This document shows positions 1-64,000 of a stretch of DNA of 64,000 nt, piece after piece. This stretch comes from Aquificota bacterium (GTDB lineage Bacteria; Aquificota; Aquificia; Aquificales; Hydrogenothermaceae). Both the position numbers and the translations under genes were made by a program. The notes beneath the pieces were generated by a model. The model saw only the letters and a list, made by a program, of their open reading frames with translations. It searched no databases and was not told the origin of the DNA. Where the stretch lies: assembly GCA_013153635.1 (NCBI GenBank), contig JAADDZ010000024.1, forward strand, positions 1-64,000. Direction: 5' to 3'. Positions within the stretch are counted from its first letter, which is position 1, and every line of letters begins with the position of its first letter.

Positions 1-916
1 GGGGATTCACAAATTCTTTGTCTATTTCTAAAAAGGAAGTTATTTTCTCTAGATTAGATTCATAATCTTTTGCTAAATCTTCTATTTTTATTTCTAAGTA
101 TTTATAATTTTGAAGATTAATTTTCTTTTTAAGATAAAAAAACTTTTTGTAAAGTTGTTTCATTGTTAAACACAACTTTTCTAAATTTTTACTCATCCAG
201 AATTGATTCTTCATAGAAAAAATAACCCCTCTTGGGTCTCTCTTTATGTGTATGAAGAAAGCATCAGGATATAATTCGTATATAAAATCCAAGTGAAGTA
301 AATTAGATGGAGTTTTTTCACACCATATGCTTTTTCCATGTTCATAAGTAACTTTGAAAAAAAGGTTATCTATAAAGTCTGCACATAATTTAATGAGTTC
401 TTCTCTATTTTCAAAAAATTTACCTTCTTTTATTTTTCTGTGAGGCCAAAGATGTTTTCTTTCCAATTTTAATATTCTTATGAAGATTTTGGATATTTTG
501 GATTTGTCTAAAAATCTAAAGATGGGAGAGAGTTGGTAAGATAAACAATTAGTCTTTATCGGATAATCAGAGCCATAAAATTCGGCAATAACTAATTTTG
601 ATAAAAATGCCGTTAATTGATTATAATAAAAATCCTTTCCAAACATTTTTTCAAAATTAAAGCCTATATAAGGTGGGTATGAAGCTTTTGTTAAATATTC
701 TTTCATTAATTTTTCAAATCTATATAGAGACTCCCTAGCTTGAGGTATTGAGTATTGGTAAGTTAAAGTATCTACCAAGTTCAATATACCATCAGGGTCT
801 ATAATAAATCGCATTTCTAAAGGAAACGCATATATTTCTTTATGTGTTCTTAGTAAATCATAGAGGATAGTTGTTCCACTCCTTCCTGTCCCACCTATAA
901 AAATTCTTTTTTTCAT
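1..916 (-). CDS. Sulfotransferase family protein (3' end cut by window edge)
   Basis: An open frame of 305 codons reads from an ATG at 916 to the window edge without a stop, so the C-terminus is missing. The N-terminus carries GGTGRSGTTI (about residues 8-17), the P-loop that binds the 5'-phosphosulfate part of PAPS. Near residue 225 it has FFIHIKRDPRGVIFSM, the usual 3'-phosphate-binding segment. No signal peptide or membrane segment is seen, so a cytoplasmic enzyme that sulfates a sugar, lipid intermediate or protein is likely. The ATG overlaps the stop of the upstream flippase gene (ATGA), so it is the next cistron of the polysaccharide operon. Family assignment is solid; the acceptor is unknown. 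Confidence 0.85.
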   Translation of the reverse strand, partial: MKKRIFIGGTGRSGTTILYDLLRTHKEIYAFPLEMRFIIDPDGILNLVDTLTYQYSIPQARESLYRFEKLMKEYLTKASYPPYIGFNFEKMFGKDFYYNQLTAFLSKLVIAEFYGSDYPIKTNCLSYQLSPIFRFLDKSKISKIFIRILKLERKHLWPHRKIKEGKFFENREELIKLCADFIDNLFFKVTYEHGKSIWCEKTPSNLLHLDFIYELYPDAFFIHIKRDPRGVIFSMKNQFWMSKNLEKLCLTMKQLYKKFFYLKKKINLQNYKYLEIKIEDLAKDYESNLEKITSFLEIDKEFVNP

Positions 917-2172
917 TTGCTTAGAACCTTTGAATAAAATTTTATTGAAATAAAAAATATTGTTAAAAGATATAACACATAATTTGTAAAAAAGGCAATG
1001 GTTATTCCTTTTAAACTAAAAATGTTGATAAATATCACTCCAAATATAATAAAAGTAAAAGAAAATACTATTTGAACAATAATAAGAGGCATTATGATAG
1101 CTTTTGATAATAATAAAAAACTAATCAACCAACTTGCTATTTTTATAACGTCTCCCATAAGTTGAAAAAAGAAAAGTTCAGACATTGGCATAAATTCTTC
1201 TGTAAAGATGATTCTTATTAATATATCTCTAGAAAGATATATTAAAATTGCAAGAAAGATAACTATTGGCATAATTAATTTATAGCCATAAATTATCTCT
1301 TTTTTTAATTCAGTTTTATCTTTTATACTAGATAACTTAGGAAGGTAATAAATACTAAGCGTTGTTGTAATTAACATTAAATAAGTTTCACTTATTCTCC
1401 AAACTCCTTGCCAATAACCAGCAGAATCCCAACCTAAGTTATTTCCGATATAATTTCTTAAGAAGATTAAACTTCCTGTACTAGTAACTGTAGTGGTTAC
1501 CGTCATAGCTGAAAATTTTAGAAGGTTTTTTATAATTTTTTTATCTAAACCGTTAATAAACATAGATAATTTAAACCAGTTTGCTTTTAAAATAAAAAGA
1601 AGAGTTACAAAAAATACTATAGATTGGGATATTATTCCTGCAATCAACGCTCCCTTTATTCTAAGGGTAATTACAAGGGATACTGATACTATTAGTGCTA
1701 TGATAGAACTTATGATATTTATTATTGTTAATTTTTTTATTTCTCCTTGTCCATTTAGTATGGCGAGAAAAATTACATTTAAAACAAAAAATATTACAGA
1801 AATTGAGAACAGAATAAATACAAAGTAGAATTCTGTTGAGCCTAATAATTTTAAAGATAGGTATTTAGAAAATATGGCAACAGTTATAGCTACTAAAAAA
1901 GTTAATATAAGAGCAAGTTTAAGTGCATTACTCCATATTTTCTTTTTTTCTTGCTCATTTTCTCTAAATTCTGCCGTATATTTTACAATTCCTGTTCCTA
2001 TTCCTCCTGTAGCTACTAAACTGGTCATTCTAACAAAATTTTGGACTTGAGCAACAAGAGCTAACCCTGAAGGACCTATTATTACAGATACGATTTTAAC
2101 AGTGATAAACCCAGTAACGACTTTTATTATTGTAGAAATGGCTGATAATATAGATGTTCTTATTAATGTCAT
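913..2172 (-). CDS. wzxE: WzxE-like polysaccharide flippase (MOP superfamily)
   Basis: This 419-residue, very hydrophobic protein has about 12 predicted membrane helices and no signal peptide, as expected for a lipid-linked oligosaccharide flippase. The segment GWDSAGYWQGVWRISETYL (about residues 254-272) closely resembles the same region of E. coli WzxE as I remember it (SWDEVGIWQGVSSISDAYL). The N-terminal GPSGLALVAQVQNF also fits the family. It would move undecaprenyl-diphosphate-linked repeat units across the inner membrane. It lies one base after the aminotransferase gene and overlaps the sulfotransferase start, consistent with one transcript. Substrate specificity cannot be read from sequence. 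Confidence 0.88.
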   Translation of the reverse strand: MTLIRTSILSAISTIIKVVTGFITVKIVSVIIGPSGLALVAQVQNFVRMTSLVATGGIGTGIVKYTAEFRENEQEKKKIWSNALKLALILTFLVAITVAIFSKYLSLKLLGSTEFYFVFILFSISVIFFVLNVIFLAILNGQGEIKKLTIINIISSIIALIVSVSLVITLRIKGALIAGIISQSIVFFVTLLFILKANWFKLSMFINGLDKKIIKNLLKFSAMTVTTTVTSTGSLIFLRNYIGNNLGWDSAGYWQGVWRISETYLMLITTTLSIYYLPKLSSIKDKTELKKEIIYGYKLIMPIVIFLAILIYLSRDILIRIIFTEEFMPMSELFFFQLMGDVIKIASWLISFLLLSKAIIMPLIIVQIVFSFTFIIFGVIFINIFSLKGITIAFFTNYVLYLLTIFFISIKFYSKVLSK

Positions 2173-2173
2173 T

Positions 2174-3280
2174 TTAAAAACTATTTACCATTTTTGATAT
2201 ATATTCTATATTTTCTGTTTTAAGGGTTTTGTATATAGGCAAGCTTAATATTTCCTTACAAATACTTTCTGTAATTGGGAAGGATAAATTATTCCATTTT
2301 TTGTAAGCCTTTTGTTTATGCGGTGGGATAGGATAGTGGATTAATGTTTGAATTCCTTTTTGTGATAGATATTCTTGTAGTTTATCTCTTTCTTTTGTTC
2401 TAATGACAAATAGATGCCACACGCTATCAGTTAATATCTTCGGTAAGATTATCTTTTTATTCTGTATATTCTCTAAATAAAATTTGGCAATTTCTTTTCT
2501 TTTTTTATTTTCTTTATCTAAATATTTTAGTTTTACTCTTAAGATAGCCGCTTGTATTTCATCAAGACGGGAGTTTATACCTTTGTAGTTATGCTCATAT
2601 TTTTTATGGCTTCCGTAGTTTCTTAAAGCCTCCACAACTTGTGCTAATTCTTTGTCGTTTGTAGTCACAGCTCCTCCATCTCCTAATGCTCCTAAATTTT
2701 TACCGGGATAAAAGCTAAAACCACTTGCATCTCCTAAATTGCCTGCTTTTTTATCCTGATAAAAAGCTCCATGGGCTTGTGCCGAGTCTTCTATGATTTT
2801 CAAGTTATATTTTTTGGCTATCTCCCATATTTTATCCATTTCACAGGTTTGACCGTATAAGTGAACAACCATTATAGCTTTTGTTTTGGAAGTTATTTTT
2901 TCTTCTATGTTTTCAGGATTTATAAGATAAGTGTCTAACTTTGGTTCAACAAGAATAGGTTTTAAGTTTTCTTCTGTTATTGCTAAAATAGATGCAATAT
3001 AAGTATTAGCAGGGACTATTATTTCATCACCTTCTTCAAATATTCCTAATTCTTTATATCCTCTAATTATAAGCCTTAAAGCATCTAAACCACTTCCTAC
3101 ACCTATGGCATATTTAGCTCCACAATAGTTAGCAAACTCTTTTTCAAACTTTTCTACTTCCTCTCCTAAAATGTACCACCCAGAATTTATTACTTTATTA
3201 ACTGCTTCTTTTATTTCTTCTTCGTATATACTATTTACACTTTTTAAATCTAAAAATTTAATAAAAATTTCGTTAGACAT
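2174..3280 (-). CDS. fdtB: DegT/DnrJ/EryC1 sugar aminotransferase (FdtB/QdtB type)
   Basis: A 368-residue PLP-dependent aminotransferase of the DegT/DnrJ/EryC1/StrS family. Visible motifs are EDSAQAHGA, which contributes PLP contacts, and [15 protein letters not shown] with the Schiff-base lysine at about residue 194. The C-terminal [11 protein letters not shown] and [12 protein letters not shown] segments are also typical. Together with the FdtA-type 3,4-ketoisomerase at 6173-6583, the most economical role is transamination of a dTDP-3-keto-6-deoxyhexose to dTDP-Fuc3N or dTDP-Qui3N in the cytoplasm. A downstream GNAT gene could acylate the amine. Family certain; exact sugar (galacto or gluco) not decided by sequence. 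Confidence 0.85.
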
Positions 3281-3291
3281 TTGTAGTACCT

Positions 3292-3819
3292 TTATGTTTT
3301 TATAAATTTTTTGAATTTTTCTTTGAGCTTAGGATAATCCTCTTTTCTATACAGAAAGTAATAATTTAACTCATCTTCATCAATAAGTTTAGCTCCGTAA
3401 GATTTGTGAAACATTACAACCGTTTTATTATCTTTTCTAACATCAAATTTGACGACTTCTTTGTTTAGTATTTCAAAGATAAATTTGTAGATTAGTAATA
3501 TAGATTCTATTGCATAGAGAGGATTGTTTGAATTTATTATCCAGCTTCCCCATGTACATTCATTTTCCTTTATATTATATACTCGTATAGTTCCTAGTTT
3601 TTCACCTGTCTTTAGATTTTTTATTAGAAAATAATGTTCTTTTTGTTCTTTTTCTCTTTTTTTATATTCTTCTATCCATTTTCTTTGAGAAGATAATTTG
3701 CCATCTACTTTAGACAAAAACCTGTTTAATCTATCATCTAATCTTAATTTTAAGATAAATTCTGCATCATCAGGGGTAACATATTCAAATTTTATGTTTT
3801 TTAATGAAAGGTTTACCAA
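3292..3819 (-). CDS. GNAT-family N-acyltransferase, probably acting on the amino sugar
   Basis: This 175-residue protein has the layout of a GNAT N-acyltransferase of the RimJ/RimL-like subgroup: an N-terminal [16 protein letters not shown] strand-helix, a central [20 protein letters not shown] sheet and a C-terminal [15 protein letters not shown] segment (N..s...yeklGF-like). It sits between the aminotransferase and the acyl-activating ligase genes, so its likely job is to acylate the 3-amino group of the nucleotide sugar, with acetyl-CoA or an ACP-bound acyl group as donor. WecD is a known GNAT precedent acting on dTDP-amino sugars. The donor is inferred only from neighbours. Confidence 0.7.
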
Positions 3820-3821
3820 TG

Positions 3822-5162
3822 CTATTTTCTCCTAATTTTTTTAAATCTATCACCGAAGTTTACTTTGTCTACGAAGTTAATCTTCGTAGGAACTTTATAG
3901 TTATCTAATTTTTCTCTACAATGTTTTCTTATTAGTTTTTTTGCTTCTTTTTGGTCTATATCATCATTTATGATTACATCTGCAACTACCATCTGACCTG
4001 TTATTGGATTTTCTTCTCCATATACCATACAATCTAAAACTGACGGTAATTCTAATATTACTGCTTCTACTTCTGATGGAAGAACTTTTTCTCCTCCTAC
4101 ATTTATAACCTCTTTTTTTCTTCCTATTATCCTTATATAACCGTCTTTTGTTTTTTCTACTAAATCTCCAGTTTTAAACCAACCGTCTTTGGTAAAACTA
4201 TCCATAGGTGCATTTAGATACCCTAAAACTTGTGTTTTACTTTTAATCCATAACTCTCCATCTACGATTTTATATTGGATATTTTCATCTTCTATTTTCA
4301 AGAAAAGTTCATTATCTTTTTTGTTTTTTACTTTTATGGCATTTGTTTCACTTGTTCCAAATTTTTGCTGAAATTCTACATTTGGGAAAATCTCTTTTAG
4401 TTTTTTTAATAGATTTTCTGGCATTGGCTCTGCACCATAAGCTATTATCTTTAGTGAAGATAAATCATACTTATGATAAACACCGCTTATAAGTAGTAGA
4501 TTTAAAAAAGTTGGAGTTGTAGGTAAGACTTCTACTTTGTATTTTTCTATATATTTACTAACTGTTTCTGGTGTTCTATCATCTGGAATTGTTATTGTCC
4601 CACCAATGGATAAAAGTCTTAATAGTGTATCTATCCCTCCTATATGGTCAAATGTTAAAAATACTAAAGAATTGATATTTTTCTCTTTTCTGTTCTTGTA
4701 TATATCGACCATTTTGTCCAAGTTATGCAACATTGCTTTTGGTTTTCCTGTGCTACCACTTGAGAATAAAATTAAACCTGCATTTTGGGATTGTCTTAAA
4801 TTTTCTATTAGGTTATGTTTTTCTGTTTGAGGAAAGGTATCTATTTTTATATTACCATTATTTATCTTTAGAGCTTTGTCGCTGTAAGATTCCTTTAGTT
4901 TTTCTTTTATTTCGCTTTCTTTGTCTGATATTATAGGAACTATGATGTTTTTGTTCTTGTAAAGATAAAAAAATAAAGCTATATTTTCAAAGGAATAATC
5001 ACCTAATATAGCGATGACTTCCCCTTTTTTTATATCTTTCTCTAAAAGAGTTTCAAATTCCTGAATTTTGTCGTATAGGTTTTTGTATGAATACTCTTTA
5101 TTATTCCAGATGATAGCTGTTTTGTTACCGAAAGTTTTGAACTTTTCAAGTAACCAGCTCAT
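3822..5162 (-). CDS. Acyl-activating AMP-forming ligase (ANL superfamily)
   Basis: A 446-residue adenylate-forming enzyme. Motifs seen in order: LILFSSGSTGKPKAM (phosphate-binding A3 motif), LPTTPTFLNLL, YGAEPMP, GTSETNAIK, DGWFKTGDLVEKTKDGYIRI (A7) and GRKKEVINVGGEKVLPSEVE (A8 hinge). A C-terminal FKKIRRK carries the catalytic A10-type lysine. It is somewhat shorter than typical acyl-CoA synthetases of about 500 residues. The gene overlaps the FabG-like reductase by 4 bp and lies near an acyl carrier protein gene, so loading of an acyl chain onto that carrier, or onto CoA, for sugar acylation is plausible. The acyl substrate is unknown. Confidence 0.82.
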   Translation of the reverse strand: MSWLLEKFKTFGNKTAIIWNNKEYSYKNLYDKIQEFETLLEKDIKKGEVIAILGDYSFENIALFFYLYKNKNIIVPIISDKESEIKEKLKESYSDKALKINNGNIKIDTFPQTEKHNLIENLRQSQNAGLILFSSGSTGKPKAMLHNLDKMVDIYKNRKEKNINSLVFLTFDHIGGIDTLLRLLSIGGTITIPDDRTPETVSKYIEKYKVEVLPTTPTFLNLLLISGVYHKYDLSSLKIIAYGAEPMPENLLKKLKEIFPNVEFQQKFGTSETNAIKVKNKKDNELFLKIEDENIQYKIVDGELWIKSKTQVLGYLNAPMDSFTKDGWFKTGDLVEKTKDGYIRIIGRKKEVINVGGEKVLPSEVEAVILELPSVLDCMVYGEENPITGQMVVADVIINDDIDQKEAKKLIRKHCREKLDNYKVPTKINFVDKVNFGDRFKKIRRK

Positions 5163-5866
5163 TTAACAACTCCACCTAAATATACAATCTGTCCTGTTAT
5201 AAAATCACTTTTATCGTCTATGAAAAAATCAATCACATTTACAACATCTTCAAATGTTCCAAATCTCCTTATTGCTTGTCTTTCTAATAAAGCATTTATT
5301 TTTTCTTCTGGCACATTTTTAATTAGGTCTGTAGGGACAGGAGTTGGTCCTACTGCATTTACAGTTATGCCAAAGTCAGCTAATTCCCGTGCCATGATTT
5401 CTGTAAAATTTTCTATTGCGGCTTTACTCGATGCGTATATGGCTTCCCCTTCTAATCTTAGAGGTGTTGCAACTGTAGCAAAATTTACAATTCTTCCTTT
5501 CTTATGTTTCATCATAACTTTTGCTACTTCCCTTGTAAAAAGAAATGTTCCGTAAAAGTTAGTCTTAAATATGTTATCTACAGTTTTATAAGGAGTAGTA
5601 ATAATATGGTTCATAGAGGCAATACCTGCATTGTTAAGTAGTATATCTATTCTTCCAAATTTTTTCCTTACATCTCTAATCATATTAACTACTGCTTTTT
5701 CATCACTAACATCTAAAGTATAATGAGTATAATTCTTATGGTTAATACTTCCTTCTCCTCTGCTACAACCTATAACAATGTTGCCTTTATCTAAATAATA
5801 CTCTGATAAAGATTTACCTATTCCTTTCCTTGTCCCAGTTATTACAAATACCTTGTCTTTAACCAT
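5159..5866 (-). CDS. SDR-family oxidoreductase, FabG-like 3-oxoacyl reductase
   Basis: A 235-residue short-chain dehydrogenase with the Rossmann motif TGTRKGIG (residues 10-17), an NNAG motif near residue 83 and the catalytic YASSK pair near residue 150. The C-terminal DFITGQIVYLGG is typical of FabG-like proteins. It overlaps the acyl carrier protein gene by 8 bp upstream and the ligase gene by 4 bp downstream, so the three are probably translated together. Known family members reduce 3-oxoacyl-ACP to 3-hydroxyacyl-ACP. Inference: it makes the 3-hydroxyacyl group used by the neighbouring acyltransferase. A role as a sugar ketoreductase is an alternative. Confidence 0.8.
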   Translation of the reverse strand: MVKDKVFVITGTRKGIGKSLSEYYLDKGNIVIGCSRGEGSINHKNYTHYTLDVSDEKAVVNMIRDVRKKFGRIDILLNNAGIASMNHIITTPYKTVDNIFKTNFYGTFLFTREVAKVMMKHKKGRIVNFATVATPLRLEGEAIYASSKAAIENFTEIMARELADFGITVNAVGPTPVPTDLIKNVPEEKINALLERQAIRRFGTFEDVVNVIDFFIDDKSDFITGQIVYLGGVVK

Positions 5867-6161
5867 CTTTATTTTCCTCTTTTATTAGTTCTTGTATATA
5901 TAAAGATAGCGTTTTTACATCTTTAAAAGGACTTCTAAATCTGCTCATTGCTCTTTCATTAACTAATGTAATTCTATATCCTAACTCATCTTCTATTTTT
6001 TCTTCTAAATCTGTTATAAAGGTAACTAATGCCAGACTATCTAGTAAGCCACCTTCACCATAGATTTTTGTGTTTTCATCTGGATTTTCTAACTCTTTTA
6101 TATTTAATTCTTCATTTAATTCTTTTAGGCTTTCAATAATAATATTTTTTATTGATTCCAT
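5859..6161 (-). CDS. Acyl carrier protein, dedicated to the polysaccharide locus
   Basis: A 100-residue acidic protein with the phosphopantetheine-attachment motif GGLLDSLAL, serine at residue 42. Helix-rich flanking segments fit the four-helix ACP fold. It is longer than the fatty-acid AcpP (about 78 residues) and has a basic insertion (NERAMSRFRSPF) after helix II. It lies between the ketoisomerase gene and the FabG-like gene and is not next to fab genes, so it probably serves acyl modification of the surface sugar. Carrier function is well supported; the acyl group is not known. Confidence 0.82.
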   Translation of the reverse strand: MESIKNIIIESLKELNEELNIKELENPDENTKIYGEGGLLDSLALVTFITDLEEKIEDELGYRITLVNERAMSRFRSPFKDVKTLSLYIQELIKEENKDG

Positions 6162-6172
6162 ATTTTCCTCCT

Positions 6173-6583
6173 TTATTTTGCTAATTTCAAAAATTCATTA
6201 TAGTCTCTTATATAGTCTTTTTCATCATAGTATTGAGAAGCTAAAACTAGGCAAACTGCACCTGTAGAAAAGTTATCAAGTTCTCTCCATATCATTGTAG
6301 GTATGTAAAGCCCATAGTAAGACCTATTTAGGTGTACTCTTTTCCTTTCAAAACCATCGTCTAATATGACATCAAAACTTCCACTAACCGCTATGATGAG
6401 CTGTTGTAATTCTTTATGAGCATGTCCTCCTCTAGCTTCTCCACCGGGAACATCGTACAGATAGTAAACCCTTTTTATTTCAAAAGGAATATGTCTATTT
6501 CCTTCTATAAATGTTAAATTTCCCCTTTTATCATGTATTTTTGGAAGTTCAATAATTTTGCATAAGTCTAATCTTCTATTCAT
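6173..6583 (-). CDS. fdtA: FdtA/QdtA-type dTDP-6-deoxy-hexose 3,4-ketoisomerase
   Basis: A 136-residue single-domain cupin of the WxcM-like family. It shows the N-terminal LPKIHDKRGNLTFIE, the histidine motif GGHAHKELQQLI and a C-terminal SQYYDEKDYIRDY, all typical of FdtA and QdtA. These enzymes convert dTDP-4-keto-6-deoxyglucose into the 3-keto isomer (galacto or gluco), the substrate of the DegT aminotransferase at 2174-3280. It is the first gene of the sub-cluster. A TATAAT-like box on the minus strand at 6595-6600 lies just ahead of it, so it may have its own promoter. Confidence 0.88.
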   Translation of the reverse strand: MNRRLDLCKIIELPKIHDKRGNLTFIEGNRHIPFEIKRVYYLYDVPGGEARGGHAHKELQQLIIAVSGSFDVILDDGFERKRVHLNRSYYGLYIPTMIWRELDNFSTGAVCLVLASQYYDEKDYIRDYNEFLKLAK

Positions 6584-6648
6584 TTTGGGAAACCATTATA
6601 TTACACAATTTTCGATATAATCCTTTTATATTTTTGTATTACTTCATA

Positions 6649-8943
6649 TTAATACTTATATCCGTAATAGATGTCTTTTGGTTTTATATAGTTTAATACA
6701 TATGCTATGTTTTTAATTTTATATTCGTTAGCAAGTTTATCTATATTTTGGATAAAAGCCTTTTTCGAATAACCTGCTTTTAGTACCACTAAAGATACAT
6801 CTGAATCTTTCATAAGTAGTATAGTATCAGCTACTAAATCAATAGGAGGGGCATCTATAACTATATAATCATATCTTTCTTCCAAAGTATTTAAGACTTC
6901 CTTTAATTTTTGAGAAATAAAAAAATCACTTGAATTAGAGTTGACCTTACCTACAGGAATTATATCCAAGTTTTTAATATGGGTTTTTTTTATGACTTGG
7001 TCTATCGATTTTCTACCAATCAATACATCTAAAATTCCTTCAGGCTTTTGAAGCTTAAAGTATTCATGAACTTTAGGTTTTCTTATGTCTAAATCCAAAA
7101 GTATTACTTTTTTGTCTGGAGAACTTAAAATAGGAGCTAAGTTTACAGCAAGGGTTGTTTTTCCTTCATTGTCTATATTAGAAGTTATTACTATTTTCTC
7201 TCCTTTTTCTCCTTTTGGAAAGAGAACTTGCAAGTTTGCTCTTATTTTTCTAATTGCTTCGGTGAATATAGAATTTGGTTCTTTAATAGATAATATTTTT
7301 TTCTTTAATTTTCTTCTGCTAACTTTAGGTACTAAACCTACAATAGGTAAAGTAGATAATTTTTCTATGTCTTCTTTTGTTTTAACTGTATCATTTAAAA
7401 ACTCTCTTACATAGCCATAAAAAGTTCCAAGCATAAGTCCAACTAATAAGCCAATAGCTAAGATAATTGGTTTTTTAGGCTTAATAGGAGTTCTTGGTAG
7501 AATAGCTTTATCTATTATTCTATTGTTTGCTACCACTGCCGCCTTTGCCATTGATGTTTCTACTTTTTTCTCGAGTAGATAAGAGTAGATTTTTTCATTT
7601 ACTATGTATCTTCTTTTTAGATTCACAAACTCTCTTTCGTTTTCTGGAAGTTTTCTTAACAATTCATCGTATCTTTTTATTATATTAATTACCGCTTGTT
7701 TTTGATTTTGAATTTCTGCTCTCAAACTGAAGATAGCTGATTTTATACTACTTCTTATACTTTTGATTTTTTCATTGATTTTCTGTACATCTGGGTGCAT
7801 TTCTGTATATTCTGCTAGTAATTCCTTTTTTCTTTCTAAAGCTTTATTTAATCTATCTACTAAAGATATTAGTACAGGGTCATTTATTCCGTATGCTTGT
7901 GGGGAAATATTTTCTATACCGTTTTCTATAACTGTGTTATAAAGTTCATTAATAAGTCTTTCTTTTATTTCTAATTCTGCTAATTTTGTGTCAAACTGAC
8001 TTAGTTTCTGAATAGTTGTATTTATTTCAGTTTCTAAATCCATTAATCTTTTTTCTTTTTTGAAATTTTCTAGTTTAACTTCAGCATCTTTGAGATTTTT
8101 ATTTATAATTTCAAGTTGTTTATTGATAAATTTTAGTTGTTGTTCTGCAGATGAAGTTTTATTTTTAATTGTCTGTTTTATATATTCGGTAGTTAATGCA
8201 TTTACAAATTCTTGTGCCCTTAGAGGTACTGTATCTTGATAAGCAACCTTTACAAGGTATGAATCTTTTGAGGTTTTGAATACATGTAAGTTAGGTAGTA
8301 TTCTAGATATAAATGATAGTTTATCATTTATCTGAAAGCTGTATTCTCCTTTTTCTATTTTTCCTTTTTTCTCTATTTTGATTATTACATCACCAAGGTC
8401 TATATTTTCGCCAAATTTGTGTAAATTTTTGTATTCAAAATTATCTGTAATACCTAATTTTGACAGAAAATTTTCACCGTATAGGAGAACAAATGTTCTA
8501 TCATCTTTTACAATGAGTTTTATACGTTTACCAAAGATTGAATTTTTCTTTACTGCTAAAACTCTAACTTTAAATGGAGAGTTTTTGTACAGTTCTATAT
8601 ATTTTAAACCTTCTTTTTTGTAGTAGCTTACTTTGTATGGGATATGGTTTAAAGCCCTTCCTACCATATATCTTGATTTTAATAAATCCATCTCTGTATC
8701 TAAATTTACTATACTTCCTCCTGATAAAACACTAAGTAAAAGGTCTCTTGTAGGTGTTTGTTTAGTCTCCTTTATCTCTATAGTAGCATCTGTTCTATAG
8801 ATATAAGATGATGTAAATATATAAAAAAGAGCAATTGCAGTACTTACTGCTAAAATAGTTAAAAACCCTATCTTATGGTTTAGGATAGGTCTTAAAAAAT
8901 CCTTAATGCTTGTCTCCTTATAGCTTGTGTATTTTTGCTCCAT
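6649..8943 (-). CDS. wzc: Wzc-like polysaccharide co-polymerase with C-terminal BY-kinase domain
   Basis: A 764-residue inner-membrane protein. An N-terminal Wzz domain starts with a membrane helix at about 28-50. A long coiled coil follows at about 255-470, then a second helix (IILAIGLLVGLMLGTFYGYV) near 490-510. The C-terminal bacterial tyrosine kinase domain has the Walker A motif DNEGKTT near residue 595, the Walker A' VILLDLDIRKP near 616 and the Walker B YIVIDAPPI near 694. The C-terminal tail is short but tyrosine-rich (YYGYKY), as needed for autophosphorylation. It should set chain length and couple polymerisation to export with the Wza-like lipoprotein encoded just upstream. Confidence 0.9.
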   Translation of the reverse strand: MEQKYTSYKETSIKDFLRPILNHKIGFLTILAVSTAIALFYIFTSSYIYRTDATIEIKETKQTPTRDLLLSVLSGGSIVNLDTEMDLLKSRYMVGRALNHIPYKVSYYKKEGLKYIELYKNSPFKVRVLAVKKNSIFGKRIKLIVKDDRTFVLLYGENFLSKLGITDNFEYKNLHKFGENIDLGDVIIKIEKKGKIEKGEYSFQINDKLSFISRILPNLHVFKTSKDSYLVKVAYQDTVPLRAQEFVNALTTEYIKQTIKNKTSSAEQQLKFINKQLEIINKNLKDAEVKLENFKKEKRLMDLETEINTTIQKLSQFDTKLAELEIKERLINELYNTVIENGIENISPQAYGINDPVLISLVDRLNKALERKKELLAEYTEMHPDVQKINEKIKSIRSSIKSAIFSLRAEIQNQKQAVINIIKRYDELLRKLPENEREFVNLKRRYIVNEKIYSYLLEKKVETSMAKAAVVANNRIIDKAILPRTPIKPKKPIILAIGLLVGLMLGTFYGYVREFLNDTVKTKEDIEKLSTLPIVGLVPKVSRRKLKKKILSIKEPNSIFTEAIRKIRANLQVLFPKGEKGEKIVITSNIDNEGKTTLAVNLAPILSSPDKKVILLDLDIRKPKVHEYFKLQKPEGILDVLIGRKSIDQVIKKTHIKNLDIIPVGKVNSNSSDFFISQKLKEVLNTLEERYDYIVIDAPPIDLVADTILLMKDSDVSLVVLKAGYSKKAFIQNIDKLANEYKIKNIAYVLNYIKPKDIYYGYKY

Positions 8944-8952
8944 GTTAACACT

Positions 8953-9717
8953 CTATTGGCTTAAGTATTTTATTTGTACAAAAGGTTGTAATATATTACT
9001 TAAAAGACGGAATGGAGGAGCTATCTGTTCCACAACGACGTTAGATTTTCTTAAGTTTGTAGGTGGGACATATACTATATCATGGGGCTGAAGAATCATT
9101 CTTGCATATTGTAATTCGTCTTTATCTGTAAAATCTACTGTGATTATGGTAGGATTGGCTAAATCACCCCTTATTACCATAACTCTATCTCTTTTTGCAT
9201 AGATGTTGAAGTCTCCAGCCCTAGATAATGCTTCAACTAAAGATATTCTTTCATCAAAAAATTGAACCGCTCCGGGCTTGTTAACTTCCCCTAAAACATA
9301 TACTCTTTGGTTTAATATCTCTATATATACGTGAGGATTTTTTAGATATTTAGATAGTTTTTCTTCTATTAAATCTGCCGCTTCTACCCTTGTTAAACCT
9401 TGGATTTTAACTTCACCTATCAGTGGTAAAGTTACTGTTCCTTGAGGAGATACCAAAAGACCTAAATCCCTTTGAAAAGCATCAAACTTTCTAGTACTTA
9501 GTTCAGGGTGTCTAAATACTACGATAGATATTCGGTCACCGGGTACTATTTTGTACTCTACAACGAATTTTACAGGCTTTTCTACTTGTTTCTTTAACTG
9601 CTTTTCTTCTTTTGAGGAGTCATCTTTTGATTTCTCTTGGAATAGCTCATATTTAGTACTACAACCAAAAGTCATAATTGAAAAAATAGCTAAGATAGAA
9701 ACAAATAATTTTTTCAT
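8953..9717 (-). CDS. wza: Wza-like outer-membrane polysaccharide export lipoprotein
   Basis: I place the start at the ATG at 9717, because it gives a clean lipoprotein signal (MKKLFVSILAIFSIMTFGCS) with the lipidated Cys at residue 20. An earlier in-frame ATG at 9762 would put 15 polar residues in front. The mature protein has a Poly_export domain (YKIVPGDRISIVVFRHPE) and an SLBB domain (VYVLGEVNKPGAVQF). The C-terminus (FRLLSNILQPFVQIKYLSQ) could be an amphipathic membrane helix like that of Wza. The length of 254 residues is shorter than E. coli Wza (about 380), suggesting one fewer ring domain. Located between the wecA-like and wzc-like genes. Confidence 0.87.
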   Translation of the reverse strand: MKKLFVSILAIFSIMTFGCSTKYELFQEKSKDDSSKEEKQLKKQVEKPVKFVVEYKIVPGDRISIVVFRHPELSTRKFDAFQRDLGLLVSPQGTVTLPLIGEVKIQGLTRVEAADLIEEKLSKYLKNPHVYIEILNQRVYVLGEVNKPGAVQFFDERISLVEALSRAGDFNIYAKRDRVMVIRGDLANPTIITVDFTDKDELQYARMILQPHDIVYVPPTNLRKSNVVVEQIAPPFRLLSNILQPFVQIKYLSQ

Positions 9718-9748
9718 ATTATATTTCCATATTTGAAAGGATTTTAAA

Positions 9749-10786
9749 TTATTTGTATGCATATATAAGTTTATACACCATTTTCCTAATTTTTTCTACT
9801 CTTTCTGTGTTTAGATTAAATAGTATATAGAAAAAAGTGTAACTTATTGCAAAAATTAAAGCTGTTATTGTTAATATTTGGGTATTCTCTTTAAAGAGAA
9901 CAGCTATGATGTCTATTCCAAAAACAATAAGTAGTAAAAAGATTGATGATATAGGGTTAGAGTTTATCTTCTTACATAAGATACAGTGTAAGTGGTTGTT
10001 ATCAGGGGCAAAGGAACTTCTTTTTTCAAACAGTTTTCTTCTTAGTATAGAGAACAATGTTTCCCATACTGGATATATAAGTAAAACCAATGGGAACCAA
10101 GGAGATATTTCAGGGTGTCTATTTACCATAAGGATAGAAAGTTCTGCCAGCATAAAACCTAAAAAATAAGAGCCTGAATCTCCTAAGAAGATTAGACCTT
10201 TTGGGAAATTAAAAACGAAAAAGCCTGCTGTAGCCATAGCCAAGACCAAAGATACAAATAGAATGTCAACATCGTTGTAAATGTAGCTTACATAAGCAAA
10301 GGATAGAAATGTAAATATAGCTACCCCTGATGCCAAGCCGTTTAGACCATCAATAAGGTTTACCGCATTTACTATACCTACAACACCAATAATTGTAAAT
10401 AGAAGAGCAAATATAATATGAAATTTTATATACCCAATATCAAAAACGATGGCGTTCAGTAAGACAATACCTAAAAATGCTGACAATGCCATAAAAATAA
10501 AGCGGATTTTTGGTGGAATATTTTTTAATAAATCTTCAAAGAAACCTGCCAAAAATATTGGTAAAGAAGCTATATATAGGGATACTCCTAGAGGGTTGCT
10601 CATTACAAATATACTTGACAAGTATATAGCTATCCCCCCAGACCTTGGAGTAGCTTTTTTATGTAAGCCGTGGGTTTTATCTATATCATCTATAAAAATA
10701 CCTGTTTTTTGAGATAGTTTTATCATTAGAAAAGTTAGAAAAGCTGATAGAATGGGAATATATATAATACTTTCAATTAATTCCAT
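9749..10786 (-). CDS. wecA: WecA/TagO-type undecaprenyl-phosphate sugar-1-phosphate transferase
   Basis: A 345-residue multi-spanning membrane enzyme of the MraY/WecA family. Diagnostic motifs are DDIDKTHGLHKKATPRSGG, NLIDGLNGLASG, FLGDSGSYFLGF and the cytoplasmic histidine motif NNHLHC. It would start repeat-unit synthesis by moving HexNAc-1-phosphate to undecaprenyl phosphate. The start ATG at 10786 has a strong GGAGG ribosome site. It is the first gene of the minus-strand polysaccharide operon. The leader contains a promoter overlapping a palindrome (10907-10935) and a possible 10-codon leader ORF (10832-10864). Confidence 0.9.
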   Translation of the reverse strand: MELIESIIYIPILSAFLTFLMIKLSQKTGIFIDDIDKTHGLHKKATPRSGGIAIYLSSIFVMSNPLGVSLYIASLPIFLAGFFEDLLKNIPPKIRFIFMALSAFLGIVLLNAIVFDIGYIKFHIIFALLFTIIGVVGIVNAVNLIDGLNGLASGVAIFTFLSFAYVSYIYNDVDILFVSLVLAMATAGFFVFNFPKGLIFLGDSGSYFLGFMLAELSILMVNRHPEISPWFPLVLLIYPVWETLFSILRRKLFEKRSSFAPDNNHLHCILCKKINSNPISSIFLLLIVFGIDIIAVLFKENTQILTITALIFAISYTFFYILFNLNTERVEKIRKMVYKLIYAYK

Positions 10787-10831
10787 ACGATACCTCCAAA
10801 ATTGACGTATATGGTGAAATTTTTAATGGAA

Positions 10832-10864
10832 TTATGCAAAAAATGTACCAATTGATAAAATCAT
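10832..10864 (-). CDS. Possible 10-codon leader ORF upstream of wecA
   Basis: On the minus strand an AAGGAG ribosome site is followed at 5-base spacing by ATG and ten codons (MILSIGTFFA) ending in TAA. It lies in the wecA leader, is in frame with wecA, and ends about 45 bases before the wecA ATG. The Shine-Dalgarno quality and spacing are the only support; such a short ORF can arise by chance. If translated it could affect wecA expression. Confidence 0.3.
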   Translation of the reverse strand: MILSIGTFFA

Positions 10865-10906
10865 AAGCTCTCCTTAGATTTTCAATATTATAAACCTAAA
10901 AGCTAG

Positions 10907-10935
10907 ATTATAGAAAACATTTACCTTTTTGTAAA
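10907..10935 (-). promoter_or_regulatory. Sigma-70-type promoter for the wecA operon
   Basis: On the minus strand TTTACA (10935-10930) and TATAAT (10912-10907) are separated by exactly 17 bases, close to the consensus. Transcription would start near 10900 and leave a leader of about 113 bases. The -35 box lies inside the palindrome at 10926-10950, so a protein bound there would control this promoter. Confidence 0.6.
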
Positions 10936-10950
10936 AAATTTTTACAAAAA
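10926..10950. promoter_or_regulatory. Perfect 25-bp palindrome, candidate operator 1
   Basis: Arms TTTTTGTAAAAA and TTTTTACAAAAA pair exactly around a single central A at 10938. It overlaps the -35 box of the wecA promoter and is centred about 42 bases upstream of a likely plus-strand start near 10980. It shares the core GTAAAAA-N-TTTTTAC with the palindrome at 11016-11040. The factor is unknown. Confidence 0.55.
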
Positions 10951-11015
10951 TTTTTTTATCATTGTGGTATAACTATTAGATAGCTGAATATGTATGGATT
11001 ATTTTTTTATTTAAG

Positions 11016-11040
11016 TAGGTGTAAAAATTTTTTACACCTA
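11016..11040. promoter_or_regulatory. Perfect 25-bp palindrome, candidate operator 2
   Basis: Arms TAGGTGTAAAAA and TTTTTACACCTA pair exactly around a central T at 11028, exactly 90 bases from the centre of the first palindrome. It lies 55 bases ahead of the cytochrome ATG. It could be a DNA operator or, in the transcript, a leader hairpin, although a perfect DNA dyad with one central base fits a dimeric DNA-binding protein better. Confidence 0.55.
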
Positions 11041-11095
11041 AAGAATTTAAGATTATCAAAAATTTACAGTTAAACTTAAACTTTTGGAGACAAAG

Positions 11096-13474
11096 ATGGT
11101 ACATATATTTTCTCTATTGTTTACTTTATTATTTGTTTTTTTAGTATATGGGGATAATAGATGTTTAGATTGTCATCAAGGTATAGAAAATATTAGAAGT
11201 CCTGATTCTCAAATGATGAAAGAGATACTAAAGGTAGCAGAAAAAGCAGGATACCCAAGCAATACATGTATCGTATGTCATGGAGGTAATCCATCTGGTA
11301 AAACAAAAGAAGAAGCTCATCAAGGCACTGTTGACTTTTTTTTTAAAAATAAAGGTCCTAAAAACTTCTATCCAGACCCGGGAAGTCCATGGATAAATAA
11401 GCATACCTGTGGTATGTGCCATCAAGAACAGGTAAGAACCCAGTATACATCTTTGATGTTTACAGAAGCAGGAAAAATTCAAGGGACTTTATGGGGGTTT
11501 GGAGGTATTAATGGATATAACCACGACATAGGAAACTACGATGTACAAGAGATAGATATTCATAATGTTCTTGGTACTCAAAAGTATAAAAAATATATAC
11601 AAAAATTAAAACAGCTAGAGCCTCAAGTTTTTCCTAAAAAGATGAAATCTCTCCCTAAAGCTCCTACCGCTGAAGAAGTCCAAAAGAACCCACAGTTAGC
11701 TGTATATACATACATAAGACAAGAATGTCAAAGATGTCATACAGGAAATCAAGGAAGAAAAAAAAGAGGGGACTATAGAGGTATGGGGTGTTCAGCTTGT
11801 CATATTCCTTACTCCAATGAGGGATTTTATGAAGGCAAAGACCCTTCGATACCTAAAAATCAACCGGGGCATTTATTGGTTCATACTATTCAGGCTACAA
11901 GAGAAGCAAAAGTTACTGTTCATGGAATAACATATTCAGGTATTCCTGTGGAAACCTGTACCACTTGTCACGATAGAGGAAAAAGGATAGGTACATCTTT
12001 TCAAGGACTTATGGAAACAGCCTATAAATCTCCTTTTTTAGATGATGGTTCACCTCAACCAAAACTACATACAAAATACTATATACATTTAAAAGAAGAC
12101 ATACATATGAGAAAAGGTATGCTATGTCAAGACTGTCACACCTCCAATGATGTTCACAGTGATGGTACTTTAGCTGGTACTACATTAGCTCCTGTAGAGA
12201 TAGAATGCCAAGATTGTCATGGTACTCCTGACAAGTATCCATGGGAATTACCTTTAGGCTATGCAGATGAAGTTGATGGTAAAGTTCCACCAATGGACGA
12301 ACCTAGGGGAGTTACGAAGAAACTTCTTGAAGTTATGAAAAAAGGAACAGTATACGATGCTGAAGATGGTTACCTCTTAACAGCGAGAGGAAATCCTTTG
12401 CCAAATGTTGTAAAAAAAGATAACAAAGTGATAGTCCACACAGCAGGAGGTAAAGATATAGAGCTAAAACCTTTAAAATTACTTGTAGAAACAGGAAAAC
12501 TAAATACAGAAGCAATGGTAGCTATGGTTCATGCAAAAGCTCATATGGAAAAGTTAGAATGCTACACCTGTCATGCTACATGGGCTCCCCAATGTTACGG
12601 CTGTCATGTAAAGATAGATTATTCAAAAGGTGTAAAACATGTAGATTGGGTATCTGTAGGTCATGATCATGATGAGAATGGTCTTACAGCAGATGCTAGA
12701 GGAGATTTAGACAAACATCTTATAGAAGGAGAGATAAAAGAAGAAAGGAGTTATTTAAGATGGGAGAATCCTCCTTTAGCTGTTAATGGTGAACATAGAA
12801 TTTCTCCAGCTATCCCCGGCTGTCAGACGACAGTTACAGTAATAGGAAAAGATGGAAAACCTTTGCTTTTAAATCATATATTCAAAATTCCAAATGTAGA
12901 GGGAGCAGGAGAAGAAGGACAATTAGCTATAGATATTTCTCCTGTTCAGCCTCATACTATTCAAAAGGAAGCTAGAAGCTGTGAGAGTTGTCACAATAAT
13001 CCTGTATCAATGGGATATGGCATAGAAGGAGGAAAAATCTATTCAGACCCTTCAAAACCGTATATAGTAGACCTAATGACTTCAGATGGTAGAATTCTTC
13101 CAAAAATTTTTAAAGTACAGATAAATGCTATACCAAACTTAAAGTATGATTGGTCTAGATTTGTTTCACAAGAAGGTAAACAACTGCAAACAGTTGGTCA
13201 TCATTTTAGTGGTTCTAGACCACTAAACAATGAAGAACGGTCTATTTTGGATAGGAGGGGTGTTTGTTTATCTTGCCATCAGGAAATTCCTGAACAGGAT
13301 TTAGCTATTAATCTTCTTAATCATATAAAGGAAGTATCAAATATAAAAATCGACAAAGATAAGCATAACAATATACTACATAAGTTAGTCTTAATTGGAG
13401 CATGGAGTCAGCTACTTATCGCTTTTCTTATACTAGTAGGGATAGTATTTATCATAAAAAAGCTAAAAAAATAA
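11096..13474 (+). CDS. Twelve-haem c-type cytochrome with C-terminal membrane anchor
   Basis: I choose the ATG at 11096, since GGAGA at 11086-11090 is its ribosome site; an upstream in-frame TTG at 11084 overlaps that site. The signal peptide is VHIFSLLFTLLFVFLVYG. The 792-residue protein has twelve CXXCH haem-binding motifs: CLDCH, CIVCH, CGMCH, CQRCH, CSACH, CTTCH, CQDCH twice, CYTCH, CYGCH, CESCH and CLSCH. A C-terminal helix (LIAFLILVGIVFII) followed by KKLKK anchors it in the inner membrane, with the haem domain in the periplasm. Likely role: electron transfer with the 7-haem protein encoded next. I do not recognise a named enzyme family; the HTIQKEARSCESCH segment recalls multihaem cytochromes of deltaproteobacteria. 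Confidence 0.85.
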   Translation: MVHIFSLLFTLLFVFLVYGDNRCLDCHQGIENIRSPDSQMMKEILKVAEKAGYPSNTCIVCHGGNPSGKTKEEAHQGTVDFFFKNKGPKNFYPDPGSPWINKHTCGMCHQEQVRTQYTSLMFTEAGKIQGTLWGFGGINGYNHDIGNYDVQEIDIHNVLGTQKYKKYIQKLKQLEPQVFPKKMKSLPKAPTAEEVQKNPQLAVYTYIRQECQRCHTGNQGRKKRGDYRGMGCSACHIPYSNEGFYEGKDPSIPKNQPGHLLVHTIQATREAKVTVHGITYSGIPVETCTTCHDRGKRIGTSFQGLMETAYKSPFLDDGSPQPKLHTKYYIHLKEDIHMRKGMLCQDCHTSNDVHSDGTLAGTTLAPVEIECQDCHGTPDKYPWELPLGYADEVDGKVPPMDEPRGVTKKLLEVMKKGTVYDAEDGYLLTARGNPLPNVVKKDNKVIVHTAGGKDIELKPLKLLVETGKLNTEAMVAMVHAKAHMEKLECYTCHATWAPQCYGCHVKIDYSKGVKHVDWVSVGHDHDENGLTADARGDLDKHLIEGEIKEERSYLRWENPPLAVNGEHRISPAIPGCQTTVTVIGKDGKPLLLNHIFKIPNVEGAGEEGQLAIDISPVQPHTIQKEARSCESCHNNPVSMGYGIEGGKIYSDPSKPYIVDLMTSDGRILPKIFKVQINAIPNLKYDWSRFVSQEGKQLQTVGHHFSGSRPLNNEERSILDRRGVCLSCHQEIPEQDLAINLLNHIKEVSNIKIDKDKHNNILHKLVLIGAWSQLLIAFLILVGIVFIIKKLKK

Positions 13475-13584
13475 ACTATTAACAGTTCCTAACCTAATCT
13501 CCGATATATTAGTATTACATTTAGTATGCTTAATCTGTTTTTTTCTAACGTAGATAAAAATATAGTTTTTATAACTAAATATAG

Positions 13585-13613
13585 TTGACACAAAAAAATC
13601 TATAATGTAATTT
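13585..13613 (+). promoter_or_regulatory. Promoter candidate for the 7-haem cytochrome gene
   Basis: TTGACA (13585-13590), a 17-base spacer and TAATTT (13608-13613) form a reasonable sigma-70 promoter about 65 bases ahead of the ATG at 13680. A TATAAT at 13601-13606 lies inside the spacer. An imperfect TTACT/AGTAA dyad follows at 13616-13634. This suggests the 7-haem gene can be transcribed independently. Confidence 0.45.
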
Positions 13614-13679
13614 TATTACTAAAATTTTAAGTAAGTGTTTACTACAGAATAAGTGAAAAATAAAAAAGGAGGTACTAAT

Positions 13680-16130
13680 ATGAGTAGAAGTAGGCTACGG
13701 CACTTTTTAAAGCCAGCTACTTTGGCAGCAGCAGGGCTATTCGTTTTAAGTTTTAGCTATACATCAGCTAAAGCTGGAACACCTTACAATCCTAACCCGC
13801 CATTTGATTTTGATTTGTTAGAAAAGGTCAAAATCAAAAAAGGTTTCTTTGGTAAAAAGATAGAAGCATACAATCCAAGAAATCCTTACAATATCTTTAT
13901 CAACTATGAGCTAGGTATGCACTGTGTTGGTTTTGACATCTCCTACTGTTGTGTAATCCCTCCTTACAATAGTATTCAAGCTCAAGCTGTAAAATCTGGG
14001 GTAAAGGGAAGTAAACCAAAGTTCTTAACTCCTCATAATGTAAAGCTCTGGTACTATGTAAAAGACAATAGTTATAGTGAAGGAAATAAGATGAGATACT
14101 GGTCTGTACCAAAAGATGTTAATGGAGATGGTGACTATACAGACCCGGGAGATAACGTTGCTAACTATGTTTGGACTCATCTTTTTATCTATAAAGACCT
14201 AGAAGGTACTATACCAAAAGGTGCTTCAGAAAAAGATAGACTCCACGTTGGTAAAGAAATACAAGTTCCAATAGATGCAGGACCTAGTGGAAAACATATG
14301 GCTGGCGGTTGGTTAGAATACGCTCATAAAGGTGGAGGTAATATAGTATTTACAGATTCAATGGTTCCACAAGTTAAAAATGTTCCGTTAGTTTTAACTG
14401 CTGAATATATATGGGACGCTTTGGGGTTACCTTTAACCGCTTTTTATGATAGTGAACGTAGGGGAACGATAAGGTCTATCACGAATAAAGATTTTCAGCC
14501 TTACCAGTACTCTATGGTTAGATTACACGATAAGACAGGAGACCCTATCCTCATAAATGGAAAACCTATAGAATTTTTTGGTACAAACCCTGTTGATATA
14601 CCAAACTGTTATTCTTGTCACTCAAGAAATGGTATAGCTTCAAAGATGGCAAGAGAAGAAGGCTTAACATTACATGACAAAGAGTACGAATATTGGAAAT
14701 CTCAATATCCAGATATATCTGAATATATGGCAAGGTTATCAGAAGGTTCTATAAACATTCTAGAGCTTCATGATGCTCATCACGGAACAGATTTTCTAAG
14801 AGATTACAATCCAAACTCTCCTACTAACAGATTAGGTTCTGTAGGACCTGTTAACTGTGCAGACTGTCACGGGGATAATATATCAGGAAACCTACAATCT
14901 CCAAGACCGGGAACATCTGGTTATAAACCTAAAAAAGCTAAAACACTTACAGAAGCGATTCACGCAACCCACGAAGCTTTCCTTGGAGAAAGATATGCAG
15001 ATAAGGCAGGAAGAACACAGAGCTGTCAAGCTTGTCACCCAACCCACTGGCAGGCAGAAGAGAGAAGAACTGTTACTCTTGCAGAAAATCCTTATCAGAT
15101 AATCGATGATTTTGGAAATCCAAGATTCTCTAATACAGACCTTAGATTATCTGGTGGAGGTTGTTATCTAAGAAGAGATGCCCATGCTAATCCAGATGTA
15201 GAACCTCCATTCTTCTTAAACGAGCTTGGAAAATGGTATTTAGAGAACGTAAGTTTAAGAGATGAAAAAGGTAGAAAAATAGATGAGATAAGAGGTCTGT
15301 ACTGTACTAACTGTCATAACCAGTTAACTGTAGAGCTTTACAAGGCTGACAATCTTAAAAATCCAGTAACTCAAGATGGAGAAACATTGAGAAATAAATC
15401 TATCGAGGAAATTATAAAAGTTGTAGCTGGGGGAGACGAGAAAAAGTTCAAGCAGTGGTTTGCTGACCCTATAGTAAATACAGAGTGGGGAGACCCGTTA
15501 TATGACTTTTATGCAAACCATGGAGAAGGTGCTACTATCGTAAAGGCTACAAAAGATGAAGAAGGCAATCTAAAGTTATTACCGTGGAATGCAGATGAAG
15601 GTCAAGAAGTTCCTTATGGAGCGGCTTCAGCTGGGAAAGATTGGTGGTTAGCCGCATCAGAACCTCACTGTGCAAACTGTCATATAGCTCCTTTTGTTGA
15701 AGATTTAGGTGGTAAATATTTCCCAATAGACCAACCAAACAAGTATGCACTTTATAGATATTCAAAAGCACATGGAAAAATGGCATGTCAATCTTGTCAC
15801 GAGTCTATACATGGTCTTTATCCTGTGAGATATGAAGGTCAGGACAATACTGTAGACCTTACAACCCATGAGCAAGCTCTTCAATTCTCTCCAGACGGTC
15901 AGTATGCAGGACCTGTTACTTGTGCGGCTTGTCACACTGTTAATGATAAAGGAGTACCTATTGAGTTGGCTGGTACCCAGTACGCAAATGATTACTGGGC
16001 TTCTGTAGTTCTCATTCACTTCATGAGAGAAGGTGACGAATCTCTTGATATTAATGAGTTAGTTAAGAAGTTTCCTTACAAAAAAGCTCAAGAAATTGTA
16101 GTTAAGGGTTGGGGAATGCCAAACAAATAA
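13680..16130 (+). CDS. Secreted seven-haem c-type cytochrome
   Basis: The start is the ATG at 13680, with AGGAGG at 13667-13672. An in-frame GTG at 13653 lies upstream of that ribosome site and is unlikely. A Sec signal peptide ends at TSAKA. The 816-residue product has seven CXXCH motifs: CYSCH, CADCH, CQACH, CTNCH, CANCH, CQSCH and CAACH, all in the C-terminal two thirds. The N-terminal third has no CXXCH but holds a cysteine cluster (GMHCVGFDISYCCVIPPYN) and an EF-hand-like loop DVNGDGDYTDPGD. No membrane anchor is seen, so it is periplasmic or exported further. It follows the 12-haem gene and ends at a strong terminator. Confidence 0.85.
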   Translation: MSRSRLRHFLKPATLAAAGLFVLSFSYTSAKAGTPYNPNPPFDFDLLEKVKIKKGFFGKKIEAYNPRNPYNIFINYELGMHCVGFDISYCCVIPPYNSIQAQAVKSGVKGSKPKFLTPHNVKLWYYVKDNSYSEGNKMRYWSVPKDVNGDGDYTDPGDNVANYVWTHLFIYKDLEGTIPKGASEKDRLHVGKEIQVPIDAGPSGKHMAGGWLEYAHKGGGNIVFTDSMVPQVKNVPLVLTAEYIWDALGLPLTAFYDSERRGTIRSITNKDFQPYQYSMVRLHDKTGDPILINGKPIEFFGTNPVDIPNCYSCHSRNGIASKMAREEGLTLHDKEYEYWKSQYPDISEYMARLSEGSINILELHDAHHGTDFLRDYNPNSPTNRLGSVGPVNCADCHGDNISGNLQSPRPGTSGYKPKKAKTLTEAIHATHEAFLGERYADKAGRTQSCQACHPTHWQAEERRTVTLAENPYQIIDDFGNPRFSNTDLRLSGGGCYLRRDAHANPDVEPPFFLNELGKWYLENVSLRDEKGRKIDEIRGLYCTNCHNQLTVELYKADNLKNPVTQDGETLRNKSIEEIIKVVAGGDEKKFKQWFADPIVNTEWGDPLYDFYANHGEGATIVKATKDEEGNLKLLPWNADEGQEVPYGAASAGKDWWLAASEPHCANCHIAPFVEDLGGKYFPIDQPNKYALYRYSKAHGKMACQSCHESIHGLYPVRYEGQDNTVDLTTHEQALQFSPDGQYAGPVTCAACHTVNDKGVPIELAGTQYANDYWASVVLIHFMREGDESLDINELVKKFPYKKAQEIVVKGWGMPNK

Positions 16131-16162
16131 TAGTTTAAAATAGGTCCCTTCTATTTGGTTCT

Positions 16163-16187
16163 GCCCTCCGTTTGGAGGGCTTTTTTT
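16163..16187 (+). terminator. Rho-independent terminator of the cytochrome genes
   Basis: A perfect stem GCCCTCC/GGAGGGC (16163-16169 and 16174-16180) with loop GTTT is followed by seven T residues. It ends the plus-strand cytochrome transcript. No T-run follows on the minus strand, so it should not stop the convergent gene. Confidence 0.93.
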
Positions 16188-18348
16188 ATTTTAGACTCCA
16201 GTTATAAGGCAGGTATCTGATACTAAGCTTGTCTTTGTTTAGTTCTATAAAATCTACTTTGTCATCGTCTACTGTATATTTTTTTATAAATTCTAATATT
16301 CCTTGTTTCCCTCCAAAATCTCTTTCATACCATTTAAATATTTCAGAAAGAAGTATCTTATTCTCTTCGGGAATGATAATCACTTCAGAGCTGTTAACGA
16401 AACTTTTGGCGGCAATATCTAGCTCTTTGTCTATGTTTTGGGGTGTGAAAAATTTTATTGGCGCACAAGAAGAAGCTCCACAAGTAATTGCAAAGTGAAT
16501 CCTTGGGTCTAATTCATCTACCATATATTTTTTCCTTGAATCTATCAGTATGAATTGTTTAAAAAGTTTGCCATAAGCTCTTTTGTTTTTGCGAAGTATT
16601 CCATGTAAAATGTCGTCTAAGGAAAATCTATATTTACCTATTCTGTATTTTAGTTTTGAAAAAAATCTTAAAACCTCTTTGACAGAATTTTCTATTTCCA
16701 GTGAGATTATTCCATCTATTACCATAGCATTGTATAGATTTATCCAGAATGCTAGCTTTTCTTCCTTTGTTTTTAATATATCTAAATCAAAATATCTAAG
16801 ACTTGCAGATACTTTTTTGTATTCTTGATATTCTTTAGAATGTTTTAGTAGTTTGTAGTTTATCATTCCTTGGGATATAAACTGTTTGGATTCTAAATCT
16901 TTTATAGAATCTAATAATTTTTGAGCTATATTCTCGGAAGGTAGTTTAATTTCCTTTCTATTTGGATAATCATTTAGTATTACTGTATTCCATAGTATCT
17001 TTTTGACGTTTTTGAATGGATTTTTGCTAAGATAGTTCCCTTCATAAGCTATATCTATAAAAAGGGCGGCTGTCCATGAAAAGTCTTTTGTTCCATAACC
17101 TCTCCCATCAAAAGAGTCAAAGTATTCGTAAAAATCAAATCTTATTGGTAGTTCTAAAATGTTTTTTGCAAGCTGTACAGCTTTCTCTTTGAAGCCATAG
17201 GATTTTAGACCTTGATATAACATCCAGTTTATATTAATCCATACAGGACCTCTCCAATAATTTTTTCTACTAAAGTCTTTTCTTGAAGTGTTATAGTTTG
17301 GTATTGTAAAGCAGTTTCCTTGATGGAGCGCACAAAAGCTAGTTGAGTTCAGATATTCATAGATTTTTTTTGCTTGATAAAAAGATGCCGCATTTCCAAA
17401 AAGTGGCATGAAACCTGCCGCTGTATCTACATTTATCAGTTTTTTTTGAGTTAAGTCGTAGGCATCAAATATCTTTCTCTTTTCGTTAAATAGGTTTTCA
17501 CTTATTCCTTTTTTTGTTAAGAGATACCATTCTTCTGGTTCACTGATTGAGAATCCAAGTATGTCGGCTAATTCTATCAGTGCTTTATTAGAGGCAGAAA
17601 GTATTGAGTTGAATAGAGGGTCATAAACTAAAAATGGGCATTCTTTGAATATTTCTCTTTCTATGTATCTGTTTTTTTTGAAAAGCTCCACAAGATAGAT
17701 ATATCTTTTATAGTCTATATCTTTGGGTCTCATTTCTGGGTCAATTACGCTAGTATCTTTTCTTTCGAAGTTAGGAATATCTACTTTATTTACATCGATT
17801 CTGTCTAAGATTTCGTCCCAAGTAGGAGAATTGTCCATTCCTGATTCCCAAGGGTGTCTTATGTAGATAAGCCCGTTGTTTTCAGGGTGACGTTCGTTAT
17901 AAAAGTATCTATGTAAATTCAGTAAACGAGGAAATAACCATTTTAGAAATTCTTTTACTTTTTCTTTATCTTTTGCGTGAGTATATATCTTTAGTGCGGC
18001 GACAGCATGGATAGGAGGCATTGTTATTCCTGATGTCAAAAATTCTTGGGGGGCATTTGTAGATAGTAGGTTCGTTTGCCATACATCAGGCTCTGGAAAG
18101 TATGTTCCCAGTCTTTTTTCGTCAAAAACGATTTGAGGAAGCATACCATTTTTCCATTGGGCGTTGAAGAGTCTTGTTAGTTCTTTTATGGCTCTGTTTG
18201 TGTTGTATCTTGAATAACCGATAGCTATAAAACTAGAGTCCCAGTTCCATTGATGTGGGTATAGGTGTACTGATGGGACTGTAAACTCTCCTGTCCAATT
18301 TTTATCTAAAATTTTTTTTGCTTTTTTTACATATCTTTTTATAGACAT
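16186..18348 (-). CDS. Fusion of a GH63/mannosylglycerate-hydrolase-like domain with a DUF547 domain
   Basis: The 720-residue protein has no signal peptide. Residues 1 to about 450 look like glycoside hydrolase family 63 of the mannosylglycerate hydrolase type: WNWDSSFIAIGY near 35, HPWESGMDNSPTWD near 166-179 (an acid Asp candidate), YWRGPVWININWM near 360 and YEYFDSFDGRGYG near 405 (a base Glu candidate). Residues from about 490 match DUF547: LAFWINLYNAMVID near 535 and DPRIHFAITCGASSCAPI near 617-634. Mannosylglycerate is a common compatible solute of thermophiles, so a sugar-hydrolysing cytoplasmic role is plausible. What DUF547 adds is unknown. Convergent with the cytochrome gene. Confidence 0.8.
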   Translation of the reverse strand: MSIKRYVKKAKKILDKNWTGEFTVPSVHLYPHQWNWDSSFIAIGYSRYNTNRAIKELTRLFNAQWKNGMLPQIVFDEKRLGTYFPEPDVWQTNLLSTNAPQEFLTSGITMPPIHAVAALKIYTHAKDKEKVKEFLKWLFPRLLNLHRYFYNERHPENNGLIYIRHPWESGMDNSPTWDEILDRIDVNKVDIPNFERKDTSVIDPEMRPKDIDYKRYIYLVELFKKNRYIEREIFKECPFLVYDPLFNSILSASNKALIELADILGFSISEPEEWYLLTKKGISENLFNEKRKIFDAYDLTQKKLINVDTAAGFMPLFGNAASFYQAKKIYEYLNSTSFCALHQGNCFTIPNYNTSRKDFSRKNYWRGPVWININWMLYQGLKSYGFKEKAVQLAKNILELPIRFDFYEYFDSFDGRGYGTKDFSWTAALFIDIAYEGNYLSKNPFKNVKKILWNTVILNDYPNRKEIKLPSENIAQKLLDSIKDLESKQFISQGMINYKLLKHSKEYQEYKKVSASLRYFDLDILKTKEEKLAFWINLYNAMVIDGIISLEIENSVKEVLRFFSKLKYRIGKYRFSLDDILHGILRKNKRAYGKLFKQFILIDSRKKYMVDELDPRIHFAITCGASSCAPIKFFTPQNIDKELDIAAKSFVNSSEVIIIPEENKILLSEIFKWYERDFGGKQGILEFIKKYTVDDDKVDFIELNKDKLSIRYLPYNWSLK

Positions 18349-18490
18349 AATTAACCCTTACTAAAATTTTCACGAAATAATAGATATATTTCAGTTTGCA
18401 TCAATTATCAAGTTATATAATCTTTTGTTAGAAAATATCGATAAGATTAATGTAAAATTTTAGATAAATACAATCTATAATGGGGATATT

Positions 18491-20551
18491 TTGTCAATCG
18501 ATTTTGAAATTAATGTAAAAACTATTTTGGATAATTCTCCAGACATTATATTCACTATTGATACTAAAGGGAAGGTTCTCTATGCAAATCCAGCTTTTTA
18601 TAAGCTGTTAGCCTATAGTAGAGAGGAAGTTATTGGTAAATCCATAAAGAAATTTTTACCAGATGAGAATATTTATGATTCTTGTATGATGTCTGTGGTA
18701 CAGTCAGGAGCTTGTTTAAATCAAGATACATATTTTCTAAAAAAAGATGGCTCTGTTATTCATGTTGTTAAAAATGTAAGAGCTGTGGTAAGAGAAGGGG
18801 AGGTTTTGTATCTCATTATTAATGCTAGAGATATATCTGTTTTAGACTACCTAAATTCTCTTTTACAGCAGGCAAAAGAAAAACTCAAAGAACAAAATAG
18901 AAAATTAGAAAAAATTGTAAAACAAAAAACTGAAGATTTAGAGTTCAAAAATGTCTTGCTAAAAGAGATAAAAAATTCTCTGCCGGTAGGTTTTATTTTT
19001 ATTTCTGCTGACGAAAATAATATCATTTATAATGATGTTATCAAGTATCATATAGAAGTGTCAAAAATATCAAGTTTAAAGTCTTTACTGTTTTCTGTAT
19101 CTAAAAAGTTAGAAAAAAACAGCAAAAGATTTTTCTATGAAAATATAAGGAATATTATTAAAAATAATGTTTGTGAAGGGAGTTTTGAGCTTTTCTTTTC
19201 AGATAAAAAGTACATTTATCTGACAATTAAAACGGTAAAGAATGAGGATAACTTCTATGGATACTTGTTTATATTCAATGATGTAACAAAACAAAAAAGG
19301 ATAGAAAAACAGTTAAAAGATAAGTTGTACAAAGACCAGTTAACTGGTCTTGATAATAGATTAAAGCTAATAGAGGACTTAGATATAGCTATAAACCCGA
19401 CAATAGCAATCATAAATATTGATGATTTTAAAGAGATTAATGATTTTTATGGACATGAGATAGGAGATAGAGTCTTAAAAGATTTCTCAACCTTTTTAAA
19501 GGCTTTTTGTTCTAAAGAAAAATTTCGTGTGTATAAGTTATCTGGTGATGAGTTTGCGATTTTGTCTACGAGATACTATCCTAGGAATGATTTTGAAAAT
19601 TTTATACAAAAACTTGTTTCAATTGTAGAGAAGAATGTATTTCACATAAGAGAGTACGATATACACCTAAACATAACAGTTGGTATCTGTGATGAGAAAG
19701 AAAATATCCTATCAAAAGCTGATATGGCTTTAAAACAAGCGAAAAAGAAGAAAAAACCTTTTTTAATTTTTGATAGTTCTTTAGACCTTTCTAAAAGGTA
19801 TGCTGAAAATATAAGAATCATTAGAGAGTTAAAAAGAGCTGTAGAGTCTAACGATATAGTAGTTTACTATCAACCTATTGTTAATAATAGTACAGGTAAA
19901 GTAGAAGAATACGAATGTTTAGTTAGGCTTATAGACTCTCAAAAGAATATACTAGCTCCTTCAAAATTCCTTAATATTGCTATGAAAGCAAAGATTTATC
20001 CTAAAATCACTCAAGCAGTGATAAAACAGGCATTTTCAAAATTCAAGAACAAAAATGTAAGATTTGCTATAAATCTTTCTATTAGTGATATTCTAAATCA
20101 CGAAACGGTAGATTTTATTTTGGATATGTTAAAAAATTTCAAAAATAAAGATAAGGTAGTGTTCGAGATACTTGAATCAGAAGGTATAGAAAATTTTGAA
20201 AGTATCTATAAGTTCATCAAAGAGGTAAAATCTCTAGGGGCTAAGGTAGCTATAGATGATTTTGGTTCTGGTTACTCTAATTTCGAGTTTATTTTGAAAT
20301 TAGAGGTTGATTACCTAAAAATAGATTCATCTATAATAAAAAATCTAGATACAGATATTTATTCTAATATCATTGCAGAAACAATTGTGAGTTTTTGTAA
20401 AAAGTTAGGTATCAAAACGGTTGCAGAGTTTGTCCATTCGGAAAATATATACGAAATCGTAAAAAGTTTAAATATGGATTATTCCCAAGGATACTTTTTA
20501 GGAGAACCTTCTCCTTTTTTAAAAAATAAGGGGAGTGAGAAAATAGTCTAG
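18491..20551 (+). CDS. PAS-GGDEF-EAL c-di-GMP signalling protein
   Basis: The start is TTG at 18491 with GGGGA at 18482-18486 as ribosome site. An N-terminal PAS domain (about 8-118, ILDNSPDIIFTID) is followed by a coiled coil (about 120-155), a second PAS-like segment, a GGDEF domain and an EAL domain. The GGDEF signature is SGDEF (near residue 350), still a permitted form. The EAL signature reads ECL (YECLVRL, near 474), with DDFGSGYSNF near 589 intact. It has no membrane segments, so it is a cytoplasmic sensor. It may cyclise GTP, hydrolyse c-di-GMP, or both. Its last 33 bases overlap the convergent MlaE-type gene. Confidence 0.88.
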   Translation: MSIDFEINVKTILDNSPDIIFTIDTKGKVLYANPAFYKLLAYSREEVIGKSIKKFLPDENIYDSCMMSVVQSGACLNQDTYFLKKDGSVIHVVKNVRAVVREGEVLYLIINARDISVLDYLNSLLQQAKEKLKEQNRKLEKIVKQKTEDLEFKNVLLKEIKNSLPVGFIFISADENNIIYNDVIKYHIEVSKISSLKSLLFSVSKKLEKNSKRFFYENIRNIIKNNVCEGSFELFFSDKKYIYLTIKTVKNEDNFYGYLFIFNDVTKQKRIEKQLKDKLYKDQLTGLDNRLKLIEDLDIAINPTIAIINIDDFKEINDFYGHEIGDRVLKDFSTFLKAFCSKEKFRVYKLSGDEFAILSTRYYPRNDFENFIQKLVSIVEKNVFHIREYDIHLNITVGICDEKENILSKADMALKQAKKKKKPFLIFDSSLDLSKRYAENIRIIRELKRAVESNDIVVYYQPIVNNSTGKVEEYECLVRLIDSQKNILAPSKFLNIAMKAKIYPKITQAVIKQAFSKFKNKNVRFAINLSISDILNHETVDFILDMLKNFKNKDKVVFEILESEGIENFESIYKFIKEVKSLGAKVAIDDFGSGYSNFEFILKLEVDYLKIDSSIIKNLDTDIYSNIIAETIVSFCKKLGIKTVAEFVHSENIYEIVKSLNMDYSQGYFLGEPSPFLKNKGSEKIV

Positions 20552-21268
20552 AACAAGTATCAATACAGATGCTACTACTACTCCTTTCGTTGTGGCTTTT
20601 CCAACTCCTTCTGCACCTCCAGATGCGGTATAACCAAAGTAGCACGCTACCATTGTTAAGCTTATACCAAACACTACAGATTTTATTACACCACCTATAA
20701 TGTCATATAATTCAGTCAAATCCTTCATTCTTTCCCAGTATATAAATGGGTTTACATTAAAAAATTCAGTGCTTATGATGTATCCCCCTATCACTCCAGA
20801 AGCTATTGACAGTATGGTCAACGCAGGAACCATAAAAAAAGCGGCTATTAATCTTGGAGCTATTAAATATCTAACTGGGTCAACCGCAAGAACTTCCAAT
20901 GCATCTATCTGTTCTGTAATTCTCATAGTCCCAATGTTTGCAGACATAGCAGAGCCAGACCTTGCTGTTACAAGAAGTGCTACTAATACAGGGGAAAGCT
21001 CTCTAGACAAAGATATAGATACAACCGCTCCCATCAAAAACTCTGCATTAAATTTATGGAAAGTTGGATATATTTCGATTACTATCACTCCTCCCATAAA
21101 AAAACCTGTAATAGCTATAAGTACAGCCGCATTTACCCCTATCTCTTCCATCTGTTTTAGGATATGTCTCAATTTTGGTGGGTGTATGAATATAATGGCT
21201 AAAGCTCTTAAAAAGAGGAGTGTTGCTTCTCCTATTTTATTTACAAACTCTTCTATATTTTTCCACAT
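20519..21268 (-). CDS. mlaE: MlaE/YrbE-family ABC permease for lipid transport
   Basis: The 249-residue inner-membrane protein matches the MlaE/TTG2B family: SRELSPVLVALLVTARSGSA and IGTMRITEQIDALEVLAVDP are its diagnostic segments, with five or six membrane helices. It would be the permease of a phospholipid-trafficking ABC transporter with an MlaF ATPase and MlaD substrate-binding protein, neither of which lies next to it. I take ATG at 21268 as start. A TTG at 21274 overlapping the dnaB stop (TTGA) is an alternative with possible translational coupling. The 3' end overlaps the GGDEF/EAL gene tail to tail. Confidence 0.85.
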   Translation of the reverse strand: MWKNIEEFVNKIGEATLLFLRALAIIFIHPPKLRHILKQMEEIGVNAAVLIAITGFFMGGVIVIEIYPTFHKFNAEFLMGAVVSISLSRELSPVLVALLVTARSGSAMSANIGTMRITEQIDALEVLAVDPVRYLIAPRLIAAFFMVPALTILSIASGVIGGYIISTEFFNVNPFIYWERMKDLTELYDIIGGVIKSVVFGISLTMVACYFGYTASGGAEGVGKATTKGVVVASVLILVLDYFLTPLIF

Positions 21269-21270
21269 AA

Positions 21271-22674
21271 TCAAATATCCACTTCATCTATCTCGGAAAA
21301 TTCTTCTAAGATTTCTTCTTCCAAAGGAGTATCAGGGGTTGTTTTTGCTAAGTTTTCAAACTTGGTTATCTCTTTTATAAAGGCAAGGTCTACTGTTCCT
21401 GTGGGACCATTTCGTTGTTTTGCTATAATGATTTCTGCCAAACCTTCTTCTTCTGGAGTTGGATTTTTTTTGTAATATTCTGGTCTGTGGATAAACATAA
21501 CGATGTCTGCGTCTTGTTCTATAGAACCACTTTCCCTCAAATCTGCTAATTGGGGTCTTTTGTCTGCTCTGATTTCTGTTTGTCTTGAAAGCTGGGCTAG
21601 GGAAACTATTGGGATTTCTAACTCTTTAGCAAGGGCTTTTAAGCTTCTAGATATTTCTGCAACTTCTTGCTGTCTGTTTTCTATTCTTCTATGAGATTTT
21701 AGAAGCTGAAGGTAGTCTATAACTATTAGACCTATATCTTTTTCTTTCTTTAGTCTCCTAGCTTTTGCTCTAAGGTCTAGTATTGTTAATGAAGCGGTAT
21801 CGTCAATAAATAAAGGGGCTTTAGCCATGTTTAACGCCGCTTCAGTGATAGAATTGAGTTCATCTTTATTTAAAAAACCAGCTCTAACCTTTTTTAAGGG
21901 TATTTTAGCTTCATTACATAAAAGTCTCATAACTATCTGTTCTTTTGACATCTCTAGGGAAAAGAAAGCGGCAGGAATATTTTCTTTTACAGAAATATGA
22001 TGCAGAATGCTAAGAGCAAAAGAGGTTTTTCCCATGGCTGGTCTTGCGGCGATGATTATCAGGTCTCCTCTATGTAAACCGGTGGTTTTTTTATCTAGCT
22101 CGTAAAATCCTGTAGGTATTCCGGTTATTACAGTATCTTTTTTGTATAGCTCGTTGATAATGTCTAAGGTTGTTTTTAATACTTCGTTTAATGAATAATA
22201 GGGAGTGGTAGTTTTTTGATTTGTTATGTCAAATATGAGTTTTTCAGCTTCTTCTATAAGTTCGTCTATATTTTTTGATATTTTTGCTTTAGTCTCTATG
22301 ATTTTTGCTGTTTTTATAAGATTTCTCAATATAGATTTTTCTTTTATCTGCTGGGCTAGGTCAGGTATTACTGTAGGAGGAGCCGCATCTCTTTCTAAGA
22401 GAATTGTTAAATATATATCTCCTCCGATAAAATCTAATTTCTGATTTTTTTCTAAGTGGTCTTTGAGGATTATTCTGTCTATCGGTTTTCCTAGTTCTAC
22501 TAGCTCAACTATAGATTGATATATAACTTTGTGTTTAGGGTCATAAAAGTCATCTGATTTTAGTATGTTTAGAACTTCATCTACTTTCGAATTATCTAAA
22601 AGTAAACCACCAAGTAAGGCTCTCTCTGCTTCTGTGTTTTCTGGGAGAGAGCCTTCATTTAGTTCTTCTTCCAT
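21271..22674 (-). CDS. dnaB: Replicative DNA helicase DnaB
   Basis: The N-terminal domain has the typical PENTEAERALLGGLLLD, and the RecA-like C-terminal domain has RPAMGKTSFALSI (Walker A) and IGLIVIDYLQLL (Walker B). The ESGSIEQDADIVMFIHR segment is also diagnostic. No intein is present. I place the start at ATG 22674, one base past the rplI stop, giving 467 residues. An in-frame ATG at 22698 inside rplI is possible but would add eight unusual residues. The gene follows rpsF-ssb-rpsR-rplI, a common arrangement. Confidence 0.94.
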   Translation of the reverse strand: MEEELNEGSLPENTEAERALLGGLLLDNSKVDEVLNILKSDDFYDPKHKVIYQSIVELVELGKPIDRIILKDHLEKNQKLDFIGGDIYLTILLERDAAPPTVIPDLAQQIKEKSILRNLIKTAKIIETKAKISKNIDELIEEAEKLIFDITNQKTTTPYYSLNEVLKTTLDIINELYKKDTVITGIPTGFYELDKKTTGLHRGDLIIIAARPAMGKTSFALSILHHISVKENIPAAFFSLEMSKEQIVMRLLCNEAKIPLKKVRAGFLNKDELNSITEAALNMAKAPLFIDDTASLTILDLRAKARRLKKEKDIGLIVIDYLQLLKSHRRIENRQQEVAEISRSLKALAKELEIPIVSLAQLSRQTEIRADKRPQLADLRESGSIEQDADIVMFIHRPEYYKKNPTPEEEGLAEIIIAKQRNGPTGTVDLAFIKEITKFENLAKTTPDTPLEEEILEEFSEIDEVDI

Positions 22675-22675
22675 T

Positions 22676-23128
22676 TTACTGTTCTTCAGGTTGTACATTT
22701 ACCTTTATAGTGGCAGAAACTTCTGGGTGAAGTCTGATTTTTATAGTATATATCCCAATATCTCTAATAGGGTTTCTTAGCATAATCTTTTTTCTGTCTA
22801 TTTCAACGTCAAACTGGTCTTTTATGCTTTGAGCTATATCTGCCGCAGTAACAGAACCATAGAGTTTTCCAGTCAATCCTACTTTTTTCTTTAAGACTAT
22901 TTCTTGATTATCTATTTTTTCTTTTATCTGTAGTGCTTTTTCTTTTTCTTTTTCTAGTTTCCTAGCTTTTTGTTTTAGTATATTTTGTACCATTCTTACA
23001 TAGTTATCTGTTGCAGGGTAAGCGTATCCTTTTGGTATTAGATAGTTTCTTGCAAACCCATCTTTTACTTCTATAATATCTCCGATTGTACCCCAACCTT
23101 CTACGTCTCTTGTTAAGATAACTTTCAT
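22676..23128 (-). CDS. rplI: Ribosomal protein bL9
   Basis: At 150 residues it has the usual length. The N-terminal MKVILTRDVEGWGTIGDIIE and GFARNYLIPKGYA are diagnostic of bL9. A long connecting helix rich in Lys and Glu (about 48-75) precedes the C-terminal 23S rRNA-binding domain. A GGAGG-type ribosome site precedes the ATG. Fourth gene of the rpsF-ssb-rpsR-rplI operon. Confidence 0.97.
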   Translation of the reverse strand: MKVILTRDVEGWGTIGDIIEVKDGFARNYLIPKGYAYPATDNYVRMVQNILKQKARKLEKEKEKALQIKEKIDNQEIVLKKKVGLTGKLYGSVTAADIAQSIKDQFDVEIDRKKIMLRNPIRDIGIYTIKIRLHPEVSATIKVNVQPEEQ

Positions 23129-23157
23129 TTGATTCCTCCTTGTTAGCTTAGTTTTAA

Positions 23158-23400
23158 CTAAACGATTACATAAGGTATAAGAGCTAACTGTCTTGCTTTT
23201 TTTATCTCTACTGCTAGTTTTCTTTGGTGCTTGCCACAGGTTCCGGATATTCTTCTAGGTATTATTTTTCCTCTATCTGAAATAAATTCTTTTAGTATGT
23301 CTACTTCTTTGTAGTTTGGTTCTTTTCCTTCTGCACAAAATTTGCAGTATTTTTTTCTTTTTTGATAAAAAGGTTTGTTTCCGATTGATGGATTAGCCAT
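23158..23400 (-). CDS. rpsR: Ribosomal protein bS18
   Basis: An 80-residue basic protein with [43 protein letters not shown] and the C-terminal ALIPYV, all typical of bS18. The Cys pair (C-F-C), a third Cys and a downstream His suggest the zinc-binding version common in thermophiles. S18 pairs with S6 (encoded at 23847-24191) on the 30S platform. It lies between ssb and rplI. Confidence 0.97.
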
Positions 23401-23414
23401 TTTTTCCTCCTTTT

Positions 23415-23828
23415 TTAAAATGGAATATCTTCGTCAGAAGACAAATCTTCTGGTTCTTCTACTGCCTCTGTTTGAGGCTCTTGTATCTCTTCTGTCTTTT
23501 CAGGTCTAGAGAGTATACTCACTTTTTCGGCTACTATTTTGATTTTGGTTCTTTTTTCTCCAGAGGCGGTCTCCCATTTGTCTTGTCTTAGGTGTCCTTC
23601 TAATACGATTTGTATACCCTTGTACAGTTGTTTTCCTAATCTCTCTGCTAGATAACTAAATGCCTCTACATCAAAATAATAGGTTTCTTCTTGCCATTGT
23701 TCACTATTTTTGGTTTTGTACCTTCTGTTTACTGCTAGAGTGAACGATGTGACCTGACTACCACTTGGTAAAAATCTAATCTCTGGGTCTCTTGTTAATC
23801 TTCCTATAAGAAACACTTTATTTAACAA
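23415..23828 (-). CDS. ssb: Single-stranded DNA-binding protein
   Basis: A 137-residue OB-fold protein. [20 protein letters not shown] and [11 protein letters not shown] are characteristic of bacterial SSB. The acidic tail ends in DEDIPF, the conserved tip that recruits RecO, PriA and other partners. Usual place between rpsF and rpsR. Confidence 0.97.
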
Positions 23829-23846
23829 TTTAAAACTCCTTAATGT

Positions 23847-24191
23847 TTAGTCTGTTTCTTTTTGAGGGGTTGTTTGTGCTGTTTGTTCTTTTGGTGGTTT
23901 TATCTTAAAGGTTAAAAATCTTATTACATTTTCATTGTATCTGTATAGAGGTTCTAGCTTGACAGGGAGTTCTGTGTTAGTCGTTTTGAAGTTAAAGGCG
24001 TAGTAATATCCAGAGTTAAAATTTTCTATAGGGTATGCTAACTCTTTTCTTCCCCATTTTTCAAAGTTGTATATCTCTCCGCCGTTTTCTGTGACGAATT
24101 TTTTTAGGTCTTCTACAAAAGAGTTCATCTCTTCTTCTGTTAGTGTTGGTTTTAACACAAATACAGATTCGTAATGTCTTGTTAACTCCAT
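23847..24191 (-). CDS. rpsF: Ribosomal protein bS6
   Basis: The start is ATG at 24191, placed by a perfect AGGAGG ribosome site. A longer in-frame reading to 24257 has no such site and runs through a hairpin. The 114-residue product starts MELTRHYESVFVLKP and contains WGRKELAYPIENFNSGYYYAFNF, diagnostic of bS6. First gene of the rpsF-ssb-rpsR-rplI-dnaB set. The upstream leader holds a hairpin (24232-24255) that could be an S6:S18 autoregulatory site. Confidence 0.95.
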   Translation of the reverse strand: MELTRHYESVFVLKPTLTEEEMNSFVEDLKKFVTENGGEIYNFEKWGRKELAYPIENFNSGYYYAFNFKTTNTELPVKLEPLYRYNENVIRFLTFKIKPPKEQTAQTTPQKETD

Positions 24192-24231
24192 ATAAAACCT
24201 CCTTATGGTTAATTTGTTAAGTATTTTCTTA

Positions 24232-24255
24232 GCCTCCTGATATTTCACAGGAAGC
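24232..24255 (-). promoter_or_regulatory. Hairpin in the rpsF leader
   Basis: GCTTCCTG and CAGGAGGC form an 8-bp stem with one G-U pair and the loop TGAAATAT. It lies 41 bases ahead of the rpsF ATG and lacks a following T-run, so it is unlikely to be a terminator for pth. S6:S18 leader structures are known in many bacteria; this placement fits, but I cannot confirm the conserved bulge. Confidence 0.4.
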
Positions 24256-24269
24256 AAGGAGTTATCTGT

Positions 24270-24839
24270 TTATATTATGCTTTTATTGCATAGATTCAAG
24301 GATTTTTCTATACCATATTTTATCACATTTAATAGGCATTCTACTGTAGAATGTATCGTTTTTTCAACTAGGAGTCTTTCTTCTTTTTTAAAGGGAGATA
24401 GCACATATTGGGCTACTTCTTTTTTATTTTTGGGTCTTCCTATTCCTATCTTCAATCTAGGGAAATTTTCAGTTTTTAGATTTTCTATTATGGATTTTAT
24501 TCCTCTGTGTCCTCCGCTAGAGCCAGATTTTCTAAGTCTAATTTTACCAAGGGGTAAATCTAGGTCGTCATATACTACTAATATTTGAGAAGGTTCTAGG
24601 TTGTACTCTTCTAACAGATTTTTAACTGCTATTCCGCTATTATTCATGTAAGTTTGGGGTTTTACTATGATTAGGTTTTGGTTTTTACATTCGTATATCT
24701 GGGAAAAACAGCATTCCTTTTTGTGTTTTTTACATTTGAGAGCAGATGCTAAAGCATCTGCCACCATAAAACCTATATTGTGACGGGTATCTTCATATGT
24801 TTTCCCCGGATTACCAAGACCTATTACTGCTTTTATCAT
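24270..24839 (-). CDS. pth: Peptidyl-tRNA hydrolase
   Basis: A 189-residue protein with GLGNPGKTYEDTRHNIGF (catalytic His in RHN), KPQTYMNNSG, LVVYDDLDLPLGKIRLR and GSSGGHRGIKSI, all Pth signatures. It frees tRNAs from peptidyl-tRNA released early from ribosomes. It overlaps the rplY gene by 4 bp (ATGA), a usual pairing. Confidence 0.96.
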   Translation of the reverse strand: MIKAVIGLGNPGKTYEDTRHNIGFMVADALASALKCKKHKKECCFSQIYECKNQNLIIVKPQTYMNNSGIAVKNLLEEYNLEPSQILVVYDDLDLPLGKIRLRKSGSSGGHRGIKSIIENLKTENFPRLKIGIGRPKNKKEVAQYVLSPFKKEERLLVEKTIHSTVECLLNVIKYGIEKSLNLCNKSII

Positions 24840-25444
24840 GTAGAGGTTTCTGTTTCTACCGCTTCTTCAGGGATTTCTTCTTCTATTACTTCTTCTTCAG
24901 GTTCAGTCACAACAGCAACAACCTCATCAGGAGGTGTTATTATTTTTACATCTTCAGGAGGTTTTATGTCTCTAACGTAAAGTACATCTCCAAGTCCTAG
25001 CTCTGAAACATCTATTTTGAGTTCTTCTGGTATTTTTCTTGGAACGGTTTTAACTAGTACAGAGTGAAGATGCTGTTCTAGAACTCCTCCTAATTCTACA
25101 CCTTTAGGTGTTCCTACGAGTTCTATAGGTACTTCTACCTCTAGCTCTACTCCAAAGGTAACCTCGTAAAGGTCTACATGTATAGGTTCATCTCCAAGAT
25201 AGTTGTACTGAATATCCTTTAATATACATATTCTTGGTTCTTCTTCTTTTTGGAGTTTGATATGAATCAAGAAGTTACCGTGTGGTCTAGAAAGTAGGTC
25301 TTTTTTTCTTATGTATATATGTGCGTTTGAGTGTCCCTTTCCGTATATTTCTGCAGGAATGTACCCTTGATTCCTTAGTTCTTTAACTTGGCTTTTTTTT
25401 CCGGGTATTCTTTCTACTGCTTCCCATTCTATTGTTTGTATCAT
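24836..25444 (-). CDS. rplY: Ribosomal protein bL25, long CTC form
   Basis: The 202-residue protein has the L25 domain (GKKSQVKELRNQGYIPAEIYG) and a C-terminal TL5/CTC beta domain with VPIELVGTPKGVELGGVLEQ. It ends in a Glu-rich tail. It binds 5S rRNA. Position between prs and pth is typical of many bacteria. Confidence 0.93.
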   Translation of the reverse strand: MIQTIEWEAVERIPGKKSQVKELRNQGYIPAEIYGKGHSNAHIYIRKKDLLSRPHGNFLIHIKLQKEEEPRICILKDIQYNYLGDEPIHVDLYEVTFGVELEVEVPIELVGTPKGVELGGVLEQHLHSVLVKTVPRKIPEELKIDVSELGLGDVLYVRDIKPPEDVKIITPPDEVVAVVTEPEEEVIEEEIPEEAVETETST

Positions 25445-25462
25445 TTTTTTTGTCTACCTCCT

Positions 25463-26401
25463 TTAAACAAATAATGAACTTACAGAGCTTTCTATGTTTA
25501 TTCTTTTAATTGCTTCTCCTACTAGTTCTGCCACAGAGAGTACTTTTAATTTTTCAAACTCTTTTCCTCTTACTGGGATAGTATTTGTAACTATTACTTC
25601 TTCTATTGGAGAATTCTTTAATCTTTCTACAGCTGGTCCAGAAAAGACTGGGTGTGTACATGTAGCTATCACTGATTTTGCTCCTTTTTGGAGGAGCATC
25701 TGTGATGCTGATACTATTGTGCCAGCTGTATCTATTATATCGTCTATTATTATCGCATTTTTGCCAGTTACATCACCTATTACGTCAAATGTTTCTACTA
25801 TATTAGGCGCTGGTCTTCTTTTGTATATAATTGCAAGCCCACAGTCTAATCTGTTTGCTAACATTCTTGCTCGTTCTACGCCTCCTGCGTCAGGGGATAC
25901 TACTATAGGATTTTGTATATTTTTTGATTTTAGGTAATCTAATATTACAGGTAACGCATATAGGTTATCAACTGGGCAGTCAAAGAATCCTTGTATCTGG
26001 GCTGAATGTAAATCTACTGTTAGTACTCTATCTGCTCCTGCTTTTTGTATGATGTCAGCAAGTAATTTTGCACTTATAGGGACTCTAGGTTTGTCTTTTC
26101 TATCTTGTCTTGCGTATGCGAAGTACGGTATTACAGCTGTTATTCTATGAGTGGAAGACCTTTTTAGAGCGTCTAAGATTAAAAGAAGTTCCATGATGTT
26201 ATCGTTTGCTGGGTAAGAGAGGGTTTGTATCACAAAAACGTCTGCTCCACGGACATTTTCTTTTATTTGGACTCTAACTTCCCCGTCACTAAATCTTGTA
26301 ATTAAAGTATCGCATAGTGGTACATGGAGATAATCAGCTATCTTATAAGCAAACTCTGGGTTTGCTGTACCGCTAATTATTTTTAAATGTTTTCCTGCCA
26401 A
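25463..26401 (-). CDS. prs: Ribose-phosphate pyrophosphokinase
   Basis: A 312-residue class I PRPP synthase. It has FSDGEVRVQIKENVRGADVF, YFAYARQDRKDKPR, LTVDLHSAQIQGFF (divalent cation site) and the PRPP-binding loop AIIIDDIIDTAGTI. It makes PRPP for nucleotide, His and Trp synthesis. Flanked by tRNA-Gln and rplY. Confidence 0.97.
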   Translation of the reverse strand: MAGKHLKIISGTANPEFAYKIADYLHVPLCDTLITRFSDGEVRVQIKENVRGADVFVIQTLSYPANDNIMELLLILDALKRSSTHRITAVIPYFAYARQDRKDKPRVPISAKLLADIIQKAGADRVLTVDLHSAQIQGFFDCPVDNLYALPVILDYLKSKNIQNPIVVSPDAGGVERARMLANRLDCGLAIIYKRRPAPNIVETFDVIGDVTGKNAIIIDDIIDTAGTIVSASQMLLQKGAKSVIATCTHPVFSGPAVERLKNSPIEEVIVTNTIPVRGKEFEKLKVLSVAELVGEAIKRINIESSVSSLFV

Positions 26402-26433
26402 GAGTTACCTCCAGATTTTAAAGAAAGTTTAAG

Positions 26434-26506
26434 CTGGGGAGGCAGGATTCGAACCTGCGACACCCGGATCCAAAATCCGGTGTTCTGCCAGCTGAACTAC
26501 TCCCCA
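26434..26506 (-). tRNA. tRNA-Gln (anticodon UUG)
   Basis: The minus strand forms a full cloverleaf: acceptor TGGGGAG/CTCCCCA with discriminator G, anticodon stem CCGGA/TCCGG with loop TTTTGGA (anticodon TTG at the standard position), and T-arm GCAGG-TTCGAAT-CCTGC. The 3' CCA is not encoded. It lies between ispE and prs. Confidence 0.95.
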
Positions 26507-26514
26507 GCAGTTTA

Positions 26515-27339
26515 TTAGATTAAATTTGCTTCATATAGTTTCCAGTCTCTAAGTTTACAAATATCTTTTAATCTTTGGTTTGGTTTTCCAAAAACAAAAA
26601 CAGCACTTCCGCTACCTGTAATGTAACCCTTGTATCCTAAGAATTCAAGGGTGTTTAATACTTCATTTATCACAGGAAAGTTTTCTTTAGAAATGTTTCC
26701 TAAACTGTTTTCTATACTTGCTAGAAATTCATCTAACCTATTCTCTTTTAACAGAGTATCTATTATATTTATCTGTTCTTGGGTTGTCAATATATCAGAT
26801 GTAACTTTGCTGTATACTTCTTTGGTTTTTACTTCTATGTTTGGATAAATGATAAAGATTTCTTTTTCTAGTTTTGTTTTTAGGTAGGTGATTTTATCTC
26901 CTATTCCTTGGGCTACTGCCATACCTCCTTCTAAGAAGAAGGGAACGTCTGCTCCTATGTATACTGCGAGTTTGTGTAGTTCTTCTTGTGTTAATGGAGA
27001 GCCAGAGAGTTCGTTTAATTTTTTTAGTATAACAGCCGCGTTAGAGCTACCACCTCCTAGTCCACTTCCAATGGGGATATTTTTTTGGATAAATATTTTG
27101 TAATTCTGTTGTATTCCTGTAGTTTCTTCAAAGATTCTAACCGCTTTTGTTACAGTGTTTTCTTCTGGTATGTTTGGGTTTGAGAAGGTTATTTCTAGTT
27201 TAGGTGCAGGTTTGATAGTTATTATGTCGTGTAAATCGATGGTATGGATAACTGTGTAAATATCGTGGTATTCATCTGTTCTTTTTCTTAAAATCCATAG
27301 TCCAAGGTTTATTTTTGCAGGAGATTTTATTGTTTCCAT
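26515..27339 (-). CDS. ispE: 4-diphosphocytidyl-2-C-methyl-D-erythritol kinase
   Basis: A 274-residue GHMP kinase. PAKINLGLWILRKRTDEYHDI and the ATP loop PIGSGLGGGSSNAAVIL are diagnostic of IspE; GYKGYITGSGSAVFVFG is the C-terminal GHMP motif. It catalyses the ATP-dependent step of the MEP isoprenoid pathway. The tRNA-Gln gene follows after 8 bases. Confidence 0.95.
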   Translation of the reverse strand: METIKSPAKINLGLWILRKRTDEYHDIYTVIHTIDLHDIITIKPAPKLEITFSNPNIPEENTVTKAVRIFEETTGIQQNYKIFIQKNIPIGSGLGGGSSNAAVILKKLNELSGSPLTQEELHKLAVYIGADVPFFLEGGMAVAQGIGDKITYLKTKLEKEIFIIYPNIEVKTKEVYSKVTSDILTTQEQINIIDTLLKENRLDEFLASIENSLGNISKENFPVINEVLNTLEFLGYKGYITGSGSAVFVFGKPNQRLKDICKLRDWKLYEANLI

Positions 27340-27416
27340 TTCTATTTTCCTTTTTGTTTTATAGATTTCAATCTAAAATAATAGTCTGGTAATTTCTAAA
27401 CTTCAAGGAGATTATG

Positions 27417-28256
27417 ATGATAGGTGTTATAGGTGGAAGTGGTTTGTATGAAATTGATGATATTAAGGTTGTAGACACAGTCGAGTTGTCTACTCCTTTT
27501 GGTAACCCTAGTGACAAGTATGTTATAGCTGATGTTAAGGGTAGTAAGGCTGTTTTTCTTCCAAGGCATGGAAAAGGTCATAAGTATCCTCCTCACTTGA
27601 TAAATTATAGAGCTAACATTTGGGGATTTAGGAAGCTAGGTGTAAATAAAATTTTGTCTATAAGTGCCGTTGGAGGTATAAATCCTGTCTTAAAGCCCGG
27701 TGATTTTGTTATCGTTGAGCAGTTTTTGGATTTTACTAAATCTAGACCTGTCTCTTTTTATGAAGGGATATTTTCAAAAGATGATGATACTGATTATGAC
27801 GATTTGGTGAAGGAATATATGAACACTAAAAGGGTAGTTCATATCGATGTAACTTCTCCTTTTTGTTCTTTTATGAAAAAAAAGCTAGATACAGTTTTAA
27901 AGGATAAAGGTTTTTCTTATGTAAAGAATGCTACTTATGTTACTACGGAAGGTCCTAGGTTAGAAACAGCCGCAGAGATAAAAGCTTTTTCTTTACTTGG
28001 TTCTGATATTGTGGGAATGACCTTAGTCCCTGAAGTTGTACTTGCACGGGAGCTTAATATTCATTTTGTTGCCTTGAGCGTGGTAACGAATCCTGCCGCT
28101 GGTATTGTTGGAGAGAGGTTGACCTCTAAGGAGGTTGTGGAGATGATGCATCGAAAAAATCAAGAGATTAAGCAGGTCTTATTAGATTTTATTCCAAATG
28201 TTACAGATAATTTCGATTGTAGTTGTGAGGAAGTTCTTTTAGATGCGGCTATCTGA
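27417..28256 (+). CDS. mtnP: S-methyl-5'-thioadenosine phosphorylase
   Basis: A 279-residue phosphorylase of the MtnP class: IGVIGGSGLYEI, LPRHGKGHKYPPHLINYRANIWG, YVTTEGPRLETAAEI and GMTLVPEVVLARELNIHF. It splits methylthioadenosine to adenine and methylthioribose-1-phosphate. AAGGAG at 27405-27410 is 6 bases before ATG 27417, so I prefer this over the adjacent ATG at 27414. Divergent from ispE. Confidence 0.94.
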   Translation: MIGVIGGSGLYEIDDIKVVDTVELSTPFGNPSDKYVIADVKGSKAVFLPRHGKGHKYPPHLINYRANIWGFRKLGVNKILSISAVGGINPVLKPGDFVIVEQFLDFTKSRPVSFYEGIFSKDDDTDYDDLVKEYMNTKRVVHIDVTSPFCSFMKKKLDTVLKDKGFSYVKNATYVTTEGPRLETAAEIKAFSLLGSDIVGMTLVPEVVLARELNIHFVALSVVTNPAAGIVGERLTSKEVVEMMHRKNQEIKQVLLDFIPNVTDNFDCSCEEVLLDAAI

Positions 28257-28331
28257 AAAATATCATTGATTATAGTAAAATGTAGGTCTATTATTCTGTA
28301 TTGTTTGTTAATAAGTTTTTAGGAGAGGGTA

Positions 28332-28724
28332 ATGAGGAGATTTATATATACTTTTTTTTCTACTTTTATCTTTTTTTCTGTTGTTCATGCAGATGTACAA
28401 AATCTAGACCCTAAAACCTTTTTTGAAAAGCTCACTAAAACAAAAACCGCTATCTTACTAGATGTTAGAACTCCTTATGAGTACGAAAGAGATGGTCATA
28501 TTCCTAATTCTAATCTTTTGCCTATACAGGTTTTACCGAATTATGCGGATAGGCTTTTAAAATATAAGGAATACACTGTTTTTGTTTATTGTAGAAGTGG
28601 TAATAGAAGCTTGGTTGCGGCTAAATATCTGGAAAAACTTGGATTTAAAAGGATTTTTAATCTAAAAGGTGGAATAATCGAATGGAAAAAGTACGGTTTA
28701 CCTATTAAATATGGAAGAAACTAA
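28332..28724 (+). CDS. Periplasmic single-domain rhodanese
   Basis: A 130-residue protein with a signal peptide (FIYTFFSTFIFFSVVHA) and one rhodanese domain: AILLDVRTPYEYERDGHIPN and the active-site loop VYCRSGNRS. The Cys should carry the persulfide. Being exported, it could process periplasmic sulfur compounds, in line with a sulfur-metabolising organism. Its 3' end overlaps the convergent unknown gene by 27 bases. Confidence 0.88.
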   Translation: MRRFIYTFFSTFIFFSVVHADVQNLDPKTFFEKLTKTKTAILLDVRTPYEYERDGHIPNSNLLPIQVLPNYADRLLKYKEYTVFVYCRSGNRSLVAAKYLEKLGFKRIFNLKGGIIEWKKYGLPIKYGRN

Positions 28725-29102
28725 CCTGTAGATATTGTCTTGAGTGACAAAAACTTTTGTGTTTTTGTATGTAAAAGCTATCTTTAACTCATATCTATTT
28801 AGTATGTGGGTCTCTTGAGTGTTGTTTCTTAGTTCTTCTAGATAGTTTTCAAGTAAATATCTGTCTGCTAATTTGAAGGAAACTAAGGTAGATAGAAGTA
28901 GAGCATCTTTTGTATCTGATAACTGAAGGTTTTTAAGTGCTTCTGTGTAGTGCTTTTCTGTTATATGTTTACAACCTCTGAAGAACCATGTTTCTTTTTT
29001 GGTCTTAGTTGTTTTTATAAACTGCTCAAAATCGATATTTTTCAGCTGTTTATCATCTCTTATAAAGATGATATGACTTTTTCTTAAGTCTTTGTATTTC
29101 AT
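28698..29102 (-). CDS. Hypothetical protein coupled to a metallophosphatase
   Basis: I do not recognise this 134-residue protein. It has no signal peptide or membrane helix. A helical Leu/Asp-rich middle (ALKNLQLSDTKDALLLSTL) suggests a small soluble domain. Its ATG overlaps the stop of the upstream metallophosphatase gene (ATGA), so the two are probably translationally coupled. The 3' end overlaps the convergent rhodanese gene. Confidence 0.6.
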   Translation of the reverse strand: MKYKDLRKSHIIFIRDDKQLKNIDFEQFIKTTKTKKETWFFRGCKHITEKHYTEALKNLQLSDTKDALLLSTLVSFKLADRYLLENYLEELRNNTQETHILNRYELKIAFTYKNTKVFVTQDNIYRLVSSIFNR

Positions 29103-29866
29103 GGGATTGTATTTAGGGTATAGTATATTTTTTTGGCTTTTACAAATTCAAAGGTTTCTAAATCAGGAAGATAAGCTGTTAGTTTATTCCCAAAAACGCA
29201 CCCTGTATCTATTCCGTAACATTTATTGTTTATATAGGGTTCTTCAAAAACTACATGTCCGTATACGATTTTTGGGGAATCTGGGGTTACTTTTCTTTTT
29301 TTTGTCCAGTCTAATCTCTCTGGTAGACCGGTAGGTGTGAATTTTCCTGTTGTTTCTCCATATAAGACGAAACTTTTGACTTTTTTACCTGTTTTACCTA
29401 TCATTTCGTCTTTTATTCCTGCGTGGGCTACTACTGTATCTTTGTTTATTATTAGATACAAGGGAACTTTTTGGTAGTAGTCTATTATTTTTTTTCTGTA
29501 TCGCTCTTGAGTATTTTTTGATAATGTTAAGAATTCATTTACCGTTTTTTGCATACCGTAGCTTATTTTTACTTTGTTTCCTTTTAACCATCTTACAAAT
29601 TTATCCATATGGTTGCTCTGGACTTCTATAAATTTTCCTTTTTCATATAAATCAATACATAAATCAAGTGTTTTTAGGTTGTAATCTCCTCTATCTATGT
29701 TATCTCCAACTGAAATAATCAAAGTGTCTTTACCGTATTTGTCCCATACATTAGATAACATCTGCTTAAATTCATAATAACAGCCGTGGACATCGCCAAT
29801 TACAGCATATAACTTTTGGGTATCTATTTTAAGAAAGTTATCCATCTGTTTATTTGTTCCTGGCAA
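29099..29866 (-). CDS. Calcineurin-like metallophosphoesterase
   Basis: A 255-residue phosphatase of the PPP/ApaH group. Metal-binding motifs AVIGDVHGCYYEF, SVGDNIDRGDYN, VVAHAGI and YGHVVF are in order. The GNH motif reads SNHM: Asn and His kept, the flanking Gly and acidic residue changed. It may remove phosphate from protein, nucleotide or dinucleotide substrates in the cytoplasm. Located between trmI (17-bp overlap) and the unknown 134-residue protein gene. Confidence 0.82.
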   Translation of the reverse strand: MPGTNKQMDNFLKIDTQKLYAVIGDVHGCYYEFKQMLSNVWDKYGKDTLIISVGDNIDRGDYNLKTLDLCIDLYEKGKFIEVQSNHMDKFVRWLKGNKVKISYGMQKTVNEFLTLSKNTQERYRKKIIDYYQKVPLYLIINKDTVVAHAGIKDEMIGKTGKKVKSFVLYGETTGKFTPTGLPERLDWTKKRKVTPDSPKIVYGHVVFEEPYINNKCYGIDTGCVFGNKLTAYLPDLETFEFVKAKKIYYTLNTIP

Positions 29867-30611
29867 AAATTAAATATCCTGTGTGGGCTACCATTCTATC
29901 TTCTGGGCGTAATCTCTCTGCAATAGGTTTGTATTCTCTTAATAATATCTCTTTTACTTCTATTTTCAAAAAGGAATGTCTCTCTAGTTCTTGAAGGAGA
30001 TTTATTATCTGATTTGCTGTTGGGACTAGAAATCCTATGATTGCTCCTTTTTTTAGAGCAGGTTTTATATGCTTTATATGAGTCCAAGGTTCTTTAACAT
30101 CGATAAAAGCCGCATCGAAATCTTTTTCTTCTATGCCTAGAGATATATCTTTATTGTGGAAGTGGACATACTTATCCATCTGTGCAAGTTTTAGGTTTTC
30201 TTTTGCTGTTTGTAGATGTTTGATTTCTTTTTCATATGCATGAATAATTCCACTAGGTTTGACAGCATTTGCCATTACTATTGTTAATGCTCCACTTCCT
30301 ATTCCAGTTTCAAATACTTTCATGTCTGAAGTAAGTCCCAGTTTTAAGGTTATATATGCTGAATCTTTTGGGTATATAATTTGGGTTTTTCTTTTTATTC
30401 CATACATTATTATGTCGTAAAGCGTTGGTTTTAGTATTAGAAATTCTTTTCCTTTATGTGTTTTTACTGTATCCCCGTACTCTTTTCCTATGATGTCGTT
30501 ATGATAGATATTTCCTTTATGTGTACTAAATACTTCATTTGATTTTAAGTTTAGAAAAAATACATTTTTGTTGTCTGTTAGTTCTACTAGTTCACCCTCT
30601 TTTATAGACAT
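29850..30611 (-). CDS. trmI: tRNA (adenine-58-N1)-methyltransferase, TrmI type
   Basis: A 253-residue protein with an N-terminal beta domain (MSIKEGELVEL) and a SAM-binding domain with VFETGIGSGALTIVM. IIYPKDSAYITLKLG ahead of it is typical of TrmI, and FDAAFIDVKEPW matches the motif IV region. It methylates A58 in the T-loop, important for tRNA stability in thermophiles. Confidence 0.9.
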   Translation of the reverse strand: MSIKEGELVELTDNKNVFFLNLKSNEVFSTHKGNIYHNDIIGKEYGDTVKTHKGKEFLILKPTLYDIIMYGIKRKTQIIYPKDSAYITLKLGLTSDMKVFETGIGSGALTIVMANAVKPSGIIHAYEKEIKHLQTAKENLKLAQMDKYVHFHNKDISLGIEEKDFDAAFIDVKEPWTHIKHIKPALKKGAIIGFLVPTANQIINLLQELERHSFLKIEVKEILLREYKPIAERLRPEDRMVAHTGYLIFARNK

Positions 30612-30639
30612 AATAGATTAAACCTTAAATTAATGATTT

Positions 30640-31287
30640 TTATCTTGCTAACAGGTCTAAAGCAAATTCTTTGTTATTATACAGGTCTATAGAGTAGTTA
30701 TCCCAAAACACACATGTACCTCCTGCGATAAGCGCACCACCAGAACCTAAATCTCTATATTCTGCAAATAATACCTTTTCTTTACCTAATCTAGATATAG
30801 CTGTATCTTCTGCATAAACTATAGGTTCTACAAGGTCGTTAGTAATAGTTATTGAATCTGTACAAGCTAGCATGATTTTGTTTACATTGTCTTTGAAATG
30901 TTTTATTTTCGTTGTTGTCAAAAGAAGGTCGTCTTTTTCATAATTATTTTCTGCATCTGCTACAATATCTCCATTGAAAATGATACCAAACTCCTCTGTA
31001 AGAGAGTTACAGGTGTCAGCTATTTTGTCTTCATTTTTGTAATAACCAAGTATAAGTATTTTTTTACCTTTTCTTATAAGCTCTGATAAAAAATGGACTT
31101 CCTCTTTTTTAAAAGGTATTTCTGGATAATTAAATACTACAGTGTCATACTGGGCAAATCTATCTATATCATCTATCTCGTCTACTATTATGTTATTTTC
31201 TCTTGTATATCTTTGTAATTTAGAAAAGTAGTAGTGGTCTGAAATGATAAATTCTTGGTGAGCTGTACTCCATGCAACTTTTATCAT
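30640..31287 (-). CDS. Hypothetical soluble protein with Rossmann/GATase1-like fold
   Basis: This 215-residue protein is not one I recognise by name. No signal peptide or membrane segment is seen. The alternation of strands and helices (MIKVAWSTAHQEF, YDTVVFNYPEIPF, GKKILILGYYKNED, FGIIFNGDIVADAE) and the Gly-rich GSGGALIAGGTCVFWDN near the C-terminus recall DUF4350/GldG- or ThuA-like domains that sense or bind small ligands. It follows 28 bases upstream of trmI on the same strand. Confidence 0.6.
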   Translation of the reverse strand: MIKVAWSTAHQEFIISDHYYFSKLQRYTRENNIIVDEIDDIDRFAQYDTVVFNYPEIPFKKEEVHFLSELIRKGKKILILGYYKNEDKIADTCNSLTEEFGIIFNGDIVADAENNYEKDDLLLTTTKIKHFKDNVNKIMLACTDSITITNDLVEPIVYAEDTAISRLGKEKVLFAEYRDLGSGGALIAGGTCVFWDNYSIDLYNNKEFALDLLAR

Positions 31288-31358
31288 AGGTATTTTCTCC
31301 TTTTAAATTTAGTTCAAGTATAATATTCTAAATCAATTTTAAGGTAAGAGGTAAATGT

Positions 31359-34250
31359 ATGTTTAGGGTTTTTTCTTTGTTCCTGTTGCTTGTTGTAACA
31401 TTTTCCCACTCTCAAGAAAAGGTTGAATATTCTAATCAAGATTATTTAAATATGATAAAAGAAAAGGCAGATTCTCAAAATCTGGTAGAGGATTTCCAAT
31501 TCCAAAACAATCAAAAAGAAAAATTAGAAGATATGTATAAAGAATCTCAAGAAAAAGAACTTCCTACTTATAGTGATGAGGAAGAAGCTCTACAGGAAGA
31601 AGAAGAGGGTTTTTCATTAATAGAACAGATGTATCATGAAATCGGGGGTAAAAGGTTTGAGCTGAAGCAGTTTGGGTATGATTTCTTTTCTAAAAGGGAA
31701 GATTTAGAAAATTTTTTACCTGTTGGAGATGATTACGTTTTAGGTCCTGGAGATGTTCTTTTTCTATATCTATGGGGAGACCCAATAGACATTTTAAATA
31801 TGGAAAGTTTCTATGCAGTGGAAGTAGATAGAGAGGGAAAGATATTTGTGCCACACGTTGGTATTTTTTATGTTTGGGGACTTTCTGTAAAAAGTGTAAA
31901 AAAACTTTTGTCAAAAGCCTTGTCTAAAAAAATAAAAAACTTTGAGTTAGAACTGTCAGTAGGAAAGCTAAGGAAGTTCCCTATATATGTTGCCGGGTTT
32001 GTTAAAAAACCGGGAATTGTTATGGTTACAGGGGTAAATACAGTTTTAGATGCTATCTCATATGCAGGAGGAGTTGATAAAAGTGGTTCTCTTAGAAATA
32101 TAGTTCTAGTGAGGAAAAAAGGAGATAAAAAAGAAAAAATACAGATAGACCTATACAGGTTATTTGTGTATGGAGAACCTGTAGATTTTAGGATAAAAGA
32201 AGGAGACACGATTTATGTATCTCCTATAGGAAAGACAGCCGCTATTGCAGGAATGGTTAAGAGACCAGCTATCTATGAGATTCTTTCAGAGAGTTCTCTT
32301 AGAGAGCTTTCGATACTGGCAGGTGGTTTTTTACCGTCAGTTTATAAGTATGGGATAAAGGTTTATAGAGTTGTTCAAGAGCAAAGGCATATAAAAGAGT
32401 TAACGTATACAGACTATTCCTTGCAAAGTTTTCAGATTTTAGATGGAGATTTAGTTGTAGTAAATAAAATCTCTGATTTTATTGATAATAAGGTTGTTGT
32501 AGAAGGTTACGTTCAATATGAAGGGTTATATGATGTGTCAAAATATCCTAACATGAGAAGCTTATTAAAAGCGGTAGGTTTGTATCCTGACACTAATTTG
32601 TTTTATGGAGAGATAGAGAGGGTAAAAGAAGACGGCTCTTTTGAATATGTAACGTTTAAACCTTTGGATATTTTAAATGGAAGTTCTGATATAAGCTTAA
32701 AATCAAACGATACTGTAAGGTTCTACAAATTTGGTGATTTAAAGTCTATTGATTTTAACAAATTTAAAGATGTGGTTATAATCTCTGGTAATGTGAAATA
32801 CTCTGGAGCTTATGCATTTAAACAAGGTTTAAAACTTTCACAGATTTTAACCTATAACCAGTTGTTAATAGATACAGACCTAAAGTATGGGGAGATTCTT
32901 AGAAAAAGCTATCCTGATTTAGAATATCAGATAATAACATTTGTTCCAGAAGAGATTTTAAAAGGGATAAAAGATATAAACTTACAAGCTATGGACGAGG
33001 TAAGACTGTTCCCAAAATGGGTTTACAAACCTATAGAGGTTAGTGGAGAAGTCTATGAAACGAAGTTAATACCGTTTTATGAAGGTATTACTCTTATAGA
33101 AGTTTTAAGAGATATAAAGTTTAAAGATAAAATAAGAAATCTAAAGGCAGTTATTTTTGAAGAAAAAATTCAAGAAGAACAAAAAGAAACAATCTCTATG
33201 TTAGAAACTGACAATGATGATGAACAAATATTACAGCAAGAAAAAGAAGAAAATCTTCCTACAGAAAATTCTCAAGAAGGAGAAGATATATCTGTAGCCG
33301 AAATTCAAGAAAAGTACAGAGAAGTAAAACAGATAGTATACCTGTATGACCTTCTTATAAAGGGATATAAAGAGGCTAATATAGAGCTAAAACCCGGATA
33401 TAAAATTGTTATAAAAAAGACAGAAGATACAGAAAAAGATAAAGTTGTTCAAGTTTTAGGTGAAGTTAAAAAACCGGGGATATATAAATACCAATCTGGT
33501 ATGAGACTTTATGATTTGCTTGTTTTAGCAGGAGGTTATACTGAAGATGCATATCCACAAGCCCTTATCTTTATAAGAGAAAGTGCAAAAAGATTGCAAC
33601 AGGAACAGCTAGAAGCATCACTCCTTGCAATGGAGGAATCTATAACCCAAAATGAAGAAGGTTTAGCGGCGGCAGGAGCTACTCCAGAAGAACAGCAACT
33701 TGTAAAACTTACCTTAGAAAAACAAAAAAAACTGTTTGACATTCTAAAGAGAAAGGCACAGATAGGCTTAGGGAGGATAGCTCTTGAGATTCCAAGTAGT
33801 TTAGATAAACTGAAAAAATCCGAAGATAACATTATTCTGCAAGATGGAGATTTTATATATATACCATCTAAACCTAGTTATGTTTTGGTTTTAGGAGGAG
33901 TGTACAATCAGATTTCTCTGCCGTATAAGAAGGACTGGAAAGTTATCGATTACCTTCAAGAGGTAGGAGGATTAAAAGAAAATGCAAAAGAGTCTGATTT
34001 ATTTATTATAAAGGCAAATGGAAGGGTTATATCTCGTAGGTCTATGAGTAATTCTTTTACTTTTGTAAGATGGAAGAAAGACAAATTGATTTTTGGTGGA
34101 GATTTTTACAGTTTAACTTTGGAACAAGGAGATACTATTGTAGTTCCTACAAAAATAAAGGTACCGATTTTGTGGAGACCTCTTCTTAGAGATATAACCC
34201 AGATAATATTCCAAGCTCTATCAACCGCTGTATTAGCACAAAGATTATAG
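31359..34250 (+). CDS. Large polysaccharide export protein with about seven SLBB domains
   Basis: A signal peptide (MFRVFSLFLLLVVTFSHS) leads a 963-residue periplasmic/outer-membrane protein. A Poly_export domain (DDYVLGPGDVLFLYLWG, near residue 125) is followed by seven SLBB-like units, starting near FPIYVAGFVKKPG, TAAIAGMVKRPAIY, KVVVEGYVQYEGLY, VVIISGNVKYSGAY, PIEVSGEVYETKLI, VVQVLGEVKKPGIY and YVLVLGGVYNQIS. Acidic coiled segments interrupt units 5-6 and 6-7. The C-terminal RPLLRDITQIIFQALSTAVL may be a membrane-crossing helix as in Wza. Next genes encode a Wzi-like barrel and a Wzz-like protein, so this is a second export locus. Confidence 0.85.
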   Translation: MFRVFSLFLLLVVTFSHSQEKVEYSNQDYLNMIKEKADSQNLVEDFQFQNNQKEKLEDMYKESQEKELPTYSDEEEALQEEEEGFSLIEQMYHEIGGKRFELKQFGYDFFSKREDLENFLPVGDDYVLGPGDVLFLYLWGDPIDILNMESFYAVEVDREGKIFVPHVGIFYVWGLSVKSVKKLLSKALSKKIKNFELELSVGKLRKFPIYVAGFVKKPGIVMVTGVNTVLDAISYAGGVDKSGSLRNIVLVRKKGDKKEKIQIDLYRLFVYGEPVDFRIKEGDTIYVSPIGKTAAIAGMVKRPAIYEILSESSLRELSILAGGFLPSVYKYGIKVYRVVQEQRHIKELTYTDYSLQSFQILDGDLVVVNKISDFIDNKVVVEGYVQYEGLYDVSKYPNMRSLLKAVGLYPDTNLFYGEIERVKEDGSFEYVTFKPLDILNGSSDISLKSNDTVRFYKFGDLKSIDFNKFKDVVIISGNVKYSGAYAFKQGLKLSQILTYNQLLIDTDLKYGEILRKSYPDLEYQIITFVPEEILKGIKDINLQAMDEVRLFPKWVYKPIEVSGEVYETKLIPFYEGITLIEVLRDIKFKDKIRNLKAVIFEEKIQEEQKETISMLETDNDDEQILQQEKEENLPTENSQEGEDISVAEIQEKYREVKQIVYLYDLLIKGYKEANIELKPGYKIVIKKTEDTEKDKVVQVLGEVKKPGIYKYQSGMRLYDLLVLAGGYTEDAYPQALIFIRESAKRLQQEQLEASLLAMEESITQNEEGLAAAGATPEEQQLVKLTLEKQKKLFDILKRKAQIGLGRIALEIPSSLDKLKKSEDNIILQDGDFIYIPSKPSYVLVLGGVYNQISLPYKKDWKVIDYLQEVGGLKENAKESDLFIIKANGRVISRRSMSNSFTFVRWKKDKLIFGGDFYSLTLEQGDTIVVPTKIKVPILWRPLLRDITQIIFQALSTAVLAQRL

Positions 34251-34264
34251 GATACGAGGAAAAA

Positions 34265-35734
34265 ATGAAATTTAGGTATATATACTTATACATATTACTG
34301 GTAGTTACCTTTGGATATTCAAATCCTTTGATAAACCTAAATACAGAAGAAACAGAAGTTTACGATAATGCTGTCTCTTCTATTTCTTCTCAAAGATATA
34401 CAGTAACAATAAAACCTTTTAGTGGGTATAAAACAATTATGTTACTCGGAGAAAATGTAGATAGGGTAAAACCTTATCTAAATACTTTTGAGTATCCTTT
34501 TAGATATATAAAACCCCTAAATAGTTTTACAACGAAGCTATACATCACAAATGAAGAGTATTCTTTTATAGAAGGTCAGGCAGGTTTAAAGCTAAGAAAA
34601 GGTGTTAACCTTTTTCTCATAGAAGATGGGCTTTTGTCTATAGGAGAAAACTTTGCCGTTTACTACCAGTTTAGACAAAATTGGAACAAAAAGTATGCTA
34701 AATTTGAGTTTCTAAGATGGTATCTTAAGTTTAAATTTTGGAAGCTTTCAGTAGAATTAGGTAGAGATAACGTTAATCTCGGTCCTGGTGAGTATGGAAT
34801 GCTACTATCAAATAACGCGTATCCTTTTCCTATGGTGAAGATTCAAACTGAAGAATCCTTAAATTTTTTAGGAAAATGGGATTTTGTATTTTTGAGAGGT
34901 TGGCTTGTAGAAGACAGAAAAGATGTAGATAACCCAAACATATTAGCTCTAAGAATTACATGGAAGCCGAAAGATTGGCTAGAGATAGGAGGGACAAAAA
35001 CAACCCTTTATGGAGGTGACGGTAGACCAGGATATAGCCTTTTAGAGTACTGGGATTTAATAACTTCTTCAAAAGATAACGTCTCTTATAGTAAGTTTGA
35101 TAACGATAGCCTAGCTCAATGGGATATATCTTTATATCTTCCATTGAAAAAATGGTTCAAAAATGTAAAGATAGCGAAGTTCTATTGGTTAGAAGGAGGT
35201 TCTGATGTTACAGCTTTTTGGCAAGAGGAAGAAAATGGAGAATTTAGACTTCCATTTGGGTTTCAGTTCCATTACTGGTGCTATCAGGTAGGATTTTTGC
35301 TGTCAACTCAAAAATCTATATTTAGATTAGAATATGCAAGTACAGATGATAGAGTTTTTATTCACCACATTTATAACTATGAAGGTTATACATATAAAGG
35401 AGTTTCTCTTGGCTATCCATACGGTAGGAATATACAGAGTTTATTTTTTAAACATAGATACTACTTTGATAACACTCTATCTGTAGAGTACAAATTAGGG
35501 GCATTTAAACAGCCCGGAAGAGATAGAGTTGCTGTAAAATTTCCTATTAAGATGACAAGGTATTATGCTCAATTTCTTGTAAACAAGAAAATAGGTAATT
35601 TTATTTTAGAAGGTTTCTTTAGATTGGATAAAACAGATAACTATGATAAAAATCCTCTTCCTACTCAATTTGATATGGTTGAAGAGGATAAAACTTTCTA
35701 TATATTAGGATTTTCTTTTAGTTACAGAATTTAG
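34265..35734 (+). CDS. Wzi-like capsule assembly outer-membrane protein
   Basis: The 489-residue protein begins with a signal peptide (YIYLYILLVVTFGYS). Alternating aromatic strands throughout and a terminal aromatic-rich stretch (FYILGFSFSYRI) fit an outer-membrane beta-barrel. The VELGRDNVNLGPGEYGMLL segment and the TTLYGGDGRPGYSLLEYWDL block match the Wzi family. Wzi ties capsule polymer to the cell surface. It starts 14 bases after the SLBB gene and is followed by a Wzz-like gene. Confidence 0.82.
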   Translation: MKFRYIYLYILLVVTFGYSNPLINLNTEETEVYDNAVSSISSQRYTVTIKPFSGYKTIMLLGENVDRVKPYLNTFEYPFRYIKPLNSFTTKLYITNEEYSFIEGQAGLKLRKGVNLFLIEDGLLSIGENFAVYYQFRQNWNKKYAKFEFLRWYLKFKFWKLSVELGRDNVNLGPGEYGMLLSNNAYPFPMVKIQTEESLNFLGKWDFVFLRGWLVEDRKDVDNPNILALRITWKPKDWLEIGGTKTTLYGGDGRPGYSLLEYWDLITSSKDNVSYSKFDNDSLAQWDISLYLPLKKWFKNVKIAKFYWLEGGSDVTAFWQEEENGEFRLPFGFQFHYWCYQVGFLLSTQKSIFRLEYASTDDRVFIHHIYNYEGYTYKGVSLGYPYGRNIQSLFFKHRYYFDNTLSVEYKLGAFKQPGRDRVAVKFPIKMTRYYAQFLVNKKIGNFILEGFFRLDKTDNYDKNPLPTQFDMVEEDKTFYILGFSFSYRI

Positions 35735-35748
35735 GAGGAAACTATATA

Positions 35749-36933
35749 GTGAACCAAGAAGAATCAAAAACCAAGCAAGTATGTGAACCTTACTATGAAG
35801 ATGATGAGATTGATTTATACGAACTTTGGCTTGTTATAAAAAAAAGAAAAAAGTTAATTTTAGGTTTGTTTTTTTCAGTGGTTGTTTTAACTGTGGTAGT
35901 GAGCTTTATCATGACCCCTATATACAGGTCAACCGCAACGGTTATTCCTATATCTGACAGTAAATCATCTCTTGGGAGTCTTGGAAGTCTTGCGGCAGTA
36001 GCAGGTTTAGCTGGTATCTCTTTAGGAGAAAGTGATGAATCTCAAAAGGTTCTGGCTGTTTTAAACAGCAGAACGATAAAAGAAAATGTTATTAAAAGAT
36101 TAGACCTTATAGCTATATTAGCTAAAGATGTGTCTGAAGATAGGAGACCTCTAAATGTAGCTATAGAAGAATTTGAAAAAATACTTTCTATAACCCAAGA
36201 TAAAAAAACGGGAGTTATCTCTATATCTGTAGATTTTAAAGACCCTAAGATAGCAACTCAAATAGTAAATGCATACATTCAAGAATTACAAAAAATCTTA
36301 AATGAGAAAGCCCTAACAGTTGCAAAAATGAACAGAATCTTTCTGGAAAAACAGTTAAAAGAAGAAGAAGAAAGATTGAAAAAGTATCAGTATGAACTTG
36401 CCCAATTTCAGCGAAAAACAAAGTTGATAGAACCTAAAGAACAGTTAAAAGGAACGATGGAACTCTATGCTGGTCTCATTGCCCAAAAGATAAGTCTCCA
36501 AGTACAGTTAAGACAGTTAGAATCAGCTCTTTCAGATAATAACCCTAAGATTCAGATGATAAGAGAGCAGTTAAAAGCTATAGATTCCCAGATAAAAAAA
36601 TTAGAAGAAAAAAGTAAAGGAGCTTTTCCTTCTATAGCAGATGTTCCAGAAAAAATGACCCAGTATTTAGACCTTCTTAGAAAATTGAAAACTTCTGAAG
36701 CTATCTATGAGACCTTACTAAAAGCTTATGAACAGGCAAAATTCGAAGAAGCCAAAAAAAGCCTCTATGTACAGATTATAGATGAACCTTTTATTCCTGA
36801 CAAACCGATAAAGCCGAAGAAAGCATTAATGGTAGCGGTAGCAGGTGTAGGTTCTCTATTTATTGGAATATTTTTAGCATTTTTCTTAGAATGGATTGAA
36901 AATATAAAAAGAAGACATCAATCGATTGAATAA
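35749..36933 (+). CDS. Wzz-type polysaccharide co-polymerase without kinase domain
   Basis: The GTG start at 35749 follows an AGGAGG site at 35733-35738. The 394-residue protein has an N-terminal membrane helix (LILGLFFSVVVLTVVVSFI), a Wzz domain and a central coiled coil (about 190-300). A Pro-rich IPDKPIKPKKALMVA motif precedes the C-terminal helix ending near residue 385. No Walker motifs follow, unlike the Wzc-like protein at 6649-8943. Likely role: chain-length control for the polymer exported by the preceding proteins. Confidence 0.87.
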   Translation: MNQEESKTKQVCEPYYEDDEIDLYELWLVIKKRKKLILGLFFSVVVLTVVVSFIMTPIYRSTATVIPISDSKSSLGSLGSLAAVAGLAGISLGESDESQKVLAVLNSRTIKENVIKRLDLIAILAKDVSEDRRPLNVAIEEFEKILSITQDKKTGVISISVDFKDPKIATQIVNAYIQELQKILNEKALTVAKMNRIFLEKQLKEEEERLKKYQYELAQFQRKTKLIEPKEQLKGTMELYAGLIAQKISLQVQLRQLESALSDNNPKIQMIREQLKAIDSQIKKLEEKSKGAFPSIADVPEKMTQYLDLLRKLKTSEAIYETLLKAYEQAKFEEAKKSLYVQIIDEPFIPDKPIKPKKALMVAVAGVGSLFIGIFLAFFLEWIENIKRRHQSIE

Positions 36934-36980
36934 AGAGAACAAAATGATATATAATCCATGCTTAAGATTAGGGGGATATT

Positions 36981-38015
36981 TTGGTATATAAAGATTTTTT
37001 ACAGATGAGTTTTTCCGAAATAGGAATAGGTACTTATCTAGGAACTCCTGACGAATATACAGACAATTTATACTATAAAACGATAAAAACAGGGATAAAC
37101 CTTGGTATAAATGTTGTAGATACCGCTATTAATTACCGTAATATGAGAAGTGAACGAGTTATAGGAAAGGTTCTAGATGAGATTGACAGAGACAGAGTTA
37201 TCCTATCTACAAAAGGAGGATATATACCTGTAGACTCTAATTTTGGGGATAATCCTAAACAATGGTTCAAAAGTCAGTTACTTGACACTGGGATAATATC
37301 AAAAGAAGATATAACCCCCTTTGGAAATGTACTTACTCCAAAGTATATAGAATGGTCTTTTAATAAAAGTCTAGAAAATTTAAATACTTCTTATGTAGAC
37401 ATCTATTTTATCCATAATCCAGAAGACCAACTTCAGACATATTCAGTAAAAGAATTTTATGAAAAACTAGAGGCAATTTTTTCTATTTTAGAAAGAAAAA
37501 TACAAAAAGGAGAGTTAAGGTTCTATGGGTTTGCTACGTGGAATGGTTTTAGAGTACCTGAAAATCATGTTCAGTTCTTAGATTTGGTAGAGATTTTAGA
37601 AATAGCTAAAAAAGTAGGTGGAGAAAACCATCATTTTAGATTTATCCAGCTCCCTTATAACTTAGCAATGCCTGAAGCCTTCCTTTTCAAGAATCAAACG
37701 ATAAAAGGAAAAAAGTATTCAGTATTAGAGACTGCTAAATTATTAGGTATATACACATATACCAGTGCACCTTTACTCCAAGGAAGATTACTAAATAACA
37801 TAAATTCTAAGCTAAAACAGGTTCTAAAAGTACCAAAAGAAAATTTGGTACCTTTACAGTTTGTAAGAAGTACCTTAGATATGGGTACAATGCTTGTAGG
37901 TATGAGTAAAGAGGAACATTTAAAGGATAACATAGAGATATACGAATATGAAGAAGTAGATAAGGAAGTTATACAATCTTTGCTAGAGAGTATGCAGATA
38001 GGTCGAAGCTTGTAA
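36981..38015 (+). CDS. Aldo/keto reductase family protein
   Basis: The start is TTG at 36981 with GGGGG at 36971-36975 as ribosome site; the next ATG at 37005 would cut into the first strand. The 344-residue protein has IGIGTYLG, VVDTAINYRNMRSERVIG (catalytic Asp and Tyr), VILSTKGGY (catalytic Lys) and YVDIYFIHNP. It is an NADPH-dependent oxidoreductase; the substrate is not readable. It is alone between the export locus and the dksA-like gene. Confidence 0.87.
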   Translation: MVYKDFLQMSFSEIGIGTYLGTPDEYTDNLYYKTIKTGINLGINVVDTAINYRNMRSERVIGKVLDEIDRDRVILSTKGGYIPVDSNFGDNPKQWFKSQLLDTGIISKEDITPFGNVLTPKYIEWSFNKSLENLNTSYVDIYFIHNPEDQLQTYSVKEFYEKLEAIFSILERKIQKGELRFYGFATWNGFRVPENHVQFLDLVEILEIAKKVGGENHHFRFIQLPYNLAMPEAFLFKNQTIKGKKYSVLETAKLLGIYTYTSAPLLQGRLLNNINSKLKQVLKVPKENLVPLQFVRSTLDMGTMLVGMSKEEHLKDNIEIYEYEEVDKEVIQSLLESMQIGRSL

Positions 38016-38068
38016 AATTTAGTTTTGATACTATTTTAATAACTCAATTAGTTTTAGGGAGGAGTGCC

Positions 38069-38494
38069 ATGGATTTAGAGAAGATAAGAAAGGAACTTTT
38101 GGAAAAGAGGGCTCTTATCATAGAGCATCTAAACAATACTTCCGCAGAAGAACTAAATAATAAAGATGGTGTTGAAGATGCGGCTGATGTGGTTACTTCA
38201 GAACTCAATAGAGAAACTTTCTACAAACTAACTCATGCAGAGAGAGAGACTCTTTTTCTTATAGATTTAGCTTTAAAGAAGATAGAAAGTGGTACTTATG
38301 GAATATGTGAAGAATGTGGAGCTGATATAGGAGATAAAAGATTAGATGCTATACCTTGGGTTAGACTATGTATAGACTGTAGTCAAAATGAGGAAACTAT
38401 GAAGATGTTTTCTTCGAACGATGATTTGAGTTATTATAATATCATTCCAAATACTACTTTTGATAATGATGAGGATAGGAATATTATAGAGTGA
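38069..38494 (+). CDS. dksA: DksA/TraR-family zinc-finger regulator
   Basis: A 141-residue protein. The N-terminal coiled coil is followed by GVEDAADVV, close to the DxxDxA tip motif of DksA. The four-cysteine zinc finger is CEECGADIGDKRL..VRLCIDC. It probably binds in the RNA polymerase secondary channel and modulates transcription. A GGGAGGAG ribosome site precedes ATG 38069. The stop overlaps the GTG of lspA (GTGA). Confidence 0.87.
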   Translation: MDLEKIRKELLEKRALIIEHLNNTSAEELNNKDGVEDAADVVTSELNRETFYKLTHAERETLFLIDLALKKIESGTYGICEECGADIGDKRLDAIPWVRLCIDCSQNEETMKMFSSNDDLSYYNIIPNTTFDNDEDRNIIE

Positions 38495-38970
38495 CAGCTT
38501 TTCATAAATTTATAACTTTAGTTGTTTTTATAGTCTTACTAGACCAGATTACAAAATGGATAGCTGTTAAGTTTATCGGGGTAGGGAATATCACTATAAT
38601 ACCTAATATCCTTGACCTTACAATTGTGTGGAATAAGGGAGCGGCTTTTGGAGTTTTAGCACAAGCTCCAGAATACATTAGAAAGCTCATTCTTATTGGT
38701 GCATCTTCTATAGCCGCAGTTGCTACTATATTTTATGCTTATAAAAAAGCAAGTCAGCTTTCTAAGTTGGAGCTTTATTCTCTTGCTCTTATCGCTGGAG
38801 GTGCTATTGGGAATCTGTATGATAGGATAATTCTTGGTTCTGTTAGAGATTTTATTGATTTCCACATTGGGAAATATCATTGGCCAGCTTTTAATATAGC
38901 TGATGCGGCTATTACGATAGGTATAATAGGTTTTGTTGTGAGTGAACTGTTTCTAAAAAAGAAGAGATAG
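38491..38970 (+). CDS. lspA: Lipoprotein signal peptidase (signal peptidase II)
   Basis: A GTG start overlaps the preceding stop. The 159-residue protein has four membrane helices and the family motifs LDQITKWIAV, WNKGAAFG, GGAIGNLYDRI and HWPAFNIADAAI, including both catalytic Asp residues. It processes the several lipoproteins encoded in this window, including those at 47057, 58500 and 60532. Confidence 0.94.
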   Translation: MTAFHKFITLVVFIVLLDQITKWIAVKFIGVGNITIIPNILDLTIVWNKGAAFGVLAQAPEYIRKLILIGASSIAAVATIFYAYKKASQLSKLELYSLALIAGGAIGNLYDRIILGSVRDFIDFHIGKYHWPAFNIADAAITIGIIGFVVSELFLKKKR

Positions 38971-38973
38971 ATT

Positions 38974-41289
38974 CTATCTTAAATGAGCTATGGTTACTCC
39001 CATTCCCCCTTCGTGATATGGGGCGTCTTCGTAACTTATGTTATAAGGTGTTCTATCTAGGTACTCTCTTATAGCTTTTCTAAGAATACCAGAACCGTAT
39101 CCATGTATTATCCTTACTGTAGGTATTCCCTCTGTAACGGCTTTGTCTAGATATTTTGCAAGCTCTCTTATCGCTTCTTCTTTTGTTTTTCCTATCAGTT
39201 TTATCTCTGGTTTTACGTAATTTCTTTTTTTGCTTATAACGAATTTTGTTTTTTTCTTAGTAGAGGGAGGATTTACTTTTGTTAAATCAGATAGTTTTGC
39301 CCATAATTTTATACCGTTAAATTCTATGTAAGCTTTGTTGTCCTTTATCAAAAGGATTTCTCCAGTACTACCTTTTCCTTTTAGTTTTACCAAATCTCCT
39401 ACTGTGAGGAGAGGCTCTTTTATATGTGTATCTTCTGGAGGTAGAAGTTCTTTTATCTCTCCTTTTTTTTCTTTTAGGAATTTTTCTAAATCTTTTCCTG
39501 AAGCGGTTGTTTTTATTTTTTCTATAATAGATTGTCCTTCTTTTTGGAGTTGTTTTAAAAATTCTTCTGCTTTTTGCAACTCGGTTTTCCATTTTTCTTT
39601 TTTCTTTTGTTGGAGTTCTTTTGTGAGATTTTCATATCTTGCTATCTCTTTTTGTAGTTGTTCTGTGAGTTTTTTTAGTTTAACCTGTTCTTGCTGGTAC
39701 TCTTTTTGGTATGTCTCTAATATTTTTACCGCTTTATCTAGTTTGATTGAATCTTTATCTAGATATTTTTGTGCGATATCGAGAACTTTTTGTTCTATAC
39801 CTAAATTTTTGGCTATATAAAAAGCCATGCTTTCTCCAATGGATTTGTAATGTATTTTATAAGTGGGAGATAAGTTTTTTTTATCAAATCCTACTGAAGC
39901 TATCTCAAAGTATTCTTGTGAAAGTGCATATATCTTTATCTGTTTAAAATGGCTTGTTGCTAATATGTATGCTTTTTTTTCTTTTAGGTTCTCTAGTATT
40001 CCTATCCCGATTGCTGAACCTTCATCTGGGTCTGTTCCGGGAATAAGCTCGTCTAATAAGACTAGGCTTTTGTCATCTGTATGGTTTAGTATATCTTTAA
40101 TATTTTTTATATGTGCTGAATATGTAGATAGGTTCTGTTCTATACTTTGCATGTCTCCGATGTCTGCATAGATTCCTGTAAATATTGGAAGTTTACTGTT
40201 TTCTTCTACAGGTATAGGGATACCTGTTTGATTTAGTAGAGATAGAAGACCTAAAGTTTTCAGAGCTACTGTTTTTCCTCCTGTATTTGGTCCTGTTATT
40301 ACTAGACCTTTTCTTTTGTGAGGTATTTTTATGTCAATAGGTATAAAGTTTCTGTTATCTAATAAAAACAACGGGTGTTTTGCTTCTTTTAGGGAGATTT
40401 CCTCACTGATTTGAGGAAAGATAGCTCTGTATTTTTTGGCAAATTTTGCTTTTGTGTATAGTAGGTCAAAATCTACGATAGCATGATAAGTTTTTGATAT
40501 TTGAGGGTATCTGCCTCTAAATAAGTTTGTTAAAAATTTAAGAATCTTTTTTATTTCTAAGTGTTCTTTTAGTTTTAGGTCTGTTAGTTTATTGTTTAGG
40601 TTTATGATGTTTTCTGGTTCTACAAAGAGTGTTTGACCTGATGAAGACCTGTCGTGAATAATTCCTTTTAGCTTAGAAGAGAAGGTCTGTTTTACAGGGA
40701 TAACGAATCTTTCTTTTCTTTGGGTTATGATTTTATCTTGGATAATATCTGTGTATCTTGAGCTGGTTAGTATATCTTCTAAGATTAGAGTAATTCTGTT
40801 TTCTAATTTTTTAATATTGTTTCTTATTGTTGATAGGTCTTTACTTGCGCTGTCTTTTATCATACCAAATTTGTCGATACTGTCATCTATTATTTTTTCC
40901 AATTCTCTAGATGAAAAAAGGTTTTTGTATAGGGGATATATATATGTGGTGTGTTTTATATAAGGACTTAAAAATTTTTTTATCTGTCTTGAGATAGATA
41001 GTAGATTTTTTATCTCTAGTATCTCTTTAGCTGATAAGATGCTCTCTTCTATATATAAGAGTTTAAGAGTGTTTTCTAGATTTGGGTATTCAGAAAGAGG
41101 GAAGAAACCTTCTTTGTTAAAGATTTCCAAAAATTCTTGGGTTTGTTGTTGAATTTTTCTTATCTGCTCATAGTTTGATGTAGGTTTTAGGTTGTGGATA
41201 TATTCTTTTGTCTTTTCGTTCAGAGAAAAGTCAGCTAATTTTTCTAAAAATTTACTGTATTCTAATAGCTCTAAATCTTTTGTCCTCAT
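38974..41289 (-). CDS. mutS2: Endonuclease MutS2
   Basis: A 771-residue MutS2 with the ATPase Walker A GPNTGGKTVALKTLGLL, Walker B-like SLVLLDELIPGTDP, a middle coiled coil (about 505-600), a basic linker and the C-terminal Smr nuclease domain (PTVRIIHGYGSGILRKAI). MutS2 acts on stalled ribosomes and branched DNA in different bacteria. Its end lies 3 bases from that of lspA on the other strand. Confidence 0.94.
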   Translation of the reverse strand: MRTKDLELLEYSKFLEKLADFSLNEKTKEYIHNLKPTSNYEQIRKIQQQTQEFLEIFNKEGFFPLSEYPNLENTLKLLYIEESILSAKEILEIKNLLSISRQIKKFLSPYIKHTTYIYPLYKNLFSSRELEKIIDDSIDKFGMIKDSASKDLSTIRNNIKKLENRITLILEDILTSSRYTDIIQDKIITQRKERFVIPVKQTFSSKLKGIIHDRSSSGQTLFVEPENIINLNNKLTDLKLKEHLEIKKILKFLTNLFRGRYPQISKTYHAIVDFDLLYTKAKFAKKYRAIFPQISEEISLKEAKHPLFLLDNRNFIPIDIKIPHKRKGLVITGPNTGGKTVALKTLGLLSLLNQTGIPIPVEENSKLPIFTGIYADIGDMQSIEQNLSTYSAHIKNIKDILNHTDDKSLVLLDELIPGTDPDEGSAIGIGILENLKEKKAYILATSHFKQIKIYALSQEYFEIASVGFDKKNLSPTYKIHYKSIGESMAFYIAKNLGIEQKVLDIAQKYLDKDSIKLDKAVKILETYQKEYQQEQVKLKKLTEQLQKEIARYENLTKELQQKKKEKWKTELQKAEEFLKQLQKEGQSIIEKIKTTASGKDLEKFLKEKKGEIKELLPPEDTHIKEPLLTVGDLVKLKGKGSTGEILLIKDNKAYIEFNGIKLWAKLSDLTKVNPPSTKKKTKFVISKKRNYVKPEIKLIGKTKEEAIRELAKYLDKAVTEGIPTVRIIHGYGSGILRKAIREYLDRTPYNISYEDAPYHEGGMGVTIAHLR

Positions 41290-41334
41290 GTTTTCGTTTT
41301 GTTATTTTAAATTTTTGCTAAATATATTCATCGA

Positions 41335-42681
41335 TTACTGAATTTCAAGTTTATATTTCTCTTTGTATAACTCTTTGAATTCTTCTAGTTTTTGTTGGAA
41401 ACCTTCTCTCCCCATGAGAGCATATGTAAAGTTTTTCCCTTCCTCTACTGCTGGTTGGTCAAATGGGTCTATCTTATATAAATATCCAGAAAATCCGGTA
41501 GCTAATTCGTACATATATATGAGCATACCTATATTGTAAGGGTTTATCTCATCTAAAGTGATTGTTAGGTTTGGTATTTTACTTTTTATTAATGCGGCTT
41601 TTGTACCGAGAAGTTCTTTGTTTAAGATTTCACTTAAAGTGTGTCCCTTTAGATAGGATATTTCTTCAGGGATATTTTCTGGAATTTTTAGGTCTCTTTC
41701 AAAATTTTCTACTTGAATGAAAGTTATTATTTTATCTCTTGGTCCATCTCTGTATAGCTGGATTTGTGAGTGCTGGTCTACAGTTCCTAGAGCTTTTACT
41801 GGAGTCTGCCCTAAGCCGTCTTTTCCTAAACTTTCTGCCCACAACTGTCTCCACCAATCAACAAAAGCGGTAAGTCTTTGTGCGTACGGCATCATAACAG
41901 CTATATTTTTTCCTCTTCTCATATTGGCTAGATAGTGTAGTACAGCAATGAGATATGCAGGGTTATGCTCTACATGTTCTTCTATAGAGCATATCAAATC
42001 CATCTTTTTAGCACCTTTTAACAGTTGGTCTATCTTTATACCAACTACTGCTGCAGGTAGCAGACCTACTGCCGAAAGAACAGAGAACCTACCTCCTACT
42101 TTTGGAGGTATATCAAACATTTTTATTCCATGTTCGTTTCCAAATGCTCTTAAAAATCCTTTTTCTGGGTCTGTTGTAAAAACGAGATGTTTTTTGTAGT
42201 CTTTGCCGATGGTTTGTTTTAGTATGTCAAGCACTATTGCAAAATTTGCTATCGTTTCTACTGTAGAACCTGATTTTGTAACTACATTAAAGCAGGTTTT
42301 TTCTATCTCTATTCTTTCCATTACAGCTTCAAATTTTTCTGGGTCTACATTGTCTAATACGTAAAATTTTGGGAAATCAAAATGGTTGTGGTTTAACCAT
42401 GTCAAACTCTCAAAGAGCATTTGCGCCCCTAGTGATGAACCTCCAATTCCTATAAGAACAAAGTAATCAAACTCTTTTCTTATGTATGAGGCATATTCCT
42501 CAATTTCGTAAGTGTCTTGATATGGAAGTTTTGTAAAGAAGAATTTTTTTTCTTTCTCTTTTTGGATTTTTGAATGAATATCTACTATAAAGTGCCTAAA
42601 AGATAGTAATTCTTCCCTTAAGATACCGTCTCTTTCTCCAATAGTTTCTGCCATCACATTTGTGTAATCTATTTTTATCAA
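41335..42681 (-). CDS. pgi: Glucose-6-phosphate isomerase
   Basis: A 448-residue phosphoglucose isomerase of the shorter bacterial type. Motifs: FVLIGIGGSSLGAQML, FNVVTKSGSTVETIANF, GGRFSVLSAVGLLPAA and a C-terminal FDQPAVEEGKNF. It links fructose-6-phosphate to glucose-6-phosphate and thereby to sugar-nucleotide supply for the polysaccharide loci. The udg gene ends just upstream. Confidence 0.94.
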   Translation of the reverse strand: MIKIDYTNVMAETIGERDGILREELLSFRHFIVDIHSKIQKEKEKKFFFTKLPYQDTYEIEEYASYIRKEFDYFVLIGIGGSSLGAQMLFESLTWLNHNHFDFPKFYVLDNVDPEKFEAVMERIEIEKTCFNVVTKSGSTVETIANFAIVLDILKQTIGKDYKKHLVFTTDPEKGFLRAFGNEHGIKMFDIPPKVGGRFSVLSAVGLLPAAVVGIKIDQLLKGAKKMDLICSIEEHVEHNPAYLIAVLHYLANMRRGKNIAVMMPYAQRLTAFVDWWRQLWAESLGKDGLGQTPVKALGTVDQHSQIQLYRDGPRDKIITFIQVENFERDLKIPENIPEEISYLKGHTLSEILNKELLGTKAALIKSKIPNLTITLDEINPYNIGMLIYMYELATGFSGYLYKIDPFDQPAVEEGKNFTYALMGREGFQQKLEEFKELYKEKYKLEIQ

Positions 42682-42682
42682 T

Positions 42683-43342
42683 TTAAACCTCCTCCTGTGA
42701 ATAGGCGAGTTCTATAGCTCTTTTAATGTCTTGTAGTAAGATAGGTTCAGCTTGTAGATTCCTAAGTATATATGCTGGGTGATAAGTAAGATATAAAATC
42801 CTACCATTCCATTTTATTATCTGTCCTCTTTCTTTTGTTATTTTTACAGGTCTTTTTAAAAAAGCGTAACCAGCCGCCGCCCCTAAAAGACATATAACTT
42901 TTGGGTCTACTATCTCTATCTGTTTCTCTAGATATTCCCAGCAAGCTTCCTGCTCCCAAGGGGTGGGTGTTCTATTTTTTGGAGGTCTACACTTTACAGT
43001 ATTGGTTATAAAAAATTCTTCTCTCTTATGTCCAGTTGCTTCTATCATTTTGGTCAATAATTTTCCAGCTCTTCCTACAAAGGGTCTTCCTTGTTTATCT
43101 TCATCTCCGCCGGGTGCTTCTCCTACAAACATAAGTTTTGCATCTGGATTTCCTTCTCCGGGTACTGGGTTTGTTCTACTTTTGTGAAGGTCACATTTGG
43201 TACAGTTTTTAATTTGCTGTGCTATCTGTTCTAACAGTTTTACTTTTTCTTGAATTTCCACGCTTTTTTCCTCTTTGTCTATAAAGATTTCGTTAAAACC
43301 AAGACTTTTTAAAATGTTTAAATAATCTCTTAATTCGTCCAT
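42683..43342 (-). CDS. Family 4 uracil-DNA glycosylase with iron-sulfur cluster
   Basis: A 219-residue protein. NCTKCDLHKSRTNPVPGEG and later KCRPPKNRTPTPWEQEAC supply the four 4Fe-4S cysteines. Catalytic-site motifs FVGEAPGGDEDKQGRPFVGRAG and YHPAYILRN are those of thermostable family 4 UDG. It removes uracil arising from cytosine deamination, frequent at high temperature. Confidence 0.92.
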   Translation of the reverse strand: MDELRDYLNILKSLGFNEIFIDKEEKSVEIQEKVKLLEQIAQQIKNCTKCDLHKSRTNPVPGEGNPDAKLMFVGEAPGGDEDKQGRPFVGRAGKLLTKMIEATGHKREEFFITNTVKCRPPKNRTPTPWEQEACWEYLEKQIEIVDPKVICLLGAAAGYAFLKRPVKITKERGQIIKWNGRILYLTYHPAYILRNLQAEPILLQDIKRAIELAYSQEEV

Positions 43343-43354
43343 CTTATTATAAAC

Positions 43355-43900
43355 TTATGTTTCATTATTTGTTAGCTGTCTTATCCCTTCATAAGTGTAC
43401 CCAATAGCAGAGGCAAATGTAAATATCGTTGCTATATAAATAACACCATAAATAGCTTCAAAGGGTACAAAGGTTATATTTGCTATAAGTACAGTGATAA
43501 CAGATAGTATCTGGAAGAATGTAGTAGCTTTCCCTAGTATAGACGGTTTTATATCTATATGCCCTTTTAATAGATAAATTATAAGGCTTCCAACCAAAAT
43601 GTATAAATCTCTACTTATTACAATAACAATGTACCAGAAAGGGAATTTTACATCTAAGTTTGAGTTGTATATAAAAATAAAAGCAGACAGTAAAAGAGCT
43701 TTATCTGCTATAGGGTCAAGGATTTTGCCTATAGTAGTTACTTGGTTTAACTTTCTAGCTAAAAACCCATCTAGAGCATCTGTTATACCAGCTATAAGAA
43801 AAACTATCAACGCATACAGAGGTTGATTGTATCCTAGAAATATTATAAATATAGGTATCATAAATATACGAAGGATTGTAATCTGGTTAGCAATTTCCAC
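43355..43900 (-). CDS. pgsA: CDP-diacylglycerol-glycerol-3-phosphate phosphatidyltransferase
   Basis: A 181-residue membrane enzyme with several helices. It shows the CDP-alcohol phosphotransferase motif ITDALDGFLARKLNQVTTIGKILDPIADK, split here into D-A-L-D-G-x2-A-R and G-x3-D-x3-D. It makes phosphatidylglycerophosphate. It overlaps the rfaE2 gene by 14 bases. Confidence 0.88.
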   Translation of the reverse strand: MEIANQITILRIFMIPIFIIFLGYNQPLYALIVFLIAGITDALDGFLARKLNQVTTIGKILDPIADKALLLSAFIFIYNSNLDVKFPFWYIVIVISRDLYILVGSLIIYLLKGHIDIKPSILGKATTFFQILSVITVLIANITFVPFEAIYGVIYIATIFTFASAIGYTYEGIRQLTNNET

Positions 43901-44354
43901 TTTTTATTTTCTCTATGATTTTTGTTGTAGATATGTCGTAGATAAAATCTATAGTTTTAACTGTACCTCCATAAGAGGTTACATAGTCAGCTCCGACAAT
44001 GTTTTCTACTTTCCAATCTCCACCTTTAACCAGTACATCAGGTTTTATCTCTTCTATTAATCTTTTTGGGGTATCTTCGTCAAAAATTACTACCAAATCT
44101 ACAGGTTTTAGAGCTTCTAAAACTTTTTTTCTAAAGTTTTGAGGATTTATCGGTCTACATTTTCCCTTTATTCTAGATATAGATTTATCGCTATTTAGAC
44201 CAACTACAAGAAAATCTCCAAGAGCTTTTGCTTTCTCTAGATAATCCACATGTCCAGCATGCAAAATATCAAAACACCCATTAGTAAAAACGATTTTTTT
44301 CCCTTCTTTTTTGGCAGATTTGATGATTTCTTGATAGTCCATTTTAGTCCTCAA
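43887..44354 (-). CDS. rfaE2: Heptose-1-phosphate adenylyltransferase (RfaE domain II)
   Basis: A 155-residue nucleotidyltransferase with TNGCFDILHAGHVDYL (HxGH) and GLNSDKSISRIKGKCRPI. It equals the C-terminal domain of HldE as a stand-alone gene, the bipartite arrangement known in many bacteria. It makes ADP-heptose for lipopolysaccharide core. Supports a Gram-negative envelope. Confidence 0.9.
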   Translation of the reverse strand: MRTKMDYQEIIKSAKKEGKKIVFTNGCFDILHAGHVDYLEKAKALGDFLVVGLNSDKSISRIKGKCRPINPQNFRKKVLEALKPVDLVVIFDEDTPKRLIEEIKPDVLVKGGDWKVENIVGADYVTSYGGTVKTIDFIYDISTTKIIEKIKSGNC

Positions 44355-44712
44355 TAAAATTTTGTGTAGGTACTATTACTAAATATGATAAAAAGAAAAT
44401 AGGAAACAGTAAAACAAAATAAAGGTAATTTTTATAAAAAATAGAAAAAAAAGTGCCTACTGCTATAGGTATGTACCCAATAATACATAATTTTAAAAAA
44501 GTTTTTTTATCCACCTTTCTTTTTTTCCACCTATACAAAAACAGACCTGTAGGAATAAAAGCTAAAAGTACAGACACTATCTTAAAAGTGCCTGTAATGT
44601 TTAATGGACTTGTGTTTTTGCCGATTATCAAAATAAGCATAGAAAAAAATATAAAAGAAGAAAACAAAAAGCTAAAATATGTTTTCCTTACATAGATTAG
44701 ATTTGGGTTCAT
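44344..44712 (-). CDS. Hypothetical four-helix membrane protein
   Basis: I do not recognise this 122-residue protein. Four hydrophobic helices are visible: LFSSFIFFSMLILIIG, IVSVLLAFIPTGLFLY, LCIIGYIPIAVGTFFSIF and YFVLLFPIFFLSYLVIV, with basic loops (RWKKRKVDKK). It overlaps rfaE2 by 11 bases and the ModE-like gene by 4 bases, so it is part of the same transcript. Confidence 0.65.
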   Translation of the reverse strand: MNPNLIYVRKTYFSFLFSSFIFFSMLILIIGKNTSPLNITGTFKIVSVLLAFIPTGLFLYRWKKRKVDKKTFLKLCIIGYIPIAVGTFFSIFYKNYLYFVLLFPIFFLSYLVIVPTQNFIED

Positions 44713-45047
44713 TTTTTCTTTCTTCTTTTGTTTGTCTCATTTACAGCTTTTTCTATCTTGTCTAGTATCTTGTCAAACTCCTTGATGAGTTTTTCTGCCT
44801 CTTTCGTCAATCTAGAACCACCACCGCCAGCTCCTCCTATTTTGGTTTCTACTAATTTCTTCCCAAGTCTTTTCTCCATAGCTTTAATATAGCTCCAAGC
44901 TTTTTTGTAAGAGATACCTACTTCTTTTGCCGCTTTTGATATAGAGCCGTGTTTTTTTACAGCTTTGAGTAATTTTTCTCTGCCAAGACCCATTATAATT
45001 TCACCATCTTTCTCGAGCCAAACCTTGAACTTTACTTTGTACTTCAT
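44709..45047 (-). CDS. ModE N-terminal-type winged-helix DNA-binding protein
   Basis: A 112-residue protein with the ModE/LysR-like winged helix-turn-helix GSISKAAKEVGISYKKAWSYI, followed by GGAGGGGSRLT and a C-terminal helix. There is no TOBE molybdate-binding domain, unlike full-length ModE. It may still regulate molybdenum-related or other genes, but the ligand is not evident. Its ATG lies at the stop of pilD. Confidence 0.82.
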   Translation of the reverse strand: MKYKVKFKVWLEKDGEIIMGLGREKLLKAVKKHGSISKAAKEVGISYKKAWSYIKAMEKRLGKKLVETKIGGAGGGGSRLTKEAEKLIKEFDKILDKIEKAVNETNKRRKKK

Positions 45048-45826
45048 TACATCATGCCTCCAAAGTAAAAATCTTTTATTTTTTCTCCAAAAAACAGGTA
45101 CACTACCGAAGCTACACCAAGAAAGGGACCAAAAGGTATCTCTAACTGACCTTCGTATTTTTTCTTTTTAAGAAGAGAAATCCCTACCCCAAGGAGAACA
45201 CCTAATACAGAACCAAAAAATATAGTAAACAGAGAACCAAACCAACCAAGATAAGTTCCTACAAATGCTAGCATCTTAACATCTCCTAACCCAAGACCTT
45301 CTATACCTCTAAGTTTGAGATACAGGTAAGCAACTACATACAAAAAACCAGCTCCAACGACAGAGCCAATAACCGCATCTAAAATAGAAAAATCTTCTCT
45401 AAATAAAGAAAAGGTCAGACCTGTTAAAAACCCTATAAGGTTTAATTCGTCAGGAATGATTCTAAAATCAATATCTATAAAGATGATAGATATTATTAAA
45501 CATAAAAATATGAAATAAAAGACAGACTCTATAGAAAAACCTGACTTTAGATATACAGCAACAGCAGAAAAACCTGTTAACACTTCTATAAGTGGATAAC
45601 GCATAGATATAGGTGTTTTACAGTTTTTACATCTTCCTTTCAAAAAGATGTACGAAAATACTGGTATGTTCTCATACCATTTTATTTTGTAACCACAAGA
45701 TGTACAGTGAGAAGAAGGGAAAACTACAGACTTTCCTCTAGGAAGTCTATAGATAACCACATTTAAAAAGCTCCCTATCATAGTTCCAAAAACAAAGATA
45801 ACAATTAATAAAAAAGTTTCATTCAT
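45047..45826 (-). CDS. pilD: Prepilin peptidase / N-methyltransferase
   Basis: A 259-residue membrane enzyme. The cytoplasmic domain has two CXXC pairs (CTSCGYKIKWYENIPVFSY and CKNCKTPISMRYPL). The aspartyl-protease motifs are FIDIDFRIIPD and GLGLGDVKMLAFVG. It processes type IV pilins. No pilin genes lie beside it. The start overlaps the stop of the PsiE-like gene (ATGA). Confidence 0.93.
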   Translation of the reverse strand: MNETFLLIVIFVFGTMIGSFLNVVIYRLPRGKSVVFPSSHCTSCGYKIKWYENIPVFSYIFLKGRCKNCKTPISMRYPLIEVLTGFSAVAVYLKSGFSIESVFYFIFLCLIISIIFIDIDFRIIPDELNLIGFLTGLTFSLFREDFSILDAVIGSVVGAGFLYVVAYLYLKLRGIEGLGLGDVKMLAFVGTYLGWFGSLFTIFFGSVLGVLLGVGISLLKKKKYEGQLEIPFGPFLGVASVVYLFFGEKIKDFYFGGMM

Positions 45827-46344
45827 TTTTGAATAATCCTGTTTTCTGCATAACTAACCATAAATCTAATCACTGCAAGGATAAAAAGGGTAATCACATA
45901 AAAGTAGCTGTACTCTAAAGGACCATGCTCCGAAAGATTTATAAGTATAGCTCTTATATCACTAGCAATAGCAATATCTACAAAGAGATTTATACTAATC
46001 GTTTGTCCTCTTAGAAGCTGTATCTCTGCCTTTAAAAGCTCTGATAAAGGCCAAAGTATGAGGGCTGTCCCAAGAAGCCTCAAAGCCCCACTTGCTATAT
46101 CACCAGTAGTTAATTTGTAAATATCATGAAAAAACCACACACCTATAGCAAAAGAGATGATAATAAGTACAATAGCTAAAAATACATGAACAGCTTTATA
46201 AAACTGTTCAAAAAAGAGTACAAGGTCATTATTTAAAATCTGGAAAAAATTTATAAAACCATTTTTTATTTTAGATATAGGAGAAAATTTTTCCTTATCT
46301 GATGTTCTATTTTGCTGAATTTTCTCTAAGGTTTCCTTCTTCAT
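45823..46344 (-). CDS. PsiE-family membrane protein
   Basis: A 173-residue protein with four membrane helices after a basic N-terminus. FLAIVLIIISFAIGVWFFHDI and LAVIRFMVSYAENRII fit the phosphate-starvation-inducible PsiE family as I recall it. Role unknown. It overlaps the previous gene by 38 bases, and no clear ribosome site is seen, so it is likely translated by coupling. Confidence 0.6.
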   Translation of the reverse strand: MKKETLEKIQQNRTSDKEKFSPISKIKNGFINFFQILNNDLVLFFEQFYKAVHVFLAIVLIIISFAIGVWFFHDIYKLTTGDIASGALRLLGTALILWPLSELLKAEIQLLRGQTISINLFVDIAIASDIRAILINLSEHGPLEYSYFYVITLFILAVIRFMVSYAENRIIQK

Positions 46345-46648
46345 TTTGGTGGTATTGTTTAGCCTCCTCTTCTACTTCTTTTTTTAGCTTTGTACCTCTT
46401 TTGATAAGAAAAATCGTCTGAAATGTAGTGAATCCAAGTAAAACAGCTATGATTCCACCTATACCAGCCAAACTTCCTAATAGAACCGCTACTATAGGAA
46501 AGGGGAGTCTAAAAAACATACTAAACATAAGTCTTTTTTTGTTTGCCCCGTACTCTACAAGGCTTTTCCACATGTGGTAAAAATAGAAAAAACCAGCTAC
46601 CAAACCAAGAAAATATAGAGGAATGTATATAACTAACTTTTCGGGCAT
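46307..46648 (-). CDS. Small membrane protein, AtpR-like
   Basis: A 113-residue protein with three predicted helices and a charged C-terminal tail. FFYFYHMWKSLVEYGANKKRLMFSMFFRLPF resembles the AtpR subunit of N-type ATPases (first half of the motif only checked by eye), but no ATPase genes are nearby. It may instead be an unrelated small protein of the secG region. Confidence 0.5.
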   Translation of the reverse strand: MPEKLVIYIPLYFLGLVAGFFYFYHMWKSLVEYGANKKRLMFSMFFRLPFPIVAVLLGSLAGIGGIIAVLLGFTTFQTIFLIKRGTKLKKEVEEEAKQYHQNEEGNLRENSAK

Positions 46649-46651
46649 TAC

Positions 46652-47032
46652 TTATTCCCCTTTTGAGTTAGATTCTTGATTAGCAGGGGGAGGAGGTGAT
46701 GTATCTTGTTTTTTAGGCTCTAAATCTATTTTAGTTTCTATAGGGATTGATTCAATAACTGTTTGAGACTTGACCAATTTATGGTGTATCAAAGTTAAAC
46801 TAAAGACAAGAGCCAAAAATATTCCACCTAACCAGTAGGTTATCTTAGTTATTATGTTAGCCGCTCCTGCTCCAAGGACTGCCGCCGCCGCCCCAGAACC
46901 AAAAACAGCACCGATTTCTGCTCCTTTTGTTTTTTGCATAAGAATGATAATTATCAAAAGGATACTGTCTACAACAAGGGCTATAGATAGAAGTATATAC
47001 AGTAGCTCCAAAGCTAACCTCCAAAATTTCAT
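46652..47032 (-). CDS. secG: Preprotein translocase subunit SecG
   Basis: A 126-residue protein with two helices, the first near residues 10-33 (LLYILLSIALVVDSILLIIIILMQ, of which the LMQ end is typical) followed by KTKGAEIGAVFGSGA, and a second near 60-78. The long Pro/Gln/Glu-rich tail is common in SecG of this group. It sits at the end of the lipoprotein/pyrK cluster. Confidence 0.9.
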   Translation of the reverse strand: MKFWRLALELLYILLSIALVVDSILLIIIILMQKTKGAEIGAVFGSGAAAAVLGAGAANIITKITYWLGGIFLALVFSLTLIHHKLVKSQTVIESIPIETKIDLEPKKQDTSPPPPANQESNSKGE

Positions 47033-47056
47033 GGATTTTATAAACTTATAACTATA

Positions 47057-48346
47057 TTATAACTCTTTAATGCTAAAAGTGCCTCTTTTATCAAATATTT
47101 GGATAGACATATACCGTTTTTCTAGGTAAAGAGTGTCTATTTTGATTTTAGGCGGATAATAGATACCTTTTATATTAACATAAGCTTCATCTATCGGATA
47201 ATAATCTGTATCAAAAGGTAAAGGGATAAGAATCTCTTTTATTCCCTCTCTAGCATAGAATAAGCGGTGTTTTTCCTTAAAAAAGATTTTCTCTGGAATC
47301 TTTTGAACCAAAACAGAGCCTCTTTTAGACAAGAAAAATCTAAACTTGAAATTATCATAATCTATAAACCTAAAACTTTTTACAAAATCTTTATCTTTAA
47401 ATAGTACAACTTTATAATCTAGATTATAATCACTGTAAACAGGAAAAGCCAAAGCTTCAAAACCTTCAGCACAAGACACATGATAAAAACTCGGATACTT
47501 ATATGTAGGAGTCATAAGCTTATCATTTTTATCAGCATACTGATATAGAGAAATCTCTTTTTGGGAAAAAGAGCCGTTGTTATCCAGTCTATAAAGTAAA
47601 ACAGTTTCATCTTTTAACACCCGAAATAAAAAGCTATCTCCACAAGAGGATACAGCTCCCTCACCTGCATAGAAGAAAAGCTCTTGATTGTCTTTGTACA
47701 GAGGAGGAAGGATAAATTCGTTATCTAACTCTTTCTCATCTATGCTAGGCTTATAACTTACAAAACTAAAGTGAAAAAAAGATTTGTAGCTATAAATCTT
47801 TTTCCAGATAAGAAGAGCCTTTTCTCTATTCAAAACTATCTGAACTAGCCTAAATCCATCATTCCTTATGAATCTTTCTTTATCAGACCATTTGAAATGT
47901 TTTAATATCAGTGAGCGGATATTATTCTCTATTTGAAGAAAATCTTTTTTCTCCCTTTCAAACTTTATTTTTGGAGGTTTCACTACTACAGAAATAGTTT
48001 TGTCTAAATTTTGTGCTTTGAAAGTTATAGAATGTTCTCCATTGTTAGAAGACAGTTTAACAAAATGATGTTTTGCTTCTTTGGTATTTACTATAAGTTT
48101 TTTGTCTAGATACAGACTGCCCTTTAGTCCTTTTGGTTTGATAGTTTTAACTTGTCCAAACAGCAAAGGATTAAATACAAAAGTATCTTCCCAGCTAATA
48201 GAAACAGCTAAAACATAGAAATTATAAGGAACTTCCATCTTGTCAGAAGGATAGACAATATCTACTACTTTTCCAGATTCTACCCTTTCTCCACAGGAAT
48301 AAAACAGCAATATAAAAAAGAAAAAAAACAGGATTGGTCTATTCAT
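47057..48346 (-). CDS. Hypothetical lipoprotein
   Basis: The 429-residue protein starts with a lipoprotein signal (MNRPILFFFFFILLFYSC). An N-terminal region resembles an immunoglobulin-like or Big-type domain (VVDIVYPSDKMEVPYNFYVLAVSI). The rest is beta-rich with repeated aromatic residues. I do not recognise the family. Its start overlaps the pyrK stop by 4 bases. Confidence 0.65.
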   Translation of the reverse strand: MNRPILFFFFFILLFYSCGERVESGKVVDIVYPSDKMEVPYNFYVLAVSISWEDTFVFNPLLFGQVKTIKPKGLKGSLYLDKKLIVNTKEAKHHFVKLSSNNGEHSITFKAQNLDKTISVVVKPPKIKFEREKKDFLQIENNIRSLILKHFKWSDKERFIRNDGFRLVQIVLNREKALLIWKKIYSYKSFFHFSFVSYKPSIDEKELDNEFILPPLYKDNQELFFYAGEGAVSSCGDSFLFRVLKDETVLLYRLDNNGSFSQKEISLYQYADKNDKLMTPTYKYPSFYHVSCAEGFEALAFPVYSDYNLDYKVVLFKDKDFVKSFRFIDYDNFKFRFFLSKRGSVLVQKIPEKIFFKEKHRLFYAREGIKEILIPLPFDTDYYPIDEAYVNIKGIYYPPKIKIDTLYLEKRYMSIQIFDKRGTFSIKEL

Positions 48347-49122
48347 AACTCTATCCTAAAACCATCAAATACAGGTCCTTCATAACAGACCCTAACATAT
48401 GTATTCTTTTCGGTATCTTTTACAACACACCCTATACAGATACCAAAACCACATGCCATCTTGCTTTCAAGAGAAACAAAACAGGGAACATCTATCTTCT
48501 TTGCCAGCTTAACAACAGCTTTCATCATTCCATAGGGACCACAGACCGCAAGAGCGGTGTTTGGTTTTTCCTTTGCAAACTTTTCTAAATCTTGAGTTAT
48601 CAGTCCCTTTTTCCCGAAACTACCATCTTCAGTATATATAATCACATCAAAATTGTTCTCCTCTATCCACTCTAACATAGACAGTTGTTCTTTTCTTCGT
48701 ACACCGTATAGAGCCTTGAAAGATTTCCCCTTTTCTCTCAAATATTTCATAAATAATGATAATCCTGCAAATCCAATACCTCCACCTACAAGGATATAAT
48801 GGTCATAATCTTCAGGGAAAAAATTATTTCCTAGAGGAGCAAGGACTTGTATGTAGTCTCCAGATTTTTTCTGTGTAAGGAGTTTTGTTCCTTTTCCATA
48901 CACATCGTAATAAAACCACAACTCATCATCTACAACATCTGCGATAGCAAAAGCTCTTCTTAAAAGAGGGTCATACTGGTAATCCAAAGATGCTCTAAGC
49001 ATAGCAAAAGAGGCAGGTTTTATGTGAGGTACTAGATTTGGGGCTTGTACTTTCATAACCCAAGTTCTACCAGAGATAAATCTATTTTCTGTAATTTTGT
49101 AAACTCCATCTGTTATCTCCAT
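48343..49122 (-). CDS. pyrK: Dihydroorotate dehydrogenase electron-transfer subunit (PyrK-like)
   Basis: A 259-residue ferredoxin-reductase-like flavoprotein: DPLLRRAFAIADV (FAD site), ILVGGGIGFAGLSLF and CGPYGMMKAVVKLA. Four cysteines in MACGFGICIGCVVKDTEK and RVCYEGPVFDG hold the 2Fe-2S cluster. PyrK passes electrons between PyrD and NAD. No pyrD lies next to it, so a related electron-transfer role remains possible. Confidence 0.88.
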   Translation of the reverse strand: MEITDGVYKITENRFISGRTWVMKVQAPNLVPHIKPASFAMLRASLDYQYDPLLRRAFAIADVVDDELWFYYDVYGKGTKLLTQKKSGDYIQVLAPLGNNFFPEDYDHYILVGGGIGFAGLSLFMKYLREKGKSFKALYGVRRKEQLSMLEWIEENNFDVIIYTEDGSFGKKGLITQDLEKFAKEKPNTALAVCGPYGMMKAVVKLAKKIDVPCFVSLESKMACGFGICIGCVVKDTEKNTYVRVCYEGPVFDGFRIEL

Positions 49123-49218
49123 AAAAACTCCTTATCACTAAACTAAAAAGTTTATGTTTTCTGATATAATTTTAAATTATTTCATACTAAGTTTTAATAG
49201 CTTTTTAGGAGGCTAAAC

Positions 49219-50931
49219 ATGCTCAAATATGATGTACTTATAGTTGGTGCTGGTGGTGGAGGATTAATGGCCGCTTTAGAGGCGAGCAAAGCAAAAGATG
49301 TTAAAGTAGGAGTTATAACAAAAGTATACCCTACAAGGTCTCATACCGGAGCCGCTCAAGGTGGAATAAATGCGGCTTTAGCAAATGTAGACCCTTCAGA
49401 TAGTCCAGAAGTACATGCCTTTGATACAGTAAAGGGTAGTGATTACTTAGGAGACCAAGATGCTATAGAGTTCATGTGTTATGAAGCTCCAAAAAGAATC
49501 TATGAATTAGAACATCTAGGTGTTCCTTTTTCACGTCTTCCTGATGGAAGAATAGCCCAAAGACCTTTTGGTGGGGCTGGTTTTCCTAGAACTTGTTATG
49601 CGGCAGACAAGACAGGACACGTTATGTTACATACCTTGTATGAACAGTGTCTAAAAAATGACGTTGAATTTCTAAACGAATGGTATGTTCATGAGCTTAT
49701 CGTTGATAACAATGAACTAAAAGGTGTAATAGCCATAGATATTAGGAATGGTGAAATACATGCTATCCAAACAAAAGCTGTTATCTTTGCTACAGGAGGA
49801 TACGCTAGAGTCTACTGGGTAAGGAACTCTAATGCGATAGGTTCTACTGGAGATGGGATAGCATTGAGCTATAGAGCTGGAATACCTCTAAAAGATATGG
49901 AATTTATGCAGTTTCACCCTACAGGTTTAAGGTCTACAGGTATATTAGTTACTGAAGGTGCTAGAGGAGAAGGAGGATACCTTATAAATAATCAAGGTGA
50001 AAGATTTATGGAAAGGTATGCTCCAGAGAAAATGGAGCTAGCTCCTAGGGACTTAGTAGCAAGAGCTATAGAGACGGAAATTTTAGAAGGTAGAGGTTGG
50101 GGTGAAGGTATGTATGCTTATGTTCATCTTGATTTAAGACACCTTGGAGCAGAAAAAATTAAACAAAGGTTACCACAGATAAGAATGCTTGCTATAGATT
50201 TTGAAGGGGTAGACCCTATTGAAGAGCCTATACCAGTACGACCTACAGCACATTACTCTATGGGAGGAATCCATGTAACAGACTACAAAACTAGTTTATC
50301 CACTGTTGATGGTGTTTATGCGATAGGGGAGTGTGCATGTGTGTCTGTCCATGGAGCAAATAGATTAGGAGGAAACTCTCTTTTAGATATAGTTGTATTT
50401 GGAAAACCTGCAGGAGCGGCGGCAGTAGAGTATGCAAAAAATAAACCTGAAGATAAAACATTTAATCTAAAAGCTGAAGAAGAAAGGGCAAAAAAAGAGA
50501 TAGAAGCTCTACTAAAAAAAGAAAGTAAAGAAACGATAGGTTCTATTAGGACACAGATGGCACAAACGATGTGGGATAAGGTAGGTATCTTTAGAGAAGA
50601 AAAACCTATGCAGGAAGCTTTAGAAAAAATCAAAGAATTAAAAGAGCGATACAACAATAATCTTGCTCCAGGAGATAGTGGAAAGTTATTTAACACTGCT
50701 TTGATAAACTATCTAGAGTTAGGTAATCTACTAGATATTGCTGAAGTTATAGCGACAACAGCCATTCTTAGAAAAGAAAGTAGAGGAGCCCATGCAAGAA
50801 GAGATTATCCAAAAAGAGATGATGAGAACTTTTTAAAACATAGCCTAACTTATTACACACCAGAAGGTCCAAAAGTAGAATATATAGATGTAAGAATTAC
50901 CAAATGGCAACCTCAAGAAAGGAAATACTAA
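49219..50931 (+). CDS. sdhA: Succinate dehydrogenase / fumarate reductase flavoprotein subunit
   Basis: A 570-residue protein with the N-terminal Rossmann VGAGGGGLMAAL and RSHTGAAQGGINAAL, whose His42 is the covalent-FAD candidate. Other motifs are DMEFMQFHPTG and CVSVHGANRLGGNSLLD. Either direction is possible; in Aquificota the reverse TCA cycle uses fumarate reduction. No B or C subunit gene adjoins it. A strong GGAGG site precedes the ATG, and a terminator follows the stop. Confidence 0.94.
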   Translation: MLKYDVLIVGAGGGGLMAALEASKAKDVKVGVITKVYPTRSHTGAAQGGINAALANVDPSDSPEVHAFDTVKGSDYLGDQDAIEFMCYEAPKRIYELEHLGVPFSRLPDGRIAQRPFGGAGFPRTCYAADKTGHVMLHTLYEQCLKNDVEFLNEWYVHELIVDNNELKGVIAIDIRNGEIHAIQTKAVIFATGGYARVYWVRNSNAIGSTGDGIALSYRAGIPLKDMEFMQFHPTGLRSTGILVTEGARGEGGYLINNQGERFMERYAPEKMELAPRDLVARAIETEILEGRGWGEGMYAYVHLDLRHLGAEKIKQRLPQIRMLAIDFEGVDPIEEPIPVRPTAHYSMGGIHVTDYKTSLSTVDGVYAIGECACVSVHGANRLGGNSLLDIVVFGKPAGAAAVEYAKNKPEDKTFNLKAEEERAKKEIEALLKKESKETIGSIRTQMAQTMWDKVGIFREEKPMQEALEKIKELKERYNNNLAPGDSGKLFNTALINYLELGNLLDIAEVIATTAILRKESRGAHARRDYPKRDDENFLKHSLTYYTPEGPKVEYIDVRITKWQPQERKY

Positions 50932-50937
50932 ACATTT

Positions 50938-50965
50938 GGGAGCTAAAAGCTCCCTTTTATATTTT
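50938..50965 (+). terminator. Rho-independent terminator of sdhA
   Basis: GGGAGCT (50938-50944) and AGCTCCC (50948-50954) form a 7-bp stem with loop AAA, followed by TTTT and a T-rich tail. It lies 7 bases after the sdhA stop. Confidence 0.9.
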
Positions 50966-51268
50966 TTTTACTTGATATTTATCTTCTTTACCTTCGTAAA
51001 AGAGTACTATGTCAAACTCTTTTATCTCATTTAAAAGAGACAGCATCTTATCATCACAGACCTTGATATGTTTTCTGTTTTTAGAAAGGTTCACAATACA
51101 GTCACAGAGAGTATCAACACTAAAAACATTATCATTAGTCTTCCATACTCTCTCGATTTGACCCATAGTTGGGTGTTCTTGGAGTTCTATAGGAAACATA
51201 GATATAAGTTGGTTAGGTGTAATGGTGATTTCTATGTAGGCAGGAACTTCTCTAATGAGTTTAAACAT
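50957..51268 (-). CDS. Hypothetical protein
   Basis: I do not recognise this 103-residue protein. It has three cysteines (LCDCIVNL and KVCDDK), a possible metal-binding set, and an acidic middle (FDIVLFYEGKEDK). GGGAAAG precedes the ATG at 51268. It is convergent with sdhA, whose terminator tail touches its stop codon. Confidence 0.55.
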   Translation of the reverse strand: MFKLIREVPAYIEITITPNQLISMFPIELQEHPTMGQIERVWKTNDNVFSVDTLCDCIVNLSKNRKHIKVCDDKMLSLLNEIKEFDIVLFYEGKEDKYQVKKI

Positions 51269-51317
51269 TACTTTCCCAAATGATTTTAGTTTTATTATGG
51301 AATTCTACATCAAAACC

Positions 51318-51348
51318 AAAAAAAAGAAAAGGGTGGCTTTAAGCCACC
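51318..51348 (-). terminator. Rho-independent terminator of the peroxiredoxin gene
   Basis: On the minus strand GGTGGC and GCCACC form a stem with loop TTAAA, followed by C and a T-rich run. It begins 9 bases after the peroxiredoxin stop at 51357. Confidence 0.85.
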
Positions 51349-51356
51349 TTGCTGTA

Positions 51357-51956
51357 TTATTCCAGAGCTTCAGCAACTCTTCCAACTAACTCTTCTGAAG
51401 GAGTGAGGGTTTTCTTTCCCGGTTCCCATTTGGCTGGGCATGCTTCTTCTGGGTGAGACATAAGATATACATTTGCTTCCATCTTTCTTAGAAGTTCATC
51501 AGCATTTCTACCTACATTGTAGAAGTTTACTTCAGAACCTACCAGTTTTCCTTCTGGGTTTATGATAAAGGTACCTCTAAGAGCTAAACCTGTCTCTGCA
51601 TCATACACCCCAAACATTCTAGATATTTTTCCTGTAGGGTCTGCTCCCATTGGATACTTTACATCTTCAAGGAGTTTTTCATCTCTGTGCCATGCTAGGT
51701 GGACAAATTTTGTGTCTGTAGATACAGATACAACTTCACAGCCTAGCTCTTTTAGTTTTGGGTACACTTGGGCTAGGTCAGCTAACTCTGTAGGGCATAC
51801 AAAAGTAAAGTCTGCTGGATAGAAGAAAAGAATCGTCCATCTATTTTCCTTTTTTGCGTCGGCAAGAGAAAATTTACCAAACTTCCCTGTTTCTGGGTCA
51901 TATGTTTCCATCTCGAAATCAGGGACTTCCATACCTACTGTACATACTTCTGACAT
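51357..51956 (-). CDS. ahpC: AhpC-type 2-Cys peroxiredoxin
   Basis: A 199-residue peroxiredoxin with ADFTFVCPTELADLAQ (peroxidatic Cys54), HLAWHRDEKLLEDVKYP and EEACPAKWEPGKKTL with the resolving Cys near 173. It reduces hydrogen and organic peroxides. A GGAGG site precedes the ATG. Its promoter region has a Fur/PerR-like palindrome (51987-52009), and it ends at its own terminator, so it is monocistronic. Confidence 0.94.
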   Translation of the reverse strand: MSEVCTVGMEVPDFEMETYDPETGKFGKFSLADAKKENRWTILFFYPADFTFVCPTELADLAQVYPKLKELGCEVVSVSTDTKFVHLAWHRDEKLLEDVKYPMGADPTGKISRMFGVYDAETGLALRGTFIINPEGKLVGSEVNFYNVGRNADELLRKMEANVYLMSHPEEACPAKWEPGKKTLTPSEELVGRVAEALE

Positions 51957-51986
51957 GATTACCTACCTCCATTTTAATTTTTGATA

Positions 51987-52009
51987 TAAATGATAACCGT
52001 TATCATTTA
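51987..52009. promoter_or_regulatory. Fur/PerR-type operator of the peroxiredoxin gene
   Basis: A perfect 23-bp palindrome: arms TAAATGATAAC and GTTATCATTTA around a central C at 51998. Its core TGATAAC-C-GTTATCA has the 7-1-7 form of Fur/PerR boxes. It is 31-53 bases upstream of the ahpC ATG, overlapping the probable promoter. Which family member binds is not shown. Confidence 0.7.
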
Positions 52010-52018
52010 GACCTTTAA

Positions 52019-52032
52019 ATGATTTTCATCAT
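52019..52032. promoter_or_regulatory. Possible second Fur-like half-site upstream of ahpC
   Basis: ATGAT and ATCAT flank TTTC, giving a 14-bp dyad reminiscent of classical Fur boxes with a central ATGATTTTCAT. It lies 9 bases beyond the main palindrome (51987-52009) and may extend binding. Short AT-rich dyads occur by chance here. Confidence 0.35.
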
Positions 52033-52047
52033 ATAACAGAAAATATA

Positions 52048-53748
52048 CTAACTATAAATAATTATATCATCTATAATAAAGTCTATACCAGTAGTATTAT
52101 TCCAGTTGTTTATACGAGGGGTATAGACAATATCTACTTGTGTACCTACTGATAGGTTCTTGATATATTTAGACGCACCCCACCAAAGCCCCGGAAAAGC
52201 ATTAGAATCTTCTTTAAACCAAAATTTTATATGTTGCTGATTATTGCCAATAAGCATAAAATCTTCTATCCTTACATTTTTTGCAAGAAACCTTGGGAAA
52301 GGGTTTTTCTCTCCAAAAGGCTCCAAAATCTTCAAGCTTTCGATATGCTCTATATTCCAGTAGCTAAATGGTACGGACATGTCATATTCTTTTATCATCA
52401 CAGGTTTTCCACCTGTGTGTTCGTATATTTTAGATTGAAAAGCTTCTTTAAACTTAGACAGGTTATCAGTATAGAGACTAAGTCCAGCGGCGGCAGAGTG
52501 TCCTCCAAATTTTGTTAACATATTGGAAAAATCTTTTATACTCTCATAGATATTTATTCCAGAAATACTTCTAGCTGAACCGATAGCTTTTCCATTTTTT
52601 ATAGAGAGTACTATAGAAGGTACTCTATACCTTTCTGCTAGCTTTCCTGCTACGATTCCTACTACACCTTCATGCCAGTTTTCTGACCAAACTACAATGG
52701 CAGAGTTCTTGTCTTCTTCTGTTATCATCTCTTGGGCTTCTTTGAAGACAACTTCTGTAAGTTTTTGTCTTTTTTTATTTAAAAAATCTAGCTCTTGAGA
52801 CAGAGCATTTGCCTTTTTTAAGTCCCTTGTTATTAGCAGTTTTACTGCTTTGTTAGCATCATCTATTCTACCAGAGGCGTTTAGTCTTGGGGCAAGTATA
52901 AACCCTATATCAATCGATGAAATATCTCTATCTAAAGAGGCACTCTCTAAAAGAGCTTTGATTCCTACTCTCTTTTTTTTGTTTATCTCTTCTAAGCCTT
53001 TCTTTACAAGGATACGGTTGATAAGAGATAGAGGAACTACATCTGCTATTGTTCCAATAGATACTATATCCAAGTAAGGTTTTAATCTAATGTCTAAATT
53101 TAGCAAAGACCGAAGTGCTATCATAAGATAGAAACTAAGACCTACAGATGCTAGATGTTTAAATACTGGATTTAAGTCATCGTGGAGTTTTGGATTTAGT
53201 ATAAACACATCTTCTTGTTTCCATGTTTTATCTTTAGGTTCATGGTGGTCTAAGATGTACACTTTTAATCCTAAAGATTTTGCGTATAGTAGCTCTTCAT
53301 AAGAACTTGTACCGCTATCCACTACAATCATCACATCAGCTACTTTAGATATTTTTTTTATAGCTTTTTTATTTAAGCCGTACCCTTCAGAGAATCTATT
53401 AGGTATGTAATAACTTACCTTTACACCTATATCTGTAAAAAAATTAGCTAATAGAGCAGTGCTGGTTATCCCATCTGCATCGTAGTCTCCATATATAGCT
53501 ATTTTTTTGCCTTTTTTTAAATCCTCTGCAAGAGAATAGGCTACTAATTCTATATCTTTAAACAAAGAAGGATGAAGTAGATTCTTTAAATCTGGAGTAA
53601 TTTTGTCTTTTTCCAACTCTTCAAAGAGAGATTTCCTATTGTACAAGAGCTGACCTAAAACCTTCCCAAATCTCTGTAAGATATGAGGGGGTGGCGTGTT
53701 GTTTTCCGATAGGTCAATCCAGTCATAACCAGATAACGATATTTTCAT
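52048..53748 (-). CDS. recJ: Single-stranded-DNA exonuclease RecJ
   Basis: I place the start at ATG 53748, preceded by AAAGGA; an earlier in-frame ATG at 53832 adds 28 residues of no family match and runs through the probable promoter region of the divergent gene. The 566-residue product has YGDYDADGITSTAL, VDSGTSS and LDHHEPKD (DHH phosphoesterase motifs), then the DHHA1 GGHSAAAGLS. It degrades ssDNA 5'-3' in recombination and repair. Confidence 0.92.
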   Translation of the reverse strand: MKISLSGYDWIDLSENNTPPPHILQRFGKVLGQLLYNRKSLFEELEKDKITPDLKNLLHPSLFKDIELVAYSLAEDLKKGKKIAIYGDYDADGITSTALLANFFTDIGVKVSYYIPNRFSEGYGLNKKAIKKISKVADVMIVVDSGTSSYEELLYAKSLGLKVYILDHHEPKDKTWKQEDVFILNPKLHDDLNPVFKHLASVGLSFYLMIALRSLLNLDIRLKPYLDIVSIGTIADVVPLSLINRILVKKGLEEINKKKRVGIKALLESASLDRDISSIDIGFILAPRLNASGRIDDANKAVKLLITRDLKKANALSQELDFLNKKRQKLTEVVFKEAQEMITEEDKNSAIVVWSENWHEGVVGIVAGKLAERYRVPSIVLSIKNGKAIGSARSISGINIYESIKDFSNMLTKFGGHSAAAGLSLYTDNLSKFKEAFQSKIYEHTGGKPVMIKEYDMSVPFSYWNIEHIESLKILEPFGEKNPFPRFLAKNVRIEDFMLIGNNQQHIKFWFKEDSNAFPGLWWGASKYIKNLSVGTQVDIVYTPRINNWNNTTGIDFIIDDIIIYS

Positions 53749-53846
53749 AATATTCCTTTTTTCGTAAAATTTGTTAGAAATTTCAGGAAACTTCATTATA
53801 TCATATTTAAGTAATTCTAATAAGTAAGTCAACTACGAGGTTAATA

Positions 53847-54278
53847 ATGGGAAAAATTATAAAATTTTCAAACGCAGATGATAATGAAGACAGACAACCT
53901 AAAACAGATAAAAAAGACAATACAGTTATTAAAACATTTAATAATCAAAAAGAGGAATTTAATCTACAATTAGAAATCAAGAAAGCTATAGAATCATACC
54001 TTTTAGAGAATTTTGCGGTGAAAAATGTGTTAGGTATAGACATAGTCTATAAGACAAATAAAGCAGGTGAGTTTGGGACTATAGGGATAGTGTTGTATGA
54101 GCATAAGAGAAAAAGTGGTACTTTCCAAGCAGATTTTATAGCAAAAGGTATATGGGATAAAAATAAGAATAAGGTATACGTCACAGAACTAGCTTTTTCT
54201 GCAGGAGAACCAGAGCTTTATAAGACGATATTCAACTTCCTCAAGGCTAAGCATATACTACCTACTGTTACAGGTTGA
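53847..54278 (+). CDS. Hypothetical small soluble protein
   Basis: A 143-residue protein I do not recognise. The N-terminal 40 residues are charged and probably disordered (SNADDNEDRQPKTDKKDN). The rest may be a compact alpha/beta domain (FGTIGIVLYEHKRKSGTFQADFIAKGIWDK). No signal peptide. It is divergent from recJ and precedes the nitronate monooxygenase-like gene. Confidence 0.6.
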   Translation: MGKIIKFSNADDNEDRQPKTDKKDNTVIKTFNNQKEEFNLQLEIKKAIESYLLENFAVKNVLGIDIVYKTNKAGEFGTIGIVLYEHKRKSGTFQADFIAKGIWDKNKNKVYVTELAFSAGEPELYKTIFNFLKAKHILPTVTG

Positions 54279-54310
54279 TTAATCCTATAAAAGCACTATA
54301 ATTGATTAAA

Positions 54311-54340
54311 TTGAGTATTTTACGAATACTATACTATACA
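54311..54340 (+). promoter_or_regulatory. Promoter candidate for the sulfur-relay operon
   Basis: TTGAGT (54311-54316), an 18-base spacer and TATACA (54335-54340) form a moderate sigma-70 promoter 24 bases ahead of the nitronate monooxygenase-like ATG at 54364. The AGTATT/AATACT dyad lies in the spacer. Confidence 0.4.
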
Positions 54341-54363
54341 AATAATAATCAGGAGAGAAGGTT

Positions 54364-55518
54364 ATGGCACTTCCAGCATTGAGAATTGGTAAACATGAAG
54401 TTCAGTATCCTATAATTCAAGGTGGTATGGGAGTTGGTATATCTTGGGAAAATCTTGCAGGTAACTGTGCAAGAAATGGTATCGTTGGTGTAATCTCTGC
54501 TGTTGGTACAGGAGCAAGACACCCCCAGTTAGTAAGACTAAAAAATGGATACCCTATAGGTTCTAAAAATTCTCACAGTAGAGAAGCACTACATCAGATA
54601 TTAAAAGATGCTAAAGACATAGCTGGAAAAGGAAGCGTGATAGGTGTAAATATTCTATGTGCTATCACTGACTATGGAAGAGTTGCGAGAGATGCAATAG
54701 AAGGAGGGGCAGACCTAATTATTTCTGGAGCTGGTCTTCCTTTGAGACTTCCAGAATACGCAGAAGGTTATCCTGATGTAGCTCTTGTACCTATAGTTTC
54801 TTCTGCAAGAGCATTAAGAGTAATCTGTAAACATTGGAAAAGAAAATACAATAGACTACCAGATGCAGTAGTATTAGAAGGACCGAAGTCTGGAGGTCAT
54901 CAAGGTATTCCATATGAAGATTGTTTTAAACCAGAATATCAGTTAGAAAATCTTCTTCCTGAAGTTCTACAAGAGAGAGACAAATGGGGAGACTTTCCTG
55001 TTATTGTAGCCGGAGGCGTATGGGACAAAGATGATATTGAATACTATATCTCTCAAGGAGCGGCAGGAGTCCAGATGGGTACCAGATTTGTAGGGACTTA
55101 TGAATGTGATGCCTCTAACACTTTTAAGAAAGTTCTGTTAAATGCAGATAAAGAAGATATAAAACTTCTAAAGTCTCCTGTTGGTTATCCAGCAAGAGGG
55201 ATAGTAACAAAACTGATAAAAGATATACAAAATGGAACAGCACCAAAGGTAAGCTGTATATCAAACTGTATAGTTCCTTGTAACCATGGAGAAGAGGCTA
55301 AAAAAGTCGGTTACTGTATAGCTGAAAGGCTCACAGATGCATATAGAGGAAAATACGACACAGGTCTGTTTTTTAGTGGTTCTAACGGGTATAGAGTAAA
55401 GAGATTAGTACATGTTAAAGACCTGATAGACGAGCTAACCCATGGTATACCATCTGGTCAAGACATACCTATTTTAGAACAAGAAAAACAGTCAAGTCCC
55501 ACATTCATAAACATATGA
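54364..55518 (+). CDS. Nitronate monooxygenase-like FMN enzyme
   Basis: A 384-residue TIM barrel of the 2-nitropropane dioxygenase/nitronate monooxygenase family: YPIIQGGMGVGISWENLAGN, GPKSGGHQGIPY and GAAGVQMGTRFVGTYE, which bind FMN. The C-terminal part has four cysteines (KVSCISNCIVPCNHGEE and VGYCIAER), absent from the classical fungal enzymes as far as I recall. Its physiological substrate is uncertain. First gene of the operon that continues with moeB, tusA and the dsrEFH-like genes. Confidence 0.85.
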   Translation: MALPALRIGKHEVQYPIIQGGMGVGISWENLAGNCARNGIVGVISAVGTGARHPQLVRLKNGYPIGSKNSHSREALHQILKDAKDIAGKGSVIGVNILCAITDYGRVARDAIEGGADLIISGAGLPLRLPEYAEGYPDVALVPIVSSARALRVICKHWKRKYNRLPDAVVLEGPKSGGHQGIPYEDCFKPEYQLENLLPEVLQERDKWGDFPVIVAGGVWDKDDIEYYISQGAAGVQMGTRFVGTYECDASNTFKKVLLNADKEDIKLLKSPVGYPARGIVTKLIKDIQNGTAPKVSCISNCIVPCNHGEEAKKVGYCIAERLTDAYRGKYDTGLFFSGSNGYRVKRLVHVKDLIDELTHGIPSGQDIPILEQEKQSSPTFINI

Positions 55519-55585
55519 AATTGATATGCTTCCTAAAAATCTATATATTATTATTTATTTTTTATAACATCTTTGAGGTGGAAAG

Positions 55586-56404
55586 ATGTCTTTTCAGTTT
55601 ACAGAAGAGCAGATTAAAAGATACAGTAGACATATAATACTGCCAGAAGTAGGTGGTAAGGGACAAAAAAAGTTATTAGACTCTAAGGTTCTTGTTATAG
55701 GAGCAGGAGGTTTAGGCTCTCCCTCCTTGTATTATCTTGCCGCCGCTGGAGTAGGGACTTTAGGTATAGTAGACTTTGATGTTGTTGATTTTTCTAATTT
55801 ACAACGTCAGATACTACACTCTACAGATAGAGTAGGAATGCCAAAGGTTGAATCTGCAAAGAAAACTATCCAAGCTTTAAATCCAGATGTTAATGTTATA
55901 GCTCATAACGAAAAGATACATAAGAATAATGTGATGGACATAATAAAAGATTATGACATAGTGTTAGATGGGTCTGATAACTTCCCTACTAGATTCTTGA
56001 TAAATGATGCATGTTTCTTTTTAGGTAAGCCTCTTGTTTCTGCGGCTATACTAAGATTTGAAGGACAGCTAACTACTTTTGATTACAGGGATAAAAATAA
56101 TTCTCCTTGCTATAGATGTCTGTTTCCAGAGCCTCCACCTCCGGGGCTAGTACCTAGTTGTCAAGAGGCAGGTCTATTAGGAGTTGTAGGTGGTATAATG
56201 GGAACTCTACAGGCGAATGAAGCTCTAAAACTGATTTTGGATATAGGTGAGCCTCTTGTTGGTAAACTTTTGGTATTTGATGCTCTTCATACAGAATTTA
56301 ATGTTGTTAAACTAAGGAAAGATAAGGGCTGCCCTTTATGTAGCGAAAATCCTAAAATCAAAGAGTTGGTAGAGTACGAGCAAGCTTGTGATGTTAGATT
56401 TTAA
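55586..56404 (+). CDS. moeB: MoeB/ThiF-type adenylyltransferase
   Basis: A 272-residue E1-like enzyme: RYSRHIILPEVGGKGQKKL, VIGAGGLGSPSLYYLAAAGVG (ATP site), DFSNLQRQILH and the zinc CXXC pairs CYRCLFP and CPLC near residues 172 and 253. It adenylates the C-terminal Gly of ThiS, MoaD or similar sulfur carriers. No such partner or rhodanese domain lies beside or in it; tusA follows instead, 15 bases on. MoeB or ThiF cannot be told apart by eye. Confidence 0.87.
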   Translation: MSFQFTEEQIKRYSRHIILPEVGGKGQKKLLDSKVLVIGAGGLGSPSLYYLAAAGVGTLGIVDFDVVDFSNLQRQILHSTDRVGMPKVESAKKTIQALNPDVNVIAHNEKIHKNNVMDIIKDYDIVLDGSDNFPTRFLINDACFFLGKPLVSAAILRFEGQLTTFDYRDKNNSPCYRCLFPEPPPPGLVPSCQEAGLLGVVGGIMGTLQANEALKLILDIGEPLVGKLLVFDALHTEFNVVKLRKDKGCPLCSENPKIKELVEYEQACDVRF

Positions 56405-56419
56405 ATAGAGGTGGTGTAT

Positions 56420-56662
56420 ATGGAAAACATACAGATAGATAAAGAATTAGACTTAAAAGGTGAGGTTTGTCCATTTACTTTTGTGAAAAGTAAACTGATT
56501 TTAGAGCAGATGAATCCCGGAGAGATATTGAGAGTTATACTTGATTATGAGCCTTCAGTAGAGAATGTGCCTAAAAGTATGAAAGAAGAAGGTCAAGACA
56601 TCTTGGAAGTAAAACAGATAGATAAAGGACTGTGGGAAGTTATAGTAAGGAAGGTTAGATGA
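56420..56662 (+). CDS. tusA: TusA-like sulfurtransferase
   Basis: An 80-residue protein with the typical DLKGEVCPFTFVKSKLILEQMNPG, whose Cys-Pro carries the persulfide. It belongs to the TusA/SirA family. Start at ATG 56420 is chosen since GAGGTGG ends just before it; an earlier GTG at 56411 overlaps that site. It hands sulfur to DsrE/TusD-type partners encoded next. Its stop overlaps the dsrE-like start by 4 bases. Confidence 0.9.
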   Translation: MENIQIDKELDLKGEVCPFTFVKSKLILEQMNPGEILRVILDYEPSVENVPKSMKEEGQDILEVKQIDKGLWEVIVRKVR

Positions 56663-56961
56663 AACTTTTGATAGTTCTTGCAAGTAATCCATATTCTCAC
56701 GATTTTAATACAGCTGTAAAACTTGCAAATGCAGGTATAGAGAGAAATCATACTGTTTTTCTCTTTTTTATGGCAAATGGTGTGTATTCTCTAGTTAGAG
56801 AGGAAATAAAAAATCTTGCAAAGTTAGGAGCAAAAATCTATTATTGTGCGCATAACGCTAATCAGAGAAAAATAAAACCAGAAGATTGGGCTGAAAGCAG
56901 TAGTATGTACGGTTTATCCAAGCTAATGAGTGAAGCAGACAAAGTTATTATGTTGGATTGA
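56659..56961 (+). CDS. dsrE: DsrE/TusD-like sulfur-carrier subunit
   Basis: A 100-residue DsrE-fold protein. YYCAHNANQRK holds Cys63 at the position of the active Cys in DsrE and TusD, where a C-x6-R pattern is usual. It would accept sulfur from TusA. DsrE pairs with DsrF and DsrH, encoded by the next two genes; the same order occurs in TusDCB. The stop is close to the dsrF-like start. Confidence 0.8.
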   Translation: MKLLIVLASNPYSHDFNTAVKLANAGIERNHTVFLFFMANGVYSLVREEIKNLAKLGAKIYYCAHNANQRKIKPEDWAESSSMYGLSKLMSEADKVIMLD

Positions 56962-56966
56962 GGAAA

Positions 56967-57320
56967 ATGGCAAAGAAAAAAAATATAGTGTTTATACTTA
57001 AATCAAATCCTTTTAGCTGGAAAGCTTTTGAGGCATTGAGGCAGGCTGTAGGAGCTTCTATAGAACATCGTATCACCTTTATCTTCTTAAAAGATGGAGT
57101 TTACACTCTTACTGACTGGAAGCCTCAACTAATAGGTATAGAGCCGATAGATAAATCGATAGAGTCTTTAGGAATGATGAATGCTGAAATAGTTGCAGAA
57201 AAAGAGGCGGTAAGAGAAAGAGGGATTTTATTTAAAGATTGGGGAGTTGAAATTCATATAAAAGATAAAGATGAGATTTGCGATTTAGTCAAAGATGCAG
57301 AGGTTGTAATAACATGGTAA
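56967..57320 (+). CDS. dsrF: DsrF/TusC-like protein
   Basis: A 117-residue DsrE-superfamily protein starting MAKKKNIVFILKSNPFSW. The family's KDGVYTLTDW and a C-terminal VVITW are present. Its only Cys is in EICDLV, not at the usual active place, so it may be structural. ATG 56967 follows GAGG; a TTG at 56958 overlapping the previous stop is an alternative start. Middle subunit of the presumed hexamer. Confidence 0.72.
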   Translation: MAKKKNIVFILKSNPFSWKAFEALRQAVGASIEHRITFIFLKDGVYTLTDWKPQLIGIEPIDKSIESLGMMNAEIVAEKEAVRERGILFKDWGVEIHIKDKDEICDLVKDAEVVITW

Positions 57321-57556
57321 ACACTGTTTGGATTATAAAAAGAATGGCAGATTTTCCAGAGCTAGAACTCCTTGATGAAGAAGACCTTATAATACTCGTA
57401 CAAGATGCTGTTTTAAGAACACCTTCTCTCGATAATTGGTATGCTTGTGAAGAAGATACCATAGCAAGAGGAGTAAAAATATCACAGGACAAGTTAGTAT
57501 CTTATACAGATATAATAGATATTATAGAAAAAGCGAACAAAGTTGTTGTATGGTGA
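57314..57556 (+). CDS. dsrH: DsrH/TusB-like protein
   Basis: An 80-residue protein. [25 protein letters not shown] and a C-terminal KVVVW fit DsrH/TusB; the Cys lies ahead of the ARG motif as in DsrH. The start is ATG 57314, overlapping the previous stop (ATGGTAA); a longer reading to 57278 adds 12 residues that do not fit. Last subunit of the DsrEFH set. Confidence 0.78.
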
Positions 57557-58532
57557 TTTGATAAAAATAGGAATTACCTTAGGAGACCCTTGTGGAATCT
57601 CTCCAGAAATTCTTTTAAAATCTCTTAAATATCTACCCAAAGCTACCTATGTGATATATGGTTCTAAATCTATTTTAGATAAACTTTCAAAACAGTTAGA
57701 TATACCTTTTGAACCTCTTTTGATAAAAACACCCTTAGAAATAAAAAAAGAGGGAATCTATCTTATCAATATTTATGACCGAGATTTTGAGGTAGGGAAA
57801 CCTTCTGTAGAATCAGGAAAAGCATCGATTCTCTTTTTGGAAAGGGCTACTAAGGATATTTTAAACAAAAACCTTGATGCTTTGGTTACCCTTCCAATAT
57901 CAAAAGAATATACGATGAAGGCAGGATTCAAATATGCTGGTCATACAGATTTTTTGGTAGAAAGTTCCAAAGCTAAAGAATACTCAATGGTTCTAGCTTG
58001 TAACCAATTAAAAGTAGCGTTAATTACTACCCATATTCCTCTAAAAGAAGTTCCAAAATATATAACAAAACAAAGAATCATATCCAAAATCGAGCTGATA
58101 AATAAAGAATTAACCACAAAATTTGAGATAAAATCTCCTAAAATCGCTGTCTTAGGACTGAATCCTCATGCTGGAGATGGCGGTAATATTGGAAAAGAGG
58201 AGATTGAAATAATTCAACCTGCATGTGAAGTTTTAAGAGAAAGAGGTATATATGTGACCAATCCCCTATCTGCTGATACCGCTTTTTGCAGGCGCAAAGA
58301 GTTTGACATATTTGTCGCTATGTACCATGACCAAGGGCTTATACCTTTAAAAGTTCTATGTTTTAGAAAAGCTGTGAATATAACCTTTGGTTTACCTTTC
58401 ATTAGAACTTCTCCAGACCACGGAACAGCTTTTGATATTGCAGGGAAAGGTCTAGCAGACCCTTCCTCTTTTATTGAATCTGTGAAATTAGCTCATAGTT
58501 TAATACTTAAGGCAAAAAACACAAGCTTTTGA
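57543..58532 (+). CDS. pdxA: 4-hydroxythreonine-4-phosphate dehydrogenase
   Basis: A 329-residue Pdx[20 protein letters not shown], the metal-site [34 protein letters not shown] and [13 protein letters not shown], with [14 protein letters not shown]. Vitamin B6 synthesis. The start is uncertain: TTG 57543, TTG 57546 or TTG 57558 (just after the dsrH stop). Its last 33 bases overlap the convergent lipoprotein gene. Confidence 0.92.
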
Positions 58533-58985
58533 TAATTTAAAATCATAGAAAAATTCAGAAGGAAGAGATTTTTCTCTTGTTATACTTAGAGTTGGAACTA
58601 TGAGTCCCCCTTGGGATACTTTTATAAATACTTCTTTTTCTTTATTTATCCTAAAGATTTTTATGTCACTGTAACTTGCTCCATGAGTAGGTACATTTAT
58701 ACCACAGTAGATAAGGTGAGCGCCCGGTTGAGCAGGGACAATTAAAAATGTTTCATCGTTTAAAACGCCGATAAAGTTCTCATCTAAAAAACAGTTAACA
58801 GGTTTTGAGACTCCTCTTATCCCATCATCTCTATACACATACACTAATGTTTTGACCTTCTTTTTTATAGAGTTTACCAAATAGTATGTTCTTTTTTCAT
58901 CGTAAGTTGACACTTTTTGGCTACAGGACGTTAGTATTGAGGCTGTTAGTATTGCAATTGAAAAAATTGCGGCTTTTTTTATCAT
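58500..58985 (-). CDS. Small lipoprotein, possible DUF2846
   Basis: A 161-residue protein with a lipoprotein signal ([12 protein letters not shown]). The core [26 protein letters not shown] resembles the DUF2846 family of small lipoproteins with the layout seen in that group. A late Cys pair (KACVFCLKY) ends it. No function known. The 3' end overlaps pdxA. Confidence 0.65.
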
Positions 58986-59049
58986 GGATAGTTCCCCACT
59001 TTTTCTTTTTTAGCCATTATAAACAACTATTTTTTTAGTTTCAATTTGT

Positions 59050-59322
59050 TTAACCGCTGTTGGTTTTTGTTAATCTTTCGATAATCTCTTTATTCTTTTC
59101 TTCTATATGTAGCTGTTTTTTATAAACATATATAAGAGTGAGTATATATCCAATGAAACAAAAAAGGTGAAAAACAAGCTGACCCGGAGCTAAAAGGTTC
59201 TCTCCTAGCAAGAAACTAAGCATCTCTGAAGTTATCTCTGCAAAGAATATAAATAAAAAAGTAATCCCAAAGAATAACGTTACCCTTCTATTTAAAAGAT
59301 ATTCTTTATCTGTATTTTCCAA
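59050..59322 (-). CDS. Small two-to-three-helix membrane protein
   Basis: The start is TTG at 59322, placed by AGGAG seven bases upstream; it lies 10 bases after the corA stop. An in-frame ATG at 59373 inside corA is less likely. The 90-residue product has helices LFFGITFLFIFFAEITSEML and LVFHLFCFIGYILTLIYVY and a charged coiled-coil tail (IEEKNKEIIERL). Unknown; possible companion of CorA. Confidence 0.6.
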   Translation of the reverse strand: MENTDKEYLLNRRVTLFFGITFLFIFFAEITSEMLSFLLGENLLAPGQLVFHLFCFIGYILTLIYVYKKQLHIEEKNKEIIERLTKTNSG

Positions 59323-59332
59323 GTTTGTACTC

Positions 59333-60310
59333 CTAAAGCCACCCTTTTTTCTTAAATATAAGGAGAGGAACAACCGCAGACAATATCATCATAAAAATAG
59401 CAAAAGGGTAGCCATACTTCCATGATAATTCTGGCATGTTTTGAAAGTTCATTCCATATATGCTTGCAATTAGAGTAGGAGGCAGAAATATAACTGACAT
59501 AACTGTGAATATTTTTATAACTTTATTTTGTTCTATGTTTAGTAAGCCTAAGAAGGTATTTTGTAGATAATCTAATCTTTCAAAATTAAAGGTGGTATAG
59601 TCTATGAGAGAATTTACATCTTTTATCATTATTCTAAAATCTTCTCTAAGATTTTTGGGAACTTTGTAGCTTCTAAGTAGAGAAGATAGAATTCTTTGTT
59701 TATCTATGAGATTTTCTCTTATTGTCATATTTAAATCTTCATATGCCGATATAGATTCGATGATATGCTCTGTTATATCTATACCTGTAAAAACCAATCT
59801 ACTTAACTTAGTAAGTTCTTTGGCAAGATACTCTAAGGTGTCTGCATCTGAATCTATCCTTATCTCAAATATACCAGCTAGTATGTACAAACCATCTTCA
59901 TACTGTTTTGGGTTTGTTTTCAATTTTTTTATAAATTCATTAAAAGTTCTTAGTTCTTTATATCTTGTGGTGATTAAAAGGTGTCTTTTTACTATAAAGG
60001 TAACTGTTTCATTGTAAGCTGTATCTTTTTCTTTTATAAGGAAATAGGTGTTTATCGTGATGCTCTCTTCATCTTCCCAATATCTTGAACTTATTTCTAT
60101 TTCTTTAGTTTTTTGTCGAGTAGGAAACTCAACATCAAAATTTTTGGATACCCAGCTTATCTCTTCTGGAGAAGGATATAAAAGGTCTATCCATAGAATA
60201 TTACTGTAATCTAAATTTTGCTGATTTAGGTAGGTGTCTATATTTTTCGACAGGTCTGTGATTTGAACTGACCTTATTTCTGAATCTAGTTTAACAAACA
60301 TTCTAATCAT
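59333..60310 (-). CDS. corA: CorA-family magnesium transporter
   Basis: A 325-residue protein. A large cytoplasmic domain (about 1-260) is followed by two helices; the pore motif is IYGMNFQNMPE, the conserved GMN. FTVMSVIFLPPTLIASI is the first transmembrane helix. CorA moves Mg2+ or other divalent cations as a pentamer. Followed directly by the small membrane protein gene. Confidence 0.92.
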   Translation of the reverse strand: MIRMFVKLDSEIRSVQITDLSKNIDTYLNQQNLDYSNILWIDLLYPSPEEISWVSKNFDVEFPTRQKTKEIEISSRYWEDEESITINTYFLIKEKDTAYNETVTFIVKRHLLITTRYKELRTFNEFIKKLKTNPKQYEDGLYILAGIFEIRIDSDADTLEYLAKELTKLSRLVFTGIDITEHIIESISAYEDLNMTIRENLIDKQRILSSLLRSYKVPKNLREDFRIMIKDVNSLIDYTTFNFERLDYLQNTFLGLLNIEQNKVIKIFTVMSVIFLPPTLIASIYGMNFQNMPELSWKYGYPFAIFMMILSAVVPLLIFKKKGWL

Positions 60311-60531
60311 AACAGGATAAATTATAAATTATTTTTATAAATTATTAAAAAGTTCTATATATCTTATCGTAAAAAGATAATTCTTATGATATTCTTGCCG
60401 ATACAAAAAAGGAGTATATATAATTAAAAAGGGGGGTGAGTTTGAACCTAATAGATAGAGTTTTGGTCTTTGAGGTGTTACAAAGGTATATAATAAAGAA
60501 TAATATGTCTATTGAAGGAAAGGTTACTTTT

Positions 60532-61725
60532 ATGAAAACTGTAAAAATATTTTTAATCTTTATACTTTTTGTAGTTTTTGGCTGTAGTTCAGACAACTCT
60601 CAAGAAGACGAATGTAAAATAGAACTAATATCAGCTATAGAAAATGAAGACTTTCAGTTAGCACTCTCTATATTAGAAAATGAAAGCTGTAACTTTACAC
60701 AAGAAGAAAAAATCATAAATAAAGCTCTCATATATAACATTCAAGGAAATGTAGACTTTTTAGAGATTTCTGCATATTTAGCTGAATTAATATCCGAAGA
60801 TGAAAAATATAGAAAAATATCCCTATACCTATCTACAGATGCTTCATCTCAAAATCTGCAAAATATAGAAGAAGCTTTGCAGGTTTATTCTCAAATAAAT
60901 AGTGATGATGATTTAGTAACCTACTGCTATACGTACAGAGAAGACCTAACTAGAAAAGAACAAGACATATGTTATTTTGCTGGATTATCGTTTCTTACAA
61001 AGTCAGTTCATACCCTTTTTATAGGGTTAGCAAATGAAGGAGGAAGTACTGCAAAACAGGTAGCAAATAAATTTTTACTGCAGGCTAAAAGGTACACCTT
61101 TTGTACAGAAGATAGAAATCAAAACAATATAATAGATGAGGTTGATGCCCTTTTATGTGCTGTAAAATACTCACAGGGGGATAACTGTGATATTGATAAT
61201 TTACTTTTAACTACAAAAGATATAACAATCGATGTTCAAGGTAATGTATACAACTATTCTCTTTTAAAGATAAAAATAAAAAGTGACGAAGACCAATGCT
61301 CTATATATGAAGATGTGATACTGTACAAACTCTACAGTAAAGATACAAATAAAATAATACTCACAGAAAATTACTGTGACCAAAATTATAGTCCTTGTGA
61401 TACTCCAGATGAAAATAGCTGTTTTCCCTGTCCTGTATTTATAAATGGACAGATGATTCCTATAATAGACACAGTTACATACTCGTTAAACGCTTCATAC
61501 AAAACTATATGGAGTTCTTTTGATGCTCCTGAAGATACAAACATGGCAAAAGTCTCTAGAGACTTCTTAAAAGAGATATGTTTACCAAAACCTGAAGACT
61601 GTATATGTGGACGGACTGACCCATGTACAGAAGAAGATTTAGATTACTATATAGTTCCCCTTACAATAACAGAGGAAGCTTTGATAAATTACCTTCAAAC
61701 CCACTACCAAGAGGAAGAGGATTAA
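60532..61725 (+). CDS. Cys-rich secreted lipoprotein with EF-hand-like loop, unknown family
   Basis: ATG 60532 gives a clean lipoprotein signal (MKTVKIFLIFILFVVFGC). A longer in-frame reading to GTG 60436 has no signal. The mature protein of about 380 residues has 16 further cysteines, densest in residues 280-380 (YCDQNYSPCDTPDENSCFPC, ICLPKPEDCICGRTDPC), suggesting many disulfides. Near residue 195 DRNQNNIIDEVD has the residue pattern of a calcium-binding EF-hand or dockerin loop. The downstream barrel protein, starting right after the stop, carries DRNQNGYVEDD. I do not recognise the family. Confidence 0.65.
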   Translation: MKTVKIFLIFILFVVFGCSSDNSQEDECKIELISAIENEDFQLALSILENESCNFTQEEKIINKALIYNIQGNVDFLEISAYLAELISEDEKYRKISLYLSTDASSQNLQNIEEALQVYSQINSDDDLVTYCYTYREDLTRKEQDICYFAGLSFLTKSVHTLFIGLANEGGSTAKQVANKFLLQAKRYTFCTEDRNQNNIIDEVDALLCAVKYSQGDNCDIDNLLLTTKDITIDVQGNVYNYSLLKIKIKSDEDQCSIYEDVILYKLYSKDTNKIILTENYCDQNYSPCDTPDENSCFPCPVFINGQMIPIIDTVTYSLNASYKTIWSSFDAPEDTNMAKVSRDFLKEICLPKPEDCICGRTDPCTEEDLDYYIVPLTITEEALINYLQTHYQEEED

Positions 61726-62883
61726 ATGAGAAAAATAAATTATATTTTTTTACTGCTTTTCATAGTATTACTAAAAATATCAAACGCCCAGATATATGAA
61801 TACCCAGTTATTTACAAAGACCCAAGGATTATGGGAAGGGGAGGGGTGAATATAGCTTTAGGAGGCTATAGTACATCTGTACTATACAATCCAGCCTCTA
61901 TTTCTTTGAATAAGAAGAACAAATATTTAGTAGATATGCTTAGGATTAATCTAAGTTATGATGAAAACGGGATACCTTTCTTTAATGACATACAAGATGC
62001 GGTATCAACTGGAGATAGAAATCAGAACGGTTATGTAGAAGATGATAGATTGAAAGAAGTTTTAAATGTTTTAAACAGCTACAGCGGTCAAACCGCACAT
62101 GCAGGGTGGGATACTGTTGTTGCTATCTCTAGAACAGGGAGCGATATAGCTTATTCTTTTGGTCTTTTAATATCTACACGGTACACCGCAAAGATATACA
62201 AATACTCTCATACAGAAGGCGTGATAAACGTATACTTTGATAACTACATAGTACCTTTTGCTGGAGTTTCTTTTAACTTCTTTCAAAAGAAACTTTCCTT
62301 AGCTCTATTGTGGAAATATATATTTAGAAGGTCTACATATGACAATGTATCAGCGAGAGAGATAGCATATAAAGGATACGAAATAGACAGCTATATTATA
62401 GACGACTTAGGAGATGAAGGAAAATCAAACGCTTTTGATATAGGAGCTGTGTATAGAATTCCTCTCTTACCTATCCTGAAACCAACCTTAGGAATATCTA
62501 TTCAAAACATTGGAAATCCTGATTTAGGTGAATTAGGAGAATTTCCGCAAACGATAAATGTAGGATTTGGTATGAATCCTATTATCAAAGGATATAGAGG
62601 CATAAAATTAGGAATAGATTACATAGATATAACAAAAAACATAGATACAGACAAGGACACCAAAAAAAGACTTAGATATGGAATGGAGATAAAAGTAATA
62701 GATAATCCTATATTAAACTTTACAGTAAGAACAGGTATCTACCAAGGGTATCTTACCGCAGGGATAGAAGCTAGATTAACAGTCGTTAGTTTTATATTTA
62801 CAACCTACGCAGAAGAGTTAGGTATAGAATCTGGACAAGACAAAAACAGAAGGTATATATTATCAGCTGGATTGTCATGGTGA
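61726..62883 (+). CDS. Outer-membrane beta-barrel protein (PorV/TraF-like), partner of the Cys-rich lipoprotein
   Basis: A 385-residue protein with a signal peptide (IFLLLFIVLLKISNA) and an N-terminal IMGRGGVNIALGGYSTSVLYNPAS motif similar to the PorV/TraF/PorP outer-membrane group. The rest is amphipathic strands ending RYILSAGLSW, typical of barrels. Near residue 95 DRNQNGYVEDD is an EF-hand-like loop, echoing the one in the upstream lipoprotein. The two genes are contiguous (stop and start abut), so they likely act together at the outer membrane. Confidence 0.7.
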   Translation: MRKINYIFLLLFIVLLKISNAQIYEYPVIYKDPRIMGRGGVNIALGGYSTSVLYNPASISLNKKNKYLVDMLRINLSYDENGIPFFNDIQDAVSTGDRNQNGYVEDDRLKEVLNVLNSYSGQTAHAGWDTVVAISRTGSDIAYSFGLLISTRYTAKIYKYSHTEGVINVYFDNYIVPFAGVSFNFFQKKLSLALLWKYIFRRSTYDNVSAREIAYKGYEIDSYIIDDLGDEGKSNAFDIGAVYRIPLLPILKPTLGISIQNIGNPDLGELGEFPQTINVGFGMNPIIKGYRGIKLGIDYIDITKNIDTDKDTKKRLRYGMEIKVIDNPILNFTVRTGIYQGYLTAGIEARLTVVSFIFTTYAEELGIESGQDKNRRYILSAGLSW

Positions 62884-62950
62884 TTTGAAAATAAAGCCTG
62901 TCTATTATATACTATAAACTTGTCTGATTTTAATACTGGAGGAAAGATTT

Positions 62951-63370
62951 ATGAACGCTTTAATTCAAGAAGTAGAAGAAAAGTATATACCAAAGAAAGA
63001 ATATGATTTTAGACCTGGAGATACAGTAAAGGTACATGTAAAGGTAAAAGAGAGGAATAAAGAAAGAATCCAGATATTTGAAGGAGTAGTAATAAGAATC
63101 AAAGGAGCAGGGGCAGGTAAAACTTTTACCGTTAGGAAAGTTTCCTATGGAGTAGGGATAGAAAGGATATTCCCATTTGCATGTCCATCTGTTCAAAATA
63201 TAGAAGTAGTTAAAAGAGGAAAAGTAAGAAGAGCTAAACTCTACTATCTTAGAGAGAGAAAAGGAAAAGCCGCCAAGGTAAAAGAAATAAAAGAATGGGA
63301 AATTATGAAAAGAAGGAAAGAATCCCAAGCCGCGAAAAAATCGAAACAAGAAAACTCCCAAAACCAGTAA
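62951..63370 (+). CDS. rplS: Ribosomal protein bL19
   Basis: A 139-residue protein with [43 protein letters not shown] and [17 protein letters not shown], all bL19. A basic C-terminal extension ([13 protein letters not shown]) exceeds the usual length of about 115. GGAGG precedes the ATG. rnhB follows after 3 bases, a frequent arrangement. Confidence 0.96.
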
Positions 63371-63373
63371 TCA

Positions 63374-63952
63374 ATGTTAGAAATAGAAAAAGACCTAACA
63401 TTGAAAGGGTTCAGATACATAGCTGGAGTTGATGAAGCAGGAAGAGGACCCCTTGCAGGTCCTGTTGTATCTGCATCAGTGATATTCCCAAGTAATATAA
63501 AACCTTTTGTACCAGCAGATTCTAAAAAACTTTCGAAAAGAGAGAGAGAAGAGTTGTATTACCAGATAAAAGAATCTGCCTTATCTGTAGGAATAGGGGT
63601 AGTAGATAACACGGTAATAGATAAGATAAACATATTAAACGCAACCAAACTAGCCATGAAAAGAGCAGTTAGAGATTTAAAAATGAAAATAGAGGTTTTA
63701 ATCTCTGACTATGTAAACTTGGAAGAATACTATTGTTTTGCTTTGAAAAAGGCAGATGAAATAAGTCATACAGTTGCCGCATCAAGTATTGTAGCAAAAG
63801 TGTACAGAGACAAAATAATGGAAGAGTTTGCAAAGATATATCCTCATTCCTTTGATAAACATAAAGGTTATCCAACAAAACAACATATAGAAGAACTAAA
63901 AAAATATGGGGTTTCACCTATACACAGAAAATCCTTTAGATTAAGCTTTTGA
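63374..63952 (+). CDS. rnhB: Ribonuclease HII
   Basis: A 192-residue RNase HII with AGVDEAGRGPLAGPV (catalytic Asp and Glu), PADSKKLSKREREELY and HTVAASSIVAKVYRDK with the later catalytic residues. It removes RNA from RNA-DNA hybrids. Past its stop the last 48 bases of the window are A/T-rich and hold no recognisable feature. Confidence 0.95.
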   Translation: MLEIEKDLTLKGFRYIAGVDEAGRGPLAGPVVSASVIFPSNIKPFVPADSKKLSKREREELYYQIKESALSVGIGVVDNTVIDKINILNATKLAMKRAVRDLKMKIEVLISDYVNLEEYYCFALKKADEISHTVAASSIVAKVYRDKIMEEFAKIYPHSFDKHKGYPTKQHIEELKKYGVSPIHRKSFRLSF

Positions 63953-64000
63953 TATTAAACTCCGAAAAAAATTATCAACCTTCATAAAAATAAAAAAAAA

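Follow-up and report, generated by a model that had tools for sequence, protein, structure and literature searches.

The window considered here, a stretch of DNA of 64,000 nucleotides, is contig C24 of a 1.69 Mb genome, the closest relatives of which are listed under Hydrogenothermaceae (Aquificota). It carries two genes that abut exactly, the TAA stop codon of the first (61723–61725) being directly followed by the ATG start of the second (61726), and the open reading frames, coordinates, and abutment given in the original prediction were all recovered. The first gene, starting with ATG at 60532, encodes a lipoprotein of 397 amino acids, and the second encodes an outer-membrane barrel. The features of both genes are listed in Table 1.

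Table 1. Coordinates of the lipoprotein–barrel gene pair and of its features in the window
Feature	Position	Strand	Basis
Lipoprotein gene, first of the pair	60532..61725	+	no Pfam/NCBIfam family; homologues found
Signal peptide, lipobox VFGC (VVFGC), lipidated Cys18	60532..60585	+	sequence; Cys18 invariant
Predicted helical-repeat (TPR-like) region, residues 23–214	60598..61173	+	AF2 helices; profile matches to TPR proteins and BamD
DRNQNNIIDEVD, EF-hand-type loop, residues 194–205, leading into helix 202–214	61111..61146	+	sequence, AF2
Predicted beta insert, residues 224–301; C256, C282, C289, C297, C300	61201..61434	+	AF2 strands; Cys positions
Predicted C-terminal helices, residues 311–390; conserved end segment ITEEAL-x-x-YL	61462..61701	+	AF2 and alignment of relatives
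Outer-membrane barrel gene, 385 aa	61726..62883	+	remote PorV/TraF_2/FadL-fold family
N-terminal hatch, residues 22–66; NPA at 55–57 (61888–61896)	61789..61923	+	AF2 and alignment
DRNQNGYVEDDRL, acidic loop in putative extracellular loop 1; insertion that many relatives lack	62014..62052	+	sequence, AF2, alignment
Putative extracellular loops 5–7 with connecting strands; signature D-x-x-D...KR, TYAEE-x-G...GQ...RR	62623..62841	+	family alignment

Judged by its sequence, the first gene product is a bacterial lipoprotein, with a signal peptide II lipobox and an invariant cysteine; Cys18 occupies the sole invariant column across 25 relatives. It matched no family in Pfam or NCBIfam and no Pfam EF-hand model, so that its description as an unrecognised lipoprotein stands. 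The 16 mature cysteines attributed to it are indeed present in addition to Cys18, and the barrel has none. Across the lipoprotein family the number of cysteines varies from 1 to 17, which rules out cysteine richness as a family-defining trait and marks the 16 cysteines, as far as the relatives' sequences tell, as a lineage feature, cysteine richness being limited to some lineages.

The AF2 model of the lipoprotein is confident (pLDDT 90.2, pTM 0.90), and by this prediction the protein is a helical-repeat protein with a beta insert, which lies between the N-terminal and the C-terminal helices. A search of the model against PDB structures returned no fold match below E 0.18. With the profile built from the 25 relatives, matches were obtained to consensus TPR proteins (3.4e-6) and to BamD (7.9e-6), the similarity to the latter spanning profile positions 7–204. 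The protein resembles BamD and other TPR lipoproteins in being a lipid-anchored helical repeat, but it differs from them by the extra beta insert and the C-terminal helices; in a search of the genome with the BamD model TIGR03302 the window lipoprotein was not matched, and another gene (C11:13292-13942) scored above the cut-off. Some relatives match Pfam EF-hand models, and several proteins from Desulfobacterota (L058, L061, L062, L063, L065) bear a canonical-looking EF-hand loop at the C-terminus, in the ITEEAL-x-x-YL segment, where the Aquificota lipoproteins keep only the helix that follows this loop.

The barrel of the window has no match in Pfam and a weak one to the NCBIfam model PorV_fam (NF033709; 25.3 bits, E 1e-5), which does not reach the curated cut-off of 90 bits. 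All 30 relatives compared match PorV_fam (E <= 0.01), and some of them match the PorV2, PorQ, and PorV models; in Pfam, 18 of the 30 match TraF_2 (PF13729) and four match the FadL family Toluene_X (PF03349). Among PDB sequences, the barrel profile matched BamG best (E 0.0019), with no other match below 0.01. AF2 predicts 14 strands behind an N-terminal hatch with an NPA motif, in which N55 and A57 are invariant in the family and P56 nearly so; the 14-stranded barrel and the N-terminal NPA hatch, both as predicted, are those of the FadL/PorV fold superfamily, and the hatch is shared with the TraF_2 and Toluene_X barrels. In Foldseek, chains of PorV complexes of the type IX secretion system (T9SS) came first (8gl6 and 6h3i; 1.9e-7 and 7.7e-7), followed by FadL, TodX, and BamG, the matched chain being taken as PorV on the basis of its length and of 6H3I being a PorV complex (PMC10994853). 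The label "PorV/TraF-like barrel" was borne out in this way, and the protein is a remote member of the PorV/TraF_2/FadL-fold superfamily that lies below the curated cut-off of the PorV family.

When the termini are set in the periplasm, as is usual for barrels with an even number of strands, loops 4–7 would face outward. Conservation amounts to 2.4–3.65 in these putative extracellular loops and to 1.2–1.8 in the periplasmic turns. It is unusual for an outer-membrane protein that outward loops are more conserved than periplasmic turns, and the pattern in loops 4–7 suggests that they meet a conserved partner or ligand outside the cell.

The pentapeptide DRNQN, which had been placed at about residues 195 and 95 of the two proteins, begins at residue 194 in the lipoprotein and at residue 97 in the barrel. 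It has been supposed that the two loops arose by duplication and that both proteins share one calcium-dependent assembly mechanism. Such a view is consistent with the common pentapeptide, with 14 identical bases out of 15 at 61111 and 62014, and with acidic loops that are commoner than in shuffled sequences in both families: a strict 12-residue EF-type loop is present in 38/65 lipoproteins versus 8 expected (50 shuffles gave at most 15) and in 18/65 barrels versus 5 expected (shuffles gave at most 11). Against it, a 5-mer in common arises in 12% of protein pairs after shuffling; the nearest orthologous pair has DRNKN in the lipoprotein and DINDN in the barrel (the barrels being 68% identical) and hence no common pentapeptide; and an identical DRNQN in both proteins of a pair was not found among the other relatives compared. 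Over 65 pairs, the occurrence of one loop shows no correlation with that of the other (both in 16, in the lipoprotein only in 13, in the barrel only in 19, neither in 17). Their structural contexts are unrelated as well, the acidic loop of the barrel sitting, in the AF2 model, between two helices of the putative extracellular loop 1. Because shuffled pairs share 5-mers so often and the orthologous pair lacks the match, the shared DRNQN does not go beyond chance; it is mostly a coincidence and no common element. The shuffle test, the orthologue comparison, and the 65-pair contingency thus rule out DRNQN as a duplicated element, and a shared calcium mechanism appears most improbable. Judged by the sequences, each family has its own recurrent acidic loop, found more often than shuffles predict. 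EF-hand and dockerin-type loops bear acidic or amide residues at positions 1, 3, 5, 9, and 12, followed by a helix; the lipoprotein loop has this pattern in its sequence (D194, N196, N198, D202, and D205, with a helix from 202), and the barrel loop, with R at position 12, departs from it. The lipoprotein loop is plausibly a putative metal-binding half-EF-hand.

The conserved pairing, and not the shared motif, is the real finding at this locus. Barrel relatives detected by profile occur in Aquificota, Nitrospirota, Desulfobacterota, and Campylobacterota and in one gammaproteobacterium (Alkalilimnicola), with a patchy distribution in the sampled genomes (25/136 in Aquificota, 41/246 in Nitrospirota, 15/247 in Desulfobacterota, and 7/249 in Campylobacterota). 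The counted loci were chosen by the barrel, except for contig L072, which has a barrel fragment only. A significant lipoprotein-profile match lies directly upstream on the same strand at 69/84 barrel entries; of the remaining 15, eight are truncated at a contig end, five are divergent Nitrospirota, and two represent one locus. In the divergent Nitrospirota (L132-L136), the upstream lipoprotein-like gene was scored only by a filter-free search (E 0.03 to 5e-8). Altogether, a homologous lipoprotein gene precedes the barrel directly, on the same strand, at 74/76 entries with enough upstream sequence, and the co-occurrence of such pairs, to which the original prediction had pointed as something to look for, extends over at least five phyla. 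The exceptions, L050 and L160, are the same locus seen twice, with no lipoprotein beside the barrel; this Aquificaceae barrel (L050:5167-6282) is the single exception found. The flanking genes differ from genus to genus, and a comparison of flanks between genera revealed nothing conserved beyond the pair itself.

After duplicate entries had been dropped, 65 unique pairs remained, for which the lipoprotein and barrel trees are congruent (Mantel r 0.837): 27 of the 36 supported splits in the lipoprotein tree also occur in the barrel tree, with five supported conflicts. In both trees, two pairs from Aquificota (L048 and L167) cluster with those of Nitrospirota (support 0.999 and 0.853), as does the pair of Alkalilimnicola with pairs of Desulfurivibrio type (0.997 and 0.979). 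These identical placements indicate that the pairs cross phyla as units, and, as far as trees can tell, the lipoprotein and the barrel are inherited together in at least five phyla. Whole-pair duplications are found in the genome of the window and in its genus, and Sulfuricurvum has two pairs in tandem.

The reading favoured here, held with slightly less than even confidence, is that the pair forms a dedicated two-protein outer-membrane module in which the lipoprotein is docked on its own barrel. The predicted helical-repeat scaffold of the outer-membrane lipoprotein would be the first component, and the predicted 14-stranded FadL/PorV-fold barrel with its N-terminal hatch the second; docking would most likely involve the conserved outward rim (loops 4–7), and the barrel may anchor or position the lipoprotein, by analogy with BamG holding BamH or PorV its cargo. 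The half-EF-hand loops, if they bind metal, would stabilise the lipoprotein, in some lineages together with disulphides. The job of the module would be to hold or deliver a surface protein rather than to import a small hydrophobic molecule. This proposal is consistent with the near-constant upstream lipoprotein gene, the congruence of the trees, the duplication of whole pairs, the PorV_fam matches of all 30 relatives, the fold matches to the T9SS PorV complex, FadL, and BamG, and the conserved loops. At the same time, the conserved loops could instead be there to bind a ligand, the retained NPA hatch motif of FadL transporters fits transport equally well, and both the five supported tree conflicts and the one genome with a barrel without an adjacent lipoprotein speak against it. 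In an AF2 prediction of the complex as an in-frame read-through fusion (TAA read as Q), both halves were well folded, but the pTM was only 0.57 and the prediction therefore lends no support to a specific interface.

Among known systems, the pair is best read as analogous to BamG2–BamH2 of Bacteroidota, where a FadL-type barrel and its own lipoprotein are encoded in one putative operon (PMC12578637). The statement in the original prediction that no known surface system has this pairing was therefore too strong, since BamG2–BamH2 is comparable. Like BamG–BamH and BamG2–BamH2 (PMC12578637, PMC12611786), the pair combines a 14-stranded barrel of the FadL/PorV fold, whose profile matches BamG, with a partner lipoprotein; unlike them, its lipoprotein is a helical-repeat protein and its hosts are not Bacteroidota. 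BamH chains of the PDB were absent from the matches of the lipoprotein profile down to E 1.

An uptake channel is ranked second, after the two-protein complex, and deserves serious if doubtful consideration. According to it, the barrel would be a FadL/TodX-type channel through which a hydrophobic molecule is taken up, with the lipoprotein as a periplasmic TPR-like helper that receives the substrate or couples it to the next carrier. FadL and TodX are indeed among the best fold matches, and the nearly invariant NPA motif of the hatch is needed in FadL for substrate-induced change (PMC8407342). Moreover, three FadL-like proteins of Treponema pallidum (TP0548, TP0859, and TP0865) combine such a barrel with a presumptively periplasmic TPR-motif domain, fused, however, to the C-terminus of the barrel, whereas in the pair the helical part is a separate lipoprotein (PMC8407342). 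Yet the most conserved loops are the putative extracellular ones, the PorV complex and not a transporter gives the best fold matches, and the neighbourhood of the pair shows no conserved genes for transport or metabolism. Uptake of elemental sulphur through a FadL-like barrel was considered as a guess, since sulphur or iron metabolism is common among the hosts; the paper on elemental-sulphur uptake points towards porins of the OprD type without settling on a transporter (PMC10045233).

The pair might also be an accessory of the BAM complex in outer-membrane protein assembly, a counterpart of BamG and its lipoprotein outside Bacteroidota. BamG is defined as BamA-bound and essential, with an N-terminal tail through the lateral opening (PMC12578637, PMC12611786). 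The profile matches of the barrel to BamG and of the lipoprotein to BamD agree with such a role, but the patchy spread is not what an essential component of BAM would show, a separate BamD above the curated cut-off is encoded in the genome, and the BamD match may reflect generic TPR similarity; the idea is thus improbable. Still less can be said for the barrel as the PorV carrier of a T9SS, with the lipoprotein as a secreted or translocon part, which is very unlikely. The T9SS PorV complex is the top fold match and the weak PorV_fam similarity extends to all members; on the other hand, the window barrel stays far below the family cut-off, its upstream lipoprotein gene is nearly universal, SprA had no match in the genome of the window (in a search run without a positive control), and neither T9SS partners nor other T9SS genes were recognised beside the pair.

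Most work on PorV-type barrels concerns Bacteroidota, in which these barrels serve to carry secreted proteins or to hold lipoproteins at the surface. With a barrel of this type linked to a single family of lipoproteins in Aquificota, Nitrospirota, Desulfobacterota, and Campylobacterota, there is a compact two-protein system for asking about the original role of such barrels, and two gene families left unassigned or only loosely assigned in family databases each acquire a partner. The lipoprotein family and its fixed pairing were not found in the literature searched, to which most subscription journals did not belong. It may tentatively be suggested that a two-gene cassette has spread between distant phyla outside Bacteroidota, its PorV/BamG-type barrel serving to carry, display, or help deliver a dedicated helical-repeat lipoprotein on the cell surface.

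Finally, the genome of the window contains a second, diverged lipoprotein–barrel pair (C19:67702-70012, minus strand; L023:7700-10016), whose barrel is 40% and whose lipoprotein is 31% identical to those of the window. The window copy and its same-genus orthologue form a long branch, and the branch of the second copy in the barrel tree is much shorter; the window copy therefore appears to be the faster-evolving duplicate of the two. A search for plasmid carriage of the pair gave no matches. The other genes of the window include one for a small lipoprotein with a sub-threshold DUF2846 match (58500-58985, minus strand; E 0.0034) and, about 3 kb before the pair, a sulphur-relay-like run of small genes (55586-57556, plus strand; ThiF/MoeB-like, TusA-like, and DsrE-like), named by eye from the sequence. 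A polysaccharide-type cluster (913-10786, minus strand; flippase-like, aminotransferase-like, Wzc-like, and Wza-like), named in the same manner, lies in the lowest-GC part of the window (about 27–31% GC), and at 11084-13474 (plus strand) there is a gene for a multihaem cytochrome-like protein of 796 aa with many CxxCH motifs.
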